Below, one piece after another: positions 1-64,000 of a DNA stretch of 64,000 bases. Where the stretch lies: the NCBI GenBank assembly GCA_943789475.1, contig CALSUG010000002.1, forward strand, positions 1-64,000, read 5' to 3'. The stretch is from an uncultured Alphaproteobacteria bacterium. Its GTDB lineage: Bacteria > Pseudomonadota > Alphaproteobacteria > Micavibrionales > UBA1664. Numbering within the stretch: position 1 is the stretch's first letter; the number at the start of each line of letters is the position of its first letter. The notes below the pieces were generated by a model that did no database searches, had not been told where the DNA came from, and saw only the letters and a program-made list of their open reading frames with translations. A program made the position numbers and the translations under genes.

Positions 1-148
1 CATCTTCTAGTAGTCTAGAAACATTTGTTTTATCCCATGAATATGGGCGCTGATAGGCAGGGATATAGCAACCTTGTCCATTTGTAATCATAAACTCTTT
101 TGTGCTTTGGGCTTTCGCTCCAAATATATTCCCAATATCCAATGCCAT
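1..148 (-). CDS. sspE: SspE-type DUF262 restriction protein, 5' part only
   Basis: This is the first 49 codons of a gene that runs off the left edge. The start is the ATG at 148, with AAGGATT about 10 bases upstream. Residues 28-49 carry the DUF262 (GmrSD N-terminal) hallmark, IPAYQRPYSWD followed by an LLED helix. In SspE proteins a DUF262 NTPase that senses phosphorothioate is joined to a C-terminal HNH-type (DUF1524) nickase that acts on incoming phage DNA. The position right after sspD supports SspE. The C-terminal nuclease lies outside the window, so a plain DUF262 protein cannot be excluded. The 72-base gap before it could hold its own promoter. Confidence 0.8.
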   Translation of the reverse strand, partial: MALDIGNIFGAKAQSTKEFMITNGQGCYIPAYQRPYSWDKTNVSRLLED

Positions 149-220
149 ATGTAGCAATCCTTATAAATTATATTATTTGAATCGATATTAGCAATGTTTT
201 GAGTTTATAACTAGAGAGTA

Positions 221-1060
221 TTATTTATGACAGGCTAAACAAACTTTAGATTTACCATACAGCTCATCCATATCAATTTCCTCGTCTTTTTTTAGTGGGT
301 TTGCAATACGCTTTTGTTTCGCACGCTCTAACCTTTTCTCGTAATCAGCTTTTATTTGAGCTATACGCTCTGGCTTTTCTAGCTCATTTAGAGACTCACG
401 TTCCGACCATGTGAATGGGGAGCCATGTTCAACTGCATTTTTCTCGTATGCTTTTGCTTCTTCAAAGGCATCTGGATGTGTTTCTCTTAGGCGAACCCAT
501 TCTATTTTTCTTTGGAAGAAGCAGAACGTGCATCCACTCCGTGATCGCCAGCTATAATATGCTGGCATTCCTAAACCGGAATGCTCCAATATATTAATAA
601 CACTCTGTTTATCGATACCATCATCTTTAAACGGTAACTTAACGATTAAATTTTCATTATTAGATTTATAACCTTCTCTATATTCTTCATCTGATCGAAT
701 GGCTACATAAGAGTAAACTGTGTAACCATCATCAAGATACGGTTTAACCCACTCTTCAAATGGTTTTAGTTTCATTTTAATAGTACACCAGCGTGCCTGG
801 GCAGAGGGGAGGTAATTGTTGTGCTGCATGAGCCAAAAATCGAAATCACGATTTGGATTAATTCTTAGAACAGGCTTGCCAAGATAGCCTTCTAATTTAC
901 TAAGATACTCATAGACCTCGGGAAGCTCTTTACCTGTATCGGTAAAAAAGTAATCAATATCCAACTCAGGATAATTATCACGCATATAAACAGCCAGCGC
1001 AGCACTATCTTTACCTCCAGATATTCCAAGAACATGTTTTACTTTTTTCTCATCAGCCAT
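221..1060 (-). CDS. sspD: SspD/DndC-like PAPS-reductase-family ATP pyrophosphatase
   Basis: A 279-aa protein of the PAPS-reductase/DndC family. The PP-loop SGGKDS lies at residues 14-19. In Ssp and Dnd systems this enzyme adenylates the DNA backbone and helps pass sulfur from the cysteine desulfurase into a phosphorothioate link. Cysteines in RWCTIK, in the CTFC motif and in the C-terminal CLAC motif could ligate an iron-sulfur cluster, as in DndC; that is inference. The gene overlaps the upstream 227-aa gene by 8 bp, so the two are probably translationally coupled. The neighbours (DUF4007, large ATPase, DUF262, divergent cysteine desulfurase) favour SspD over a metabolic PAPS reductase or a Dnd system. 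Confidence 0.85.
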   Translation of the reverse strand: MADEKKVKHVLGISGGKDSAALAVYMRDNYPELDIDYFFTDTGKELPEVYEYLSKLEGYLGKPVLRINPNRDFDFWLMQHNNYLPSAQARWCTIKMKLKPFEEWVKPYLDDGYTVYSYVAIRSDEEYREGYKSNNENLIVKLPFKDDGIDKQSVINILEHSGLGMPAYYSWRSRSGCTFCFFQRKIEWVRLRETHPDAFEEAKAYEKNAVEHGSPFTWSERESLNELEKPERIAQIKADYEKRLERAKQKRIANPLKKDEEIDMDELYGKSKVCLACHK

Positions 1061-1736
1061 AATTATCCAGCCTTTCTATCATCGGGTTTGCCAGTAGATT
1101 CATATATTCAACACTTAGTTCTGTTAGTGCCGCCAAAACCAATTCAGGATCGGATTCCTTGATGAGTAGTTTTGACACTTGATCTTTAATTTGATTAATT
1201 TCAGGCTTTTTATCTTCAAGCACATCAAATGAGAGTTGGTGGACTTGTTCCTGACCTGACAGCCCTGACATCAACGATATTGCATGGCGGTTTTGTTGTT
1301 TGCCTTTAACACGTGCGTAAAGCTCAGCTTTTTTAAAACCTTGGCACAAAACAGCAATTTCAATACAAGCCCTGTCCACGTCTAAATCAATCCAATCATG
1401 AATAGGTTTATTCGCGGCTAAGCCAGCAATACCAGAAATGCTTTCCTCTGTTTCTTCAAAGGTTGCCAAACGCGCAGCAAGGGCATCAATTCTGAAATCA
1501 CCACTGGATTGTCGGACATTCTCTGCACGCTCACGGAGACGTTTTAATGAGGCTTTGTTGACGATGCCAACTTGCAATTCAGACATAGTGATTTGGCCAA
1601 GTTTGGTCAGAAGATCAGGGTAAGCGTTTGTGATCTCTTCCAATGCCACTGAGAACGCATCCATGCCTTTTTGTTCGTGATCATACATATCAAATAATGT
1701 TGGAATATCATCGAATATGAGCTTATTGGGGGTCAT
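1053..1736 (-). CDS. unrecognised 227-aa gene inside the ssp operon
   Basis: I do not recognise this family. The protein is predicted soluble, largely helical and acidic, with no signal peptide, membrane segment or obvious catalytic motif. It overlaps sspC by 14 bp and sspD by 8 bp, so it is embedded in one operon with them. The four-gene sspABCD set described for Vibrio does not, as I recall it, have a separate gene here. It could be a structural partner of the SspC ATPase, a detached C-terminal domain of SspC, or an accessory factor for SspD. The reading frame and coupling are certain; the function is unknown. Confidence 0.75.
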   Translation of the reverse strand: MTPNKLIFDDIPTLFDMYDHEQKGMDAFSVALEEITNAYPDLLTKLGQITMSELQVGIVNKASLKRLRERAENVRQSSGDFRIDALAARLATFEETEESISGIAGLAANKPIHDWIDLDVDRACIEIAVLCQGFKKAELYARVKGKQQNRHAISLMSGLSGQEQVHQLSFDVLEDKKPEINQIKDQVSKLLIKESDPELVLAALTELSVEYMNLLANPMIERLDNYG

Positions 1737-4365
1737 GCGCTGATTTTAAAATTTCACGCAGTTTCGTAGCTTTTGATGTTAGCGATCTTGTCCTCAAAAC
1801 CCAAGGATTTACGGCCTCAGTAATACCAACTAGCGCCCGAGCCACCTCTAAAGGTGAAGCTTGTTTAGGGAGTTGGATATTTAGCGTTTCTAACGACCCT
1901 AGGTGGTTGGATATTTTTTCAAGGATTTGTTGTTTGGATTTATCATTACTCACATAACGCAAACTAATATCGGCTGTGTTTTTAATCAGGTAGTCGATAA
2001 AGAGATCATCAACCTCTGGGATATATGTTCCATTAAGATAGACGGCTACATGCCCCTTTTTTGCTAAGAGGTAAGATGTGATCAAGTATGTTTGAAGACC
2101 TTTTTTAATCCCAAAGGGTGGCTTTTCCCATTCAGCATATATTTCTTTCAGCTGAATATTGTCTTGTGATTTTTGAAGGATTTTATCAGTTTTCTTCCAG
2201 AGGGGTAAAAGCTGATATGTATCTTTTTTAGGAGTGCCAAAATGCCATTCACCATCTGTGGTTGATTGATAAATGCCCGTATCTTCAAGCAGAATTTTAA
2301 AGATTCCGCCCTCAGCAGGAAAACCATCAATACCAAGTCGCGCTTCGCCATTGTTAAAGATCATACGTTTCAATAAAAGATTAACTGCGGCATTTGCATT
2401 ACTCGAAGGCTTATTGCGATTAAGCATTTCACTTCTTAAAATGGGCGCTTTATCAAAGACAATATCTGCTAGATCAGATGCAGTTGATGCCATTTGACGA
2501 TCTGTCATGCTTCCCATAGATTGAGCATCTTTATACCACTCAGTTTGATTGAGTGTTTGATCAAGCAGGCTTGTAAGCATACTCGAAACAAGGCTATGTC
2601 TGTTTTCGACTTCACGGCGAGCAATTTTATCGCCAGCCAATGATGTGGAGTTTTTCTTGATCCACTCCAGCGCTAATAATTCTTTTGAGAGATCAAGGAG
2701 GTGTTTGTAATTATCTGCAACACTCACAATCTGTGGGAAATCATTAGCTTGGCTTTTATGTTTCTTGACTGTGGCTAAAACAGATTTGTATTCCTGATTG
2801 TCCTTTGGAACAACAATCATAAATTCGCCAAATGCATATGTGGCATCTGTATCTTTTGAGAATTGCAAATCATCGGCTTGAACCAAATGGATATCCATCC
2901 AGCGCATTGCACCTGATTTGTGGTAGTGACGTTTGGCAACGATTGGTTTGAATGATCCAATCTGATTGAGCTTTTTAAAATCAATGTCGTAAATATTTTT
3001 GTAAGCCTCATCCAGCTCTTCATCGATATTAAAGTCACTACCTTCAAACAGCGAATAACTATCGGAATAGCGATTGGCGCGAATAAGGGACAGCCCTTCA
3101 AGTTCTTTGAGTGATTTTTTTAGAGTGCTTGGCTTGAATATTGTTTCCAATAGATCTTTAGAGGCGATAAGCCCTGAGTTACCTTTGAATATATCAATCA
3201 CTGCGATGGCTTGCATTACACGCGTTGTGTAGTCGCCTTCCGTTGAAACAGCACACTTGTTGATCGCCTCGACAGCAACTGCCCAAATTTTAGCGTCTGG
3301 GGATGCAAGGATAGAGCTTTCAAAGTTAGTTCTTAAGTAATCCCAATACATATCAGGTGTGTAGAATGCTTTTTTATCAAAGTCATATTGCTTTAAAAAA
3401 AACTGAAACCCATATGGCTCGGCTGAGCTTAAAAATGAAAAGATGCTTCGCTGGTTTTGGCCAAAACGTTTTCTGGATACTGGTCCCAATAAAGAGGCAA
3501 CAATTGGGTGGAGTGGCCAACAGGCATTCAATGTATTAGCAAAGGCTTTCAGATGTGAAACAGGTTTATTCTTTGCAATTAAATCAGCCGTAGCTTTAGC
3601 CTGTTCGGTTAAGCGCTTTGGCTTATCATCACAAATAATAGCACGTGAGATTAAATCAATTTGCTCTTCACCAGCCGCATTGACTGATAAATCAACAAAG
3701 CGCCCCTGAATTTTTGTCCACTCATCACGCGCAGCCTTAGAAAGATTACGAGAATATTCAGTTAATGACTGGTGCAAGATACCAACAAAGATAAATTGGC
3801 CAGCGCTTCGATTGGCTAACTCTGCAATTTGCTGGAAGAGATAAACGTCAATAGAGCTGTCATTCGTTGCTTTTTCTAAAAACTTACCCATCTCATCGAT
3901 AAAAAGAACAAGTCCGCCGTTAATTTTAGAGCGCTTTTCAAGTTCAGATAAAACATCAGCTGATGTCGCGTCTGTATTGAGCGTTTCAGCCAAAACCTGA
4001 ATCGGATCTTCGGGGATTCCTATAATAGCAATGATTTCTCTTTTTGTTTTGGCAGGGAATATTTTTGTAATAGTCGCCTTATCAAGAGATAGTTTTTGCG
4101 AGGCTGTATCATATAGTTTCTTATTACCAGATGATAATGCGGATAAGAAAACAGCAAGACTTGATTTTCCTGATCCGTAAGGCCCTGTCCATGTAAAGGC
4201 AGACTGCCCGCCTGTTTGAATATGGTCACACATTGAGAGCAAAACATTCTCAGAGGATGGAGGGCAGACGTAATGATTTAAAACCGCAATATCTGAGCGA
4301 TCTTTTTCAAGATTAATAGAGCGCTTGAAACCAGCGCCAATTGTTACTTTTTTCTCAAATTTCAT
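1723..4365 (-). CDS. sspC: SspC-like large P-loop ATPase
   Basis: An 880-aa ATPase. The Walker A motif GPYGSGKS is at residues 61-68 and a Walker B-like LVLFIDE is at about 152-158, followed by a long, mostly helical C-terminal part without motifs I recognise. In Ssp systems SspC is the ATPase that works with the SspB nickase during phosphorothioation. The ATG at 4365 overlaps the sspB stop codon in an ATGA arrangement, the usual sign of coupling. The family match rests on domain type, size and position between a DUF4007 gene and a DndC-like gene. Other large defence ATPases have a similar layout, so the name follows the context. Confidence 0.78.
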   Translation of the reverse strand: MKFEKKVTIGAGFKRSINLEKDRSDIAVLNHYVCPPSSENVLLSMCDHIQTGGQSAFTWTGPYGSGKSSLAVFLSALSSGNKKLYDTASQKLSLDKATITKIFPAKTKREIIAIIGIPEDPIQVLAETLNTDATSADVLSELEKRSKINGGLVLFIDEMGKFLEKATNDSSIDVYLFQQIAELANRSAGQFIFVGILHQSLTEYSRNLSKAARDEWTKIQGRFVDLSVNAAGEEQIDLISRAIICDDKPKRLTEQAKATADLIAKNKPVSHLKAFANTLNACWPLHPIVASLLGPVSRKRFGQNQRSIFSFLSSAEPYGFQFFLKQYDFDKKAFYTPDMYWDYLRTNFESSILASPDAKIWAVAVEAINKCAVSTEGDYTTRVMQAIAVIDIFKGNSGLIASKDLLETIFKPSTLKKSLKELEGLSLIRANRYSDSYSLFEGSDFNIDEELDEAYKNIYDIDFKKLNQIGSFKPIVAKRHYHKSGAMRWMDIHLVQADDLQFSKDTDATYAFGEFMIVVPKDNQEYKSVLATVKKHKSQANDFPQIVSVADNYKHLLDLSKELLALEWIKKNSTSLAGDKIARREVENRHSLVSSMLTSLLDQTLNQTEWYKDAQSMGSMTDRQMASTASDLADIVFDKAPILRSEMLNRNKPSSNANAAVNLLLKRMIFNNGEARLGIDGFPAEGGIFKILLEDTGIYQSTTDGEWHFGTPKKDTYQLLPLWKKTDKILQKSQDNIQLKEIYAEWEKPPFGIKKGLQTYLITSYLLAKKGHVAVYLNGTYIPEVDDLFIDYLIKNTADISLRYVSNDKSKQQILEKISNHLGSLETLNIQLPKQASPLEVARALVGITEAVNPWVLRTRSLTSKATKLREILKSAHDPQ

Positions 4366-5309
4366 GACTCTTGGTATTCCTTTCGGATCAACTCTTTTGC
4401 CTGCGCTTTGATTTCCGGTAATGTTGCTTTGCCGACACGGCTGAACTGACGCATTCCAGCGGTTTCAGACCAGTCCAAAAAATCGCCTACGGTTTCAGAT
4501 GTTTTATAAACATGCTCAAGCAGTGATGTTTCATCCAGCAAAAATATGCGCCCGGGTGAGCCTGCGTCAAAAAGCATAGATTCTAAAGATAAAGAAATGC
4601 TATCGCTATAATTATCCTTCCAAAATTCAGATAAACATAACAAGAAAACACCAGTGCTTAGAGTCGGTTTAGGCCCACGGCTCGGAGAGTAAAAGCCATT
4701 TTTATTAAGCGGTTTGATTAAGGATAACTCAGACAAAGGCGATTCAATTGAATCATCGTTATAGCCAGATTGCGAAAGATCTTTACCAACGTAAGTTCGG
4801 ATAAAGCATTCAACATCACGTTTTAAAGTTGTAGGAGAAGGTAACTTCCAAGACCTAACCTCACATAGATTGCGAAGCTCATCATTTAACGCGCCACGGT
4901 CAAACGCTGCGCCATTATAGTAGTTAAAAAACCAATGGTATGTTGTGAGATTAGGGTTTTTAGAAAGCATAAAATGTAAAATCCAGATCGTGGAGGGGTG
5001 CTCCATCCAAGGATCAAAACCATCATCGGCTAAAATTTCATGGGCTGTTTCTGTTATGATGTTTTTTTCTTTATCTAAAATACCAGTCTGTATTGCCCAA
5101 TGACGCATTGAAACAACCATATTTTTACCAACACCAAAGGCTGATATCATTTCAGGATTATTGAAGACGTCCTTTGCATCAAGGTTATCATTCGTTGCTG
5201 AATGAACCTCATCATAGGTTTTCTTAAGCCATCCATAGCGGAGAGGGAATGTTTCATGACCTGAGAAACTAGGCCTTACATCTTCATTTTCATATAATTT
5301 ACCGCGCAT
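4362..5309 (-). CDS. sspB: SspB, DUF4007-family protein
   Basis: A 315-aa protein with the DUF4007 signature near its N-terminus (SGHETFPLRYGWLKK, residues 16-30). DUF4007 is the family of SspB, the protein reported to nick DNA during single-strand phosphorothioation. It is the first gene of the leftward operon and is coupled to sspC by a 4-bp overlap. Its start lies about 110 bp from the divergent sspA start. Its leader contains TGTTCCAAGAA, the same element that precedes sspA. The family is clear; the nicking role is taken from characterised relatives. Confidence 0.85.
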   Translation of the reverse strand: MRGKLYENEDVRPSFSGHETFPLRYGWLKKTYDEVHSATNDNLDAKDVFNNPEMISAFGVGKNMVVSMRHWAIQTGILDKEKNIITETAHEILADDGFDPWMEHPSTIWILHFMLSKNPNLTTYHWFFNYYNGAAFDRGALNDELRNLCEVRSWKLPSPTTLKRDVECFIRTYVGKDLSQSGYNDDSIESPLSELSLIKPLNKNGFYSPSRGPKPTLSTGVFLLCLSEFWKDNYSDSISLSLESMLFDAGSPGRIFLLDETSLLEHVYKTSETVGDFLDWSETAGMRQFSRVGKATLPEIKAQAKELIRKEYQES

Positions 5310-5420
5310 CTTTTATCTTTCTTGGAACATCTAACCAAACAAATCTTGCATTAATTTCATACTGTCATATATTTAGAGTTATTGGAAGAGTGTTCCAAGA
5401 AGGAATGAGATTTTTTTAAC
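5310..5420. promoter_or_regulatory. divergent sspA/sspB control region with an 11-bp inverted repeat
   Basis: The 111-bp gap between the two divergent ssp starts is AT-rich. The element TGTTCCAAGAA occurs twice in opposite orientation, at 5319-5329 (reading toward sspB) and 5391-5401 (reading toward sspA). Each copy ends about 10-20 bases before its own start codon, so both mRNAs could carry the same leader element. It may be a shared operator or an mRNA-level control site. Confidence 0.55.
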
Positions 5421-6587
5421 ATGTATTTTGATAATAACGCATCAACGCCGACTGATCCTGAAATAAACAAGTTATTTCAACAGGTTAATTCGAATTTAGA
5501 AATAGGAAACCCCCATTCTGCTGAACATCAGCATGGATGGAACGCATCTCGCCTCATTGAAGAATCACAGGAAATTGTGGCAGATTTTATCAATGCTTTG
5601 CCAGAAGAAGTTTATTTTACATCAGGGGCAACAGAATCGAATAATTGGGCGATTATAGGAACAGGGCTTGCTGCACAAAAAGCAAAGAGTGATAGAAACG
5701 AAATTATTGTGTCGGCCATTGAGCATAAATGCGTTTTAAACGCCGCACATTTTTTGGAAGAATTTCACGGATTTATTGTTAAAGAAGCGCCTGTTACCGC
5801 AGATGGTATCGTTGATTTAGATGCGCTAAAAAATCTTATAAGCGATAAAACGCTTTTGGTTTCAATCATGGCCGTAAATAATGAAATTGGAACAGTGCAG
5901 CCGATCAAGGATGTAGGTCAAATCTGCCGACAAAACGGTTCAGTTTTTCATGTTGATGGTGCACAAGGGGCTTATTCAAATATTGATATCATAGAAAATA
6001 ACATCGATATGTTGAGCCTGTCAGGTCATAAGATATATGCGCCTAAAGGCATAGGCGTTTTATTTATCAGTGAGGATTTATCGCCTAAGCCAATATCATT
6101 AATGCATGGTGGAGATCAACAAAACGGTATGAGGGCAGGAACACTATCACCAGCGCTTTGCCGTTCCATGGCGATGGCTTTTGAAATATTGAAAGAGAAT
6201 AAAGATAGTGAAATCGGGCATCTGAAATCACTGCGAGGTCAATTTTTAAATGGTCTTAAAAACAAAAATATAGGCTTCAAGGTCAATGGAAACATAGATC
6301 ACCGTCATCCTGGCAATCTAAATATTCAAATTTTGGGAGTAGATGCTAAAACATTGATTACGCGCCTACAGCCGAATGCTGCAATTTCAACAGGATCAGC
6401 GTGCAATGCAGGCATGATAAAATCATCTTATGTATTAGAGGCACTAGGATTAAGTAATGATCAAATTGAAAGCTCTGTAAGAATTGGCTTTGGACGTTTT
6501 AATGGTAAAGATGAAGTCGAAAGAGCGCTTAATCAAATAATTGAAATCATTCAAAATGTAAAAGAGCCATTAGCTCTCAGCGCTTGA
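5421..6587 (+). CDS. sspA: SspA/DndA/IscS-like cysteine desulfurase
   Basis: A 388-aa PLP-dependent class V aminotransferase. It has the NNEIGT region, the Schiff-base lysine in SGHKIYAPKG (K204) and the catalytic cysteine in STGSACNAG (C328). It would mobilise sulfur from cysteine for SspD. The gene is divergent from sspBCD, an arrangement known for Ssp loci. The start matches the family N-terminus (MYFDNNAST); the nearest AGGA lies about 16 bases upstream, which is long. No Fe-S scaffold genes accompany it, so a role in general Fe-S assembly is less likely. Its end overlaps a convergent small gene by 18 bp. Confidence 0.87.
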   Translation: MYFDNNASTPTDPEINKLFQQVNSNLEIGNPHSAEHQHGWNASRLIEESQEIVADFINALPEEVYFTSGATESNNWAIIGTGLAAQKAKSDRNEIIVSAIEHKCVLNAAHFLEEFHGFIVKEAPVTADGIVDLDALKNLISDKTLLVSIMAVNNEIGTVQPIKDVGQICRQNGSVFHVDGAQGAYSNIDIIENNIDMLSLSGHKIYAPKGIGVLFISEDLSPKPISLMHGGDQQNGMRAGTLSPALCRSMAMAFEILKENKDSEIGHLKSLRGQFLNGLKNKNIGFKVNGNIDHRHPGNLNIQILGVDAKTLITRLQPNAAISTGSACNAGMIKSSYVLEALGLSNDQIESSVRIGFGRFNGKDEVERALNQIIEIIQNVKEPLALSA

Positions 6588-6938
6588 TTTATAATCTAGA
6601 TTTTTATCAATCTCTGGCTCATCCCATTCACGCGTAAAACGTTTGTGGTAATCCATATTTTTATCAAAGCGTGGATCGTCACCTTGCATGAAAAATGTAT
6701 AAAGACGATTAACAGCGCCTGTCATTAGAACTTTCATTTCATCATCAGAGATATGTGACATTTTATCCCACGAATATTCATTACCCTCTGCGTCTATCAC
6801 TTTAACATCAGAATAATCTCCTGTTTTTGTGATGGGTGATTTACCAGAATGGATATTTTCAATCTCGGCATTGCGAACACACATTGCCACTAATGTTTTG
6901 GCAAGCTCAGCCGAATGCTTTTGATCAAATATACTCAT
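6570..6938 (-). CDS. uncharacterised 122-aa protein at the phage/ssp boundary
   Basis: The family is not recognised. The protein is soluble and acidic, with no signal peptide or membrane segment, and has a Trp/Asp-rich C-terminus. It reads in the same direction as the phage late genes and overlaps the end of sspA tail to tail by 18 bp. It could be the last late gene of the prophage or a host gene. This makes the prophage/ssp border tight, without a clear spacer. Confidence 0.6.
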   Translation of the reverse strand: MSIFDQKHSAELAKTLVAMCVRNAEIENIHSGKSPITKTGDYSDVKVIDAEGNEYSWDKMSHISDDEMKVLMTGAVNRLYTFFMQGDDPRFDKNMDYHKRFTREWDEPEIDKNLDYKSSAES

Positions 6939-6982
6939 GGATTTATTTTAAACAATATCTAATAAATATCTATGATTTGTTT

Positions 6983-7417
6983 TTACATTTGATAAAGATC
7001 AGACTCTGCCAATCTTCGCCGAATAAGACCATTGAGCTTTTTGCCACCAGCCCAAACCCAGCGCATAAGTTGCCACGGAACATCATAATGATCACCACGA
7101 TTAATAACACGGCGCAAAGTAGATCGTTGAAGCGCTCCACCACCTAAATTATAGGTAAATGATACAAGCGCATCAAATTGGCCATCAGTGAGTGGAACAG
7201 TGATAAGTCGTAATACCGCTCGCTCTGCAATTTGAGCGTCTTTTTTGAGCAAGGTTTCAGCCTGACGTTTGGATACGCCATTGCTAAAATCCTCATGATC
7301 TAAAACAACATGGCCATAGCCGATGGTGGGATACCCTGCAGGACAAAAATAAACGGTTGAAGAGAACCCCTCGAACCGTTTGATTATATCGATACCATTT
7401 TGTGTGATATGCCGCAT
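6983..7417 (-). CDS. phage endolysin, GH24 (T4-type) lysozyme
   Basis: A 144-aa muramidase of glycoside hydrolase family 24. It shows the catalytic glutamate in IKRFEGF (near residue 16) and the YPTIGYGHV strand with the catalytic-region Thr, plus the conserved FDALVSFTYNLG segment. There is no N-terminal signal or membrane segment, so release needs the adjacent holin. The gene starts 3 bases after the holin stop codon and is the last recognisable late gene. It would degrade peptidoglycan at lysis. Confidence 0.93.
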   Translation of the reverse strand: MRHITQNGIDIIKRFEGFSSTVYFCPAGYPTIGYGHVVLDHEDFSNGVSKRQAETLLKKDAQIAERAVLRLITVPLTDGQFDALVSFTYNLGGGALQRSTLRRVINRGDHYDVPWQLMRWVWAGGKKLNGLIRRRLAESDLYQM

Positions 7418-7420
7418 GAT

Positions 7421-7876
7421 CTAGCCCTCACGTAATTTTGTTAACGCACGCTGGCCAAACCAGAAAGACATCACAGCAGCAAATAATGCTTGTGTCTCAC
7501 CATCCCAGATAATGATCAAGCTATCGGCGACCGTAAACCCGCTATTCAGCAGTTGGAATAATGCAGCAATTTTGACCGTGGCAAAAAGGACAAAGAAGGC
7601 ATAGGTAATCATCGGACGCACAGTTGCACGTAATGCTTCCACCCATGGAACGCCACTTGGTTGACTGGCATGGGAATAAAGCGCCTTGCTCTCGCTGATA
7701 TCAGCTTGCACATGAATCTCTTCTAGGCGGTTTGTATGGTTGAGTTTTTGCGCTTCCATCTGACGATCTAAAATCGCCAATTCATGTGAGCGATCTGCGC
7801 GGTCTTTCCAAATATTGAGCAAGTCCGGAAATGTTGATGATATGAAACCGAGCAGGCTTCCGAGTAATGTAAGCAT
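7421..7876 (-). CDS. 3TM-type holin (GTA_holin_3TM family)
   Basis: A 151-aa membrane protein. The central RPMITYAFFVLF segment and the C-terminal FWFGQRAL motif are typical of the holin family first seen in gene transfer agents. Two hydrophobic helices are clear, at about residues 92-110 and 125-143, with a weaker one at the extreme N-terminus. It lies directly upstream of the lysozyme gene, which supports a role in timing lysis. Confidence 0.85.
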   Translation of the reverse strand: MLTLLGSLLGFISSTFPDLLNIWKDRADRSHELAILDRQMEAQKLNHTNRLEEIHVQADISESKALYSHASQPSGVPWVEALRATVRPMITYAFFVLFATVKIAALFQLLNSGFTVADSLIIIWDGETQALFAAVMSFWFGQRALTKLREG

Positions 7877-7894
7877 AATATTTCTCCTTTTTCT

Positions 7895-8338
7895 TTAGTT
7901 GGTTTGACAGTTCGTGATTTGGGTTTTGATAAGCTCAAATTCAGATTCAAGTGATCGGAGCCACTCACGTGTTTCAGTGCGCTGTTGTTTGCGTTCTGAT
8001 TTTTCTTGTTCAAATTTTTCAGTTAAAATTTGGCGCAGGCTATTGCCGTCCCGATCTGTGAAACGATCAAGATTCATCTCGTTAATTTTGTCGGTGTTCC
8101 GCTCAATCTGTTTGGCAATCGTGCCCTGGGCTTCTTGCATGCGAAGCAGAATATCGTTTTGAGCATCCTGCTTTTTTTGGATACCCTCAATAAAGATCGA
8201 TGTTGCATCCAATCGTCCATCCTGACGGCTTTGATCATTTTGATAGACGTAGACAACAAGACCGATCAAGGCCATTGCAAAGAGAAGTGAATTATTGAGT
8301 GCTTCAAATATAGGTGTGGGTTGACGCTTTCGTGCCAT
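7895..8338 (-). CDS. single-TM coiled-coil protein of the lysis module
   Basis: A 147-aa protein with one N-terminal membrane helix (about residues 15-30) followed by a charged, Gln/Glu-rich coiled coil. Topology and position before the holin resemble an inner-membrane spanin, but I see no partner outer-membrane lipoprotein ORF, and the family is not recognised. The start has AAGGA a few bases upstream. Another possibility is a phage membrane coiled-coil of unknown role. Confidence 0.7.
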   Translation of the reverse strand: MARKRQPTPIFEALNNSLLFAMALIGLVVYVYQNDQSRQDGRLDATSIFIEGIQKKQDAQNDILLRMQEAQGTIAKQIERNTDKINEMNLDRFTDRDGNSLRQILTEKFEQEKSERKQQRTETREWLRSLESEFELIKTQITNCQTN

Positions 8339-8373
8339 GGGGTAGTCCTTTCTTATGTGCGGTAATTTTTGAT

Positions 8374-10635
8374 TTAAGTGGTAATTTGATCTGCGCTGTG
8401 AACCATTGCGTTTTCTACAACAGATGATATTTCGACTTCATTACCACGAGGGCGAACACCTGTTACACGGGATAAAACACCCCATTGCTCCCCAATGCCG
8501 AATGAGAAATGCGTACGCTCCTCTGCATTACCTGTATAGGGTGTGAAATCTATTTCTTCTTCCAGTTTCACTTGCCGATTATTTCGACCAGCGGTGACTA
8601 ACCATGGCCCACTGATTGTTCCATCTTGCTTACGCAGAACGATATAATGGCTGTCGCCATCGCTAAATTCGACAGCTTCCGATAAATCAAGATAGGGATC
8701 ATCATAGGCAACGACATCGCCTGCTTGCCCCCAGCGCGGCATATCATGTGACACCGCAATCAAATCCCCATAGGTTGGAATTAATCCTTCAAGCTCTGTT
8801 TTGAAATTCACCAACCGTCTGCGATAACGATTGGCGGCGGCCATATACAATCCCTCACGCAAAGCATGATCTTTGTTGCTACACCCAAACAATGACACGG
8901 TGGCTGGTTGCTCGGCGTTGCTATCCGCAAGGCTGGCTGTGATTTCATCGGGCTTCCATGTTTTCTCGTTGAAAAACTCAACCGTGACACTATCGGCTGT
9001 ATCTTCGCCTGGCATCACATAGTCGATTTTGAAACTATCTTTTATAATATTACGCGGTGAAAATAATGCCACGGGCAGTGTTTTAGATTCATCCCTCACA
9101 AACCGAAGAGTGCCTCCTTGTAAAAATGCAACGGCACGGCCACACCGTGCCACTTGTGATAAGGCTTCCCACACGGTGAGCTTGCGATCAAAGATGCCGT
9201 TAAATGTATCACCACGCCCGACCCAAATATCATCTAAGGCTTTGAGGGCTTGAAGGTCAATCCTGCTATCATTCAATTTTGCACCATAGTCGGCTTTTAA
9301 AATATCGGCACATGCCCATGCGATTGAACGTGTCGCTTGTGGTGTCGACCATCCATTCACCTCATCCCAAATAGGCAATTTACGTGTGACGATGCAATTG
9401 ACCATCCGTGAGGATCGTTGTGAGAGATTATCGGTAGCCTGCATTTTTAATGCCAATAATGTCACATCCCCAAAATTATCATCAGATACAAGATGTGCTT
9501 TGACGGCATTCCAATTGAGATCATTGCCTGATCGTGATGAATAATCTTTGGCATTGGTGCGAATGGCTTGCACTTCGTAACGACCAGCGCTTACTGGATA
9601 TTTATAAGTTTTACGGATCGGCGTATTGCTATTATCGGTGATGGTTTCTGATCCAAGTGTGATCCAAGACCCGGTGGCTACACCGTCATCATCAATCAGG
9701 CGTGCCTGCACATCCCAAGTGACAGTTCGATTACTCAGGCTTCCACTATCATTGGCGTAGTAAAGACCACGGGATAAAGCAATATCAAAGGCTAATAATT
9801 CAGTTTGTGTTTCGGCTGGGTTGGCAACAAACGGGCCGATCCATGATTCACCATCACCCGTGCTGAGTAATTCTTGTCCGGCAACTTCGGGGGCAGTGAC
9901 GACATCGGTATCGAATAACGTTACTGTTCCATTGGGTGGAATAATCTCATGCGTAATCTCTGAGAATGATGTGATTGGCGTATCTTCGATACGGATGGTT
10001 TCAACATCATATTCCCCCTGACCAATCACATGGAGTTGGAAGAGAAACTGATCATAATTTTCAAATTCAGAATATGGCGTTGATCCAAAATCTGGATACA
10101 CGATATGACGACCATAAACACAGGGGATTGGCTCACCAAGGCGTGCTTGATTACCTTGTGCCTGCAGTGAATATGTCGGGCTGGGACTGCTCGTATTGAA
10201 ATTACTAATTGGCGATGATGGGCTTGGTGGTGGGATAAGCGCATTGAGCAATGCTGAGCCTGCAAAACCAACGGCTGCGGTAATTAAAGATACGCCAATC
10301 GCACTGGTTACACCAAGCGTTCCAGCAAGTGCCGCGCCTGCATAGGGAGCAGCAACCATAATAGCAATGGATAAAACAGTACGCAGGATTTTACCACCAC
10401 CGCCGCCTTGTGGCAGGGACACAAAGCTGACAACCATATCGTTATTGATATGGATGAATGCCCAATCTTTACGCAGAACAGGATCACCGTTTACAAGACA
10501 CAATGTTGGCTTTGTGAATTCTGATATGTTTTGTGTGTCGAGCCAGCTTCGGATTGTATGATGATCATGCGGTGTAAACAGCTCAACATTTTCATGTAAC
10601 TGAAACGGATTATGATGAATGGCGATTTGAGCCAT
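8374..10635 (-). CDS. tail tip attachment / host-specificity protein (J-like)
   Basis: A 753-aa protein. Two adjacent hydrophobic stretches (about residues 80-135) are followed by a proline-rich linker and the GNQARLGEPIPCVYGRHIVYPDF segment that marks phage tail-tip proteins of the J/Gp-tail_3 class. The rest is beta-rich. It lies directly after the NlpC/P60 gene and before lysis, as in many siphophages. It would form the central tip complex that meets the host surface. It is shorter than lambda J, as is common in alphaproteobacterial phages. Confidence 0.85.
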   Translation of the reverse strand: MAQIAIHHNPFQLHENVELFTPHDHHTIRSWLDTQNISEFTKPTLCLVNGDPVLRKDWAFIHINNDMVVSFVSLPQGGGGGKILRTVLSIAIMVAAPYAGAALAGTLGVTSAIGVSLITAAVGFAGSALLNALIPPPSPSSPISNFNTSSPSPTYSLQAQGNQARLGEPIPCVYGRHIVYPDFGSTPYSEFENYDQFLFQLHVIGQGEYDVETIRIEDTPITSFSEITHEIIPPNGTVTLFDTDVVTAPEVAGQELLSTGDGESWIGPFVANPAETQTELLAFDIALSRGLYYANDSGSLSNRTVTWDVQARLIDDDGVATGSWITLGSETITDNSNTPIRKTYKYPVSAGRYEVQAIRTNAKDYSSRSGNDLNWNAVKAHLVSDDNFGDVTLLALKMQATDNLSQRSSRMVNCIVTRKLPIWDEVNGWSTPQATRSIAWACADILKADYGAKLNDSRIDLQALKALDDIWVGRGDTFNGIFDRKLTVWEALSQVARCGRAVAFLQGGTLRFVRDESKTLPVALFSPRNIIKDSFKIDYVMPGEDTADSVTVEFFNEKTWKPDEITASLADSNAEQPATVSLFGCSNKDHALREGLYMAAANRYRRRLVNFKTELEGLIPTYGDLIAVSHDMPRWGQAGDVVAYDDPYLDLSEAVEFSDGDSHYIVLRKQDGTISGPWLVTAGRNNRQVKLEEEIDFTPYTGNAEERTHFSFGIGEQWGVLSRVTGVRPRGNEVEISSVVENAMVHSADQITT

Positions 10636-10637
10636 GA

Positions 10638-11045
10638 TTATTCACCTTTGTTGTAACGATAGTAATTTTCGATCTTCCAGCCTGATAATGCGAGGCTGTT
10701 TAAATTTTGAAAGACCACTCCAGCGCCCTGCATAGAATGGAGCATGCCACCGCCATCAATATCGAGCCAAATGCCGACATGGATCGGATGGCGTGATTGA
10801 CGCATGAGGGCTATATCACCCTCAATGGGATTATGAACCACGTCCCAATTGGCACGCTCTGGCGATGCATTAATGGTTTTGATCAGCTGGCGGAGGTTGT
10901 TTTCTTCAACAGGAATGATCTCCAGCGCCCGACCATAAAGTCGTTTATGGATCGCAACAATCAGACCCCAACAGTCATAAGCCTCTGGTCCATCACTCGC
11001 AACCACCCATGGCTTGCCAATATAATCCATTGCCCAATGTGTCAT
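10638..11045 (-). CDS. NlpC/P60-family tail assembly peptidase (gpK-like)
   Basis: A 135-aa cysteine peptidase. The catalytic Cys is in YDCWGLI and the His in HVGIWLD, the normal NlpC/P60 order. Short phage NlpC proteins of this size sit just upstream of the tail-tip gene and are thought to cleave peptidoglycan or tail components. It overlaps the DUF1833 gene by 4 bp (ATGA-type coupling). Confidence 0.9.
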   Translation of the reverse strand: MTHWAMDYIGKPWVVASDGPEAYDCWGLIVAIHKRLYGRALEIIPVEENNLRQLIKTINASPERANWDVVHNPIEGDIALMRQSRHPIHVGIWLDIDGGGMLHSMQGAGVVFQNLNSLALSGWKIENYYRYNKGE

Positions 11046-11584
11046 CGTGTCAGTCCTGCAAATCTAAAGGCATTATAAGTTTCTGATGGAAAAGCTTTAT
11101 TCCCAATATCCAGCATGCGTGCCTTGCCTGTGACACGCGCGGCATCCGCACTCACTTCGGTAAGCACAAGCGTGAATGGTGGGTCCATTTGTGGCCCTTG
11201 CAAATCATCTGATAAATAGGGTCGATAAGTGATTTCGATTTTATCCTGCGTTTCGACCGCAGCATCCAAATGCGTCACAATCTCACGGCTGACATTATCA
11301 AGTGTGATGGATATTTCAGGAACAGGCGCGGTATTGATGGCTGGTAATTCTAAATCAAACCCCATAGCGATAAATTCAACAACCTCACCAGGATTCAAAG
11401 GCGCGGTTGCCTCCAGCGCAGCATTCAAATTCGAATTATCACGCACCACTCGAATGGCGATATTTGCACCCTCATCATCGATAAAAGACGGATGACGAAG
11501 CTCCAGCGTGTGGAGTATCACAACATCACTCGGCGCAGAGGCGTAAGCCTCACGTAAGGCTTGGGACAATGTATCATTGGGCAT
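11042..11584 (-). CDS. DUF1833 tail protein (gpL-like position)
   Basis: A 180-aa beta-rich protein that matches the DUF1833 pattern: LHTLELRHPSF near the start, an internal FDLELP segment and the RPYLSDD strand. The family sits between the minor tail protein and NlpC/P60 genes in alphaproteobacterial siphophages and probably forms part of the distal tail. It is coupled to the NlpC gene. Confidence 0.85.
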   Translation of the reverse strand: MPNDTLSQALREAYASAPSDVVILHTLELRHPSFIDDEGANIAIRVVRDNSNLNAALEATAPLNPGEVVEFIAMGFDLELPAINTAPVPEISITLDNVSREIVTHLDAAVETQDKIEITYRPYLSDDLQGPQMDPPFTLVLTEVSADAARVTGKARMLDIGNKAFPSETYNAFRFAGLTR

Positions 11585-11589
11585 GTGTG

Positions 11590-12123
11590 TTATTCCGATA
11601 GATTTTGAAAGTAAGTTTCAAAGGCTTTTTTCATACCTTGGACAGTGAGATATGGATTTGTTGCATGTCGCTCAGTAATAATCTTTTCAACATCAAAGCA
11701 TTTTTGAACATGTGCCCGAACGGCATCGGCCAGAAAAACAATCATAGGAGAGGTCAGTGTCACAAACCCATTTTCTGATTTCCAATTCACAATATAATCA
11801 GCATCTTCTTTGGCAATAATACGCGCCGCCATTAGCCGTTGCTGTGAAAGATCATCCGTTTGAACATTGATGCCATTCACAAAGATTCCACCGAATAATT
11901 TTTGATCACGGCATAAGGTAATGGATTGCGTCACCAACTCGGCTTTTTCAGCTTCCAAGGCAATGATCTCGTCAGGCGTATATTCAACTATTATGTCTTC
12001 ATGAATTTTCCAGCCCGATTGACAATCATTAGAGCAATCCATCCATGTCAAAGGTGCTGCGACCGGAAAGGCTTTTTTTTCGACCTGAATAACAAGTCCA
12101 TCATTTATAAGTGCTTTTTTCAT
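11590..12123 (-). CDS. DUF4376-containing tail fibre accessory protein
   Basis: A 177-aa protein. The N-terminus resembles short proteins found after phage tail fibres. The C-terminal half, starting near residue 75, matches DUF4376 (GINVQTDD...QRLMAARI...VNWK). It follows the Gly-rich fibre gene by 2 bp, which suggests a fibre-assembly or tip role. Its exact function is not known. Confidence 0.72.
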   Translation of the reverse strand: MKKALINDGLVIQVEKKAFPVAAPLTWMDCSNDCQSGWKIHEDIIVEYTPDEIIALEAEKAELVTQSITLCRDQKLFGGIFVNGINVQTDDLSQQRLMAARIIAKEDADYIVNWKSENGFVTLTSPMIVFLADAVRAHVQKCFDVEKIITERHATNPYLTVQGMKKAFETYFQNLSE

Positions 12124-12125
12124 GA

Positions 12126-13157
12126 TTATCCGTATGACCTCACAAATACAACGCCATTGCCTGAGACAGTAACGCTTTCGGTTGCTGATAAATTGTCCGC
12201 TAAAATTGTTTTAATGGCGGTTGCTCCTGCACCACCACCGCCTTGAGCATAATATTGCGAAGGGTAATTCCCTTGTTGAATGCGATCACCATCACGACCA
12301 GCGCCATAAACAATATTATAACCACCACGCCCCCAATAAGACGCTCCTCCTGCACCGCCTGTTGAGCCTTGTTGTGCTTTAGCATATCCACCATCCACGC
12401 CATCGCCGCCGCGAATATTAATATCACCACCAGTGGCTGTTCCACCATTACCGCCATTACCATGTGCGCTATTCGCCCCAGCCGTTCCACCAGTCGCAGA
12501 GCAATGAGATCCAAAAGATGATGTGCCACCAGTCGATGTCGTTGCGCCTGCACCTGTACAAATAACCTCGATATATTTGCATGCCAACGGCTTTGACCAA
12601 GTGCCAGATGATGTGAATACATCGGTTTTGATATATCCGGAATTGGTCAGATGATTTTTAATGATCTCAGCGTCAGGGAATTTGTCAGGTGTTCCTGCGC
12701 TCATTTCAGCTTGGGTGGCTTTTTCAATAATGCCTTTGGCTTCAGTTGTTGCATCAGGGATTGTTGGCACAGTTGCAGTGATAACCAGTGCTTCATTCCC
12801 ACCATCATTTTGGACGGAGAGAACAATATTGCTGCCAGCAATAATTTTGCTATCAAGCGTTCCTGTATCTGTATCATTAACCGATATCTTGACCTTACCG
12901 GATGCTGCAACAGCTTCATCACGCGCCGTTTCTGATCCAGCTTGCGCGCTTTGTGCATCAGCCACAGCATCCAATAAATCAATGCCTGCTTGAGATATAT
13001 TATCGGTGATATCCTTAACAGCCTTCGCGACAGATTTAACTGTGCCATTCTCAGTTGTAATGAGGGCCGTTTCATCACCATGGGCAATATCATGCAAAAT
13101 ATCACTATCAGCTTGGATGCGTGTGATCGCATCCTGCAAATCAGTTTGTAGGGTCAT
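12126..13157 (-). CDS. glycine-rich tail fibre
   Basis: A 343-aa fibre protein. The N-terminal third is helical and Ala-rich. The middle carries a module (LDSKIIAGSN, QNDGGNEALV, MSAGTPDKFPD) that is homologous to one in the second prophage's fibre. The C-terminal third is very Gly-rich (GGNGGTATGG-type repeats), the form of a polyglycine receptor-binding tip. It is probably the adhesin that sets host range. Confidence 0.8.
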   Translation of the reverse strand: MTLQTDLQDAITRIQADSDILHDIAHGDETALITTENGTVKSVAKAVKDITDNISQAGIDLLDAVADAQSAQAGSETARDEAVAASGKVKISVNDTDTGTLDSKIIAGSNIVLSVQNDGGNEALVITATVPTIPDATTEAKGIIEKATQAEMSAGTPDKFPDAEIIKNHLTNSGYIKTDVFTSSGTWSKPLACKYIEVICTGAGATTSTGGTSSFGSHCSATGGTAGANSAHGNGGNGGTATGGDINIRGGDGVDGGYAKAQQGSTGGAGGASYWGRGGYNIVYGAGRDGDRIQQGNYPSQYYAQGGGGAGATAIKTILADNLSATESVTVSGNGVVFVRSYG

Positions 13158-13175
13158 AAGGTTATCCTTGAGAGG

Positions 13176-13652
13176 TTAATTCAAATGTTGGGAGAGCGTG
13201 TGATGTACCAAAATATGAAACTGATTACCAGTTTGTATGAGGCCATTAATATCTTCGGTTAAAACAAGGTTCAAAGCGCCTTCTTCCAACACTGGGCGTT
13301 CTCGAATTTCTAATTCGGATTGAACCTCCCATAATGTTCCGCCAGCCAATAACCGTGATGAAAATTGCCGTGTGAAACGAGCTTCTTGATCCAATAAACC
13401 CAAACCACCAAGAAGATTAATCGTGAAAAAACTCGCACCCTCACGTGCATGCCATCGATACCACCCTTCAAAGATCGCATATTGATCACGGCGCATAATC
13501 CAGCGCACGGCAATCTTGGTTGGTACATCGGTAAAACGTCTGCGATGCCGTGCCAATCCAGCATCCATTTCGGTGCGGATAATGGTTTCACCAGGTTCGA
13601 CATTATATCCCTGCACTGTGGGTAACGGCAGTGTTGATGGCCACGTTATCAT
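13176..13652 (-). CDS. minor tail protein, gpM-like position
   Basis: A 158-aa protein that opens MITWPSTLPLP and contains an FTDVPTKIAVRW strand and a C-terminal WEVQSELEIRERP segment, like small distal-tail proteins after the tape measure. Position (tape measure, this gene, fibre, DUF1833, NlpC, J) supports a gpM-type role. The family call is moderate. Confidence 0.65.
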   Translation of the reverse strand: MITWPSTLPLPTVQGYNVEPGETIIRTEMDAGLARHRRRFTDVPTKIAVRWIMRRDQYAIFEGWYRWHAREGASFFTINLLGGLGLLDQEARFTRQFSSRLLAGGTLWEVQSELEIRERPVLEEGALNLVLTEDINGLIQTGNQFHILVHHTLSQHLN

Positions 13653-13709
13653 TGTACTTCCGTGCGTTAAGTTGATAGGATTGAAGAAAATTTATTAAGG
13701 ATTTAAAGA

Positions 13710-14006
13710 ATGGCTTATTCTAAAGACTCTGACTGGAACGAGTTATTTGAATTAGAATGTTTATTAATACTCAAAAAGCTAGAATTAAATGGCTTTCCAA
13801 GAGGCATGCAAATGGAACTCTGTAATACTCTTTCTAAAAATTCACCTCTATCCAAAGAAAATATTAGTGCTAAAGTTTCAAATTATAAATCAATAGCGGG
13901 TATAAATAACAAATCAAATGCCTCAAAAAACACTCAGATTGTTTATGAAACTTATGCTCATAAAAGCATCCCTCAACTGGAACAAATAATTGCTAATCAC
14001 CGATAA
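13710..14006 (+). CDS. reverse-oriented moron, possible HNH-nuclease N-terminal-like domain
   Basis: A 98-aa protein on the strand opposite to the tail operon, inserted between the tape measure and the gpM-like gene. The start has AAGGATTTAAAG just upstream. The C-terminal half (ISAKVSNYKS, a GINNKSNAS turn, then a helix) resembles the small domain often found N-terminal to HNH or other restriction nucleases, but no nuclease domain follows. It overlaps the tape-measure end by 10 bp, tail to tail. It is probably lysogenically expressed. Function unknown. Confidence 0.65.
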   Translation: MAYSKDSDWNELFELECLLILKKLELNGFPRGMQMELCNTLSKNSPLSKENISAKVSNYKSIAGINNKSNASKNTQIVYETYAHKSIPQLEQIIANHR

Positions 14007-16984
14007 CTCCCTGCTGCTGGATTAAGTCCATATCGCCTCTCTAATGTTGGGGCCATGCCCTCACCACGTGACACATTTCGTGTCATGGTGTTTTCAATTT
14101 CTTCAATGATGATATTGAGATCTAACCCACCTGATCCGTCTCGCCTAACATCGGCGCGTGCAGTTGCATTGCTCGCATGATTATGGACATTCACACGCAC
14201 ATTGACTTTATCGGATGATCCAAGCGCACCACCCAGCATTTTCATTTGACCTGGCGTGAATACGGCTTCCCCTCTTTTTGCAATGATTGGGACTTCGTCT
14301 CCAACAATACCCCCTGTGTGAAACTTTGGTGCGCCAATAAAGACTGATGGTGAAACTGTTTTTGTTGATAAATGATCACCTCCAATAACACCGCCTGTGT
14401 GGGCTGTTGCGGTTTCTGACCCACCAAAAAGACTACCAACAAAATCCCCTAGAGCATTTGATAATGGTTTTGTGACGGAAGATTGGATTTGCATCCTTAT
14501 CATGTCCGATATGATTGAATCAGCCAGTGATGCAAAATCCAACTTGCCTGTTTTAACAAAATCAACCAGCGCATCTTCCATGCTACTAAAAGCATTGGTG
14601 ACAAGATTTTCTGCGCCTGATGCAGCGTCACTCGCTTCATCAAAGACTGATCGAAACCCACGTTTTAATCCGTCTTCCCAGATCTTAGAATTTTGTAAAT
14701 CTTCATCACGCGCCTTGGCGATCATATCTTGATAGATCGTCTCAACTTGAGAGGCGAATTCATCATAGCCAGCTTTGGTTTGATCAAGACTTGATAAAGC
14801 TTCCGTTTTCCAAGTATCCGCCTTGGCGATTGTTGCGCCCATTGCATCGGTCAATTCATGATATTGCTCTCGAATATCCATGATTAATTCACGGCGCTTT
14901 TCTTCTGCCTTGATGCTTTCATCTTGGGATTTGCGATAGGATGTCTCAGTTGTCTGTAGATTATAAATATCTACAACCAGACCTCGCACCTCCGATGCAT
15001 AAACCTCATGCTCTTCTGTTTGTGCACCTGTTAAATTTAACCCTAATTTTCTTAAGGCTTGATCTTGTTCATTGGCAATCATCGCTTTTTTAAGGGCATC
15101 ACCCCCTTGCAATCTGGCACGATTTAATCGTTGCAAAGCGCCTTCTTCAATTTGTAACTCAGATATGCGTTTTTGTATTTTAGATCGTTCGCTGTCGGAT
15201 AATGGGGTGACCTCTGGTTCAGTATTGATTGTGAGAGCGCTCGGAGCATCTGACTCCTGCTTTGGATTGCGAATATTATTCAGTGCTTCAGCGGCGCGTT
15301 TTGCTGCCAACTCTGCCGCAAGGAGGGCATGGACTTGTTGTTGAATATCTTCGGCTTGCTCTCCAAAGTCAGGATATTTAGTCGCCAGCTTAAACAGGGC
15401 ATTAGAATATTCAGTGGCTGATAATTCGCCTGAGTTAAATGCTTTTCTGATTTGATAAAGATTACCCTCTAGATCAGTTCCAGCACGCATAAATTGATCC
15501 CAAAATCCGCCAATCCCTCCAAGACGAAGTTGTTTTTGTAAAGCTTCAATATTGTCTTTGGCGGTCTCGAGCTGTTTTGTGTACCGATAGACACTTTCTG
15601 TTTCACTTAAGGCTTCGGTGGCATCATCAGCCGCATCTGCTGTTTCTATTAATTGTTGTTTGATTTCTTTTAATTCTTCGGCGTGATCATTAGCGGCTTT
15701 GCGTGCAACATCATGTCCCGATGCCAATTTTAAAATGGCAATCCCAGCAAGAACGGCGACACCGACAGGGCCACCAACCAACATCAAAGCAGATCGGAAT
15801 CCAATGATTGCAATGGAAGCCAGTTTAGTTGCACCTTCAACAGCAATGAGGCGAGCAGCAAATCCAGTTGATAATGTATTGGCCAGTTGTAATCCAAAGA
15901 CTAAACCAGCATTTCCAGCAATGGATGTATTGAGGAGCGTGACACCGCCTGCAACAGTTCGAGCAATAATCAAACCACCAATGGCAGTTACAGCGAGATC
16001 GGCGTTTTTAACTAAAAATGCTAATCCCTCAGCAGTCGTTGCAATCACATTGCCGAGTGTTTCACCAAGATCACGCGCAGCATTTTGAATGGCTGGATCA
16101 TTCAACGTATCGGTTAATGTCCGATACCCCTCAGTCATGCCATCAATAAATCCACCAGCGGCAATGGAACGCTCAATCTCTAAAATGGCATTATTGAATC
16201 GATTGAGTTCCGCTCTGGCATTTTGAGATGCGGCAGGGACACCATCACCAAATGTCTTGCGGATTTCAGCGGCAAATTTTGGCAGGAAGTCTTCGGAGAT
16301 GACCTTTCCTTGCTCGAGCATTTTATCCAACTCTGCTGTGGTAATACCCATACCCCGTGCCGCCAATTGGAATGCACCATAAAGTCGTTCACCCAATTGC
16401 CCACGCAGTTCTTCAGCCTGTACCTTCCCTTTGGACATGACTTGCGTAATGGCGCGAATAGCCCCGTTGGTTTGATCAGTCGATAATTGTAATACCGTTG
16501 CCGCCTCACCAATGGCCGTGAAAATATCACGGGTGGCTTGTCCTTCCAATGTTGTGCCTTTGGCAGCGGCAGTAATCTGCATATATGATTTTGAAATCTC
16601 AAGCAGATTCAAACCAAGGCGTTCGGATTCACTTTCCAAGTACGCCATTTCATCGGCGGCTTGTTTGGATGATCCAGTGATTGATACCAGCGCAGTGCTG
16701 ACTCCTTGAAAAGCCATTCCTGTTTCATTGATGGAGCGTGCAGAGTTAAATAATCCACTCAATCCGGCATAAGCGGCAACCAGCCCCACAGCCTGACGAA
16801 AGACACTGTTTAACGCACGAGCCGTTGTATCAACGGCTTTTAATCCAGTGTTTGCTGGGGCCGTGGATCGTGTAATGCGTTGAAAAGCCTTCTCGCCTGT
16901 TCCACCGATCCGTTGGAATTGGTCTTCGACCTTCTTCCCATCAACCACCGCTAAGCGGATCGACATTGTTTTTTGTGAACGCAT
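13997..16984 (-). CDS. phage tail tape measure protein
   Basis: A 995-aa protein. The N-terminal part (about residues 70-260) is a tape-measure domain with LEISKSYMQITAAAKGT and an AEELRGQLGERLYGAFQLAARGMG segment. Hydrophobic helices lie at about 320-420. A long coiled coil follows, and the C-terminus is less structured. It would set tail length and pass DNA through the envelope. At one residue per about 1.5 angstrom of tail, it predicts a tail near 150 nm; this is a family rule, not a measurement. Confidence 0.92.
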   Translation of the reverse strand: MRSQKTMSIRLAVVDGKKVEDQFQRIGGTGEKAFQRITRSTAPANTGLKAVDTTARALNSVFRQAVGLVAAYAGLSGLFNSARSINETGMAFQGVSTALVSITGSSKQAADEMAYLESESERLGLNLLEISKSYMQITAAAKGTTLEGQATRDIFTAIGEAATVLQLSTDQTNGAIRAITQVMSKGKVQAEELRGQLGERLYGAFQLAARGMGITTAELDKMLEQGKVISEDFLPKFAAEIRKTFGDGVPAASQNARAELNRFNNAILEIERSIAAGGFIDGMTEGYRTLTDTLNDPAIQNAARDLGETLGNVIATTAEGLAFLVKNADLAVTAIGGLIIARTVAGGVTLLNTSIAGNAGLVFGLQLANTLSTGFAARLIAVEGATKLASIAIIGFRSALMLVGGPVGVAVLAGIAILKLASGHDVARKAANDHAEELKEIKQQLIETADAADDATEALSETESVYRYTKQLETAKDNIEALQKQLRLGGIGGFWDQFMRAGTDLEGNLYQIRKAFNSGELSATEYSNALFKLATKYPDFGEQAEDIQQQVHALLAAELAAKRAAEALNNIRNPKQESDAPSALTINTEPEVTPLSDSERSKIQKRISELQIEEGALQRLNRARLQGGDALKKAMIANEQDQALRKLGLNLTGAQTEEHEVYASEVRGLVVDIYNLQTTETSYRKSQDESIKAEEKRRELIMDIREQYHELTDAMGATIAKADTWKTEALSSLDQTKAGYDEFASQVETIYQDMIAKARDEDLQNSKIWEDGLKRGFRSVFDEASDAASGAENLVTNAFSSMEDALVDFVKTGKLDFASLADSIISDMIRMQIQSSVTKPLSNALGDFVGSLFGGSETATAHTGGVIGGDHLSTKTVSPSVFIGAPKFHTGGIVGDEVPIIAKRGEAVFTPGQMKMLGGALGSSDKVNVRVNVHNHASNATARADVRRDGSGGLDLNIIIEEIENTMTRNVSRGEGMAPTLERRYGLNPAAGSYR

Positions 16985-16999
16985 TTATATTTTCCCATT

Positions 17000-17022
17000 A
17001 AAAAACCCCTCCGAAGAGGGGT
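17000..17022 (-). terminator. intrinsic terminator with TTCG loop
   Basis: On the minus strand, ACCCCTC-TTCG-GAGGGGT is followed by a T run. It lies right after the 79-aa gene and before the tape-measure gene, so it ends that small gene's transcript. Late transcripts must read through it. Confidence 0.85.
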
Positions 17023-17028
17023 AATCTA

Positions 17029-17268
17029 TTATTTCCAATATGACTTTAATCGTTGGATTTGTTGGTTTATATGATCTATTCGTATGGATTCATGAATATC
17101 CTTCTTCCATAAGTAATAAACGACTTCTTTTTCAAAATCGTCATAAGACTTTCCGTTCGAACGACCGTCTTTAATCAGAGTTCGAAGTCGTTTTTCGTTT
17201 ATTGAGTGGGAAGCTAGTATGTGATCATCACATCCAAAACAGGGTTTAATTATGTTATTTAAGTCCAT
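17029..17268 (-). CDS. 79-aa moron with its own promoter and terminator
   Basis: A 79-aa protein, basic at the C-terminus, with one CFGCDDH segment; family not recognised. The RBS AAGGAGACATTAA is strong. Upstream, on the same strand, is an AT-rich promoter-like stretch with TATAAT, and an 8-bp inverted repeat (ACTAATAC/GTATTAGT, 17289-17310) lies where transcription would start. A terminator follows at 17000-17022. This closed unit sits in the gap between the tail chaperone and tape-measure genes, a typical moron site. It could be a lysogenic conversion or superinfection gene; function unknown. Confidence 0.7.
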   Translation of the reverse strand: MDLNNIIKPCFGCDDHILASHSINEKRLRTLIKDGRSNGKSYDDFEKEVVYYLWKKDIHESIRIDHINQQIQRLKSYWK

Positions 17269-17288
17269 TTAATGTCTCCTTATTTAAC

Positions 17289-17310
17289 ACTAATACTGAA
17301 TTGTATTAGT
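17289..17310. promoter_or_regulatory. inverted-repeat operator of the 79-aa moron
   Basis: ACTAATAC-6 bp-GTATTAGT is a perfect 8-bp inverted repeat. It lies immediately downstream of a TATAAT-like sequence on the minus strand and about 20 bases before the moron RBS, so it is well placed for a repressor. Confidence 0.5.
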
Positions 17311-17364
17311 ATTATATTTATATAAATTTTCAGCAAAAACTTGTGTTTTTGGACATTTTTTCAA

Positions 17365-17718
17365 TTATTTTTTCAACAATGCCGATGTAACGCCACGAGC
17401 GATGGCTGGCAGGAATTCGCCCATGGCGTGATCTTTATATCCCAATGAATGCGCTAAGGTGAGCGCATCAGATAATGGGAAATCTTGTCTAATTTGAGGG
17501 GCAATGCGGATTGCAACATCCCATGCCTCAAAACCCTCTAGGCTTTTTGGGCTGTTTTCTTCGAACGGGCATGTTTGGCACGTTTGGGGGCAGTTTTGGC
17601 AGTAGGTTGCACCGTCCCCGAAGTGCCATTCGGCTCGGCGCTCAAGTCTTTTTTTTCGGCTTCTATCAACTCCCGTACACCCGTATATTGTTGTGAAAAG
17701 CTGGCGGCGATTGACCAA
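17365..17718 (-). CDS. tail chaperone T-type extension, probably made by -1 frameshift
   Basis: This frame overlaps the gpG-like gene by 181 bp in the -1 frame. Only its last part, after about 17545, looks like protein ([18 protein letters not shown], then helices). No good start codon or RBS lies near that point. In siphophages the gene between the tube and tape measure is a G/GT pair joined by a programmed frameshift. The A5 run in GCC CAA AAA GCC, one codon before the G stop (TAG, 17538-17540), allows tRNA-Lys to slip by -1. The upstream half of the open frame is a shadow of G. Confidence 0.6.
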
Positions 17719-18068
17719 AACCCTGTCATCAACTCATCAATTTTTTCAGGTGTCACAGGGGCTTTGTCTGCACCATCCGCTTCCAATATTCCCTCCCAAT
17801 CAATAATCGCAGATCGTGCCAATCCTCTAGCGAGATATTCTTCGGCCAGCGCCTCACGAATTTCCGCATTTTCAACATCAGGTAGGCCATCAAGAGACGC
17901 ACCGATTTCTTTGCGCTTACGATATTCTTCACCAATATCTTGCAAGCGTTTATTCATGAAAGCACGCGCCGCATAAAAAATAGGACTGGTGCAGGGGCGA
18001 ACTTCAACTCTTACACCAAGACCGAGTTCAATCCAATAAGGTTCTGTTTGAATATTAAGTTTCAACAT
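17538..18068 (-). CDS. tail assembly chaperone, gpG-like
   Basis: A 176-aa protein directly after the tail tube gene. The N-terminal 100 residues are compact; the tail is rich in Lys/Ala ([17 protein letters not shown]) and ends at the A-rich slip site. By position and length it is the G product of a G/GT chaperone pair that coats the tape measure during tail assembly. Confidence 0.75.
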
Positions 18069-18070
18069 GA

Positions 18071-19012
18071 TTAATAAATCTCCACATCGTTAATAAGGGC
18101 CATTGTCATCATATTTCCAAGGGTGACGTCTTTCGCGCCTTGGAAATCATAGGAGGCTTCGATACCGTTTGGACCAGATACAGACCGCTTAGGTTTTGGT
18201 AAATAAACTTCATGGCATGTGATAACAAATTGACGATCCGCATCAATGATGTAAGACAGCTCAAGATCAATAGGTGTGCCGGCCCTTGCTTTATCCATCA
18301 AGATATTATCGGCATAGCGAACGGCAATATTGCCACTCAGCGATGCAACACCAGGGTCAACGCCATCAATTTTACCGTCATCACGAATAGTTTCGATTTT
18401 TTCTAAATTATTGCTGTAAGTAACTGATGCCGAGGTCACATTGGCCAGCACCTGTCCGCCTTGTTTAATTGATCCTTGGAATTGTGAAAACCGCGCATAA
18501 TCAAATTCAATTTCAGCATTACTGATTGTCGCATTTTGTGGTGTTTCACCCTGACCAATAAGACCGACTGTAATTTGAGCCTCACCTGATCTGGCAAAAT
18601 TAAAGGCCATGCTGTTTGCTCTGACACCCGTAAATAATGGATAATCAGGAATTTCAGGAAGGCCAGTTTCAATAGCGATACTTGGTAATGTGATCGCACC
18701 TGATTTAAAGACATGAGTGTAAGGATCATCACCTGTTGTGGTTGGTGCATTTAATAATGCTTTGAGCCATAATCCGATATTACGAAGATCAACAGGAACG
18801 ACAATATCACCATCAACATTAATCACGTCTTGAAATGGGGCTGTGGGGTCACGCCCAAGGCCAAGCACATTTGATTCAATCAAACCTTGAGATGAATCCA
18901 GATCGCTGGACACAAAAGGGATGAGGTGAAAATTGGCAGCAAGTGGTGGTGTTCCATAAGCTGTTTCAAAGCCCAATAACATTCGAGCGTTCCATCCATA
19001 AGCACGGGACAT
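18071..19012 (-). CDS. major tail tube protein (Phage_tube_2 type)
   Basis: A 313-aa protein that opens with an [15 protein letters not shown] segment and contains the [20 protein letters not shown] strand-helix typical of the tube_2 family. It is larger than lambda gpV because of a C-terminal extra domain. It lies between the tail terminator and chaperone genes. Its hexamers would stack to form the tail tube. Confidence 0.88.
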
Positions 19013-19024
19013 ATTCTTTCTCCT

Positions 19025-19459
19025 TTATTGAAGTGGGTTGGTGGTTGAGTATTCAAGTGTGACAGGCACGACCGCCGCTTTAATTGCAGGGCCACCTTCA
19101 ACGGGTTCGATAATAAATTCAGGTGAGCCGGTGATCATATAATCAACTGCGCCATTGAGGTATGGATCAACAACCAAGGCTGATCCAATCGCAACAAGCA
19201 AACTATCCAGCGCAAGGTCACGCATTTCATTATTACCATTTTGTGACAGCACTTCGATTTCAGCTTGATGCTGATAATGATAGCGTGTCGGTGACAATGT
19301 GACCTCTGGCTCTCCTGCATCGCCATCACGAAGAATGACCAAACCTGCAATTGGTATTTTGACAGGCAGAGGATCATTGCGCGTGATTGTGATGTCGGTT
19401 AATTCGTTTTTCAGGCATAAAAAAAGCCCCTGAAGGGCTTGTTCGCGTTTTGATATCAT
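19025..19459 (-). CDS. tail terminator-like protein
   Basis: A 144-aa protein just before the tail tube gene, with the size and alternating strand/helix pattern of siphophage tail terminators (gpU-type position). There is no catalytic motif. The first 15 codons contain a terminator-like hairpin in the DNA (19419-19440). Confidence 0.65.
   Translation of the reverse strand: MISKREQALQGLFLCLKNELTDITITRNDPLPVKIPIAGLVILRDGDAGEPEVTLSPTRYHYQHQAEIEVLSQNGNNEMRDLALDSLLVAIGSALVVDPYLNGAVDYMITGSPEFIIEPVEGGPAIKAAVVPVTLEYSTTNPLQ
19419..19440 (-). terminator. terminator-like hairpin inside the tail terminator-like gene
   Basis: On the minus strand AAGCCC-loop-GGGCTT is followed by seven T, all within codons of the first 15 residues. 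It may reduce readthrough from head to tail genes unless antitermination acts. Coding constraint alone could also produce it. Confidence 0.4.
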
Positions 19460-19461
19460 TA

Positions 19462-20115
19462 CTATTCATCTGGCCAATAGCGCAATATGAATTGCGGTAT
19501 TTTACCATTCCATTTCTCTGCTTCTTTTTTAAAACTTAAGTGCTTTGGCATCTTCACTTGTGGCACAAGCCAAAACATGACAACGCTTGTTAATCCACGA
19601 CCAGTTCGTAATGTTCGATTACTGGCTTTTCTAAAATTTCTTAATTCCCCTGTCTGGCGTTTATAGGATGGTTGCATGTCTTTTGCGATTAACAGAGATG
19701 GTCCATTCCTGCGGTAAACAAATTGCAATCGAATACCACGCGCCTTTTCAAAATTAGCTGGTGTGGTTTTTTTACCCATGATCCGTTTTGGTGCATTGGG
19801 GGTTGGTATCGCCAGCCAAAATCCATCTTTAGATCGGATCGTGGTTCCCTGATCAAACCCCTCCATGATCTTGCTGGCACGTGTATAAACAACTGCCGCC
19901 GCACGGGTCGAGATTGTTCCTTTAGGATAAACAGCATCTCGCCATGTGTTGGCAAGACGCTGTCCCAATCCAGCGGATAAAACCTGTCTTCGCATTGTCA
20001 TCTTTAGGCCATCGGAGGCTTCTCCAACCGCACGGGTGACAGCATATTCAGCGCGTTTATATTCACGTTTCATATGCTTTTTTAGGTCACCTTTGAGAGC
20101 TGCCTTCAATCTCAT
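19462..20115 (-). CDS. DUF6441 family head-tail protein
   Basis: A 217-aa basic protein that matches DUF6441: an N-terminal helix ending in VGEASDGLKMTMRRQV, then LGQRLANTWRD and a VVYTRASKIMEGFDQGT segment. The family is found between connector and tail genes of alphaproteobacterial phages. Its likely role is in the neck, comparable with gpZ-like completion proteins. It overlaps the upstream gene by 29 bp. Confidence 0.85.
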   Translation of the reverse strand: MRLKAALKGDLKKHMKREYKRAEYAVTRAVGEASDGLKMTMRRQVLSAGLGQRLANTWRDAVYPKGTISTRAAAVVYTRASKIMEGFDQGTTIRSKDGFWLAIPTPNAPKRIMGKKTTPANFEKARGIRLQFVYRRNGPSLLIAKDMQPSYKRQTGELRNFRKASNRTLRTGRGLTSVVMFWLVPQVKMPKHLSFKKEAEKWNGKIPQFILRYWPDE

Positions 20116-20422
20116 AAGTTTCGACTTTCATCACTAAATTATGTTGGTCCATCACTGGTTCACCTTGGATTTGATAATCACGATCATTCACATGGATTTT
20201 ATCCATGACACGTCCCGTGGGAACATCGCCTGCCTTGATATCAAACATGTGGGTGGCATTGTGAACACGGGTTTCAAAAATATCAGTAATCGCATCAGGG
20301 AATCTTGGGATTACAGAGATGGAAAGCTCAAACCCGTCTTTGCACGTAACAATGGCTGGATCGGCAAAAACACGAAATAAACTCTCCATACTCTGTAAAG
20401 CTCTTGAACGAAACCTACTCAT
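20087..20422 (-). CDS. head-tail joining protein (gpFII-like position)
   Basis: A 111-aa beta-rich protein with a C-terminal DRDYQIQGEPVMD strand, the size and place of gpFII-type stoppers. It is coupled to its upstream neighbour by a 4-bp overlap and overlaps the DUF6441 start by 29 bp. The family call rests on position and fold pattern. Confidence 0.6.
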   Translation of the reverse strand: MSRFRSRALQSMESLFRVFADPAIVTCKDGFELSISVIPRFPDAITDIFETRVHNATHMFDIKAGDVPTGRVMDKIHVNDRDYQIQGEPVMDQHNLVMKVETYEIEGSSQR

Positions 20423-20766
20423 GAGGCATTATCATTGCGATCAGCCAAGACTTGTTCCCAAGCCTGATCACGAAGATCAGCGGATATATTGGCTTCAAGT
20501 ACTGTTTCGATAGCATCAACATTAGGCTTACCGCTTTTGCCGTAATCCTTTTCAGGATCAAGCATTTCAATCACTTCGATAATATCTTCAAGCGATGGCG
20601 TATTTTCTGCTTTGGTTTCAGTTTTCTTTTCACCCGATAAACCGCCTGTGGCGGCGAAACCTCGGGCGATTAAACTTTCTGCTTCTTTTTTATCAAGGGT
20701 GACAGTTTGATTGGGCTTAATCACTTCACCATCAACGTGAAGTGTAATCAGTGCTGTTACTTGCAT
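20419..20766 (-). CDS. small head-completion region protein
   Basis: A 115-aa acidic protein. The N-terminal 40 residues look like a small beta domain (VDGEVIKPNQTVTLDKKEAESLIARGFA), a pattern common in phage genes just after the capsid. The C-terminal half is helical. Role not known; probably a head-completion or connector component. Confidence 0.6.
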   Translation of the reverse strand: MQVTALITLHVDGEVIKPNQTVTLDKKEAESLIARGFAATGGLSGEKKTETKAENTPSLEDIIEVIEMLDPEKDYGKSGKPNVDAIETVLEANISADLRDQAWEQVLADRNDNAS

Positions 20767-20778
20767 ATCGTTTTCTCC

Positions 20779-21819
20779 TTATCGAACAGTTGCACAAAAT
20801 GATGCGTTGGGACGGTACGGCACAAGAAGTGGTGCAGATTGTAATAGCAACCAGCGCACCGCAGGGTCTTGTTCCAACCACGATTTTGAGAAGTATCTCT
20901 GCGCCCGATAATTGGCGGACTCATCCATGATTGAGCCATAGCATCGTGTTCCCTCAAGTTGTGAGGTGCTGGCAATCATCACTGTGTAATCAGGAAGAAG
21001 TTTTTGTGTTTGATCCTGCTCATCAACGTAGCGATCATTGTAAATCCAAAAATCAAGGTCACCGATTGACCCAACATAACGCGCAAGATCATTGCCTTGT
21101 CCAAAAGCCACTGGCCCAAGGTTAATGCCTGCATTATCACGAAGACGTCTGATATCGAGCAGTTTTTCGATATTGGCATCTGATTTGAAGATGCGCCATG
21201 CCATGGCATCCATGATCACAGTGCGTGCAACCGCACCTGATTTTTCTTGGATGGTGGCCACCCAATCCTCAAGATTATTGAGGACATTGACACCTGCTTC
21301 GCCCCAGCGTGATGATCCTGCCAAAGCAACGGTGAGTTCAGGATCACGACCAAAATCAACCACGACCGTGGGATAGTTTTCACCTTCAACGGTGATCTTT
21401 CCTGTTCGCATGGCCTCACTCGCCATGACCTCTTCACGCCGTGTCAGGTTTTCTAACTGTTTCATCATGGTGCGATTCAAATTGGCTTCAAGACGTTGTT
21501 GCGGTGCTAATGTTCCACCAATGCGCTCACCAATAGAGCGTTTTAAAGGACGCGTTGGATCGAACCGTCTTTTGTCCTTGGCATAGGCTGGTTTGAAGCT
21601 TTTGGTCATGTAGCCTTCATCATCAACAACTTGTCCAGCAACAAGAGGGGATACGAATGGCGTAATGCGTGGCTTTGATTTATCAATATCAAAGTGGATT
21701 TCTTCTGACTCTTCGGTTTGTTCTGACATGAAAAATGTATCGAGCAAGAATGAGCTGGGTCGGATTAAGTTTTCGACCACGCGGGTCAAAACATGGGTGC
21801 TGAAAATATCAACGGACAT
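20779..21819 (-). CDS. major capsid protein (gpE family)
   Basis: A 346-aa lambda gpE-type (Phage_cap_E) capsid protein. The N-terminal LIRPSSFLLDTFF segment, RITPFVSPLVAG and FDPTRPLKRSIGERIGG are family landmarks. It follows the gpD decoration gene and precedes head-completion genes. The shell would be HK97-fold. Confidence 0.93.
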   Translation of the reverse strand: MSVDIFSTHVLTRVVENLIRPSSFLLDTFFMSEQTEESEEIHFDIDKSKPRITPFVSPLVAGQVVDDEGYMTKSFKPAYAKDKRRFDPTRPLKRSIGERIGGTLAPQQRLEANLNRTMMKQLENLTRREEVMASEAMRTGKITVEGENYPTVVVDFGRDPELTVALAGSSRWGEAGVNVLNNLEDWVATIQEKSGAVARTVIMDAMAWRIFKSDANIEKLLDIRRLRDNAGINLGPVAFGQGNDLARYVGSIGDLDFWIYNDRYVDEQDQTQKLLPDYTVMIASTSQLEGTRCYGSIMDESANYRAQRYFSKSWLEQDPAVRWLLLQSAPLLVPYRPNASFCATVR

Positions 21820-21862
21820 GGGGTGTTCTCCTTATAAGATTAGATTGTGATGGATGGTTAAT

Positions 21863-22240
21863 TTACGCCGATAAGTTTTGGCGTAAGGTGATATTGCGAA
21901 GTCGAAGTTCTGCAGATATGGATTGGATGGTATGGCCTGCGCCTAGTGTCAGAGCCTTGGTGTTAAACTCACCACTGAAATACACAACGGCTTGAGCATC
22001 TGCATTCGTGGCATCAATATCTTCAGCCAAAATGACATCGGGCACTTCTGAGCCATCATTTGATGATGATGCTGAGAGTGTGTATTTGCCATCAGCCGTG
22101 ATTTTACCAAGCACCGATCCTTTGGTGAGATTTTGACCCGATGCAATTGTGACTAATCGCTCTACGCGCGGAAATTCACCTGCAAGTAAATTACAGGGTG
22201 TGTATTCACCATTATTGTTAAATCCTTCAGTTCGATTCAT
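21863..22240 (-). CDS. head decoration protein (gpD family)
   Basis: A 125-aa protein with the gpD pattern: an N-terminal arm, LVTIASGQNLTKGSVLGKIT, and VILAEDIDATNADAQAVVYFSGEF. It would bind as trimers on the capsid and stabilise it. It lies between the protease and capsid genes. Confidence 0.92.
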   Translation of the reverse strand: MNRTEGFNNNGEYTPCNLLAGEFPRVERLVTIASGQNLTKGSVLGKITADGKYTLSASSSNDGSEVPDVILAEDIDATNADAQAVVYFSGEFNTKALTLGAGHTIQSISAELRLRNITLRQNLSA

Positions 22241-22264
22241 TGTTTTATTCTCCTTAATTTAAAG

Positions 22265-22600
22265 TTAGGTCATGTTAGCGATGCGTCGGGCGACAGCATC
22301 AATGTCATCTTCTTGGCTCTCACCCTCGGGTTGGATATCAGGGTTTTTTGTTGCTGCCATTGCCGTTTCAAAATCACTGACCTGAGCTTTCACATCAGGT
22401 GATGCGCACGCCAAAAGATGAGAGGCTTCGACATGACTAAGCTCTGTTCCCAGCGCAATTTCTTGTGCTAGTTTTTCACGGCCTTTGGCTTCTTCTGATC
22501 CGAGGATATCTTCGAAGCGTTTGCGTTCCGTTGCACGTGCATCAGATGCAATTTGTGTTACCAATTCAGGGTGATTGGCTTTTAATTCTTCAAGTGTCAT
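22265..22600 (-). CDS. nested scaffold protein (Nu3-like), internal start
   Basis: An in-frame ATG at 22600, preceded by AAAGGAGC at 8-9 bases, could start a 111-aa protein (MTLEELKANHPELV...) that equals the C-terminal part of the S49 protease. In lambda the scaffold Nu3 is made this way from within gene C. The strong internal RBS is the main evidence. Confidence 0.7.
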   Translation of the reverse strand: MTLEELKANHPELVTQIASDARATERKRFEDILGSEEAKGREKLAQEIALGTELSHVEASHLLACASPDVKAQVSDFETAMAATKNPDIQPEGESQEDDIDAVARRIANMT

Positions 22601-23479
22601 GGGGGTCTGCTCCTTTGTTGATTGTGGTTGTGATGCTAAAAGCCCCTCTATTTGAGGGGCTTTGATTGCGGATAATTCTTGAATGAGGTTGTCGAGTGAT
22701 CCGATACGATCTGCTAATCCAGCAAAGACGGCCTGCTGGCCTATCATCACATCGCCACCGCCATAATCGCTTAATACATTTTGTGGATCGATATTGCGGT
22801 GGCGAGCAATTGAGCGAATAAATACATCAGCCATTGAATCAATACGTGTTTGTAGGCGTAACCGTCCCTCATCACTTGAAACATCCAAACGCTTATGAGG
22901 GGATTGTGATGAGACGATTTCAATCGTTTTATTATCATCATCAGCGCGATACATGCCCACCACACCGATTGATCCAAGGGCGGAGGTTTCGGACACAACG
23001 ATTTCATCTGCGGCAGAAGCAATCCAATATGCGCCTGATGCCGCGTCCCCTGATGCATAAGCTAAAATAGGCTTTTTGCCTCGTGCTTCATAAATCATTG
23101 AGGATAATTCAGATACACCGTTCACTTCACCACCGGGTGAATCAATATCCAAGATGATGGCTTTGATTTGTGGATTATCCAACGCTATGCGAAAGTCTTT
23201 CGCGATTAACTCATAACTGGTTGCACCGCTGATTGATGTAAAGATATTGGCGTAGCGAAACAACGGACCAGTCACTGGTAAGATCGCAACCCCTTCACGC
23301 TCCGTTGCATTATAGGTATTTTGTAATTCACGGCCTAACTTAGAAGCCACAGCTTCAGGAGATTCATTTTCTCTTGCTGCAACACTCAATATTGTCTGCA
23401 TTGCCGTTTCTGTTATTGCCCATGGTTCACGAGCGAGCTGGTTCCACAGTCTCATTATCATCTTCCTTTTCTGGTTCAT
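22265..23479 (-). CDS. S49 prohead protease with C-terminal scaffold
   Basis: A 404-aa protein. Residues about 60-275 form an S49/SppA-like serine protease: DSPGGEV, then the nucleophile region ASGDAASGAYWIASAADEI, then LGSIGVVGMY. The C-terminal 111 residues are Glu/Ala-rich and helical, as in lambda gpC, whose tail is the scaffold Nu3. It overlaps the portal gene by 53 bp. It would mature the prohead. Confidence 0.9.
   Translation of the reverse strand: MNQKRKMIMRLWNQLAREPWAITETAMQTILSVAARENESPEAVASKLGRELQNTYNATEREGVAILPVTGPLFRYANIFTSISGATSYELIAKDFRIALDNPQIKAIILDIDSPGGEVNGVSELSSMIYEARGKKPILAYASGDAASGAYWIASAADEIVVSETSALGSIGVVGMYRADDDNKTIEIVSSQSPHKRLDVSSDEGRLRLQTRIDSMADVFIRSIARHRNIDPQNVLSDYGGGDVMIGQQAVFAGLADRIGSLDNLIQELSAIKAPQIEGLLASQPQSTKEQTPMTLEELKANHPELVTQIASDARATERKRFEDILGSEEAKGREKLAQEIALGTELSHVEASHLLACASPDVKAQVSDFETAMAATKNPDIQPEGESQEDDIDAVARRIANMT
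22639..22663 (-). other. 10-bp hairpin just before the nested scaffold start
   Basis: AAAGCCCCTC and GAGGGGCTTT form a perfect 10-bp stem with a 5-base loop, followed on the minus strand by TTTT. It lies about 40 bases upstream of the internal ATG at 22600, inside coding sequence. It could tune the ratio of protease to scaffold. Confidence 0.55.
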
Positions 23480-24971
23480 TTGTATTTAAAATGCTGTTCA
23501 CATCATTAATGGTCAGGCCAAGTTCTGTGATCTTCGCTTTTTCTCGGGCGAGTTGTTCCAAGACCTCTTCCCAATCAAGCCCTTGTGCGGCGCATTCATC
23601 TTCTAAAGTCGATAAGCCAACTTGCATGCGAAGGTGGGCGGCTTTCGCTTCCTTCACAGGATCGACCCATCCACGACCGGGGCCGATCCATTTAACCCGT
23701 GTCCAAGCATGGCGTTTCTCGTAAAAATCAGGCGCTTCAATAATGCCTTTATTGATTGCTTCTTCTAGCCACAGCTCATAAACAGGCTTTGCCCAATAGG
23801 TGGAAAGCCATTGACGTTTCGCTGAGAAATATCGCCATGCTTCCAGCAATGCCGCACGTGCAGATGAATAATTGGTTTTTGAAAAGTCCTTCATTAGCAA
23901 TTCGAAGGGAATATTCAGCCCAGCGCCAATATGACGCAGGATATTCTCAACAAACATACCGTATCCACTATTGGGTCGGCTTGGTGTAAAGGGGGCAACC
24001 TTATCACCCGGAAACATTGGAATAATTGACCCACCTTGAAGCTTAATATCCCATTCGTTGCGAGCCGAGAGGTAATCATCTCCAGATCCGCCAAACACTT
24101 CAGCAATCGATTCACCATCCATCGGTGTTTCAACAAAAGCGGCAATCATCGCATTAACCACTGCGGCTTGAAGTTCTGACCGCTCATAATGATCCAGCAT
24201 TTTAAACATCGGCATGATGCTGGTTAGAATTGGTTTACCTCGGTTTTGACCTGTGCGCTCCTTATCATGAACATGGATGACACGTCTGCGCCCAAATTTT
24301 GTATGGGTTGGAATACGTTCCCAATCATAAGAATCCAAGCTCATGCCGAGCATTGCATCACCGGGATGGCTTTTGCGAATATGATAGGCGAGTGGCGCAC
24401 CATAGGCATCGATTTCAATTCCAGCACGCAGATTTTTACTGTCTTGTTTACCCGATGGATTTGAAAGTCGATCTGGTTCAACCATCTGGATTGTCGTTGC
24501 ATATTTTGTATCGCGTTTATCAAGCCATAAAGGGAGAGCCAAGGATTCACCGTTAATTAAACTTGATCTGAATATCAAGGCCGTCATGCCAGCGAATGTT
24601 AGGCTTTTTGCAGCATCACAGTCTGTACTCTCAGCCCATGATCGCCACTCGGATTCAACATTTCGCGCCCATTCATCTGCCCATTCCTTATCGCGACCAA
24701 GAGCTTTGTAATCAGGTGTTGCTGATAATCGCAATCCCGTTCCGACCACATTATCGTTCAGGGTTTGCATCGCTCCTGCCGCCACACCGTGATTACGGCT
24801 TAAATCGCGTGAGCGTGATACAAGCGTGGGTAATTCGCCGAGCAAATCACTATCCGCTGACCCAATTGGTGGAAGCCAACTGGATAATTCGCGAGATCGA
24901 AATGATGCGGCGCGGTGCGCTGTATCATTGGCCTTCATCGGATTGCCAGATGCGTCAAGTATTTGAACCAT
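23427..24971 (-). CDS. portal protein (lambda family)
   Basis: A 514-aa protein of the Phage_portal_2 family. Landmarks are the N-terminal SRDLSRNHGVAAGAMQTLNDNVVG, a GKPILTSIMPMFKMLDHYERSE helix and GLNIPFELLMKDFSKTNYSSARAA. The dodecamer would form the DNA entry vertex. It lies between the gpW-like gene and the S49 protease. Confidence 0.94.
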   Translation of the reverse strand: MVQILDASGNPMKANDTAHRAASFRSRELSSWLPPIGSADSDLLGELPTLVSRSRDLSRNHGVAAGAMQTLNDNVVGTGLRLSATPDYKALGRDKEWADEWARNVESEWRSWAESTDCDAAKSLTFAGMTALIFRSSLINGESLALPLWLDKRDTKYATTIQMVEPDRLSNPSGKQDSKNLRAGIEIDAYGAPLAYHIRKSHPGDAMLGMSLDSYDWERIPTHTKFGRRRVIHVHDKERTGQNRGKPILTSIMPMFKMLDHYERSELQAAVVNAMIAAFVETPMDGESIAEVFGGSGDDYLSARNEWDIKLQGGSIIPMFPGDKVAPFTPSRPNSGYGMFVENILRHIGAGLNIPFELLMKDFSKTNYSSARAALLEAWRYFSAKRQWLSTYWAKPVYELWLEEAINKGIIEAPDFYEKRHAWTRVKWIGPGRGWVDPVKEAKAAHLRMQVGLSTLEDECAAQGLDWEEVLEQLAREKAKITELGLTINDVNSILNTNEPEKEDDNETVEPARS

Positions 24972-24982
24972 AAATTATAACC

Positions 24983-25216
24983 TTAAAATCGTGTTCGGAT
25001 GATGCCGCGACGTTTGCCACCTTTTTTACGAGCGACCTCTAATTCCATCTCATTGATGTATTTTTCTAGCCGCTCAATATTGGCCTCTGAATATGTCGTT
25101 GCACCATACCCATGCATATTGACGCTGACCTCTTGTGTTCCTGTGAGTATTCGGTGGCGTGCTTCTTTGGCTTGAACCAATCGTGATTCAAGTTCTAAAA
25201 GTGTTTCTGTCATCAA
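24983..25216 (-). CDS. gpW-like head-tail joining protein
   Basis: A 77-aa basic protein. Its N-terminal helix, central VNMHGYGATTYSEANIERLEKYINEME and basic C-terminus match gpW proteins, which sit between terminase and portal in lambda. Either of the first two Met codons could be used. Confidence 0.8.
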   Translation of the reverse strand: MMTETLLELESRLVQAKEARHRILTGTQEVSVNMHGYGATTYSEANIERLEKYINEMELEVARKKGGKRRGIIRTRF

Positions 25217-25256
25217 AACCTCTTGTATTTTAAATCTTATCTGTTGATATTTAGAT

Positions 25257-26042
25257 ATGGATGAATTTATTAACTCGCTTCTGATCTTGCATAAAGACTA
25301 TCAAGACCTCATTAATCTTATAAAAGACGTCATATTTTTTGCTGGAGCCTATGCATTTTTTCATGGCGCGTATTTATTTGTGAGATATTTGAGGAATAAG
25401 AAATACCAGAGTGTTTCATATGCCATTCATGAAAATCTTAAATTTCGAGAGAAAATTGAACACGATCTTGATCCTTTTATTCGAGAAACTGCAAAGAATA
25501 CCAAAGATGTTTCTATAAGGTTTGTGCATTGGAAAAATTACCCATGGAATCTTGATGATGATGGGTATAAATTTTTATTAAGAATAAACTATATAGAAAA
25601 CAAAAAGCCTCACTATGGGTGGATTGATAATACGGGCATTAATTTTGAAGAGCCTCTAAGTTTTTTCAGTAACAGTGTGTATATTGATAAAGATGACATC
25701 TTTTTTATTGCTGAAAAAAATCAATCCTTTAAAGGATTCAGAGAATATAAAGACAGTGTTTTGATTTTACATCTTCCTTTCACTAACATTGTTAACTTTG
25801 ATTTTAAACAAAGAATTGAATATGAACCTGTCTTTTATACTCGTTACTATTACAGGCAGTGGAAAAAATTATATGATGACCTTGTAATTCTTCGTGAAAA
25901 AGAAGGTGCAAAATATTTAAATTATGACTTAAGCCAAACAAGGATGCTTAAGAAATATAGCTGGCTTAGCTATCATGCCCTCAAAGTGAAATTATGGTTC
26001 TTCCATTTGTTTAACTCTAAAGATACGGATCATCCGCTTTGA
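25257..26042 (+). CDS. reverse-oriented membrane moron, 261 aa
   Basis: The family is not recognised. It has one clear membrane helix at about residues 22-45, then a cytoplasmic domain rich in Tyr, Phe and Lys with several predicted strands. It faces against the late operon, between gpW and the large terminase, and overlaps the terminase end by 26 bp. It is clearly more AT-rich than the flanking phage genes, a sign of separate origin. A superinfection-exclusion or defence role is possible but inferred only from position and membrane anchoring. Confidence 0.75.
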   Translation: MDEFINSLLILHKDYQDLINLIKDVIFFAGAYAFFHGAYLFVRYLRNKKYQSVSYAIHENLKFREKIEHDLDPFIRETAKNTKDVSIRFVHWKNYPWNLDDDGYKFLLRINYIENKKPHYGWIDNTGINFEEPLSFFSNSVYIDKDDIFFIAEKNQSFKGFREYKDSVLILHLPFTNIVNFDFKQRIEYEPVFYTRYYYRQWKKLYDDLVILREKEGAKYLNYDLSQTRMLKKYSWLSYHALKVKLWFFHLFNSKDTDHPL

Positions 26043-28038
26043 TAGCTTTGCGCTGTTGAATGCGCGGTTTGTTTTTCTGTGCCTCAATTGGTTTTGTCTT
26101 GACGTTATCATTGTTCTCAGACACGGGCAATTCAACGCCTCGTGTTGGATTTTTCACATCAACACCTAACGCTTGTTCAAGCCTGCGCCACTTGTAATCA
26201 GACATGCGATCCAAACCATAAACACTTGCCGCGGCTCTGGCATAAACACGACAGTCCAAGGCTTCGTTATTACGGGTCGGGTCTTTTTCCCAGACTTGTT
26301 TTGGAAATCCGCGTATCACTTTTGTGACGCATCGCTCCGCCGTCAGTTGTTTAAAATACTCCTCACCATATTGAGGGAACAAGCATGCACCCGTTGGCAT
26401 TGGAATACCGTTATTCAAATCTTCAATCGTTGGCCATTCCAATTTTAACCAGCGATAGAGTTCCATTTTAGCCACAGGGCCAGACACGTTCCAAACACGA
26501 AGACCGCGACGTTTTCCACCAGTATCGGCTTTGGATACGCTTAAAATTAATGCTGTATCACGGTCTTGACCTTTAATCGCCATGACGGTTCGTGGGCTTG
26601 ATGCACGTGCGCCAGCACCACCCCATACGGCTTGTGGATGTTGACGTACAAAGGCGTAGACATCTTGTGTGGCATAACCAGAGTCAACAGCCATGACCCG
26701 AATAGGCATTGTGTTGCCAGATTCATGTTGCCAGTCTTTTTCAAGAACCTCAATATTGAGGCGTTCCCATGTTTCGGGTCGGGCAGTGTCACCATCGACA
26801 ATAATATAATCGACTGACCAGCTTTTCTTATCTCGGCCCCATGCGACCACTTCGCATTCAATACGGTCTTTTTGAACATCAACACCAGCGGTAAGAAATA
26901 ATCCCTCCAATGGCACAATGCTTTGCTCATATGTTTGACGGCGTTCATATAGTCTTTGCCATTGTGGTGCTTCGGATGATTCCTCGTAAGGCTCACCCAA
27001 AACCGTATTCACAAAACCCTTCATCAGATCCGGATCACGTTTGGCCTCCTCATACATCACCGCCGCGTCTTCCCATGAGAACCAACCCACAGGCGAATAT
27101 AATGATGAGAGGTGATAACCGATTGTGCCATCAATGCTTTCAGACAAACCACGCCATTCACCACGTGAGAGCATCTCGGTCTTTTCATGATTGCGAATAC
27201 CGTAGGAGCATTCTTCGCAAATGTAAGTGACTTTTTCAGGTTCACCTTCAGGCCATTTTAATTGCTCAAATCTAAAATGCTGATGATGATTACATTTTGG
27301 ACACGGCATGTGATAATAACGTTGATCCGACTTTTCGAATTCACGTTGAATGCGTGATATGCCTTTGACCGTTGGTGTGCTCACCAAAAATATCTTCCGT
27401 CTGTTTCTAAATGTTGCAGATCGCCTCTCCGCCAAAAGGATTGGATCACCCTCACCATTTACATCGCCTGGGTAGGCATCAATCTCATCCATAAACAAAT
27501 ACCGCGCAGGCATCGACCGTAATCCTGCGGCAGAATTTGCACCCGTCATCACAAGAAATCCGCCATCGAACTCCTTGCTTAAAATCGTATTTCCACTGTC
27601 ACGTTCGCGTTGTGGTTTGACCTTTTCTCGCAAAACAGGGACATCTTGCAATAATGGATCAATCCGTTGCTTTGAATTCCGCTTTGCCAAATCAACGGTT
27701 GGTGACACCGCCATCATTGGTCCGGGTGCAATATGGATCACATAGCCAATCCAGTTATTACCGCATTCTGTTCCACCAACCTGTGCGCCTTTCATGAATA
27801 CAATGCGTTGTGTCGGGGAGCTGGTCGACAATTCATCCATGATCTCTTTGAGATAAGGCGTTCTCGATGTTTTCCATTCCCCAGGTTCGGCAGATGACTT
27901 GCCTGATAAAAGGCGATGTTTGTCAGACCAATCAGAAACCAAATAATGAAGCTCAGGAATAAATCCGTTTAAGAATATGCGCTGAACAAAAGATGCATCA
28001 TACTCAATCGAAATTGAGTTTTCCGTCTCCAATGTCAT
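26017..28038 (-). CDS. terminase large subunit (gpA family)
   Basis: A 673-aa packaging motor. The adapted Walker A is in FMKGAQVGGTECGNN and the Walker B in YLFMDEIDAYPGD; the C-terminal part (TAGVDVQKDRIECEVVAWG) is the nuclease domain of GpA proteins. gpA-type terminases cut at cos sites, which predicts cohesive ends. It overlaps the small terminase gene by 35 bp. Confidence 0.95.
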   Translation of the reverse strand: MTLETENSISIEYDASFVQRIFLNGFIPELHYLVSDWSDKHRLLSGKSSAEPGEWKTSRTPYLKEIMDELSTSSPTQRIVFMKGAQVGGTECGNNWIGYVIHIAPGPMMAVSPTVDLAKRNSKQRIDPLLQDVPVLREKVKPQRERDSGNTILSKEFDGGFLVMTGANSAAGLRSMPARYLFMDEIDAYPGDVNGEGDPILLAERRSATFRNRRKIFLVSTPTVKGISRIQREFEKSDQRYYHMPCPKCNHHQHFRFEQLKWPEGEPEKVTYICEECSYGIRNHEKTEMLSRGEWRGLSESIDGTIGYHLSSLYSPVGWFSWEDAAVMYEEAKRDPDLMKGFVNTVLGEPYEESSEAPQWQRLYERRQTYEQSIVPLEGLFLTAGVDVQKDRIECEVVAWGRDKKSWSVDYIIVDGDTARPETWERLNIEVLEKDWQHESGNTMPIRVMAVDSGYATQDVYAFVRQHPQAVWGGAGARASSPRTVMAIKGQDRDTALILSVSKADTGGKRRGLRVWNVSGPVAKMELYRWLKLEWPTIEDLNNGIPMPTGACLFPQYGEEYFKQLTAERCVTKVIRGFPKQVWEKDPTRNNEALDCRVYARAAASVYGLDRMSDYKWRRLEQALGVDVKNPTRGVELPVSENNDNVKTKPIEAQKNKPRIQQRKAIKADDPYL

Positions 28039-28498
28039 TTAAATGCTCCCTCACATATCGCTCAAGAATGATGTGTAGTTGATGCTCCTCAATTTCTAAT
28101 TCTGCTGCCATAAGAGCAGACACTCGTGATGGCCAATTCATCCAACTATCCCGAACCTGTCTTGAAAGCTGACCGACCTGTGCCTTCACCATTTCTTTTT
28201 GAATAAGCTGCCCCTTTTTTTCTTGAAGGGCGAGTTGGGTTAATTGCGCCTTATAAAGTTCATGCGCCGTTTTGATTTTGGTGTAAGAATTGCGATCTGT
28301 TTTTGGTGTGTTTTGATCCATCGCCACCATCATATTTTGTTTTGTTTGATCGGTGTTTTCTGCCCAATCTTCATCGGCCTGATCCACATCGATTTGACCA
28401 TCAGAACTCAATGTAATGCGCCCTGCATCAATGGCCTTTCGAACAGCTCTATCACTGACACCACGATGGCGTGCATATCCTCTAATAGATGTTTTCAT
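28004..28498 (-). CDS. terminase small subunit / Nu1-like
   Basis: A 164-aa protein. The N-terminal winged HTH (SIRGYARHRGVSDRAVRKAIDAGRI) is followed by a long helical region that resembles Nu1-type small terminases and related phage elements. It would bind the cos region and start packaging. It lies directly upstream of gpA. Confidence 0.85.
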   Translation of the reverse strand: MKTSIRGYARHRGVSDRAVRKAIDAGRITLSSDGQIDVDQADEDWAENTDQTKQNMMVAMDQNTPKTDRNSYTKIKTAHELYKAQLTQLALQEKKGQLIQKEMVKAQVGQLSRQVRDSWMNWPSRVSALMAAELEIEEHQLHIILERYVREHLNDIGDGKLNFD

Positions 28499-28577
28499 GG
28501 GCTTAGTTATTCCACTTTACTTCCCTCCACGATGAAGCGTTACTTGTCTTCATTTTAAATAAAAGAAAGATTAAATT

Positions 28578-28817
28578 ATGAATGTAAAACATGATATTAA
28601 TGATGTTTTCTTATCTAAAAAATTATGTGTTGAGCGTACGCTTTTATTCTTAAATTATTCAATTGAGACACTTTCAAAAGCCGATCTTGAATATATTAGG
28701 CAAGATCATGTAAATGCTTTAGGCGATATCAGCGAGCGTTTGATTTCTATCCGTAAAGACATGGATCAGTTCCTTGAAAATGATCCTGAAATATTCAATA
28801 TTGAACCCTCAATATAA
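28578..28817 (+). CDS. 79-aa helical protein, family shared with 42707-42946
   Basis: A 79-aa helical protein of unknown function. It aligns without gaps over its full length with the product at 42707-42946 (about 23 identities), with the shared blocks VERT/IERT and IFNIEPS at the C-terminus. It is divergent from the terminase genes and probably expressed in the lysogen. The RBS is weak (AAGAAAGA). Confidence 0.65.
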   Translation: MNVKHDINDVFLSKKLCVERTLLFLNYSIETLSKADLEYIRQDHVNALGDISERLISIRKDMDQFLENDPEIFNIEPSI

Positions 28818-28897
28818 GATTAAATCATCTGATCTATTCAGCTTTACTTGCGTGCAAATAGAAGCATTCATGGGACACGTCAATGAAAGGAAAAGCC

Positions 28898-29179
28898 ATG
28901 ACAGAGCAAACTCAAAAACCAGAAATTGAAACCCTAAAACAGGATCAAGAAATCAAAACACCTGATCCAAAACCAACGTCTCCTAAAGTGACTAAAAAGG
29001 CAATAGTCGAAAAACTTCTTAAACAAGAGGGTGGTGTCACAATCGAAGAGGTTGCAGAAAAAACAAGCTGGCAACATCACACCATTCGAGGCCATTTTTC
29101 TACAATTAAGAAATCAGGCAACGAAGTCATCAACACCATCCGAGATGGTAAACGATATTATTCGATAAAATCTAAGTAA
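28898..29179 (+). CDS. DUF3489 HTH-like protein
   Basis: A 93-aa protein. The C-terminal 60 residues match DUF3489 (KLLKQEGGVTIEEVAEKTSW, then HHTIRGHFSTIKK and RYYSI), a small winged-helix-like domain common in alphaproteobacterial phages; the N-terminus is a charged linker. The start chosen is the ATG at 28898 because AAAGGAAA lies 7 bases upstream. It probably binds DNA. It overlaps the MTase end tail to tail by 8 bp. Confidence 0.8.
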   Translation: MTEQTQKPEIETLKQDQEIKTPDPKPTSPKVTKKAIVEKLLKQEGGVTIEEVAEKTSWQHHTIRGHFSTIKKSGNEVINTIRDGKRYYSIKSK

Positions 29180-30428
29180 CGCGCTCCTTTGTTAAGTCAT
29201 CAAAACTCTGGCCACCATTGGCCAGAGTTGCTTGTTTTCCAGTGTAATCCTGCCAGCGTCTGACGATGACATCAGCATATTTCGGATCAAGCTCAATGAG
29301 CCTTGCTCGGCGATTTGTTTTTTCGCATGCAATCATGGTTGATCCTGACCCGCCAAAAGCATCTAAAACAATATCTTTAGTTTTACTGGAGTTATGAAGC
29401 GCACGCTCCACTAATTCAATTGGTTTCATAGTGGGGTGAAGATCATTTTTGACAGGCTTATTCACAAACCAAACATCGCTTTGATCACGCGCACCGCACC
29501 AAAAATGTTCATGCCCTTCTTTCCAACCATAGAGGATCGGCTCATATTGTCGTTGGTAATCGGCACGACCGAGTGTGAATGTGTTTTTGGCCCAGATGAT
29601 GAATGTTGACCACTTACCACCAGCATCTTTGAACGCGCTTTGGAGAGTATGAAGCTCAGACGAACTCATGCAAACATATAATGCCCCTTTACACATCATC
29701 ATAAGATTAGTGCAAACATCGTAGAGAAACTCGCCAAATTCATCGCCGAGATTATCGTTTTTGATTGGACGATTTGTGCCACGCATTTTGTCTTTGGCAG
29801 AGTTAGCGTAATTGACATTATAAGGGGGATCAGTGAACACCATATCAGCCAGCTCTTCACCCATCAAATTGTGATAGGCATCGATCATGGTTGAATCACC
29901 ACATAAAACTTTATGATCACCGCAAATCCAAATATCACCTGCAACTGATGTTGGATTTTCTGTGATTTCAGGGATTGCATTTTCATCTGTCATTCCGCCT
30001 TGCGTGGCATTGGGATCAAGAAGAATGTTTTCAAGGTCATCTTCACTGAACCCCAAGATATCAATGTCGAAATCAAGGTCATCCAACACATGAATTTCTT
30101 GGCGTAGAAGATCTTCGTCCCATCCTGCATTTTCAGCAATTTTATTATCGGCAATCACCAACGCACGGCGTTGCGTTTCATCCAAATGATTGAGACGAAT
30201 GACAGGAACAGTTGTTAAATTAAGCATTTTCGATGCCATCAAACGGCCATGCCCTGCAATAATCGTGTTGTCTTCTGCGATCAGTATTGGATTGGTAAAA
30301 CCAAACTCGGTCATGGATGCAGCAATCTGCGCCACTTGTTGATCTGAGTGTGTTCTTGCATTTTGGGCATAAGGAATAAGGTCATCCACTATCAAATGCT
30401 CGATTTGTATTTGTTTTTTGTTTGTCAT
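29172..30428 (-). CDS. ParB-domain DNA adenine/cytosine N-methyltransferase
   Basis: A 418-aa protein. Residues 1-100 form a ParB/sulfiredoxin-like domain (IPYAQNARTH, IIAGHGRLMAS). The MTase part has motif IV DPPY (VFTDPPYNVNY) before motif I (LDAFGGSGSTM), the beta-class order, so it makes N6-methyladenine or N4-methylcytosine. No partner restriction enzyme is next to it, so it is probably an orphan phage MTase that protects phage DNA. The ATG at 30428 is preferred: AAGGACTATCCA precedes it, and the open frame upstream overlaps repeats and is not protein-like. Confidence 0.9.
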   Translation of the reverse strand: MTNKKQIQIEHLIVDDLIPYAQNARTHSDQQVAQIAASMTEFGFTNPILIAEDNTIIAGHGRLMASKMLNLTTVPVIRLNHLDETQRRALVIADNKIAENAGWDEDLLRQEIHVLDDLDFDIDILGFSEDDLENILLDPNATQGGMTDENAIPEITENPTSVAGDIWICGDHKVLCGDSTMIDAYHNLMGEELADMVFTDPPYNVNYANSAKDKMRGTNRPIKNDNLGDEFGEFLYDVCTNLMMMCKGALYVCMSSSELHTLQSAFKDAGGKWSTFIIWAKNTFTLGRADYQRQYEPILYGWKEGHEHFWCGARDQSDVWFVNKPVKNDLHPTMKPIELVERALHNSSKTKDIVLDAFGGSGSTMIACEKTNRRARLIELDPKYADVIVRRWQDYTGKQATLANGGQSFDDLTKERVT

Positions 30429-30451
30429 TGGATAGTCCTTTTTTGCGATTT

Positions 30452-30540
30452 GGGTCCGCATGAGTCCGCACCCTAGGTCCGCACCTAGAGGCGTTGCAAA
30501 TGCTAAATTCTGGTTATATTTTTTGTCTGGGTGCGGACCC
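30452..30540. repeat. GGTCCGCACC repeats upstream of the ParB-MTase
   Basis: The core TCCGCA occurs at about 30455, 30465 and 30479 in direct orientation and once inverted at 30529-30540 (GGGTGCGGACCC); TCCGCACCTA recurs at 30719. The cluster lies in the leader of the MTase gene and looks like an array of protein-binding sites. Confidence 0.55.
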
Positions 30541-30637
30541 AAAAAAATGGTTGGCGCTAAACAATTTTTGCGCCTAAGCCCGCCGCATAGCAATAAACCG
30601 CCGGAAGTACCTAATTTTGTTCTGAGGGAGACCAAAC

Positions 30638-30664
30638 AAAAAAGCCACGACTGTGCGTGGCTTT
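30638..30664 (-). terminator. intrinsic terminator after the 554-aa gene
   Basis: On the minus strand AAAGCCACG-6 nt-CGTGGCTTT is followed by a T run. It lies about 85 bases after the 554-aa gene stop and separates that transcript from the MTase gene. Confidence 0.8.
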
Positions 30665-30727
30665 GGGGTACTACTCCGGCGATGATAATTTAAAAGTTAC
30701 GTGATTTTGTACGCCGTGTCCGCACCT

Positions 30728-30747
30728 AATTTGTTCGCGAACAAATT
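30728..30747. repeat. perfect 20-bp palindrome, copy 3 of the AATTTGTTCGC family
   Basis: AATTTGTTCGCGAACAAATT is a perfect palindrome that overlaps the stop codon of the 554-aa gene. The same half-site occurs at 43554-43591 and 45928-45957. Confidence 0.75.
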
Positions 30748-32410
30748 ATTTTGGATGTGCCTCTAGATGTTTTTTCAAAGCAGATACTACTGGCTTGCTT
30801 TGTAGTGCCATTAACATTTGTTCTGAAACACCGACTGGTCGATTATCATTGCTGTAAGAGTTAGGATTGTTAACGACATCAATAAATTGCGCAGGAGAAA
30901 AACCATCATCTTTATGGGGATCTGTAACAGGCTTTAATCTCCAATTCCACTCTTTCATTTGCTTATATTCCGATTCTGTTAAAAGCATTTTGGCCGTCGC
31001 CTTATATGCCTCTGGCCTTGAACGTGGAAACATAGACATGTGATCCCAACCTTTTTCTGTAAGATCATCGATCTGCAAATCAATATCATCTTTGTTAATT
31101 CCTTTAAGATCAAGCACGCGATCTAAAGTCTCAGAGATTTGAGATTGCTTAGCTTCAATAACTTTTGGAAGCTTCTTTTCCTTATATTCTTGATACTCAA
31201 GATCAAAGGCTTCCATATTATATCTAATTTTCTTAAGGCCCTTTTCTCGTCTTTGTATCTCATCCGCAAAGTCAGGATTTTCAGCAAGTTCATCCATAGC
31301 TTTACGATGAGAAGATAATTGTGCTCTATGTCTTTCTGATTTTATTTCTAACTCACGAATTTGCTCAATATCATGCTCAAAATCCATCTCGTATGGACGT
31401 CTTATTTCATAAGCACCGAATGGCTGAATAATATCGTAAAGAAGGTTCATCGGCTCTTCTTCGTTTCTTCCTAAAGACAAAAATACATCTTTCGACTTTA
31501 GCAAACTTGCATCCAACAAACCGCTATCAACAATGGTGTCTAATGTTTCTATAAATTCATTCGCTTTATGATCATTTTTCCAGTGAGCCATTATTGCGAG
31601 TACTGTTCGAATTTTAGGAATACTATACGCACTGATAACAGAACCTAAACTGTTCAATGCTGTTATAAAACCCAGATTGATAACTTCTTCATCATCCGTT
31701 CTGTAATCGGTTGTTATAGAGTCAAATTTACCTAACGGTCTGTCATGGTAAATTCCACCTAACCGATCTAATCCAAGTGAAGAAAAACCATAGCCTCGAG
31801 CATCAAACGTTTTGGCAATGTCTTTGTCTGACTTTATGTATTGAGCAAGTTGATTCAGAAAGTCAGGAAGCATTTTAGCAAGCATGTGCCTGTGTTTGGG
31901 TGACAGTGATTTAAAATCAGCATCGTTTAATTCAACTGAATAACCGTCGCTCAAGCCTTTAGGAGCTGTCGTGCCCTCTACAAAAGCGATTACAGAAGGT
32001 TTTTTGCCCGAATTGTGTGATTTGACTGTTAATGGCAGCTGAGGTATATGCGGAGAATACTGGCCATTTTTAATAACCATATATCCATGGCTTGCCAATT
32101 CAGCAAACGTTACGTCAGCTTTACGGTTCATTTTCTGATTGTAATGTTCGACGCGCTCCGTAATTTCAGGATTGATGTCATCAAGTTCTGACTGCCATCT
32201 TGGAACATCAGCATACTCAGGATAATCACTAATCAAAAACTCTATACGTTCACGTCGCTTAAGCCTTTCACTCAGTTCTTTAGCACCGTATGTATAGGCG
32301 TGGGTAACCATCCATCTTTTTTCTATTCCGGCATATGCTTTACATGCATTGCGAAATGCAATGTGTGGAAATTTTGCGTTTTTGTTAAAGTCAGCATGCA
32401 TACGATACAT
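30746..32410 (-). CDS. uncharacterised 554-aa protein (prophage accessory)
   Basis: I do not recognise this protein. It is soluble, has no signal peptide or membrane segment, and has a long coiled coil at about residues 345-450. No nuclease, ATPase or protease motif is evident. The RBS AAAAGGAGAATTTT is strong. The gene stands alone between the early control genes and the MTase, with a terminator after it, so it forms its own unit of about 1.7 kb. In such a place accessory defence or lysogenic-conversion genes are common; that is inference. Confidence 0.75.
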   Translation of the reverse strand: MYRMHADFNKNAKFPHIAFRNACKAYAGIEKRWMVTHAYTYGAKELSERLKRRERIEFLISDYPEYADVPRWQSELDDINPEITERVEHYNQKMNRKADVTFAELASHGYMVIKNGQYSPHIPQLPLTVKSHNSGKKPSVIAFVEGTTAPKGLSDGYSVELNDADFKSLSPKHRHMLAKMLPDFLNQLAQYIKSDKDIAKTFDARGYGFSSLGLDRLGGIYHDRPLGKFDSITTDYRTDDEEVINLGFITALNSLGSVISAYSIPKIRTVLAIMAHWKNDHKANEFIETLDTIVDSGLLDASLLKSKDVFLSLGRNEEEPMNLLYDIIQPFGAYEIRRPYEMDFEHDIEQIRELEIKSERHRAQLSSHRKAMDELAENPDFADEIQRREKGLKKIRYNMEAFDLEYQEYKEKKLPKVIEAKQSQISETLDRVLDLKGINKDDIDLQIDDLTEKGWDHMSMFPRSRPEAYKATAKMLLTESEYKQMKEWNWRLKPVTDPHKDDGFSPAQFIDVVNNPNSYSNDNRPVGVSEQMLMALQSKPVVSALKKHLEAHPK

Positions 32411-32497
32411 AAAATTCTCCTTTTAAGAAGTTTTAATTAACATACCGCAAACTTAAAAGTCAATAATATTATGTAATTATTTTAAAATAATTATTAT

Positions 32498-32719
32498 TTA
32501 GGCATACTCACCCTCCTGAAAAATCCGCCATGTCACGTCCTGCAGTTCGTTGGCTATATCGCTCAATAGAGCCACATCACCCCATTGAATAGCCTCTGGG
32601 CTTTTGCCAAAATGGTCAGCGCTGGTTTTTTGAAGACGTTCTAACATCGCGTCAATATTGGCCTTGTGTCCAATGAATGCCTTGATTTGGGCATCGTTAT
32701 TTTTAAGTCTCTTAGTCAT
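32498..32719 (-). CDS. small phage protein, 73 aa
   Basis: A helical 73-aa protein of unknown function. The ATG at 32719 has AAAGGAGC 8 bases upstream, better than the upstream alternatives. It lies after the HTH gene in the early leftward group. Confidence 0.6.
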   Translation of the reverse strand: MTKRLKNNDAQIKAFIGHKANIDAMLERLQKTSADHFGKSPEAIQWGDVALLSDIANELQDVTWRIFQEGEYA

Positions 32720-32823
32720 TATTTGCTCCTTTGTTAACACCAGTAACGCTTCATTCCAGCGCACTAGCAAGTTTAATAGACGATCATTTGATTGCTTTGT
32801 TTACGATGTTTTGATTGGGTATT

Positions 32824-33270
32824 TCATCTGGGCATCCGCATGTTATGCACAAGCCCAGCAGTTATCTTTTCAAGTTCTTTTTTATAGTTCTCTTTTCCTC
32901 CTTTATATGGTCTGGACAAATCTGTCGTGTCTGGAGTGGACACATTTGTCCGGTTTAGAGTGGACAGTTTTGTCGTGGTAATTTTTGGAATGTGGATAAC
33001 TATCGACTTATCCAAATGGTAGATATTAGACTGGCCACGGCCACGTTGTTCTGAGCGAATAAGGTCGGCTTGCTCCAATTCTGCAATAAATCTCTGCGCT
33101 CCACGTGAAGACACGCCTAACTCATCACCAAGAGTTTTGAGTTTAGGGAAGGCTTTACCATCCTTGCCTGCATATTGAATGAGACGCGCACAGCAGAGTT
33201 TTGCGCCGTGACTGAGGTCTCTACGGCACAATATCTTATTGGGGATCGGGGCAAATGTGCCGATGATCAT
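32824..33270 (-). CDS. winged-helix (HTH_36-like) phage regulator or replication protein
   Basis: A 148-aa protein. Residues 8-80 form a winged helix (LSHGAKLCCARLIQYAG, LKTLGDELGVSSRGAQRFIAEL), and residues 75-90 carry a basic wing. The C-terminal tail is basic. A homologous copy at 43072-43515 is a pseudogene. It is coupled to the DUF6362 gene by a 4-bp ATGA overlap. Similar proteins act as replication initiators or regulators. Confidence 0.8.
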   Translation of the reverse strand: MIIGTFAPIPNKILCRRDLSHGAKLCCARLIQYAGKDGKAFPKLKTLGDELGVSSRGAQRFIAELEQADLIRSEQRGRGQSNIYHLDKSIVIHIPKITTTKLSTLNRTNVSTPDTTDLSRPYKGGKENYKKELEKITAGLVHNMRMPR

Positions 33271-33653
33271 CTGCGTTTCGCAATCTTACCCAGCGTATAT
33301 TTATAGATTTCCCATGCCTTGGTACGACCAACGCCCAGCTCACCACAGACCATTTTCCATGGGATGCGATTGGCTCGTGCCCATAATAATCGGCGCTCCT
33401 CGACTGTCAGCCAAGACATCCATTCAAACAGGACTTCCTCCAATTCTTGGATATCATGGGCGCTGGGACGCACACGCAACGGCTCTTTGGCCATCGCCAT
33501 GATTTCGCGGTCATCGCGGACAATGTCAGGCCACGCACTGTAATAGCCTTGAACTTTGACTGGTGGCATTCGCCGCAATGTTCGCACAGCAGATCGCATT
33601 TGTTGTTCAACATTAACCTCGCTTTCGGAGAGTGATTGGGTTTGTTTTTTCAT
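33267..33653 (-). CDS. DUF6362 sigma-like HTH protein
   Basis: A 128-aa protein that matches DUF6362: RTLRRMPPVKVQGYYSAWPDI, then the C-terminal HTH RIPWKMVCGELGVGRTKAWEIYKYTL. The family is typical of alphaproteobacterial prophages and is thought to bind DNA. The ATG at 33653 with AAAAGGAAATAATC upstream is chosen over an upstream start. Confidence 0.85.
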   Translation of the reverse strand: MKKQTQSLSESEVNVEQQMRSAVRTLRRMPPVKVQGYYSAWPDIVRDDREIMAMAKEPLRVRPSAHDIQELEEVLFEWMSWLTVEERRLLWARANRIPWKMVCGELGVGRTKAWEIYKYTLGKIAKRR

Positions 33654-33744
33654 GATTATTTCCTTTTTAAGATAAGGATGCACGGCATCAGCAACGCCTT
33701 GATTAAAAGCGTGCTTAAATGCAATGACATCGATTTAAAGTTGA

Positions 33745-33990
33745 TTATTTTTTAGGTTTAGATTTACGGTGGGCTTTGATCGCATTCAAACGGATGATCC
33801 CATCGACCCATTGCACGCAACGTGTGACTTCACAGGATTCACGTATCAATGCTTTGCGGATGCCTTCAAGTTCCCGCTGGTCTTTGGATTTAATATCCCG
33901 AACAGGCATCGCTTGGATTTCTCGAAATAGTGCTTTTGTTGGCACAACGTAGACAGGGTTTATTGGTGGTTTTCTATTATCATTCATCAT
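33745..33990 (-). CDS. small basic phage protein, 81 aa
   Basis: An 81-aa basic protein of unknown family with a Lys/Arg-rich C-terminus (KAHRKSKPKK). The start at 33990 has AAAGGAGACC 4 bases upstream. It follows the HTH gene at 34098 in the leftward early group. Confidence 0.6.
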   Translation of the reverse strand: MMNDNRKPPINPVYVVPTKALFREIQAMPVRDIKSKDQRELEGIRKALIRESCEVTRCVQWVDGIIRLNAIKAHRKSKPKK

Positions 33991-34031
33991 TGGTCTCCTT
34001 TTTTTAATGACAAGGATGAGCATGAGTGAAA

Positions 34032-34051
34032 AGAAAAACCCCTGCGTGGGG
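34032..34051 (-). terminator. intrinsic terminator after the 253-aa control gene
   Basis: On the minus strand CCCC-ACGCA-GGGG is followed by five T. It ends the transcript from the gene at 34098-34859 and touches the inner end of the left inverted repeat. Confidence 0.75.
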
Positions 34052-34110
34052 ATGCAGGGGGGTAGCTGGAGGGGGATGATGGTGGGATGTGGTAGGATCA
34101 GCTGGGGGAT
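34049..34110. repeat. left arm of about 62-bp inverted repeat, G-rich on + strand
   Basis: This arm is matched, inverted and with about 50 of 62 positions identical by eye, at 35517-35579. It contains several runs of four to six G on the + strand. It covers the last codons of the gene at 34098 and its 3' UTR. Confidence 0.8.
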
Positions 34111-34859
34111 GAGGTGGTATTCAATGCCATTATAAAATCAGGGTGAAGCCAGTAATAGCCTCGGCTATCATGACATATCAGGTCTTTCCAATCGGGCTGA
34201 CTTTTAAACACATCACGCATTCGCATGGATTGTGATCCGGCTTCAACAAATAAGCGTTTAAAATGCACTTTTGGATCACCAGCGCATGCTGCCTTATAAA
34301 GTTGTTTGAGGATATCGGCCTGTACCAAACCAAAGGCAAACTCTTGTCCTTTAAAAACAACATTATCAAAATTTGGATTATGCGCTGGTTGTGTTGCCTT
34401 GCGCTGGAGGTCTGGAATGATGTCGGCCAAACGTGCAATAGCGGTGACCTTAATATCATTGGTTTTTTGCTTTTGGCGATGTTGAACAAGGCTATCTTCC
34501 AAAACAACTAAGTCTTGTGCTTCAACCCAATAATTAGCAACACCATGCCTGAGAACAATCTCTTCCCCGTCTTGTGTGCCAGGAAAGGATCGGACAGGAA
34601 TGCGTTTGGATTTCATGATTTGGCGCACATCAACGGGGTAAAGCTGAACATAGCCTTCATAGGTGCGCTCTGATTTTGTAAAGACCACTTGATCCGCTAT
34701 TTTCTTCTGCTTCACTTCATTCACAACTGTGTAAGGCAACCACGCATGCACTGGTAATCGTCCATGGTAAATATCATGCAAAACAGATTGCTCACTAATC
34801 GATCTTAAACTTGCGATTTCGTTTATAGTGTAGCTTGTCTCGACTGCGATATTATCCAT
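34098..34859 (-). CDS. phage control-region protein with N-terminal HTH, 253 aa
   Basis: The N-terminal 45 residues (YTINEIASLRSISEQSVLHDIYHGRLP) look like an HTH of the excisionase/MerR type; the remainder is not recognised. It is divergent from the S24 gene at 35025 and shares the intergenic region with it, the place of a Cro- or Cox-like regulator or an early activator. Its last codons lie in the left inverted repeat, so its 3' UTR is almost the same as that of the S24 gene. Confidence 0.65.
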   Translation of the reverse strand: MDNIAVETSYTINEIASLRSISEQSVLHDIYHGRLPVHAWLPYTVVNEVKQKKIADQVVFTKSERTYEGYVQLYPVDVRQIMKSKRIPVRSFPGTQDGEEIVLRHGVANYWVEAQDLVVLEDSLVQHRQKQKTNDIKVTAIARLADIIPDLQRKATQPAHNPNFDNVVFKGQEFAFGLVQADILKQLYKAACAGDPKVHFKRLFVEAGSQSMRMRDVFKSQPDWKDLICHDSRGYYWLHPDFIMALNTTSSPS

Positions 34860-34983
34860 GAGTGAGGTCTCCTTTCATCATCTATGGCCTATTAAAATGT
34901 TGGGAATTCTTAAATTCAAAACCAGACTTACTTAATATTCTGTCTGTAATAAGACAACTTGGTGTTGATTTAATTTTTAAATT

Positions 34984-34998
34984 GTTCCTATTATGTTC
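34984..34998. promoter_or_regulatory. SOS box (LexA site), GTTC-N7-GTTC
   Basis: GTTC at 34984-34987 and GTTC at 34995-34998, spaced by 7 bases, is the exact alphaproteobacterial LexA site. It lies 26 bases before the S24 gene start, which suggests DNA-damage control of that gene. Confidence 0.75.
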
Positions 34999-35024
34999 TT
35001 ATCACAAAGAGAGGAATATATTCA

Positions 35025-35510
35025 ATGGCTAGCTATCAAAATCCACAAAGAAATAATCAATCTAAATTCTATGGCGAAGGCATATCACGTGTCATGACTT
35101 TGAAAGAAGCTGGATTTCCTATGGGTCGCATCCCAATGCTTAATGTTGGTGTGCCAGCTGGAAAGCCATTAGAAAAATCCAATGATGAGCATACACATGC
35201 ACTATTCCCTTTTAACTTCTTTCCCAAATCATCGGATGGATACGTCATCCATGTGAATGGTGATTCTATGACTGGCGCTGGGATCAGCGATGGCGATCTT
35301 TTATTGGTGAACAAATCAGCGTCTCCTGAAAACCGCGATATTGTCGTTGCCAGTATCAATGGTGAAATGACCGTGAAGAGATACCTCAATCAAGGGGATC
35401 GGATTGTTTTTGCACCAGAGAATAAAAACTACGATCCAATAATCGCTACGAGCAAGGATGACGTTGATATTTTTGGTGTTGTTGTTCGCATTATTAAGGA
35501 ACCTTGTTAG
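35025..35510 (+). CDS. UmuD-like S24 peptidase
   Basis: A 161-aa S24 (LexA/UmuD) peptidase. Catalytic Ser81 lies in NGDSMTG and Lys118 in TVKRYL; the self-cleavage site is probably A45-G46 in VPAG. It has no N-terminal HTH, so it is UmuD-like rather than a full CI repressor. No umuC follows. It could be an SOS-induced anti-repressor or an orphan UmuD. The SOS box 26 bases upstream and the RBS AGAGAGGAA fit damage-induced expression. Confidence 0.85.
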   Translation: MASYQNPQRNNQSKFYGEGISRVMTLKEAGFPMGRIPMLNVGVPAGKPLEKSNDEHTHALFPFNFFPKSSDGYVIHVNGDSMTGAGISDGDLLLVNKSASPENRDIVVASINGEMTVKRYLNQGDRIVFAPENKNYDPIIATSKDDVDIFGVVVRIIKEPC

Positions 35511-35516
35511 GGCGTC

Positions 35517-35579
35517 ATCCCCCTTTTGATCCTACCATATCCCACCACCATCCCCCTTCAGCTCCCCCTTTGCATCCCC
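35517..35579. repeat. right arm of about 62-bp inverted repeat, C-rich on + strand
   Basis: This arm is the inverted counterpart of 34049-34110 and lies right after the S24 stop. On the mRNA sense strand both arms are C-rich and nearly G-free, like Rho-loading sites. Confidence 0.8.
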
Positions 35580-35615
35580 CCATGGTCGTAATGGAATGAT
35601 GGCATCTTGGTTTTT

Positions 35616-35804
35616 ATGAATGAGACCAAAATGAATACAGCGCCAGCGCACGATCTATCAACCAACCAGCGCCTTAATGAAATCGCCCAGCTCATGATGC
35701 GTGGTGTGATCCGCCTTAAAAATAAATCAAATAAAGAGACTGGTTCGACTGGACTAAGTGGCGCTTTGAAGCATTCATGTGACAAAGGAGACCAAAAATC
35801 ATGA
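35616..35804 (+). CDS. small protein upstream of DUF2924, 62 aa
   Basis: A 62-aa protein (LNEIAQLMMRGVIRLKNK core) of a kind often found upstream of DUF2924 and recombinase genes in alphaproteobacterial prophages. It overlaps the DUF2924 start by 4 bp. Its function is unknown. The ATG at 35616 is used; an upstream TTG is possible. Confidence 0.6.
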   Translation: MNETKMNTAPAHDLSTNQRLNEIAQLMMRGVIRLKNKSNKETGSTGLSGALKHSCDKGDQKS

Positions 35805-36220
35805 ATACAAAACCACAAATGATCTCGCAGTTAGCGAACTTACCAAATATGCAGACACCTGATTTGGTGACGCTCTGGCAAAGTATCTTTGATATGCCAC
35901 CTCATAATAAAAACAAAGTCTTTCTCATTCGTAAGATTGCATGGCGATTGCAAGAACTTGCCTATGGTGGTTTAGCAGACGATACGCATAACAAGATTAG
36001 AAACATGCATGATTTAACGGCGAAGAAGACCATCAAGAAAAACCTTCCGCCGATTGGGACAATATTGGAACGAGAGCACGGCAATGAAACGCATCGTGTG
36101 ACAGTGTTGCGTGATGGGTTTGAATATCGCCAATGCAAATATAAAAGCCTGACTAAAATCGCCACGGATATTACTGGCACAAAATGGTCGGGACCTCGTT
36201 TCTTTGGGTTAAAATCATGA
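35801..36220 (+). CDS. DUF2924 protein
   Basis: A 139-aa protein of DUF2924 (KVFLIRKIAWRLQELAYGGL; PPIGTILEREHG; C-terminal FEYRQCKYKSLTKIATDITGTKWSG). The family is regularly coupled to large serine recombinases and may help integration or excision. It is coupled to the recombinase by an ATGA overlap. Confidence 0.87.
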   Translation: MNTKPQMISQLANLPNMQTPDLVTLWQSIFDMPPHNKNKVFLIRKIAWRLQELAYGGLADDTHNKIRNMHDLTAKKTIKKNLPPIGTILEREHGNETHRVTVLRDGFEYRQCKYKSLTKIATDITGTKWSGPRFFGLKS

Positions 36221-37947
36221 TGAGAGATATTGCACAAAACCACCAGCGCAAACGATGCGCCATTTATACCCGTAAATCCAGCGAAGAGGGATTGGACAAA
36301 GAATTTAATTCTTTGGATGCCCAGCGCGAGGCAGGAAAAAATAAAATCCTGTCTCAGCGTCATGAAGGATGGGAGTTAATCAACGAACATTATGATGATG
36401 GCGGTATCTCGGGTGGTACAATGGAACGGCCAGCACTCCAGCGCATGATTGATGATATCAAGGCTGGTAAGATTGATATTGTGCTTGTTTACAAGATTGA
36501 CCGATTATCACGCTCCATGCTCGACTTTTTAGGCATGATTAAATTCTTTGATGAATATAACGTTTCCTTTGTATCGGTGACACAGGATTTGAATACGGAC
36601 AGTGCCATGGGGCGATTAGTGCTGAATGTCCTGCAATCATTCGCACAGTTTGAACGTGAAATTGCATCGGAACGGATTAAGGATAAAATAGCTCTGTCAA
36701 AACAACGAGGCATGTGGATGGGTGGTACAATCCCCCTTGGATATGATGCCATCGACAGCAAATTGCATGTGATTGAGGACGAAGCCAAAATTGTACGGTT
36801 CTTGTTTGACAGCTTTATTGAGACATCATCACCAACCGATACTGTGAAATTGGCAAAGACACAGGGTTATAAAACCAAAGCACGGCGCACATCGACAGGG
36901 AAGCATTATCCAGCACGTGACTTTACCAAATCATCGCTGTATCAAATCCTGCGTAATCAACTCTACATCGGCAAGATTGAGCATAAAGAAAAAGGCGAGG
37001 TCTATGACGGCCAGCATGATGCGATTATATCAGAAGAAATATTTAACCAAGCGCAATCTGTGTTGAACACCAATCCAAAATACCGCCAGCGCAAATCAAA
37101 AAATGATAGGCCGTATTTGCTCAAAGGATTATTGAAAGACCCTAAGGGTTATTCTCTGACACCGACTTATTCTAAGAAAAAGGATAAAATTTACCGTTAT
37201 TATGTGAGCACCCATGCGATTAAGACGACTTATGATAATTGCCCACTCAAGACAATATCTGCACCATTTTTAGAAGAAATCATTATGGAGCAAGTGAGGC
37301 GGTCTCTAACCAATGTGGAGTGGGTGCAACGCATCCAACAGCAAGACACAGCCCTGAAATTGCCTGATATCCGCAAAGCCTTGAAGAATTTTGATATGAT
37401 GTGGGCGGAATTGTTTCCAGCGGAGCAAGCTCGCATTATCCAATTGGTGATTGATAATATTTTGGTGCATCCTGATAAAATCATAATCACCTTCCATCCA
37501 TCGGGCATGCTATCAGTGTTACATCAATTTATGCCTGACTTGAAAAATCACGGTGATATTGACGACCCGATGGTCATCGAAATACCAGTGCAATTCCAGC
37601 GCAAGGCGAAGCGGAAGCGCATCACAACACCAGACGGACGCAACGTGGTAGATATGAGCAACGAAAACATCGATGATGCCCTTATCAAAGCCATTGCACG
37701 AGCGCATCGCTGGCAGGAGATGTTGGACACGAGGGAGGCAAAATCGATTGCAGATATTGCAAATCAAGAAGGCCTGCCTAAAAGCTATGCTTCACAAGTT
37801 ATAAAATTAACAGAACTTGCACCAGATATTACCAGCGCAATATTAGAAGGTAAGCAACCAACAACCTTACAACTCAAAGATCTGATTAAAGCTGGGCCAT
37901 TACCACTTAATTGGAATGAGCAAAGAACTCAGCTGGGCTTCGCCTAA
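36217..37947 (+). CDS. large serine recombinase (prophage integrase)
   Basis: A 576-aa serine recombinase. The N-terminal resolvase domain carries the catalytic serine region YTRKSSEEGLD and YKIDRLSRS; a recombinase domain and zinc-ribbon-like region follow, and the C-terminus contains an HTH-like segment (SIADIANQEGLPKSYASQVIKL). It would integrate and excise the prophage. The ATG at 36217 that overlaps the DUF2924 stop is preferred to the upstream one. Confidence 0.92.
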   Translation: MMRDIAQNHQRKRCAIYTRKSSEEGLDKEFNSLDAQREAGKNKILSQRHEGWELINEHYDDGGISGGTMERPALQRMIDDIKAGKIDIVLVYKIDRLSRSMLDFLGMIKFFDEYNVSFVSVTQDLNTDSAMGRLVLNVLQSFAQFEREIASERIKDKIALSKQRGMWMGGTIPLGYDAIDSKLHVIEDEAKIVRFLFDSFIETSSPTDTVKLAKTQGYKTKARRTSTGKHYPARDFTKSSLYQILRNQLYIGKIEHKEKGEVYDGQHDAIISEEIFNQAQSVLNTNPKYRQRKSKNDRPYLLKGLLKDPKGYSLTPTYSKKKDKIYRYYVSTHAIKTTYDNCPLKTISAPFLEEIIMEQVRRSLTNVEWVQRIQQQDTALKLPDIRKALKNFDMMWAELFPAEQARIIQLVIDNILVHPDKIIITFHPSGMLSVLHQFMPDLKNHGDIDDPMVIEIPVQFQRKAKRKRITTPDGRNVVDMSNENIDDALIKAIARAHRWQEMLDTREAKSIADIANQEGLPKSYASQVIKLTELAPDITSAILEGKQPTTLQLKDLIKAGPLPLNWNEQRTQLGFA

Positions 37948-37948
37948 A

Positions 37949-38001
37949 GTGTTCACCTTGAATTAAGACATAATTGATTTTATACGCACAAAGGTGAACA
38001 C
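37949..38001. repeat. 11-bp inverted repeat after the recombinase (candidate att)
   Basis: GTGTTCACCTT (37949-37959) and AAGGTGAACAC (37991-38001) are perfect inverted arms with a 31-bp spacer, starting 2 bases after the recombinase stop. The arrangement resembles a serine-integrase attachment or binding site. Confidence 0.5.
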
Positions 38002-38146
38002 AGTAATTCATATATTCCGACAGCTTGCGTGTCTTTCTCAAAAATTAGCGCACGCTTTCTCCAAAAAATTAATGACATGGTAGCCGTTTCACAACTTTAA
38101 CTTTTTACAAATGGCTGTAAGGCGCATCAATAAAGGAAAGCTGTCC

Positions 38147-38177
38147 GTTCACCTCGAGGGGCAAAGGTGAACACCTT
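38147..38177. repeat. second GTTCACCT/AGGTGAAC inverted repeat
   Basis: GTTCACCT (38147-38154) and AGGTGAAC (38165-38172) repeat the arms of the element at 37949, and AAGGTG-AA-CACCTT (38164-38177) is a palindrome. About 150 bp separate the two elements. Confidence 0.5.
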
Positions 38178-38330
38178 AAGGAGACTATTGCCAAAAAGGA
38201 GACGAAATCGTCAAAAAAGAGGGTAATAAAGAGTCACTAAAGTGAACGGGTAACTACCGCAGAACGGCGCATAAACTGGCCTTTGTGGCTTAATTGGAAA
38301 GCGTCTTAAAATGGTTTGAAGGTAGAAAAA

Positions 38331-38404
38331 TGGCTGGGGTACCTGGATTCGAACCAGGGATGGCGATACCAAAAACCGCTGCCTTACCGCTTGGCTATAC
38401 CCCA
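38331..38404 (-). tRNA. tRNA-Gln (TTG)
   Basis: The minus strand folds as a full tRNA: acceptor TGGGGTA/TACCCCA (U1-A72, typical of Gln), D arm GCC..GGC, anticodon loop TTTTGGT with anticodon TTG, T arm CCTGG-TTCGAAT-CCAGG, discriminator G and encoded CCA. Confidence 0.93.
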
Positions 38405-38413
38405 ACAATGAAA

Positions 38414-38459
38414 TGGTGCCGCAAACAGGATTCGAACCCGTGGCCTGATGATTGCAAAT
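38414..38459 (-). pseudogene. 3' half of a tRNA (from anticodon loop to CCA)
   Basis: The minus strand has a TTTGCAA anticodon-loop-like stretch, a T arm with a standard TTCGAAT loop, an acceptor 3' strand and CCA. The 5' half is replaced by AT-rich DNA without a D arm. The loop would read TGC, but the acceptor lacks the G3-U70 pair of tRNA-Ala, so the identity is open. It may be an att remnant. Confidence 0.6.
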
Positions 38460-38632
38460 TAAAATATGTCTATATTAATATAGTTTAATATATCGTGATA
38501 TTAAGCCATAAAATGTAGTTAAAATTTAAGTATTTTTAGGTTTGATTTTAGTTTTGAAAGCACCCCTCTTAATATAAGGCAAACCACCTCCATATCTTTC
38601 AGCATTATTATTACATTGTTTTTATAAATGTA

Positions 38633-40678
38633 CTATCGACGAATCTGTTTTAAAAAATCAGCTACAGCTACCTGCAATTCTTTCGCCATCTTAGACATCT
38701 CTTGAGATGAATTGAGGACACTCTCCGATGATTGCCCTGTTTGTACAGCGCCATGTTGTACTTCTTGAATAATTTCAACAACATTTTGCACGCCTTGTGA
38801 TGCCTCTGTAACGCTCCTACTTATTTCACTGTTTGTTACATTTTGCTCTTCTGTTGCAGAAGCGATAACAACAACAGCCTCATCAATAGAAGCTACACTA
38901 TCGATAATCATACGCATTGATTCAACAGATGAATATGTTGCATCTTGAATTTCACCAATGCGTATTTCGATTTCATCGGTTTTTGTGCCCGTTTCATTCG
39001 CAAGCTTTTTAACTTCATCAGCAACAACTGCGAAACCTTTCCCTGCCTCGCCCGCGCGTGCAGCTTCAATAGTCGCATTAAGCGCCAGCAAGTTTGTTTG
39101 TTCCGCGATATCACGAATAGCACTTACAACTTCACCGATATTTGAAACAAGTTCATTAAGATTTGAAACATTATCATTTGCGGTTTGGGCGTTAGAAGCA
39201 GTTTCATTTGATCGTTGCTTCGTATTTCCTATCTGTGAAGCAATTTCTGCTGAACTCGCTGACATTTCCTCCATAGCTGAGGCAACAGTGCTGACATTGT
39301 GATTAGCACTATCTGATGTTGATACAACAACTTGCGATGATTGTGAGGTTTCATCCGCAACACTACGCATACTTTGTGCTGATTTTTCAAGCTGTGAAGA
39401 AGCATTTCCAATATCTTTTATCAAAGTTCCTACTTTTTGATCAAAGTCATTCGCAAGTTTTTCCATCGCCTCACGTTTTTCTTGTTCAGAGCGTGCTTGT
39501 GTTTTCAAGGCCTCTTCTTCCAAACGCTTCTTATCCAACAACCCCTCTTTAAAAGCCTCTATTGATTTTGCCATTCCACCAATTTCATCTTTTCGTTCTG
39601 TGCCCTCAACAATAACATCCGTGTTACCAGAGGAAAGCTCTTGCATAACATACTTTGTATTATTGATGTTTTTGATCAAGTCTCTCAAAACAAATATTGT
39701 TAAAGTTGCCGCAAGCAATGTTGTAATGGCAATAACCAACAAATAGATATTGCGTAAAAATTCCGTACGTTTTGCCTCTTTGTAAGCTAGCCCTTTCACA
39801 CCTTCAGCAAGATGATTTTCGATTTGCTTGAGGATATTAATTTTCTTAGTGATTGTTCTGAACCAATGTCCTGCATCAACAGTTTCACCAAGATAAAAAG
39901 ACTTAGCCATCGAAAATGCTTTTTCTCTCAGTTTTTTCACATCTTTAAATGAAGGGTCTTGTATTTTTTTATTATAAAAATCTTTTTCTGCATCCATTGC
40001 GAAATTGTAAAAAACATTCATATAGGTATCTTGAACGTTTATAAGACTAGAAAATTTTGCGATAAGCTTATCATTCCATCCACCACCAAAGCCTGCAGCT
40101 CCTACAGCGCGTTCAATACCCGCACGTTCTTTTGATTGCATAAAATATAGATACGCCGATAAATCACGGATAATATCCTGATTAGTCGCAACAAAAATTG
40201 TGCGTGCCGTAATATCTAAAAAACTAGCGTTCATATTTGTGTAATATGTAACCGCGTCAGGCAGATTAATTGCTAGTTGCGATACCTGTTTTCGTTTGTT
40301 CTCAATTTTTTCTAAATTGCCAAGAGCCTGGTCCAAAGTTTGATTATATTTTTCACCAATTTTTTTCGTATCTACAGTGCTTAACAAGTCCAAAAGAATG
40401 GCTTTTTTTTCGTTTGTTAATTGGCGCTGCTTAATTAATGTATCGGCAAACTTTTTCCCCTTTGATCCAATAAATCCAGCTGATGCGCCGCGCTCTTTTT
40501 GCATTTCATGCACCAAATTGCTAGCCGCCACAGAAACACCCATTAATTCAACAACATCAGATTGAGCATTAACATCATCTTGTAAAATTTTAACCTTCAT
40601 TGCCGCCACTACTATCATACAAATGATCGGTACTAAAACAACGATAAGTAACTTATTTTTGATTGAGATATTATTCAT
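38633..40678 (-). CDS. methyl-accepting chemotaxis protein with NIT sensor
   Basis: A 681-aa receptor. The first membrane helix lies at about 9-31. A periplasmic NIT domain ([20 protein letters not shown]) follows, then a second helix at about 305-330, a HAMP linker and the signalling domain with the hairpin tip [24 protein letters not shown] domains sense nitrate or nitrite in characterised cases. There is no C-terminal CheR pentapeptide. The start at 40678 with GGGGAAGAG upstream is preferred. It lies 27 bp after the porin stop, so the two probably share a transcript. Confidence 0.9.
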
Positions 40679-40705
40679 GATTACTCTTCCCCTACTGGAT
40701 AGCAA

Positions 40706-41929
40706 TTAAAATTTTGTGCCAATTTGAAACCAAATTTTTTGCGTGTCTACATATGGTGCGTCCTCCGCATTATAATCCGCGTATTTCAATTGTACGTTCA
40801 AATTGTCCAACGAATATTCCTCAGGAAGATCAAACGACTTTGATACAGACAAATCAATTTCTGAACCGAAATCGCCGCCTTCTTCACCACTAAAATCATG
40901 ATACATCGCCAAGAATTTTGTGCCATCTAAAACACTGTCTGTACCAGACGGCTTATACACAATTTTTGCATAACTATCTTCTAAGCCAGCCGCAGGTGTA
41001 TTAAGGAACATATCAGCCCAACCATTAAATTTATGAAGCGTTGCAAGCGGTGTTTTAAATGCATTTGTGTCATCACTTTCTAAAACCTCATGCCCAGCAC
41101 CGAATGTAAATCCGTGACCCGAAACATGAGCACCGACATGATAGTACCCTTCGTCATAACTTGCCGTATTATCTGCATAATCATTTTGTTGTGCGTATTC
41201 TGCCTCATAGCCCAGCGTCCAAGAATCATTAACCGCACCTTTACCTGTTAGACGAATACCATATGTTTCGTTTGACAATGACGCCGCGTCTTCAAAATCC
41301 ATCCAATACCCATATACAGATGCATTCACCCAATCATTAAATTTGTATGATAAATCCAATAAATGAGTGTCTGAATCTTGCTGATCTCCGATCCCTTCAA
41401 AAATACGATCAACATTGTCTACATACGAATATTGAATTTTTAATTTATCAATAGATGTGTTTGATACAGTAAATGAATCAAACGTTTGGTCATTTTGTCG
41501 CCATCCAACTGTACCGACAAAACGTTGATTATTAAGGTTAATAAACTGGCGGCCAAGCTTAATACTTGTTTCCGGCAAGCCACTAAATTCAACCCATGCA
41601 CGGTTCAATTCAACCGTATCTGGATCCGCAACTGTTGAAAATCCTGTCTCACCATTATTCAGTGAATTAAATTTTTCACTGCCTAAATGTGTTACCATCT
41701 GTGCCTCCACCAAAGCCTTTAGACCTTTGTATTCTCCTGACTCAATACCAAAATTTGTACGAAGCGTGTGCGCCTTTGCATTTTCCAAAGCATTATCCTG
41801 ATCTACATGTTCAAAGCGATAACGTGCCTCACCAAAGAATTCCGCATCATCTATAAATGACATTTTGGCTTGTGCTACATGTGATAATAAGCTGGCTGAT
41901 GTAGCCAACATAAAAATAATTTTTTTCAT
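40706..41929 (-). CDS. outer-membrane beta-barrel porin (alginate_exp-like)
   Basis: A 407-aa exported protein. The signal peptide ends at SHVAQA (residues 16-21). The remainder is beta-rich with alternating hydrophobic residues, acidic loops and a C-terminal phenylalanine (QIGTKF), typical of porins that use the Bam pathway. The middle part resembles alginate-export/OprB-like barrels. The start at 41929 has GGGGAAG upstream. It would bring small substrates to the periplasm, possibly those sensed by the downstream NIT receptor. Confidence 0.8.
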   Translation of the reverse strand: MKKIIFMLATSASLLSHVAQAKMSFIDDAEFFGEARYRFEHVDQDNALENAKAHTLRTNFGIESGEYKGLKALVEAQMVTHLGSEKFNSLNNGETGFSTVADPDTVELNRAWVEFSGLPETSIKLGRQFINLNNQRFVGTVGWRQNDQTFDSFTVSNTSIDKLKIQYSYVDNVDRIFEGIGDQQDSDTHLLDLSYKFNDWVNASVYGYWMDFEDAASLSNETYGIRLTGKGAVNDSWTLGYEAEYAQQNDYADNTASYDEGYYHVGAHVSGHGFTFGAGHEVLESDDTNAFKTPLATLHKFNGWADMFLNTPAAGLEDSYAKIVYKPSGTDSVLDGTKFLAMYHDFSGEEGGDFGSEIDLSVSKSFDLPEEYSLDNLNVQLKYADYNAEDAPYVDTQKIWFQIGTKF

Positions 41930-42237
41930 ATTCTTCCCCAATATAATCAATAAAAATTAAAATATATTGTACGCTAACATATTCACGTGAAACATAAAAA
42001 TTATTTTTTCCCGTTAGTAATTCCGTGATACTTCATAAACAATGAACAGTTCAGGTTTAGTTAAAAGGTCGCTGGTTTAGTATGGTTTCGTACAGAGCCC
42101 TATAGTTCCGTATAACTTTCTGATTTAATTGATTTATTTTTATTTTCTGGTTGTCTTTTACGTGTATTTGGGTTTATACAATTCATTATTACACCCTTAT
42201 TTTTTAGAAAGCGTTTTAGTGATGCCCAAGGCAAAAA
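41930..42237. other. intergenic region, porin promoter side
   Basis: This 308-bp AT-rich stretch holds the porin operon promoter. I see no convincing gene or RNA. The short + strand frame across 42129-42410 is mostly antisense to the deaminase chimera. Confidence 0.5.
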
Positions 42238-42609
42238 TTACAAAATCATTCGTTGATAACACCCCTTATACAGATAAAGGACAGGTGCTTTATTGCGATA
42301 TTGATATGGCTGTATTTTATGTATGTGTTGGCATGTTGAAACACGTAATTGACCTTCAATGTAATCATATAAATCAATTTCACGATAAAGGACTTTGCGT
42401 CCCATTTTAACAAAGCGTGGGCCTTGACCTTCAGCACATACGGTTAATGCTGGAACTTCGGCCTCAAGCACAACGCCCGTAAATATTTGGCCTGATTGTA
42501 ATCGTAAGGCGGATGAAACACCGTGCCAATCTGAATCAACGGTTTCAAAAACACGGTGAGCGTGTTTAATCAATTTATAATCAAGATCGTCCAGTAATGC
42601 TTTTTCCAT
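42238..42609 (-). pseudogene. chimera: cytidine deaminase N-terminus joined to HTH_17 C-terminus
   Basis: A 123-aa frame. Residues 1-60 resemble a cytidine/blasticidin deaminase start and reach the catalytic CAE motif (TVCAEGQ). They then switch to GPRFVKMGRKVLYREIDLYDYIEGQ, the C-terminal part of an excisionase-type HTH_17 domain. The PCxxC zinc motif of deaminases is missing, so the enzyme is inactive. The fusion marks a deletion or integration junction between a host gene and phage DNA. Confidence 0.7.
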
Positions 42610-42706
42610 AGATTTTTTATATCATGTTTATATGAATTAGCCAGTATGAAAGGCTTTACTTACTCATAAGACCACGCGCTACTTGTGTTTTATAAGGAGA
42701 TTAAAC

Positions 42707-42946
42707 ATGGTCAATTCTAATTCAACTGAGGATCAATTTTTAGCGATCAAGGTAGATATTGAACGTACGGTATTTTTTATTACATATGCGCTGGATAAAA
42801 TATATCAAGGAAATATTGATGAGATAGACAATGAGCATATACAATTTTTAAAAACCACCCTTAGCGATTTTGAGAAATGTCACAAGAAAATCGATGAATT
42901 TATCAAAAGCAATGATCGTATCTTTAATATAGAGCCTTCCGCCTAG
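42707..42946 (+). CDS. 79-aa helical protein, family shared with 28578-28817
   Basis: A 79-aa helical protein with a strong RBS (AAGGAGATTAAAC). It has the same length as its paralogue in prophage 1 and aligns with it without gaps (shared IERT/VERT and IFNIEPS). It is next to a degraded copy of the prophage-1 winged-helix gene, which implies that this part is a remnant of a related prophage. Confidence 0.7.
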   Translation: MVNSNSTEDQFLAIKVDIERTVFFITYALDKIYQGNIDEIDNEHIQFLKTTLSDFEKCHKKIDEFIKSNDRIFNIEPSA

Positions 42947-43071
42947 TATTTTTAACTCCCATGACTGTAAACTTATATGATTTTTCTACCTCATATTGAA
43001 ATCTATATTTTCGTAAAATTATCATCACACGCCCCCTGAAAACCTGTTAATATTTACTAAATACACATCTT

Positions 43072-43515
43072 TCACCTCGGCATTCGCATTTTATCCCCAA
43101 GCGCGAGTGTTATCTTTTCTATTTCTTTTTTGAAGTTTTCTTTTCTTCTATATGGATACGACACATTTGTCGTATCCGGAGTGGACAATCTTGTCCTGTT
43201 CGGACTGGACAGATCTGTCGTGTCCAAATCTGATCTGTGGATAAGTATCGACTTATCCACACAGTACATATTGGAGCGATTGCACCCGCGTTGATGTTTT
43301 ACGATTAAGCCCTTTTCTTCCAACTCAAATAAAAGACGTTGAACATTGCGCGCGGACATACCTAATTCATCACCTAATGTTTATAATTTTGGAAATGCCT
43401 CGCTATTTTGCCCTGCATATTGAATGAGACGAGCACAGCAAAGCTTTGCACTACTACTTATATCCGTTCTACGAAGAATATCATTGGGGATCGGCGCAAA
43501 GGTTATTTTACTCAT
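43072..43515 (-). pseudogene. winged-helix gene broken by a nonsense codon
   Basis: Read from the ATG at 43515, the frame has the same length and layout as the intact gene at 32824-33270 (FAPIPN, AKLCCARLIQYAG, AFPKL, TLGDELGMSARNVQRLL, then a KMRMPR C-terminus). A TAA replaces the Lys codon after AFPKL, near codon 46. Both halves keep their frame, so a single base change inactivated it, or a shorter product from the internal ATG persists. Confidence 0.85.
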
Positions 43516-43553
43516 GAATCAAACATTCAAGATTCTTATTCTCCTTGTATGTG

Positions 43554-43591
43554 ACTAATTTGTTCGCACACCCCCGCGCGAACAAATTAGT
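43554..43591. repeat. hairpin repeat left of hipBA
   Basis: ACTAATTTGTTCGC and GCGAACAAATTAGT are perfect 14-bp arms around a 10-base C-rich loop. The site lies in the divergent gap between the winged-helix pseudogene and hipB. Its first 30 bases recur inverted at 45928-45957. Confidence 0.8.
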
Positions 43592-43706
43592 TTCGAAATG
43601 TGGATAAAAATGCTTCTCAAATATCCTTGCACGGAAATTTGATTTTTCCATTAAAAAACACTATAATAGTAATTAATTGATTTAATTTTAATTAAATAAT
43701 ATTATT

Positions 43707-44012
43707 ATGGTACTTATATCACTATCAAAAGCACAAAAGCAACTTGCGCAAAACACACGCGCAAAACGCTTGCAAATGGATCTAACACAGGCAGGTCTAT
43801 CAAAACGATCTGGTGTCCCGTTGGCAACATTACGCAATTTTGAACAAAAAGGCAGCATATCACTTGAATCATTTTTAAAGTTACAGATGGTTTTAGGAAC
43901 GTTAGAGGATATTTTGCAAGCAACGCAGGTGAAAGAAACTGCATTTTCATCCATCGATGATGTCTTAGAATCGGATAATATTCTCCCTCGGCAAAGAGGA
44001 AAACGTGAATGA
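43707..44012 (+). CDS. hipB: HipB-like antitoxin, HTH_3
   Basis: A 101-aa protein. Its Cro/CI-type HTH runs from about residue 8 to 62 (TRAKRLQMDLTQAGLSKRSGVPLATLRNFEQ). It precedes hipA with a 4-bp overlap, the usual order of hipBA. It would bind HipA and repress the operon; the palindrome at 43554 could be its operator, but this is not tested. Confidence 0.88.
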   Translation: MVLISLSKAQKQLAQNTRAKRLQMDLTQAGLSKRSGVPLATLRNFEQKGSISLESFLKLQMVLGTLEDILQATQVKETAFSSIDDVLESDNILPRQRGKRE

Positions 44013-45247
44013 GTGCATTTCAAGCAATAAAAGAAATTAAAGTCGGAATTGATTTTGGCGATGGCATAATTCCTGTCGGTCGATTGGCAATTCGTGATCG
44101 TGTTATTTACTTTGAATATGATCGCGGTTTTATCGATCATGGCATGGAGATATCACCGTTGCGTCTACTATTACAATCTGGTGTTCAGCAATTTGATTAT
44201 GATCTTTTTGAAGGACTACCTGGTGTTTTTAACGACAGTCTCCCTGATGGATGGGGACGATTACTTTTTGATCGATATATTCGATCAAAAGGGCAATTAC
44301 CATCCGGCGTAACACCATTAGATCGTCTCGCCCATATCGGTCAATATGGTCTAGGTGCGTTGGTGTTTGAACCTGATCATAGCGCTGATGAAACGCAAGA
44401 TAATATCAATTTGGATACCCTTGCAAACCAAGCACAAGAAGTTTTAGACGGCGCCTCGGATGATGTTCTGGCGGAACTCATCGCACTCAATGGATCATCT
44501 GCTGGAGCAAGACCAAAGGCTCTTATTGGAGTTAATAAAAAACGAGATCATATTATCCATGGTGCACATGAATTGCCCCAAGGTTATGAACCATGGATCG
44601 TAAAATTTCCCAATACGCAAGATGGTATGGACGCAGGTGCCATTGAATATGTGTATGCTCTCATGGCGAAAGAGGCTGGCATTATCATGCCCGATGTGCA
44701 TTTGTTTCCAGCGCAACACGGCGCAGGATATTTTGCTATTAAACGCTTTGATCGGGATGGAGAGAAGCGATACCACATGCACACGGCCTGCGGGTTACTT
44801 CATTCGGATTTCCGCACACCGTCAATGGATTACGAAGATTTAATCGCCTTGACCAGTATGTTAACACGTGATGTACGCGAGATTGAAAAACTATACAGGC
44901 AGACCGCGTTTAACGTGCTAGCGCATAACCGTGATGACCATTCAAAGAATTTTAGTTATTTGATGGATGACAATGGACAATGGACACTTTCCCCTGCCTA
45001 TGATCTTACATTTTCATCAGGACCACGTGGAGAGCAAAGCACAATGGTCATGGGTGAAGGACGCAATCCAAATACGGAACATCTATTAAAACTTGCAGAT
45101 GAGGCCAGCATCAAAAAAGATTGTGCCGTTGAAATTATCGAAACTATAGAATCATGCCTTGCCAAATGGCCAGAACTTGCAAAACAATATGGTGTTCACA
45201 AAGCAAACATCGATCTAATCGGCAAAAAAATTAACAGTGATGGTTAA
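44009..45247 (+). CDS. hipA: HipA-like serine/threonine kinase toxin
   Basis: A 412-aa HipA-family kinase. The N-terminal DGWGRLLFDRYI segment is followed by the ATP-site region GSSAGARPKAL and the catalytic HNRDDHSKN (D309, N314), then SPAYDLT. HipA toxins phosphorylate glutamyl-tRNA synthetase or related targets and induce persistence. The length is close to the E. coli protein. It overlaps the convergent phosphatase by 17 bp. Confidence 0.92.
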   Translation: MSAFQAIKEIKVGIDFGDGIIPVGRLAIRDRVIYFEYDRGFIDHGMEISPLRLLLQSGVQQFDYDLFEGLPGVFNDSLPDGWGRLLFDRYIRSKGQLPSGVTPLDRLAHIGQYGLGALVFEPDHSADETQDNINLDTLANQAQEVLDGASDDVLAELIALNGSSAGARPKALIGVNKKRDHIIHGAHELPQGYEPWIVKFPNTQDGMDAGAIEYVYALMAKEAGIIMPDVHLFPAQHGAGYFAIKRFDRDGEKRYHMHTACGLLHSDFRTPSMDYEDLIALTSMLTRDVREIEKLYRQTAFNVLAHNRDDHSKNFSYLMDDNGQWTLSPAYDLTFSSGPRGEQSTMVMGEGRNPNTEHLLKLADEASIKKDCAVEIIETIESCLAKWPELAKQYGVHKANIDLIGKKINSDG

Positions 45248-45788
45248 TTTCCCACTTTATTGAATTATCTGACTTAATGTATTCAAACAAATATAACGTA
45301 CAATTTTTAACATCTATGTACGGCATATTATAATGCTCAAAAAAAGCGTCAAAAACACCACCATGACTTACAATAAGAGGTGTTCCTTTTTGAGTATCGC
45401 AAGATATGCTTATGCCATTTAAAGCTCTTTTATAAAACTGAGGCAATGTTTCACCCTTCGGTGGATTTTCTCCAGATGTAATCTTTTGGCGCATAGTTGA
45501 CCAGTCCATACCACACCATTCGCCAAAGTTTTGTTCTGATAGATCACTTATTTCATAAATTGGTAATCCAATTTCTTTGTTTATAAAGTTAGCCGTGTCT
45601 TTAGCTCTGCTTAAATTGCTATGAGTAATATAAGAAATTTCAGAAGCGTATTTGGATATTACATTTGCAGCCGATTTTGCCTGTAATATTCCATCATCAG
45701 TTAATGGGCTGTCGAAGCTACCTGCAGCGATGTCTAATTTGTTTGCTTCAGTTTGACCATGTCTTATCATGTAAAACGATTTCATCAT
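45231..45788 (-). CDS. histidine phosphatase (phosphoglycerate mutase-like)
   Basis: A protein of 185 aa or slightly more. It has the RHG motif (MIRHGQTEANKL) at the N-terminus and a second catalytic His in VSHGGV. The start at 45788 keeps the usual distance to RHG; an upstream TTG at 45866 is also open. It may dephosphorylate a small metabolite or a sugar phosphate. It lies tail to tail with hipA inside the pair of inverted repeats. Confidence 0.85.
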   Translation of the reverse strand: MMKSFYMIRHGQTEANKLDIAAGSFDSPLTDDGILQAKSAANVISKYASEISYITHSNLSRAKDTANFINKEIGLPIYEISDLSEQNFGEWCGMDWSTMRQKITSGENPPKGETLPQFYKRALNGISISCDTQKGTPLIVSHGGVFDAFFEHYNMPYIDVKNCTLYLFEYIKSDNSIKWEINHHC

Positions 45789-45927
45789 ATAATCACTTTT
45801 TATAAACTTGGGTAATCTAGGACTATTTATTAATTGTTTTTCTGCAATTATGCCATATTTAATCAATTATTTTGTCATATTGATATCTTGGGCGCTAATT
45901 CTTCTTCTCTTTTGCACTATGTCTAAA

Positions 45928-45957
45928 ACTAATTTGTTCGCGCGGGGGTGTGCGAAC
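45928..45957. repeat. hairpin repeat right of hipBA, inverted copy
   Basis: Thirty bases are the exact reverse complement of the left element (43562-43591): ACTAATTTGTTCGC, a G-rich loop, GCGAAC. The outer arm then diverges. Confidence 0.8.
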
Positions 45958-46002
45958 ATATAAACATTATTTTTCTAAGCAACGGTGCGTTATTTTTAAG
46001 GC

Positions 46003-46242
46003 ATGTATCAACCGTGTCCACCAGCACTGGATTATTCCATAGAGGAATATGAAGAAGCTCTAGATAAGCTTGCGTTGATCATTGAAAACGGAAATCAACA
46101 ATATTTGTGTTTGTTTGAGGCTCTTAACAGAGTATATGAGTTACGATTGAAAAATAAAACAACCCTTGATATGGTGAGGGAGAGAGTGAAATATTTAAAC
46201 GAAACTGGGACACTAACTAGGACACATTTTGGGACACCATAA
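46003..46242 (+). CDS. small protein, 79 aa
   Basis: A 79-aa, mostly helical protein of unknown family (IEEYEEALDKLALIIENG). AAGG lies close before the start. It lies just outside the right hairpin repeat. Confidence 0.5.
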   Translation: MYQPCPPALDYSIEEYEEALDKLALIIENGNQQYLCLFEALNRVYELRLKNKTTLDMVRERVKYLNETGTLTRTHFGTP

Positions 46243-46299
46243 AATTATCATAAATATAAACATTTGAATTATAAAGGTTATTTTTTATTGAAATTGCAT

Positions 46300-46321
46300 G
46301 GGATGCCCGTCACCCGCTCCA
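46300..46321 (+). repeat. tRNA-Gly 3' end remnant (candidate att core)
   Basis: GCCCGTCACCCGCTCCA matches the 3' end of a bacterial tRNA-Gly (T-stem end, acceptor CACCCGC, discriminator T, CCA). No tRNA body precedes it and the T loop is lost. Such pieces are left where an element integrated into a tRNA gene. The rest of 46243-46523 is AT-rich without genes. Confidence 0.5.
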
Positions 46322-46523
46322 GTCAATAAAATCAATGACTTAGCCTTAATATCCTCCTTGTAAATCGTTAAAAACGTCACAAAATCATGTCTTTTTGTCA
46401 CAATATATGACCGTCTGCACCCCCCAGTTTCCCTACATTTCATTTTTAATCGGTATAAATCTGTGACAAATTTGTGTCAAAAACAAATCTTTTACACCCA
46501 CGATTAATCTGATACAAAAAATC

Positions 46524-46754
46524 ATGAGCGAAGATAATAATCTATCAAAAGATATCGAATTTATAAAAAACCTAACGCGTGAAATTGTTAAAGATGAACC
46601 TTATTCACAATGGCGTGAAACAGATCAGATTCATGCTATGAAAGCATTTGAGAATATTATGCTTATGGATACGAAAAATGCGGCCTTTTTTGTAAATGAT
46701 CTTGCAAAGCTTATTAATCAAGCCGCAGATTTTGAGAAAAAAGAAAATTCCTAA
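46524..46754 (+). CDS. small acidic protein, 76 aa
   Basis: A 76-aa helical protein of unknown family. It starts the second prophage remnant from the left but reads against its late genes. No strong RBS is seen. Confidence 0.45.
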   Translation: MSEDNNLSKDIEFIKNLTREIVKDEPYSQWRETDQIHAMKAFENIMLMDTKNAAFFVNDLAKLINQAADFEKKENS

Positions 46755-46855
46755 AACCCCTGCACAGATAAGAATAATCTGCCAACCAGATGCAGGCGAT
46801 TCAGGAGGGCGTATTTTGGTAGGAAATAGTGCTGGTTGTCACTGTTCAGTGCAAA

Positions 46856-47350
46856 TTAATCATTATATTTGGGGCGTTTGATTTCATCATCTGAAATATT
46901 GTTTTCGTTTAAACCTGTCGAATTCGACATCTTTTGATATTCAGGCATTGCAATGCGTTTCAAAGCATTAAGTTTGCCCCATGCTTTAGGCATTTTTTCA
47001 ACTGCTTTTGTTCCGAACCAAAAACCAATAACCATCCATATTGTCACCCATCCCTCATAGGGCATGTGTGTTTTAAGGGCGACCATAGCTCTTTCAAATT
47101 TTTCTGTTTCTTCAATGCAGAGATAAAACAAATAGATTATGCCGTATGTGATAACAGGTCTTGGCGTTCTGTTTATTCCATCCCACAAACTATCCCACCA
47201 GGTGCGACCTTCAATTGCTCTAAACTCTTTTCCGAACTGTTGATAAACTTGCATTTGTTCATTGTGCATTTGGGAATCGCGTTGTTCACGTGAACCAAAC
47301 ACAACTTTAACCAAATCGCCAACCAACGGTATTGTGCTTAAAAGTGACAT
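46856..47350 (-). CDS. 3TM-type holin-like protein, prophage 2
   Basis: A 164-aa membrane protein with the WWDSLWDGINRTPRPVITYG segment and a C-terminal GFWFGTKAVEK, the same layout as the prophage-1 holin though distant in sequence. It follows the endolysin gene. The ATG at 47350 (AGGA 9 bases upstream) is preferred to a TTG start. Confidence 0.75.
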   Translation of the reverse strand: MSLLSTIPLVGDLVKVVFGSREQRDSQMHNEQMQVYQQFGKEFRAIEGRTWWDSLWDGINRTPRPVITYGIIYLFYLCIEETEKFERAMVALKTHMPYEGWVTIWMVIGFWFGTKAVEKMPKAWGKLNALKRIAMPEYQKMSNSTGLNENNISDDEIKRPKYND

Positions 47351-47351
47351 A

Positions 47352-47894
47352 TCAATCAATCCTGTTTAACAACCACCCATAGGTGAATGTTTCATCTTTT
47401 TCTCTACGTTCTGAAAGAGTGATGTAAAAAGCCCCTTGCAAACAATTCAAGGCTTTCATCATCACAACTTCTCCATCATGCCTACGATGGGTTATGTACG
47501 AATAAAAAGCGTTAAGTGTTTGCTTTCCAATATCTCGATCAACTGAAATATCTGCATATAGCTTTTGACGCTTATTCAAAACATTTAGAAGACGTTGAAA
47601 AAATTCTGCCGCGCGACCAACGCCCATATTAACACCGATATCAAACAACTTATCGGCAATGGCTGGGCTTGATTGTTCGACAATATCAAGCTCCAAACTG
47701 TCCCAATACAAAGCCTTATAAATGGATATGGCATAAGAGCGTTTCATCTCTCTCATATCGCCCATATATCCATTTTTACGTGCAACGGATTCTGTAATAC
47801 CGAAATTTGTTGCTCCACCGCTATCATTTGGATTGTTCACGTATCCACCTTCATGATGAAGAACCTTTTCAACTGCGTTATCAAATATCGTCAT
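47352..47894 (-). CDS. GH108 endolysin
   Basis: A 180-aa muramidase of glycoside hydrolase family 108. The N-terminal VLHHEGGYVNNPNDSGGATNFGIT carries the catalytic Glu in HEGGY; the C-terminal part is a PG_binding_3-type domain. The gene start at 47894 follows AAGGT. It is unrelated to the GH24 enzyme of prophage 1. Confidence 0.92.
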   Translation of the reverse strand: MTIFDNAVEKVLHHEGGYVNNPNDSGGATNFGITESVARKNGYMGDMREMKRSYAISIYKALYWDSLELDIVEQSSPAIADKLFDIGVNMGVGRAAEFFQRLLNVLNKRQKLYADISVDRDIGKQTLNAFYSYITHRRHDGEVVMMKALNCLQGAFYITLSERREKDETFTYGWLLNRID

Positions 47895-47895
47895 A

Positions 47896-48096
47896 TTAAA
47901 ATACCTTGTCCCAAACTTTTGAAGCAGCAGAGCCAATAACCGCGCTAATGAATGTGAAGAATGTGAGAATTTTTGTTTGACGATTTTCTACCGTCCTTAT
48001 TCTCGTTTCATGGTCTTCCGTTTTATCAATAAGTTGTTTTAACAACGTGTGTGTTTCAATAAGCATATGCCTATCTTCTGGCCTAAAATCACTCAT
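47896..48096 (-). CDS. small coiled-coil membrane protein, 66 aa
   Basis: A 66-aa protein with an N-terminal coiled coil and one C-terminal membrane helix (ILTFFTFISAVIGSAAS). It resembles small phage lysis-accessory proteins of the XhlA type. TAATG links its start to the upstream stop, with a strong GGAGGG RBS. Confidence 0.7.
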   Translation of the reverse strand: MSDFRPEDRHMLIETHTLLKQLIDKTEDHETRIRTVENRQTKILTFFTFISAVIGSAASKVWDKVF

Positions 48097-48695
48097 TACA
48101 GACCCTCCAACATCATAGAGAATGGAACGCCGTAACAAATTGCACCAATGGCGATTTCAGACCACCCCCACGGGTCAAAAATTTTCTTAGGTGTATAATT
48201 TAAGCAAAGGTCAGCCAATGGAACGAATGCCAGTGAGAAATAAATAAAAGGTACATAGCCCGTCACAGCAGTCATACATGCACCAATCCATACGCCACGT
48301 TGAACGGCTTTTTTCAAACCATACATGTGCCCTTCTACCCATTGAAATTTACGGCCAAAAATACGAATACTTTTGATTTGGGGCATCCATTCACCGTATT
48401 TATCGGGTCGAGCCATTATCGCGCCATATTCTTCACCCAATGATGGGGCAATGGATAACAACCAACCAAGGGCAAATAATCCAACGCTATGCCATGCCAA
48501 TTGACCGACACCGATATTGACCTGTAAAAAAACCGTTACAAATGCAACGGTTATAAAAACAATCAATGTGGATGTTAGCTTATTGGATAAGGGGTTTTCT
48601 CGTTCCCAGTTCGGAAAAATGTATTTTCCTTGACCGCCTTTAATAGCATATGCAAGCGCAAACAAAATTGTAAATAGAACAAATTTAAATATCAT
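48096..48695 (-). CDS. phage multi-pass membrane protein, 199 aa
   Basis: A 199-aa protein with about five membrane helices and a conserved-looking LGEEYGAIMARPDKYGEW loop. The family is not recognised. It lies between the tail fibre and lysis genes and is translationally coupled to the next gene. It may take part in lysis or modify the cell envelope of the lysogen. Confidence 0.65.
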   Translation of the reverse strand: MIFKFVLFTILFALAYAIKGGQGKYIFPNWERENPLSNKLTSTLIVFITVAFVTVFLQVNIGVGQLAWHSVGLFALGWLLSIAPSLGEEYGAIMARPDKYGEWMPQIKSIRIFGRKFQWVEGHMYGLKKAVQRGVWIGACMTAVTGYVPFIYFSLAFVPLADLCLNYTPKKIFDPWGWSEIAIGAICYGVPFSMMLEGL

Positions 48696-48703
48696 AATTG
48701 TAA

Positions 48704-50428
48704 TTACTCCCATGCAACGTTTACAGAGCCACTATCAAAGTTTCCTGTTGTTGCAAATTCAATTGTTGTTAATTCTTCTGTAAGTGTTTTGACCCCTGAC
48801 ACTGTACCTGTTCCATGAATACCGTTAGATATAGCCCCAGATAGCACCCATTTATTACCACCCATATTAATCAATGTTAATGAACCTGTTAAAAAGTTAG
48901 TCGATACACTGAACCCAGAAGATAGTAAAATAAATTGTGTTGTGCTTGATGAACTTGAAGTACCACTTCCTACACCTGTTGCCATGGAAACATATCCAGT
49001 GTTTTCTATACCACCTGCATCACCGATTCTTAAAAACGGGGGTGTTGATGTGTCTGTAGACATTTCATCAAACATGATTGTCACACGTTTAGCACCCGAT
49101 GGAATGGTAAACGTTTTCGATGTTCCTGACGTGGTTGCTTGTTCTGTTCCAATAGAAAGACCAGAATTGCTTGCCACCTGTGTATCCACATAGTTTTTTA
49201 CCACTGCACAATCAGGAAACTGATCTGCTGTACCAGCACTCATATCACCTGATGTTGCTTTTTGCACGACACCTTTATTGCTCCCTGATGCAGAAGGTAC
49301 GGATAATGTCATCGTTTCATTGCCACCATCGTTTTGCAGGGTTTTGATAACATTTGAGCCGGCAAGCAATTTGCTATTCAAATCACCAGCAATTGCATCA
49401 TTGGACGTGATTTTAACCGCACCAGAAACAGCCGCCGCCGCTTGTTGCGCGTAATGTTTTGCCGAATATTCACTTCCGTCAACTGTACCGCTTGTTTTTA
49501 TTGCCCAGTCTTCTGCTAAATCTGCGCTATTTGATGCATTTGTTGCATGGGTAGAAGAGTTTGCTTCACTCGTTGCCGCATTTGTTGCCGATGTTGCAGC
49601 ATTTGTTTCACTGGTTGCAGACGCGGTTGCGCTTGATTGTGCATTATTTGCTGATGTATCAGCAGATTCCGCCGATGCGGAAGCAGCATTCACTAATGTT
49701 GAAGGTGCAGAAATAAATATATTATTTGTGCCTGTAACTGGCGCAGTTGAAAAAGTTATTGTATCACCGTTTAATGTGTATTCGTTAGGATTAACCAAGC
49801 CAGAAGCACCTTTGCCTTCTTTATTGGGTTGAGCAATGAATATGTTGTCTGTGCCATTAACTGGGGCTGTATTAAACGTTAATGTTTCTCCATCAACAGT
49901 GTATGACGATGGATTTTGTGGTTCACCACCAATAAATACAATTAATGACTTTTCATCTGTTCCCATGTCTTGAGACAATGTAAATTCTGTTTCTGTATCA
50001 TCACCTGAAAATGATTGAAAAAATCCTGATGTGGATTCTGATACAAAAACCATGATTGATTTTTCATCTGTTCCCAAATCCTGTGACAAATTAAAGGCTG
50101 TTGTTGTTCCATCACCAGACAAAGATTCAAAGTAAGCATTTCCCGATGAAACCGCCGCGGCAGAGAATGCAGAAACATTATCTGTTTCTTCAATCAAATT
50201 ACCGTCAACATCCTCAACACGAAATTTATATGCTCCTGAAATCCATATTGTTGTTTTGCCTTGTGCATCTAAAACAATTGGATTGGCGGCTTGTGTATCA
50301 CCGGATGCGTCCGTAAACGTTGCTTTTGGTGTCGTTGTTCCTGCGGCATATGTGTATACCTTCCCCCCTGCCAAGGGATTATCTCCATTAAAAAATTGAA
50401 GATATGGTGGCGTAAGTAATACTGGCAT
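48704..50428 (-). CDS. tail fibre, prophage 2
   Basis: A 574-aa fibre. The N-terminus (PYLQFFNGDNPLAGGKVYTYAAGTT) is the common podovirus virion-attachment domain. Two tandem repeats follow, one built on LSQDxGTDEKSxxVF and one on TAPVxGTxNIFI. Then come an Ala/Ser/Thr-rich shaft and a module (NSKLLAGSN, QNDGGNE, MSAGTADQFPD) that is homologous to the prophage-1 fibre. The C-terminus is beta-rich. Confidence 0.85.
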   Translation of the reverse strand: MPVLLTPPYLQFFNGDNPLAGGKVYTYAAGTTTPKATFTDASGDTQAANPIVLDAQGKTTIWISGAYKFRVEDVDGNLIEETDNVSAFSAAAVSSGNAYFESLSGDGTTTAFNLSQDLGTDEKSIMVFVSESTSGFFQSFSGDDTETEFTLSQDMGTDEKSLIVFIGGEPQNPSSYTVDGETLTFNTAPVNGTDNIFIAQPNKEGKGASGLVNPNEYTLNGDTITFSTAPVTGTNNIFISAPSTLVNAASASAESADTSANNAQSSATASATSETNAATSATNAATSEANSSTHATNASNSADLAEDWAIKTSGTVDGSEYSAKHYAQQAAAAVSGAVKITSNDAIAGDLNSKLLAGSNVIKTLQNDGGNETMTLSVPSASGSNKGVVQKATSGDMSAGTADQFPDCAVVKNYVDTQVASNSGLSIGTEQATTSGTSKTFTIPSGAKRVTIMFDEMSTDTSTPPFLRIGDAGGIENTGYVSMATGVGSGTSSSSSTTQFILLSSGFSVSTNFLTGSLTLINMGGNKWVLSGAISNGIHGTGTVSGVKTLTEELTTIEFATTGNFDSGSVNVAWE

Positions 50429-50440
50429 GTATCCTCCATT

Positions 50441-50465
50441 AAAAAAGCCCCAATCAAGGGGCTTG
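50441..50465 (-). terminator. intrinsic terminator between ejection-type gene and fibre
   Basis: On the minus strand AAGCCCC-TTGAT-TGGGGCTT is followed by TTTT. It lies just after the 500-aa gene stop. Confidence 0.8.
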
Positions 50466-50470
50466 AATTG

Positions 50471-51973
50471 TTATTTTGTTGATTGTGTTTTACTTGTTGC
50501 AGTTGGTATTTGTTTTAATAGTTCACGCGCCTGTGGTGGAGGAAGTTTCATAATTTCCTGAATTGATAACCTTGGCTGTGTTTGAACCATTCCGCTTTTT
50601 TCTGCAATCATACGCGCTACGTCATTTGCTTTTCCGAGTTGCATACGTGTCGCAGAATTTCTTGCTGCCATTGCTGTTGCCGCCCCTGCTGTACCAGCAC
50701 CTAATCCCCCTGTTGTCGCTGATACAATAGGGATTAAACGGCTTCCTGCTGTTCTTAACAAATCAGAAGTAACTCCCGATTCTGCTGCTTTTTTAATGGC
50801 CTTGGCTTCATCCATTGAAAACCCCTTCATTCGATTTGGATTTGAATAAAGAGTACGGAATCCAGATTTTATAGATGTTGCTGGATTGTCGGTCATTTCA
50901 GCACGTTGAATAATTCGTTCAATATCGGAAAGTCTATGAGAAGTTGCCCATAATTTTTTTCCCTCTTTCCAAGCCTTAAAACCTTCTTTACCACCCTCTA
51001 AAACTGTTTCGTCCGCTTTATCGATCATATTACGAAGTGTGGTTTGGATATCAAAAAGTTTTTTTCCTTGTTTTGTGAGTCGCCCCATTTCAGTAAAATC
51101 ATCAACAACATCCCCAAGAAGTTCATCAAGCTCTTGTGCTGCATCTAATGTCATTGGTCTATTACGAATAGTAGATATTTTTTCAACAACTTTTGAAAAC
51201 GGTGTATCTCCACCAATAATTTGTCCTATATCAGTTTGGGGTTTCAGTTTTTCAATATCATCGACAAATTTATTGGTAAATTCAGCTTTTAGAATACCAC
51301 CTTTTTGTTCCGCAAGCCTATAGAAATCGCCGGCCTTCGCTCTGATTTGATCCGCATTAGGAACGATAACACGTTTATTTAACCGAGATGCCGCAGCACC
51401 GATAGCAGGCACAAGCCCCCCAGTAGCACCGCCAAAAATTGCGCCTTGTCCAGCAGATTTAAGTCGTTCTTGTCCTTCACCAGAGCCATATCCATATAAT
51501 CCGCCGGATGACGCACCTGCAAGCACACCTTTGCCCACACGCGCCGCGGTGTTACCAGTGCGAAGAGTATTCGCAATAGCGGCTCCCGTTTTTGTCGCTG
51601 CTCCCGTAAGTCCTGTTCCAATTGCGCCTCCTATTTCAGAAACACCAGAAATAATAGGTTCTTCATTCCTAAATTGCTTGGTTCTGTTTCTTTCATCTGC
51701 AAGGATTTGATTATAACTATCTGATACAGAATTTCCAGTAAATAGAGAGGCCACAGGCGCAGAAACACCAGCCACGACTTCATCACCGAAACCAAATGTG
51801 TTGCCCTGCGTATAAGAACGCAAAGCACCTTCAAATTTATTGATATTATCATCAGGTTGATTAGCACCTGTTTCATTTGGAAACTTGGATGCAATCAATT
51901 CTTTGATTTCTTCTTTTGGCATTTCATCAGGAAAACTGACAAGAACACCATCGGGCATACGAACATTAGGCAT
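50471..51973 (-). CDS. putative internal/ejection protein, 500 aa
   Basis: A 500-aa protein that starts MPNVRMPDGVLVSFPDEMPKEEIKELIASKFP, a motif seen at the start of some podovirus internal proteins. The middle is Ala/Gly-rich with hydrophobic stretches (IGGAIGTGLTGAATKTGAA), as in proteins that cross the membrane during DNA ejection. AGGAG precedes the ATG at 51973. Confidence 0.65.
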   Translation of the reverse strand: MPNVRMPDGVLVSFPDEMPKEEIKELIASKFPNETGANQPDDNINKFEGALRSYTQGNTFGFGDEVVAGVSAPVASLFTGNSVSDSYNQILADERNRTKQFRNEEPIISGVSEIGGAIGTGLTGAATKTGAAIANTLRTGNTAARVGKGVLAGASSGGLYGYGSGEGQERLKSAGQGAIFGGATGGLVPAIGAAASRLNKRVIVPNADQIRAKAGDFYRLAEQKGGILKAEFTNKFVDDIEKLKPQTDIGQIIGGDTPFSKVVEKISTIRNRPMTLDAAQELDELLGDVVDDFTEMGRLTKQGKKLFDIQTTLRNMIDKADETVLEGGKEGFKAWKEGKKLWATSHRLSDIERIIQRAEMTDNPATSIKSGFRTLYSNPNRMKGFSMDEAKAIKKAAESGVTSDLLRTAGSRLIPIVSATTGGLGAGTAGAATAMAARNSATRMQLGKANDVARMIAEKSGMVQTQPRLSIQEIMKLPPPQARELLKQIPTATSKTQSTK

Positions 51974-51975
51974 TA

Positions 51976-53136
51976 TTAAAAGTACTCCTGCCAATCTGTG
52001 GCTTTTTGTTTACGTTGATTAAATTGTTGCTCACTTTTTTGATAAAGCGTTTGTGGTTCTTGATAGAGCGAATTTAAATCTTCTGGTTGCCCTAACTGGC
52101 GGCGTGTTGTCACAATTTGTTGCTTTTTCTGATCGATGAATGAGCGAAGAACAGCGTCTTTTTCTTGTGGTGATTTGTTTGGATCACCCAAGGTCGCTTT
52201 CAAACTTTCCCCTTCTTTTTGAGTGAACGCAGCACCAAAGGTTTGACGCAACAATGGCAAAATTTGGTTATCAACCAGAGAAATATATTCTGCACGCGCC
52301 ACCGCGCCATCACCAACTTCTAAACCAAGCTCTCTACGCCCCGTATCATAAAGCTGTCCTGCTTTAGTGTATGTTGCCGTTTGTCCAAGCTCACTAAGTT
52401 GTTGAGCTGTCCTTTCGAGTTGTGGAAGTGCTGCCTCCAACTCCGCCAATTCAGATTGACGTTTTGATAAAGATTCCGCAGATTTTATAGCACTTGTGAT
52501 TTGGGGTTTCATTTCCAATTGCTGGGCAAGTTTTGCGCGTTCTTCTAATCCCTTTGTCGTGGGATCATAGTATTGATCGCTTCGGTTTTGTGCATCAGCT
52601 TGTGCCTGTTTCTTTGAACCTTCAATTTGTGCCACCGCATCGGCGTACCCAGGCATAATACCAACACCATTACTTTGATATTGATTTGGATCTATTAAAT
52701 TTTCAGGCAATCCAATATCAGGTAAAGACGCTACATCAAGAAAATCACCATTAGAGGGAAGACGTTGAGTGGTTGGGCTTATATATCCGCTATCGTTTCT
52801 CAAACCTTCCTGCATTCCGCCCATGGTTGGGGTAGGAATATTGCCCATATGCTGGGAATATGCACCATATGGATCAATCCCTTTATCAAACATCTTATGT
52901 GTTTGTGCCAAAAGGGTTGCTCTCTCGGTGTCGCCTGCTTGTTTTGCTTTTTCAATCTCGTTGGCAATTTGAATTGTTGCAGGTAAATTTCCGCCAGACT
53001 CGATATTACCTATCTGCGCCTGAATTTTTTGTTGCTGTAAATCGCCAAGCATTTTGCGTTGTTCAAATGCTTCACGTTCACGATCGAAATCGTCTTTTGT
53101 TTTGATACGTTCAAATACTGATAAATCTACTGGCAT
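51976..53136 (-). CDS. putative virion/ejection protein, 386 aa
   Basis: A 386-aa, Gln-rich protein with coiled-coil segments at about 10-60 and 215-250. It ends 3 bp before the previous gene and shares its orientation. The family is not recognised; by order it is an internal virion protein of a podovirus. Confidence 0.6.
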   Translation of the reverse strand: MPVDLSVFERIKTKDDFDREREAFEQRKMLGDLQQQKIQAQIGNIESGGNLPATIQIANEIEKAKQAGDTERATLLAQTHKMFDKGIDPYGAYSQHMGNIPTPTMGGMQEGLRNDSGYISPTTQRLPSNGDFLDVASLPDIGLPENLIDPNQYQSNGVGIMPGYADAVAQIEGSKKQAQADAQNRSDQYYDPTTKGLEERAKLAQQLEMKPQITSAIKSAESLSKRQSELAELEAALPQLERTAQQLSELGQTATYTKAGQLYDTGRRELGLEVGDGAVARAEYISLVDNQILPLLRQTFGAAFTQKEGESLKATLGDPNKSPQEKDAVLRSFIDQKKQQIVTTRRQLGQPEDLNSLYQEPQTLYQKSEQQFNQRKQKATDWQEYF

Positions 53137-53145
53137 ATGTCCTCC

Positions 53146-53577
53146 TTATGCGTAAATAGGAGTGCCATCTGGGTTGTACCCAATGACTTGTTTTGCACCA
53201 CTACCGTTAAGTAAACCAGATAATGTGCTTGTTAATGTGTTGCTTGTTGCAGACGTTTTATTTGCTTTAATATTTCCAATATTATCATATACCCCAGACA
53301 AAGCCCCCGATGCACTCAAACCTTGATTAGCAATAGATAGGTTTCTATTAAACGCGTCATTGTATGTTTGATCTGCAAGCCCTTGACCATATTCTTGCGC
53401 TGCTTTTAATGCCGAACCAGAATATAAACTTCCACGTGCAGATTGCGCTCTATTGATGGATTCTTCACCTTGCTTTAGGCGGAATTGATAACCAGGATCA
53501 TTTTGCAATGTTTCATAATCAAAATTATTTAATTTATTAACCGCATTTTGTCCTGCTGTTGTGTATGGAGAAAACAA
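53146..53577 (-). pseudogene. truncated ejection-type protein (N-terminus lost)
   Basis: The frame begins inside a domain (YTTAGQNAVNKL, DPGYQFRLKQGEESI, then NPDGTPIYA at the end) that belongs to phage DNA-transfer proteins. A stop codon lies 4 codons upstream, so the N-terminal part is gone. The break at about 53577 is one deletion junction of prophage 2, beyond which portal, terminase and capsid genes are missing. Confidence 0.7.
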
Positions 53578-53720
53578 TTGCGCTGATTACCTTTGCCCGT
53601 GATGTGCTTTTTGATTGTTCCAACAGGGACACCTGCATATGCAATGTTGTTTTCCTCACAAAAGGCGGTAACCCTATCAATCCTACGGAATGGGTTGAGT
53701 ACGTTACAGGAAAACAAATC

Positions 53721-53804
53721 ATGAGAGTTGCCACCAGCATTATATTTTTACTAATCATCGGCCTCATTTGTTGGGGTGAAGATATGGAAGGACACGAAGA
53801 GTGA
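53721..53804 (+). CDS. 27-aa membrane peptide
   Basis: A peptide with one membrane helix (IIFLLIIGLICW). AGGA lies 8 bases upstream and its stop overlaps the GTG start of the DUF3850 gene. A longer frame runs upstream to 53565 without an RBS. Confidence 0.5.
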   Translation: MRVATSIIFLLIIGLICWGEDMEGHEE

Positions 53805-54085
53805 AAGAACATGAATTAAAATGCCACCCAGAATATTTTTCACGCGTTGCATCGGGACAAAAGACATTTGAAATACGCAAAAATGATCGTGATTTTCAAG
53901 TTGGCGATATCATTATTTTGAAAGAATACGATCCAGATATTGGATGGCCTGATCACGCCGCCTATGCGGTCTTAGATATTAAAATCACATACATGACGAC
54001 ATTCGCTCAAAAGGATGGATGGTGCGTTTTGGGAATTGAAATTAACAAGCGCTGTAGAGATACAAATGTAAGGACTAAAAAATGA
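53801..54085 (+). CDS. DUF3850 (ASCH/PUA-like) protein
   Basis: A 94-aa DUF3850 protein: HELKCHPEYFSRVASGQKTFEIRKNDRDFQVGD is the family signature. The GTG start overlaps the preceding stop. Such proteins are small RNA- or nucleotide-binding-type domains common in phages. Confidence 0.87.
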   Translation: MKEHELKCHPEYFSRVASGQKTFEIRKNDRDFQVGDIIILKEYDPDIGWPDHAAYAVLDIKITYMTTFAQKDGWCVLGIEINKRCRDTNVRTKK

Positions 54086-54240
54086 ACACATTAACACCAG
54101 AGCAGATTGATGACTGCGTAATGTGGACTAACCAATTTTTTGCCGCATGGGATCTGAATAGCAATTCAAGGGCATTATTGCAAAAAGAGCGCATCCTACA
54201 AAACACTTTTAGAAGTGGCACACAGTCAACACGTACACAT
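54082..54240 (+). pseudogene. phage early gene start fused to an integrase fragment
   Basis: The ATG at 54082 overlaps the DUF3850 stop, with AAGGAC upstream. About 30 codons (MNTLTPEQIDDCVMW) look like a small phage protein, then the frame runs into integrase sequence (STRTH) and shifts. It marks a second deletion junction. Confidence 0.5.
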
Positions 54241-54694
54241 GTTTATCATCTTGGCGATAGGAACGGCGGCAAGGGTCACTGCACTGCTTGAATTAACGTG
54301 GGATCGTGTCGATTTTGAAAAACGACTTATCAATCTTACAAATGCCGATCACAAAAATAAAAAACGTGCGCTTGTTCCAATGACAAACAATGTCTATAAA
54401 GCCTTAAAAGAGGCATATCAAATACGTACATGTAATTACGTTATTGAATATGGATCTAAACAAATTAAAGAAATTAAAAAGGGATTTAAAAACACTGCAA
54501 TAAAAGCTGGTATGCCACATGTCACCCCTCATGTTTTAAGACACTCTGCGGCAACATGGATGGCAGAAGGTGGAATCCCTATGACGGAAATAGCCCAATA
54601 TTTAGGACATACAAACCCGAATATTACGTATAAAGTTTACGCCAGATACTCCCCTGATTACCTAAGAGATGCGGCCTCAATATTGGATATATAA
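54215..54694 (+). pseudogene. tyrosine integrase, catalytic part only, frameshifted
   Basis: The frame holds the catalytic residues Arg (GTAARVTALLEL), His-x-x-Arg (HVLRHSAATW), His (YLGHTNPN) and Tyr (VYARYSPDYL). The N-terminal core-binding domain is missing. The residues RTH just upstream are in another frame at an ACACAC-type tract, so a slip of two bases is likely. It lies 75 bp before tRNA-Met, the expected place for a tRNA-directed integrase. Confidence 0.75.
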
Positions 54695-54769
54695 CAAAAA
54701 AGAGGTTCAATTGAACTTTTGACCCATGGATTTTAAGAATAAAGAATATAGGAAATGCGGGGTTTTGAA

Positions 54770-54845
54770 TGGTAGCGAGGGGCGGATTTGAACCGCCGAC
54801 ACATGGATTATGATTCCACTGCTCTAACCCCTGAGCTACCCCGCC
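54770..54845 (-). tRNA. tRNA with CAT anticodon (tRNA-Met, or Ile-CAT)
   Basis: The minus strand folds with acceptor GGCGGGG/CCTCGCT, anticodon loop ATCATAA with anticodon CAT, a TTCAAAT T loop and encoded CCA. Elongator Met is preferred; lysidine-type Ile cannot be excluded. Confidence 0.9.
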
Positions 54846-54884
54846 AAATAAGATGTGATTTTATCGCTTATGTCGACAAAAATG

Positions 54885-56021
54885 TCAAGCAACCTTTTGC
54901 ATTTCTTGCAAATTCGTTTTAACAATCCAGCCACCACCAATAACACGATCACCCGCGTAACACACAGCGGCCTGTCCCGGTGATATACCATATTGCGGTG
55001 TATCAAGTACAATATCGACAGTTCCATCATCATTTTTTGATAAAACAGCACTGTACGGTTGTGAAACAGATCTTAATTTTACACGTATTTCACCTTGATA
55101 ATCATCCAACCAATTACAATCATTCAACGTCACGATATCACGCGCCAAAGCCTGTTTCGGACCAACTATAACCTGATTATCATCAGGCTTAAGACCAATA
55201 ACATATAAAGGTTCATTATTGCTACTAATTCCACCACCAATACCGATACCCTTACGTTGGCCTATAGTATAGTTAACGATTCCATCATGTTCACCAACAA
55301 TACGTCCATCAATATGGATGATATCGCCTTTTTTCTGAGCCTCTGGCCTAACCTGTCGCACCACCTCGGCATAATCCCCATTGGGGACAAAACAAATATC
55401 TTGTGAATCAGGTTTATCTGCATTCAAGAGTCCAAGACGTTCAGCCTCTTTACGTGTTTTATCCTTTGTCCATCCACCAAGTGGAAAACGCAGGTAATCG
55501 AGCTGTTCTTGTGTTGTTGCAAAAAGAAAATAACTTTGATCTTTCAACGTATCAACAGCACGATGCAGTTCTGATTTTCCCGTGTCATCATTAATCATGC
55601 GTTGAATGTAATGTCCTGTGGCCAAACAATCACCACCAAGATCATGAGCCATTTTTAACAAATCTCTAAACTTAACAGTTTGATTACATCGCACACATGG
55701 GATTGGTGTTTCACCACGCAGGTAACTATCCGCAAAATCATCAATCACACTTTGACGAAATTTATCCTCATAATCTAAAACATAGTGTGGAAATCCACGC
55801 TCCTCGGCAACACGTTTCGCATCATAGATATCTTGACCAGCACAACACGCACCTTTTTTAGCAATCGCTTCACCGTGATCATATAATTGCAGTGTGATTC
55901 CTACAACATCATAGCCCTGTTCGTGCAACAAACTTGCTACAACAGAGCTATCCACTCCACCTGACATGGCAACAACAACACGTGTATCCGATACTGGTTT
56001 ATCAAATCCCAAACTATTCAT
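54885..56021 (-). CDS. mnmA: tRNA-specific 2-thiouridylase
   Basis: A 378-aa enzyme that thiolates U34 of tRNA-Lys, -Glu and -Gln. The PP-loop SGGVDSS is near residue 20, the catalytic Cys is in [13 protein letters not shown], and TGHYIQ and [13 protein letters not shown] are family motifs; the second catalytic Cys is in AAVCYAGD. Full length and no frame breaks. It is unrelated to the Ssp sulfur system apart from its need for a cysteine desulfurase. Confidence 0.96.
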
Positions 56022-56074
56022 GACATGTTATATATGATAGTTTTCGATAGAATTCAAATTTTTGTTGAAGCACC

Positions 56075-56602
56075 ATGGACATTGCATCTTTTATTTTACT
56101 TACTATCATCATTATTGTTATCGTAAACACGATTTATTCAACGAAATACAAAGTGGTTAATATGCCGAGTGCGCCAAACACGCGCAAAGCAATTATAAAA
56201 GATCTAAAATCATTAAAAGGAGATTGTGCGAATCTTCGTATTTATGATTGTGGATCTGGCTGGGGCGGATTATGCAAAAAATTATCAAAATTTTTTCCTA
56301 ATGCAACTGTTACAGGTATTGAAATATCACCCATTCCATTTATTGTGTCTTACTTCAACCCATTTCGAAGGTACAAAGTCAAACGCGATAATTTATTTAA
56401 AATTGATTTATCAAATATCGATGTTCTTATTTTTTATTTATCTCCTCACCATATGGAGCAACTAAGTAAAAAATTAAAAAACAATACAAAAGAAAACGTG
56501 ATAATTTATTCGCAAGGTTTCCCAATTTTGGAATTAGAGGCATCAGAAATTATAGGCATCCCCTATGCCTTAGAAAAAAAATTATACAGATATGATTTGT
56601 AA
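56075..56602 (+). CDS. membrane-anchored class I SAM methyltransferase
   Basis: A 175-aa protein. One N-terminal membrane helix (SFILLTIIIIVIVNTIY) is followed by a SAM-binding core with motif I YDCGSGWGG and the acidic end of strand 2 in VTGIEIS. The substrate is not evident. It ends 1 bp from the convergent response-regulator gene. Confidence 0.8.
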   Translation: MDIASFILLTIIIIVIVNTIYSTKYKVVNMPSAPNTRKAIIKDLKSLKGDCANLRIYDCGSGWGGLCKKLSKFFPNATVTGIEISPIPFIVSYFNPFRRYKVKRDNLFKIDLSNIDVLIFYLSPHHMEQLSKKLKNNTKENVIIYSQGFPILELEASEIIGIPYALEKKLYRYDL

Positions 56603-56603
56603 A

Positions 56604-56999
56604 TTATTCTTGAAGGTCAGACGTATTCAGCACGCGATGAATAGATTTTAGTAAATCATCCTTACCAAACGGTTTTTGCAAAATTGCATTTGCATTCTCG
56701 TTCACCATTGATAGAGCCATTTCAGAGTTAATAGTTTTGCTTCCTCCACTAATTGCAAGAACAGGCGTTTTCCCCTTGGGAGCAGGTAACGAGCGTAAAA
56801 ATTCCATGAATTCAAATCCATCCATTTCAGGCATCATCATATCCGTAATGATTAAATCATAACCATTCTCTTGCACGCGCTCAACAGCCTCCTTACCGTT
56901 TTTACACATTTCACATTCAAAGCCATTGTCGCCTAAAACTTTGGTGATAGATTTGCGAATATAATCCACATCATCTACGATTAATATTTTTGCCATCAT
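56604..56999 (-). CDS. CheY-like single-domain response regulator
   Basis: A 131-aa receiver domain: acidic pair in IVDDVDY, phospho-acceptor Asp in IITDMMMPEMDG, and Lys in LQKPFGKDDLL. No output domain. It lies next to a second receiver gene with the same architecture. Confidence 0.9.
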   Translation of the reverse strand: MMAKILIVDDVDYIRKSITKVLGDNGFECEMCKNGKEAVERVQENGYDLIITDMMMPEMDGFEFMEFLRSLPAPKGKTPVLAISGGSKTINSEMALSMVNENANAILQKPFGKDDLLKSIHRVLNTSDLQE

Positions 57000-57057
57000 C
57001 TTCCCCTTTTTTTTTACGTCTTTATATTAGATAGGTAGCAGTATTTATTTTTTAATT

Positions 57058-57483
57058 TTATTCTATATAAACAGCTCCATCAACATCTGGAGAAACACTC
57101 TCCTTCTTTATGAGTTCAGCTGTTTTATCCAACAACTCTTTTTTACTAAATGGTTTTTTCATGATTAAATCAACTTTTTCCTCTAATGCATTTAAGGCAG
57201 AGTCTGCATCAATCGTACGTCCACCACCACTAATCGCAATAATTGGTGTTGATTTTACTGGTTCCGTATATCCACGAATAAAATCGACTAATTCGAATCC
57301 ATCGGTATCGGGCATCAATACATCTGTGATAATAAGACCGTATTCTGTCGCACGCAATTCATCCATAGCGTCTTGTGCATGACCAACGCCCACTACATCA
57401 TATCTATTCATTTCTAAAAATTTAATCATCGACGCACGAATAAATTCATTATCATCAACAACTAAAATAGGCAACTGAGCCAT
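57058..57483 (-). CDS. CheY-like single-domain response regulator, second copy
   Basis: A 141-aa receiver domain: VVDDNEF acidic pair, IITDVLMPDTDG with the phospho-acceptor Asp, and MKKPFSKKELLDK. It has the TPIIAISGGGRTI segment that parallels TPVLAISGGSKTI in the neighbour, so the pair arose by duplication. Confidence 0.9.
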   Translation of the reverse strand: MAQLPILVVDDNEFIRASMIKFLEMNRYDVVGVGHAQDAMDELRATEYGLIITDVLMPDTDGFELVDFIRGYTEPVKSTPIIAISGGGRTIDADSALNALEEKVDLIMKKPFSKKELLDKTAELIKKESVSPDVDGAVYIE

Positions 57484-57569
57484 ACTACTTCACCTTTGTA
57501 TTTCATTTAATTGATTATAATTCTATATCAATTTTATAAAAAATGGATAAAAAAATCATAAAATTTTAA

Positions 57570-59501
57570 TTAATTACAATCTTTTACAATTGTTTCAACA
57601 ACAGTGGAATCTGCCAACGTTGATATATCCCCTAAATTTTCAAAATCTTTTGCTGCAATTTTCCTTAAAATTCGACGCATAATTTTTCCAGATCGTGTCT
57701 TCGGTAACCCTGGAACAATTTGAATATGATCAATCATCGCAATTGGGCCAATGATGTCCCGCACCAATTTTACAATTTCTTGGTTAAGGCCCTCATAATT
57801 TAAATATCCTTCACGTAAAATTACATAAGCATAAATACCCTGCCCCTTAATATCATGAGGAAAACCAACAACCGCACTTTCTGCAACCGCAGCATGCTCA
57901 TCAACTGCGCTTTCAATCTCTGCCGTACCAAAACGATGACCCGACACATTAATCACGTCGTCAACACGACCGGTAACCCAATAATAACCATCCGTATCAC
58001 GTTTCACACCATCCCCTGTAAAATATCGCCCTTCAAAGGCTGAAAAATAGGTTTGAATAAAACGGTCGTGATTTTTATAAACGCTACGCATTTGACCTGG
58101 CCAACTTTCTTTAATACATAAATTACCTTCACACTTACCAAGCAGTTCATGACCTTCATTATCAACAATAATCGGCTGAATTCCTAAAAACGGTTTTGAT
58201 GCAGATCCTGGTTTCATGTTTGTCACCCCAGGTAATGGGGTGATCATGTGCCCACCTGTCTCCGTTTGCCACCATGTGTCCACGATTGGGCATTTACTGT
58301 TTCCAACAACGTCATAATACCATTCCCATGCCTCGACATTAATTGGTTCGCCAACGGTTCCTAATAAACGTAATGAAGAGCGATCTGTTCTGGTGACATA
58401 ATCATCACCTTCTTTTAATAAAGATCGAATCGCCGTAGGCGCTGTATAAAATAATGACACTTGGTGGGTATCAACAATATTCCAAAATCGTGACCACGAC
58501 GGATAATTTGGAACACCCTCAAAAATTAATGTTGTAGCACCATTGGCAAGAGGCCCATAAACAATGTAACTGTGCCCTGTGATCCACCCCACATCGGCGG
58601 TACACCAATAAACATCCCCCTCTTTCCAATCAAAAGTTAATTCATGAGTATAGGACGCATACACCATATACCCACCAGTCGTATGTAAAACGCCCTTTGG
58701 TTTTCCCGTCGACCCTGACGTATATAAAATAAATAATGGGTCCTCTGCATTCATCTCTTCACAGGGGCACTCTGAATCTTGTGAATTAACAACATCGTGC
58801 CACCATACGTCACGCTCGTCTACCATTGGGCTATCCATTGTTGTTTTTTGCAAAACCAATACAGTATGAACATCACTACATTCTTCTAACGCTCTATCAA
58901 CATTGTTTTTCAACGATATGTTTTTACCACCACGAACGGATTCATTTGCTGTTATGAGACATATTGATTCACAATCAAGGATGCGATCACGCAATGAATC
59001 CGCCGAAAAACCACCAAAAACAACGGAGTGAACCGCACCAATGCGTGCACAAGCCAACATAGCATACGCGGCCTCCAACACCATCGGCATGTAAATAGTT
59101 ACAACGTCACCCTTTTTAACACCGCGAGATTTTAATGCGTTCGCTAATTTACAGACCTGTTCATGGGCTTGGGCGAAAGAAACATATTGATGTTGGTCTG
59201 GCTCATCCGCCTCAAATATAAATGCAACATTATCTGGCTTTGTGTTCAAATGACGATCAAGGCAATTATAACATGCATTCAACGCTCCATCCTCAAACCA
59301 TTTAATTGATACATCACCGTCGAACGATGCATTTTTGACCTTCGTATAATCCTGAGACCACGTGATACGTTGCCCAATATTACCCCAAAATGTATCTGGA
59401 TCACTAATTGATTGATCGTATAAACGGTTATATTCATCTAATACAATGTTAGCGTCTTGGATAAAATTTTGAGGTACAGGAACAGTTGAATATTTTGACA
59501 T
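57570..59501 (-). CDS. acs: acetyl-CoA synthetase
   Basis: A 643-aa AMP-forming acetate-CoA ligase. The P-loop [33 protein letters not shown] and WWQTETGG motifs are clear; the acetylatable Lys is in [11 protein letters not shown] near the C-terminus. Full length. It makes acetyl-CoA from acetate in the cytoplasm. Confidence 0.97.
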
Positions 59502-59525
59502 TTCAAAAGTATAATCCGAAATATT

Positions 59526-60179
59526 TTATAGCGCAAATACACCATTATATTGCGTCAATGCAGAAAACAACAAAAAACATCCAATCAGAATAAAAGAAAC
59601 AGATGTCACCACATTGATCCTTTTAACGCGCGTTGAATTAGAGAGCGCTGTTCGCACTTGTGCCGCTAATGCCGCAATCATTGTATCAACAAAAACACCA
59701 ACATATGCCACGATTGTTGCTCCTATAATAATATCTTTTGTTTCCAAATCGCCCAAGGGCACAAGAGAAGGGAGAATACCGATAAAGAAAAAAATTGCGA
59801 ATGGGTTAGCTAACGTTATTAAAAGCCCCGTCGTGTAATTTTTAAAAATTTCTTTTTTCGTGTGTGTATCCGAACGCCCCGTCCATTTTCCACTCTCGAT
59901 ATTGTTTAGGCCTTTATATCCAATATAGAATAAAAAAATGGCCCCCATTATCTTAAAAACAAAACCAATTTGTTCAACGTATGTTTCAATAAAAACTGCT
60001 CCTAATGCGGAGACAATAAAAAAGAAAACTCCTCCCGTAACAATACCCATAGCAACGCAAAACCCCGCAACAAAACCATCGTTAAGCGATCTGGTAATAA
60101 TTGCCGCTTGTCCTGGACCTGGTTTTACCCAGAGCAAAATTAGAGAGATAATAAAAATAAAAGCCGTTTCAAGAGTCAT
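59526..60179 (-). CDS. LysE-family amino-acid exporter
   Basis: A 217-aa protein with six predicted membrane helices. The N-terminal KPGPGQAAIITRSLNDG corresponds to the PGPxxx start motif of LysE/RhtB transporters. It would export an amino acid or analogue; the substrate is not shown by the sequence. Confidence 0.88.
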   Translation of the reverse strand: MTLETAFIFIISLILLWVKPGPGQAAIITRSLNDGFVAGFCVAMGIVTGGVFFFIVSALGAVFIETYVEQIGFVFKIMGAIFLFYIGYKGLNNIESGKWTGRSDTHTKKEIFKNYTTGLLITLANPFAIFFFIGILPSLVPLGDLETKDIIIGATIVAYVGVFVDTMIAALAAQVRTALSNSTRVKRINVVTSVSFILIGCFLLFSALTQYNGVFAL

Positions 60180-60239
60180 ATTGTTCTTTCAATGAGTTAA
60201 ACAAAGCTTATTTCACCACATTCAAAAATAAAATAAAAC

Positions 60240-61022
60240 CTAATGCATCTCTTTTAAGTGCATGATCATCGTTCCGTAGTTTGTTTTTATTTGAAACCGA
60301 ATTGGAATTTTCGGCATATCATCGCGCACCTTTCCAAACCACATGCGAGGTAACTGTCCATTATCCTTGGCTTGTTCTTGAATACTCATCCACCCACGGG
60401 GTTTATCACGCCACCTTCCCGCGACGGGAACGATTTCAACCGTACAAATTTCTGCATCACCAGAGAATTGAGAATATTTGCTTTTCTTCATCTCCACACG
60501 GTCTTGATGTCCAAAAACCATATTAAATCGTCTTTTTTTATCAAACCCCATAACTGTTCCCGCACACGTATCTTGTTTCATGGCCTGAAACAACGCCGAT
60601 AACATATCAAGCGGATTTCCCTCATATACATCCGTTGCGGGCATATTATTTGTTATTTTACCATCTTCATCTATACGAATTTGTGATTTTAAAGAACCAT
60701 CCGTGTTAAAAATAAATGTTGTTTTTTGTGTATCATCTCTCCATGTGTTCGAAAATGAATGTTCCGAAGGGATAATATTTCCTTCCTTTTGATATCCTAC
60801 GCTTTTAATTTCACCAGACCACGGAGCCAACTTACCCAATAATCCTGTTGTTTTTAAATCCATACTGAGGTCATAATTATCGCCTGTGACATTATAGACA
60901 CCCTCAATATCAACTACATTAAATCCTCCGGTATATAACCCGTATGTCACCCTTAAAGGTTCGGTCGCCATTACAGATCCATTCAAAAAAACAAACAAAA
61001 GTGTCATTAAAAATTTATTCAT
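60240..61022 (-). CDS. periplasmic DUF3108 protein
   Basis: A 260-aa exported protein. The signal peptide runs to about residue 20 (MNKFLMTLLFVFLNGSVMA). The remainder has DUF3108 features (YGLYTGGFNVVDI, LDMLSALFQAM). The ATG at 61022 gives a proper signal peptide, unlike the upstream start. The family is found next to radA or outer-membrane genes in alphaproteobacteria; function unknown. Confidence 0.82.
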   Translation of the reverse strand: MNKFLMTLLFVFLNGSVMATEPLRVTYGLYTGGFNVVDIEGVYNVTGDNYDLSMDLKTTGLLGKLAPWSGEIKSVGYQKEGNIIPSEHSFSNTWRDDTQKTTFIFNTDGSLKSQIRIDEDGKITNNMPATDVYEGNPLDMLSALFQAMKQDTCAGTVMGFDKKRRFNMVFGHQDRVEMKKSKYSQFSGDAEICTVEIVPVAGRWRDKPRGWMSIQEQAKDNGQLPRMWFGKVRDDMPKIPIRFQIKTNYGTMIMHLKEMH

Positions 61023-61026
61023 GAAT

Positions 61027-61965
61027 TTAACTATAACTCCCAACTAAGGCGATATCTTGTCCGCCCATTCCTTGTTTAAATTTGCGTATACCATCAATTT
61101 CATCGTTATAACCACCCAGATCAAATGATGTAACACCCTGACCTTTCAATAATTGTATTGCATGCCAAAATAACAAATGGTGCACACGCTTGTCACGACC
61201 ACACCGTGTTGTCCAACCAACTTGATATGTTGCCCCAGATCCATGGATTAACATCAAAATAGATCCAATATTTTCACCGTCCTCGGTCGCGTTCAAAATC
61301 ATGCAATCATTTGTCAACGTTGCGTATTTCGCAAGAGATGCCAAAAATTTAGCAGAAGGACCAGAATATCCCTTTTCTATACGATCTTTTGTATAACGTC
61401 GTAAAAATTCACTAAATGTAGTTAACTTTTCATCTATTTCGACAATCACACCGCTTTTTTCGGCCTTAATCAGGTTTCTTCGCCACGTTTGTTTGAAATT
61501 TTTACGAATATCATCTATATTTTTTGAAATATCAATTAATATAGTTTGATAATCATTCGTTTTTTTACATTTTTTCCACATTCTAATACTAAAAACACTG
61601 TTTTTCATCGTGTATTCAGGAATAAATCGTCTTTTCCGACAAAATCTAGAGGGATATTGTTCATTTAACACATTACTAAACACTTCTAAGTGATCAGGTT
61701 TACCAAAACCTTCAAACCATAATGGGCCACGGTCAATTGATATTGCATGAATACATTTACCGAATAATGACACTTCTTGCATTTGCACAACACCCGCATC
61801 CATACCATCAATTTGAATCAAACCATGGCGCACGCCTTGTTGATACACTTCGCGCATTGCCTGTGCATAATAATATGACTGCAACAATGTAACCTGATTA
61901 CATTTTTTTAGAAGATTGTTCCAACTCGTACGCGTGTACGTGTCCCATTTAATCGTGCATTTCAT
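61027..61965 (-). CDS. FemAB-like GNAT-fold aminoacyl/acyltransferase
   Basis: A 312-aa protein with two GNAT-like halves; the C-terminal WHAIQLLKGQGVTSFDLGGYNDE...GIRKFKQGMGG segment is typical of FemAB-type proteins. Such enzymes add an amino acid or acyl group to peptidoglycan precursors or lipids. It overlaps the radA 3' end by 17 bp. Confidence 0.82.
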   Translation of the reverse strand: MKCTIKWDTYTRTSWNNLLKKCNQVTLLQSYYYAQAMREVYQQGVRHGLIQIDGMDAGVVQMQEVSLFGKCIHAISIDRGPLWFEGFGKPDHLEVFSNVLNEQYPSRFCRKRRFIPEYTMKNSVFSIRMWKKCKKTNDYQTILIDISKNIDDIRKNFKQTWRRNLIKAEKSGVIVEIDEKLTTFSEFLRRYTKDRIEKGYSGPSAKFLASLAKYATLTNDCMILNATEDGENIGSILMLIHGSGATYQVGWTTRCGRDKRVHHLLFWHAIQLLKGQGVTSFDLGGYNDEIDGIRKFKQGMGGQDIALVGSYS

Positions 61966-63361
61966 GACGAGATACTGGCTTCTTAAACAATCGTGCCACC
62001 TGATCTAATGTCTCAAAATTTTCTGTTTTTAAATCACTTTCAACAGGTGGATTATTTTTTGATTTCACGGGCTTCGGAACAAATCCGGCCTTAAACCCTA
62101 ATTTTGAGGCTTCCTTCATACGTAACTCAGGTTGCGATACATGTCGAACCTCCCCCGCCAAACCAATTTCACCAAAGATCACCGTGTCTGCTGGTACAGG
62201 ATCGCCACTCGCCGCACTAATAAGTGCAACGGCTACGGCCAAATCTGCCGCAGGCTCACTAATTTTCAGACCACCCGCTACGTTCAAATACACGTCCATG
62301 CCCGACATCATAACACCACATCGAGATTCCAAAACGGCCAACAACATTGATAGGCGGTTTGTATCCCATCCGACCACCGCGCGTTTAGGTGTTGAATAAG
62401 ATGTCGGCGCCACCAACGCCTGTATTTCAACTAACACTGGACGCGATCCTTCTAGTCCTGCAAAAACAGCAGAACCAGAAACATTTTCAGCGCGTTCGGA
62501 TAAAAATAATGCGGATGGATTTTGAACCTCCATCAACCCTGCCCCGGCCATTTCAAAAACACCAATTTCATCTGTTGGGCCAAAACGATTTTTCACCCCC
62601 CGTAAAATCCTAAATTGATGTCCTCGATCCCCTTCAAAATACAACACCGTATCAACCATGTGTTCCAAAACACGCGGTCCCGCAATTGCACCTTCTTTTG
62701 TTACGTGCCCCACAATCAATAATGTCACGCCAAGACGTTTTGCATTACGAATTAATTCTTGCGTAGATGTTCGCACTTGTGTCACCGTTCCTGGCGCACT
62801 ATCAACCGTATCAACATACATAGTTTGAATAGAGTCAATAACCATAATGTCATATGCTTTTTTACCATTCGCACCTGACATCGATTTAACAATATCACGT
62901 ACATTGGTTGCCGACGCCAAATCAACAGGCGATTGTGCCAATCCCAATCGTTTTGCACGAAGTCGCACTTGATCCACAGCTTCTTCACCCGAAATGTAGG
63001 CACATTGAACGTTTTTATTCGCCAAGATACATACCAATTGTAATAATAATGTGGACTTACCAATCCCAGGATCACCACCGATCAAAACTGCGGAACCAGG
63101 CACAAGCCCACCCCCAACAACGCGATCAAATTCTGATATTCCAGATACTGATCTAGGAAGATCCGGGCTTTCCGATTTTAAATCTTCAAATTGGATCACA
63201 TTCCCTTTTGTCGACGAACCAAGCCCTTTTGGTGTAGATTCAATACGTTCTTCCGTAATAGAGTTCCATTCCCCGCATGATTCACATTTACCCTGCCAAC
63301 GGGGTGCTACAGATCCGCATGATTGACAAATAAATTGAGCTTTTGATGATGATTTCGCCAT
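61949..63361 (-). CDS. radA: DNA repair ATPase RadA
   Basis: A 470-aa protein. The N-terminal C4 zinc finger (CQSCG...CESCG), the RecA-like core with Walker A GGDPGIGKST, the KNRFG motif (RGVKNRFGPTDE) and the C-terminal Lon-like domain are all present. It drives branch migration in recombination repair. Confidence 0.97.
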   Translation of the reverse strand: MAKSSSKAQFICQSCGSVAPRWQGKCESCGEWNSITEERIESTPKGLGSSTKGNVIQFEDLKSESPDLPRSVSGISEFDRVVGGGLVPGSAVLIGGDPGIGKSTLLLQLVCILANKNVQCAYISGEEAVDQVRLRAKRLGLAQSPVDLASATNVRDIVKSMSGANGKKAYDIMVIDSIQTMYVDTVDSAPGTVTQVRTSTQELIRNAKRLGVTLLIVGHVTKEGAIAGPRVLEHMVDTVLYFEGDRGHQFRILRGVKNRFGPTDEIGVFEMAGAGLMEVQNPSALFLSERAENVSGSAVFAGLEGSRPVLVEIQALVAPTSYSTPKRAVVGWDTNRLSMLLAVLESRCGVMMSGMDVYLNVAGGLKISEPAADLAVAVALISAASGDPVPADTVIFGEIGLAGEVRHVSQPELRMKEASKLGFKAGFVPKPVKSKNNPPVESDLKTENFETLDQVARLFKKPVSRHEMHD

Positions 63362-63453
63362 GATTCATAGACTATAGACAATATAATGTGATGAAAAGTA
63401 TTTTAGAAAATTGTTACGCTGGAACATTCAACATTATATGTTAGGATTTCTAT

Positions 63454-64000
63454 ATGATACATAAAGCACCATACATATATTTTTTTAAAACGATTCTTTA
63501 TCTTATAGCTATGATTGCGTTCACAACGACATCATCACTAGCTAGTGATGATCAAGACAAGCTATTTAAAAGATACATAACAGAAAATTCACAATATAAA
63601 ATCCTCCTTAAACTAAATAACGATAAACTTCAAAAATTAACATTCCCAAATTGTGATACACCTGCCACATACAAACGCCTTAAACCAACAATTTTAATCC
63701 CCACAACCTTTGCTCCAAAAGAGAGTGATCACAAACATCCAGCAAAAGGACAGTGGATAGAAAAATCTATTATTACAGCATGCAATAAACAAACATTATT
63801 CAACCACATCGTCATTGCAGCTAATGTAAAAAAAACACCCACTCTTTTTCCAATGATTAATGGTCAAACCAAAATAGATCAAATATACCAATCCACTGTT
63901 TTAAAAAAAATTATTAGCAAATTAAAAGATCATGAAACACGTTGTCATGGAAAATCATTCATAAAAAATACTGGTATTTTAGGTTATCGTAATCCAGAAA
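63454..64000 (+). CDS. exported protein, 3' end outside the window
   Basis: The frame is open from the ATG at 63454 to the right edge (182 codons). A signal peptide ends near SSLAS (about residue 30). The mature part has a CDTPATYKR segment and a GQWIEKSIITACNK strand; the family is not certain. It is divergent from radA. Confidence 0.7.
   Translation, partial: MIHKAPYIYFFKTILYLIAMIAFTTTSSLASDDQDKLFKRYITENSQYKILLKLNNDKLQKLTFPNCDTPATYKRLKPTILIPTTFAPKESDHKHPAKGQWIEKSIITACNKQTLFNHIVIAANVKKTPTLFPMINGQTKIDQIYQSTVLKKIISKLKDHETRCHGKSFIKNTGILGYRNPE

What the first reader, a model, noticed from the sequence alone, without database searches (positions are those of the whole stretch)
1..6587. Ssp-type phosphorothioation locus directly beside a prophage
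sspA is divergent from sspB, sspC, an extra gene, sspD and sspE. The modules (cysteine desulfurase, DUF4007, large ATPase, DndC-like enzyme, DUF262) match the SspABCD-SspE defence system, which modifies one DNA strand with phosphorothioate and restricts unmodified phage DNA. The locus appears intact up to the window edge.
Basis: partly seen in the sequence, partly recalled or inferred. Interest (0 to 1): 0.75.

Follow-up and report, generated by a model that had tools for sequence, protein, structure and literature searches.

The report
Ordinary Ssp locus, unreported promoter operator
Next to a prophage sits a known kind of bacterial anti-phage system that puts sulfur into the DNA backbone; its apparent extra gene is just the tail of one protein cut off by a single extra base, probably an assembly error, but comparing it with about 80 relatives exposed a conserved DNA switch in its promoter that I could not find described.

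Summary
Window 1-6587 encodes SspA (divergent), SspB, SspC, SspD and the first 52 residues of SspE, all with strong profile matches. Three corrections. (1) The 'extra gene' (1053-1736) is the C-terminal fifth of SspC, separated by one extra C in a C-run inside a conserved motif; SspC is one open frame in nearly every relative examined. This assembly carries other single-base insertions in conserved genes (accA, asd, ftsH), so a sequencing/assembly indel is the likeliest cause. (2) The locus is not shown intact: the window edge is the contig edge, and the rest of sspE is not in the assembly. (3) The prophage is real, and its conserved block stops exactly at the sspA terminus; whether Ssp is prophage cargo or flanking DNA is undecidable here.

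The unexpected result is in the 111-bp sspA-sspB promoter. Ssp loci from about a dozen phyla share an inverted repeat CTGG-N9-CCAG (53 of 62), usually two copies about 57 bp apart flanking a sigma-70-like promoter. The window has both copies as TTGG-N9-CCAA. Each half-site contains CCA, the published Ssp modification motif. I propose autoregulation by an Ssp protein, most likely SspB. The operator is well supported; what binds it is inference.

The parts
2..157 (-). sspE, first 52 residues only (TTG-initiated ORF; probable ATG start at 148); cut by the contig end. Contains YQR (residues 35-37 of the ORF) at the position of the PT-sensing Tyr of solved SspE.
   Evidence: PADLOC SspE 6.1e-20; PDB 20yw/7drr matches over residues 6-52; Y63 of E. 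coli SspE and Y30 of Streptomyces SspE are the PT-sensing residues in PMC13251355 / PMC9646914; contig edge
221..1060 (-). sspD, PAPS-reductase-like sulfurtransferase, 279 aa; SGGKDS loop and CxxC pairs at 177/180 and 274/277
   Evidence: PADLOC SspD 3.7e-137 over the whole protein; 82-83% identical to L004/L005; motifs
   Evidence: matches positions 892-1043 of the same SspC profile whose 3-893 the upstream ORF matches; contiguous with it in one frame in relatives
1728..1732 (-). run of five C (GACCCCCAAT) where the closest relative L005 has four (GACCCCAAT): one extra base that breaks the DPNK-x-(L/I)-F-(D/E)-D-I motif of SspC
   Evidence: junction alignment
1723..4365 (-). sspC, N-terminal 880 aa: Orc/Cdc6-clade AAA+ ATPase (Walker A GPYGSGKS at 61, Walker B FIDE at 155)
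   Evidence: PADLOC SspC 2e-304; motifs
4362..5309 (-). sspB, DUF4007 protein, 315 aa; relative of a solved SspB (6juf)
   Evidence: Pfam 3.5e-75; PADLOC 6e-94; PDB 2.2e-22
5322..5338 (.). operator O2, proximal to sspB: TTGG-N9-CCAA (variant of the family consensus CTGG-N9-CCAG)
5382..5398 (.). operator O1, distal: TTGGA-N7-TCCAA, 60 bp from O2 (family spacing 53-63)
5421..6587 (+). sspA, cysteine desulfurase, 388 aa; PLP lysine in SGHK (201-204), catalytic cysteine in GSAC (325-328)
   Evidence: PADLOC SspA 1.4e-122; PDB matches to IscS and SspA 6m4j; motifs
6570..6938 (-). last conserved prophage gene (122 aa, function unknown); its 3' end overlaps the 3' end of sspA. Boundary of the Ssp locus.
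   Evidence: 92% identical protein in IMG/VR contig L085, whose homology to the window ends at 6569

Best explanation
This is an SspABCD-SspE DNA phosphorothioation defence locus. Inferred mechanism, from the characterised family: SspA takes sulfur from cysteine, SspD carries it, SspB recognises and nicks 5'-CCA sites, the SspC AAA+ ATPase loads or moves along DNA, sulfur is put into one strand, and SspE senses the mark and nicks unmarked phage DNA. Shown here: the genes, their order and their active-site motifs. SspC is probably a single protein in the living cell; the one extra C that splits it is most likely an assembly error. Expression is probably controlled by the locus itself: two operators of the family type CTGG-N9-CCAG (TTGG-N9-CCAA here) flank the sspB promoter and are bound by a protein that travels with the locus, most likely SspB, acting as a repressor. 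Inferred, not shown: PT formation, restriction, the identity of the operator-binding protein, and the sign of regulation.
For: Family: profile, structure-database and motif matches for A, B, C, D and the SspE N-terminus. SspC split: both ORFs match adjacent parts of one profile; relatives read through the site in one frame; one extra C against the closest relative. Assembly error: 4 further single-base insertions in 165 orthologues of this genome, including accA and asd (plus ftsH in an earlier pass), none in 179 tested the other way in G005. Operator: 49/62 exact CTGGA-N7-TCCAG against 0.21 expected, CTGGA ranked first among all 1024 5-mers; spacing exactly 7 in 77/77, density 7.4/kb against 0.003/kb elsewhere; fixed two-site geometry around TTGAC; 6 of 7 held-out divergent or sspB-first loci have a site with at most 1 mismatch; across 385 genomes the four good paired sites all lie at ssp loci; present across the SspB tree in about a dozen phyla. 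SspA and SspE are not needed: sites occur in E. coli sspBCD loci without sspA.
Against: Most of sspE is unseen, so the restriction half is unproven. No raw reads, so a real frameshift in sspC cannot be excluded; the excess of indels is modest (4/165 vs 0/179, p about 0.05). In the window the operators deviate from consensus (2 and 3 of 10 positions), although almost symmetrically. Nothing here shows binding, regulation or PT. A host regulator conserved across phyla is not excluded.
Confidence: 0.8

Rival explanations
1. The sspC split is real and the system is inactivated: a genuine +1 frameshift has made a pseudogene of sspC.
For: The assembled sequence says so. Two of 74 relatives also have a broken or shortened SspC frame (L062, L039). 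The rest of sspE is missing from the assembly.
Against: The same assembly has single-base insertions in accA, asd and ftsH, which are expected to be essential. The C-terminal part is as conserved (55% to L005) as the N-terminal part (57%), so there is no decay. At the measured error rate, about 9% of 3.3-kb genes would be hit by chance.
Confidence: 0.17
2. The split is real and functional: SspC works as two polypeptides, through the overlapping ATG at 1736 (translational coupling) or +1 slippage on CCC-C.
For: The second ORF has an ATG 14 bases before the end of the first; CCC.C is slip-prone and +1 slippage would restore the exact residues DPNK.
Against: No relative is split here. The ATG lies in the codons of the H-D residues, so it would arise without selection. 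The A-site codon is a sense codon, not a stop, unlike classical +1 sites (own knowledge).
Confidence: 0.06
3. The operator is bound by a host transcription factor, not by an Ssp protein.
For: Single sites occur at low number in most genomes, with or without Ssp. No Ssp protein has been shown here to bind it.
Against: The same site is kept in ssp loci of Proteobacteria, Acidobacteriota, Chloroflexota, Planctomycetota, Verrucomicrobiota, Gemmatimonadota, Cloacimonadota and others. Paired sites of good quality are found only at ssp loci in 385 genomes. Only sspB, sspC and sspD are common to all operator-bearing loci.
Confidence: 0.2
4. The repeat acts as an RNA hairpin in the leader transcript rather than as a DNA operator.
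For: CTGGA-N7-TCCAG can form a 5-bp stem.
Against: The distal copy lies upstream of the -35 of sspB; inner positions 5-11, 6-10 and 7-9 show little or no covariation (p 0.05, 0.2, 0.6); the half-site letters are fixed rather than compensated.
Confidence: 0.05
5. The locus is a Dnd or type 4 BREX system rather than Ssp.
For: DndC, DndA and BrxC/BrxP models also match, more weakly. Type 4 BREX shares SspB, C and D homologues (PMC12839542).
Against: SspD scores 454.6 bits against 23.1 for DndC; SspC 1010.7 against 297 for BrxC. No PglZ in the genome. SspE start present.
Confidence: 0.02

Closest known systems
SspABCD-SspE of Vibrio cyclitrophicus FF75 / Streptomyces yokosukanensis / E. coli 3234/A
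   Same: All five gene families; PT-sensor YQR in SspE; catalytic Cys and PLP Lys in SspA
   Different: sspE is downstream and co-directional here, while it is convergent in all 17 related loci where a custom SspE profile finds it. This is not unique: the E. coli 3234/A cluster is described as an sspBCDE operon, and on a Sphingomonas plasmid sspE is divergent and upstream. sspC frame broken as assembled; sspE incomplete.
Loci L005 (Neisseriaceae MAG) and L004 (Rickettsiales MAG)
   Same: Closest SspB/SspC/SspD (SspC 57% and 48%, SspD 82-83%, SspB 62% to L005); same divergent sspA; operator pair at similar spacing
   Different: SspC is one frame; L005 has a full convergent SspE; operators closer to CTGG/CCAG
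DndB-type autoregulation of dnd clusters and self-regulation of restriction-modification promoters (own knowledge; regulatory role of DndB noted in PMC12707154)
   Same: Modification system with a dedicated operator in its own promoter
   Different: No DndB here; different operator; the proposed binder is the DNA-recognition subunit itself, and the half-site contains the modification motif
Type 4 BREX
   Same: Homologous BrxC/SspC, DUF4007 and PAPS-reductase
   Different: No PglZ in the genome

Membership tests
SspABCD phosphorothioation module | SspB (DUF4007), SspC (AAA+ ATPase) and SspD (PAPS-reductase-like) encoded together | tested here: met
   SspC is in two ORFs as assembled
SspABCD phosphorothioation module | cysteine desulfurase SspA (or IscS) with PLP lysine and catalytic cysteine | tested here: met
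SspABCD phosphorothioation module | uninterrupted SspC reading frame (expected of a working system, not a criterion of family membership) | tested here: not met
   one extra C at 1728-1732; probably an assembly error
SspABCD phosphorothioation module | phosphorothioate at 5'-CCA in genomic DNA | not testable with these tools
   needs DNA and LC-MS/MS
SspE restriction effector | N-terminal DUF262 with YQR PT-sensing patch | tested here: met
   52-residue fragment only
SspE restriction effector | DGQQR GTPase motif and C-terminal HNH/DUF1524 nuclease | tested here: inconclusive
   contig ends at residue 52; no GmrSD_C match elsewhere in the assembly
Type 4 BREX | PglZ with the PT genes | tested here: not met
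   no PglZ in the genome
Dnd | DndC/DndD/DndE-type components | tested here: not met
   DndC 23.1 bits against SspD 454.6; DUF4007 and SspC in place of DndE/DndD
conserved Ssp operator (described here) | paired CTGG-N9-CCAG, 53-63 bp apart, in the sspA-sspB intergenic region | tested here: inconclusive
   geometry met (60 bp) and dyads present, but half-sites are TTGG/CCAA instead of CTGG/CCAG

The most novel reading that the evidence does not exclude
Ssp systems across bacterial phyla regulate themselves through a conserved operator pair whose half-sites contain the system's own modification motif (CCA): the recognition subunit SspB, or the phosphorothioate state of the operator, throttles transcription, so that production of the PT machinery is tied to how well the chromosome is already marked.
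Probability: 0.35. Interest if true: 0.68.

Novelty: new member of a known kind. Interest (0 to 1): 0.42.

Why it matters
As a locus this is one more Ssp system, found in one genome and in none of 54 relatives searched. What matters beyond it is regulation: how Ssp avoids harm and sets its dose is not described in the papers I could read. A short, conserved operator present from E. coli to Acidobacteriota, with the PT motif in each half-site, makes that question testable with a gel shift and a reporter. It also shows how a one-base assembly error can pose as a new defence gene.

Tried and rejected
Searched the genome for the missing part of sspE with SspE, GmrSD_N and GmrSD_C profiles and with a custom SspE profile against 3 kb at contig ends fetched by then: nothing. 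Looked for closely related Ssp loci in viral contigs and phages to verify the C-run: only 26-36% relatives. Tried to settle whether Ssp is inside the prophage by comparing prophage flanks and tRNA-Gln neighbourhoods: the flank is variable and the left end is off the contig, so undecided. Considered sspE orientation as a novelty: dropped, because arrangements vary. Considered programmed frameshifting: dropped for lack of conservation. Two PADLOC calls failed for wrong coordinates, and one paper query was malformed.
Full report
What is there. Window 1-6587 holds sspA on the + strand and, divergently on the - strand, sspB, sspC, a 227-aa ORF, sspD and the start of sspE. PADLOC gives SspA 1.4e-122, SspB 6e-94, SspC 2e-304, SspD 3.7e-137 and SspE 6.1e-20, with Dnd and BREX models far behind except for the SspA/DndA pair, which are close relatives. 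SspB matches a solved SspB (6juf, 2.2e-22), and the SspE fragment matches solved SspE proteins (20yw, 7drr). Active-site motifs are in place: SGHK and GSAC in SspA, Walker A and B in SspC, SGGKDS and two CxxC pairs in SspD, YQR in SspE. The YQR tyrosine aligns with Y63 of E. coli SspE, whose mutation abolishes defence (PMC13251355), and corresponds to Y30 of the Streptomyces protein (PMC9646914).

The contig edge. The window is bases 1-64000 of contig C2 of a 1.97-Mb, nine-contig assembly, so sspE is cut at residue 52 by the end of the contig. No other SspE, GmrSD_N or GmrSD_C match exists in the assembly. The claim that the locus is intact up to the window edge therefore cannot be extended to a working system.

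The extra gene. The 880-aa ORF matches SspC profile positions 3-893 and the 227-aa ORF matches 892-1043 of the same profile. In the relatives collected from 84,980 species genomes and from 385 genomes of the same class, SspC is a single open frame of about 1,100-1,160 aa; the exceptions among those that span the site are L062 (broken elsewhere) and L039 (shortened). At the junction relatives read (A)(H)DPNK.LFDDI; the closest, L005, has GAG GAC CCC AAT AAG and the window has CAT GAC CCC C AAT AAG. So one extra C makes the split.

Error or mutation. I compared this genome with a relative of the same family (G005). Among 165 orthologues (49 kaa) four had the reading frame broken by one extra base in this genome: an M3 peptidase related to Dcp/oligopeptidase A, a HemW-like protein, accA and asd, the last three named from their sequences. 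A fifth candidate was a spurious ORF over rRNA and was dropped. In the reverse direction there were none in 179. An earlier pass also found ftsH broken. accA, asd and ftsH are expected to be essential, so these look like sequencing or assembly insertions. At that rate about 9% of genes the size of sspC would be hit, against about 3% of relatives with a broken sspC. The excess (4/165 vs 0/179) is only p about 0.05, so I hold the error explanation at roughly three to one.

The prophage. Lysozyme, tail, tape-measure, capsid, protease, portal and terminase genes, an S24 repressor-like protein and a large serine recombinase lie between 6.6 and 38 kb. An IMG/VR contig (L085) is 87% identical over 5 kb and its similarity ends at window 6569, the end of the last phage gene; beyond it L085 has a GNAT gene. 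Homologues of that last gene elsewhere, including a second copy on contig C3 of the same genome, are followed by other genes: Fic, HipA, GNAT, ABC transporter. Ssp therefore abuts a variable flank of the prophage. Whether it is prophage cargo or resident DNA is open, because the left end is not assembled. None of the 54 relatives searched has a relative of this SspB, so it is a recent or rare acquisition.

The operator. The 111-bp sspA-sspB intergenic region has an 11-bp perfect inverted repeat. Looking at the same region in relatives led to a shared element. In 62 divergent sspA-sspB regions, CTGGA followed within 16 bases by TCCAG occurs in 49; dinucleotide shuffles give 0.21 on average and at most 1. 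A scan of all 1024 five-mers ranks CTGGA first with 49 loci; the runners-up overlap it. All 77 exact sites have a spacing of exactly 7, and their density is 7.4 per kb against 0.003 per kb in the rest of the same loci. Thirty-eight loci have two sites (at most 1 mismatch) whose starts lie 53-63 bp apart, most often 57; in most of them TTGAC follows the distal site by 6-8 bp and the proximal site follows the -10 region. With the minimal form CTGG-N9-CCAG, 53 of 62 loci qualify.

Checks on the operator. Loci not used to find it: four divergent plasmid loci, one plasmid sspB-first locus and two E. coli loci. Six of these seven have a site with at most 1 mismatch and the seventh has one with 2 (a 2-mismatch site is weak evidence alone); six sspA-first operons have none. 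The E. coli loci and the Polaromonas locus lack an adjacent sspA, and many operator loci lack sspE, leaving SspB, SspC and SspD as the only proteins common to all. In 385 genomes the paired pattern hits 12; the four with CTGGA-type half-sites are all Ssp-positive and at the ssp locus, the other eight are similar in number to the reversed-pattern control. Single sites are not enriched in Ssp-positive genomes, so no wider regulon is evident. On an SspB tree the operator is present in 70 of 85 rows from about a dozen phyla and is missing mainly in one supported clade, that of the sspA-first operons. Inner positions show little or no covariation, so a DNA operator is likelier than an RNA hairpin.

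The window's version. O1 is TTGGAAGAGTGTTCCAA (5382-5398) and O2 is TTGGAACATCTAACCAA (5322-5338), 60 bp apart. All four half-sites read TTGG/CCAA instead of CTGG/CCAG; the closest relative L005 has one mixed site. The change is symmetric and keeps CCA, which is the published Ssp modification motif 5'-C(PS)CA (PMC8092258, PMC9646914). That the half-site contains the motif could be coincidence: a random 5-mer contains CCA on either strand roughly one time in ten (own estimate).

Reading. The geometry, with one site over the start of transcription and one above the -35, is that of a repressor. SspB has several winged-helix DNA-binding modules (PMC10853773, PMC12839542) and is the natural candidate. 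Binding, sign of regulation and any role of PT are inference. Four paper searches for regulation of ssp or dnd promoters found no description of this element, but the primary Ssp paper (Xiong 2020) is not in the library and could mention it.

Verdict. An ordinary Ssp locus with one probable assembly error and an incomplete sspE, next to a real prophage. The operator is the part worth following.

Noticed in passing
window 6570-6938; L085, L107, L108, L109, L110, L111, L112: A 122-aa gene of unknown function marks the conserved end of this prophage family; beyond it different genomes carry different cargo (Ssp here; GNAT, Fic, HipA, ABC transporter elsewhere), so it may be a hotspot for defence or toxin-antitoxin genes.
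   Followed up: partly
window 38331-38460; G000:C8:180013; G000:C3:276038: The serine recombinase of the prophage sits beside tRNA-Gln followed by a degenerate 3' fragment of a tRNA (probably Thr). Two other recombinase-bearing elements in the same genome sit beside tRNA-Gln copies, suggesting repeated use of a tRNA-Gln/Thr attachment site.
   Followed up: partly
G000:C5:72561, C5:192060-192278, C5:257204, C8:8794, C8:147985: Single extra bases break the M3-peptidase, ftsH, accA, asd and hemW-like genes in this assembly; other apparent gene splits in this genome should be doubted.
   Followed up: yes
window 25257-26042: A 261-aa + strand ORF between the portal and terminase genes, opposite to all neighbours, has no PHROGs or Pfam match.
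   Followed up: no
window 30746-32410, 34098-34859, 48704-50428, 50471-51994, 51976-53136: Long ORFs without any Pfam match at E<=0.001.
   Followed up: no
window 43767-45195: HipA-like gene to the right of the prophage with a 69% identical copy near the 122-aa gene in a relative of the same genus (L110).
   Followed up: no
downstream of sspD in L004-L070: Many relatives of this Ssp branch have no recognisable SspE but other large genes after sspD (for example 730-aa co-directional or 1790-aa convergent ORFs), possible further effector modules.
   Followed up: no
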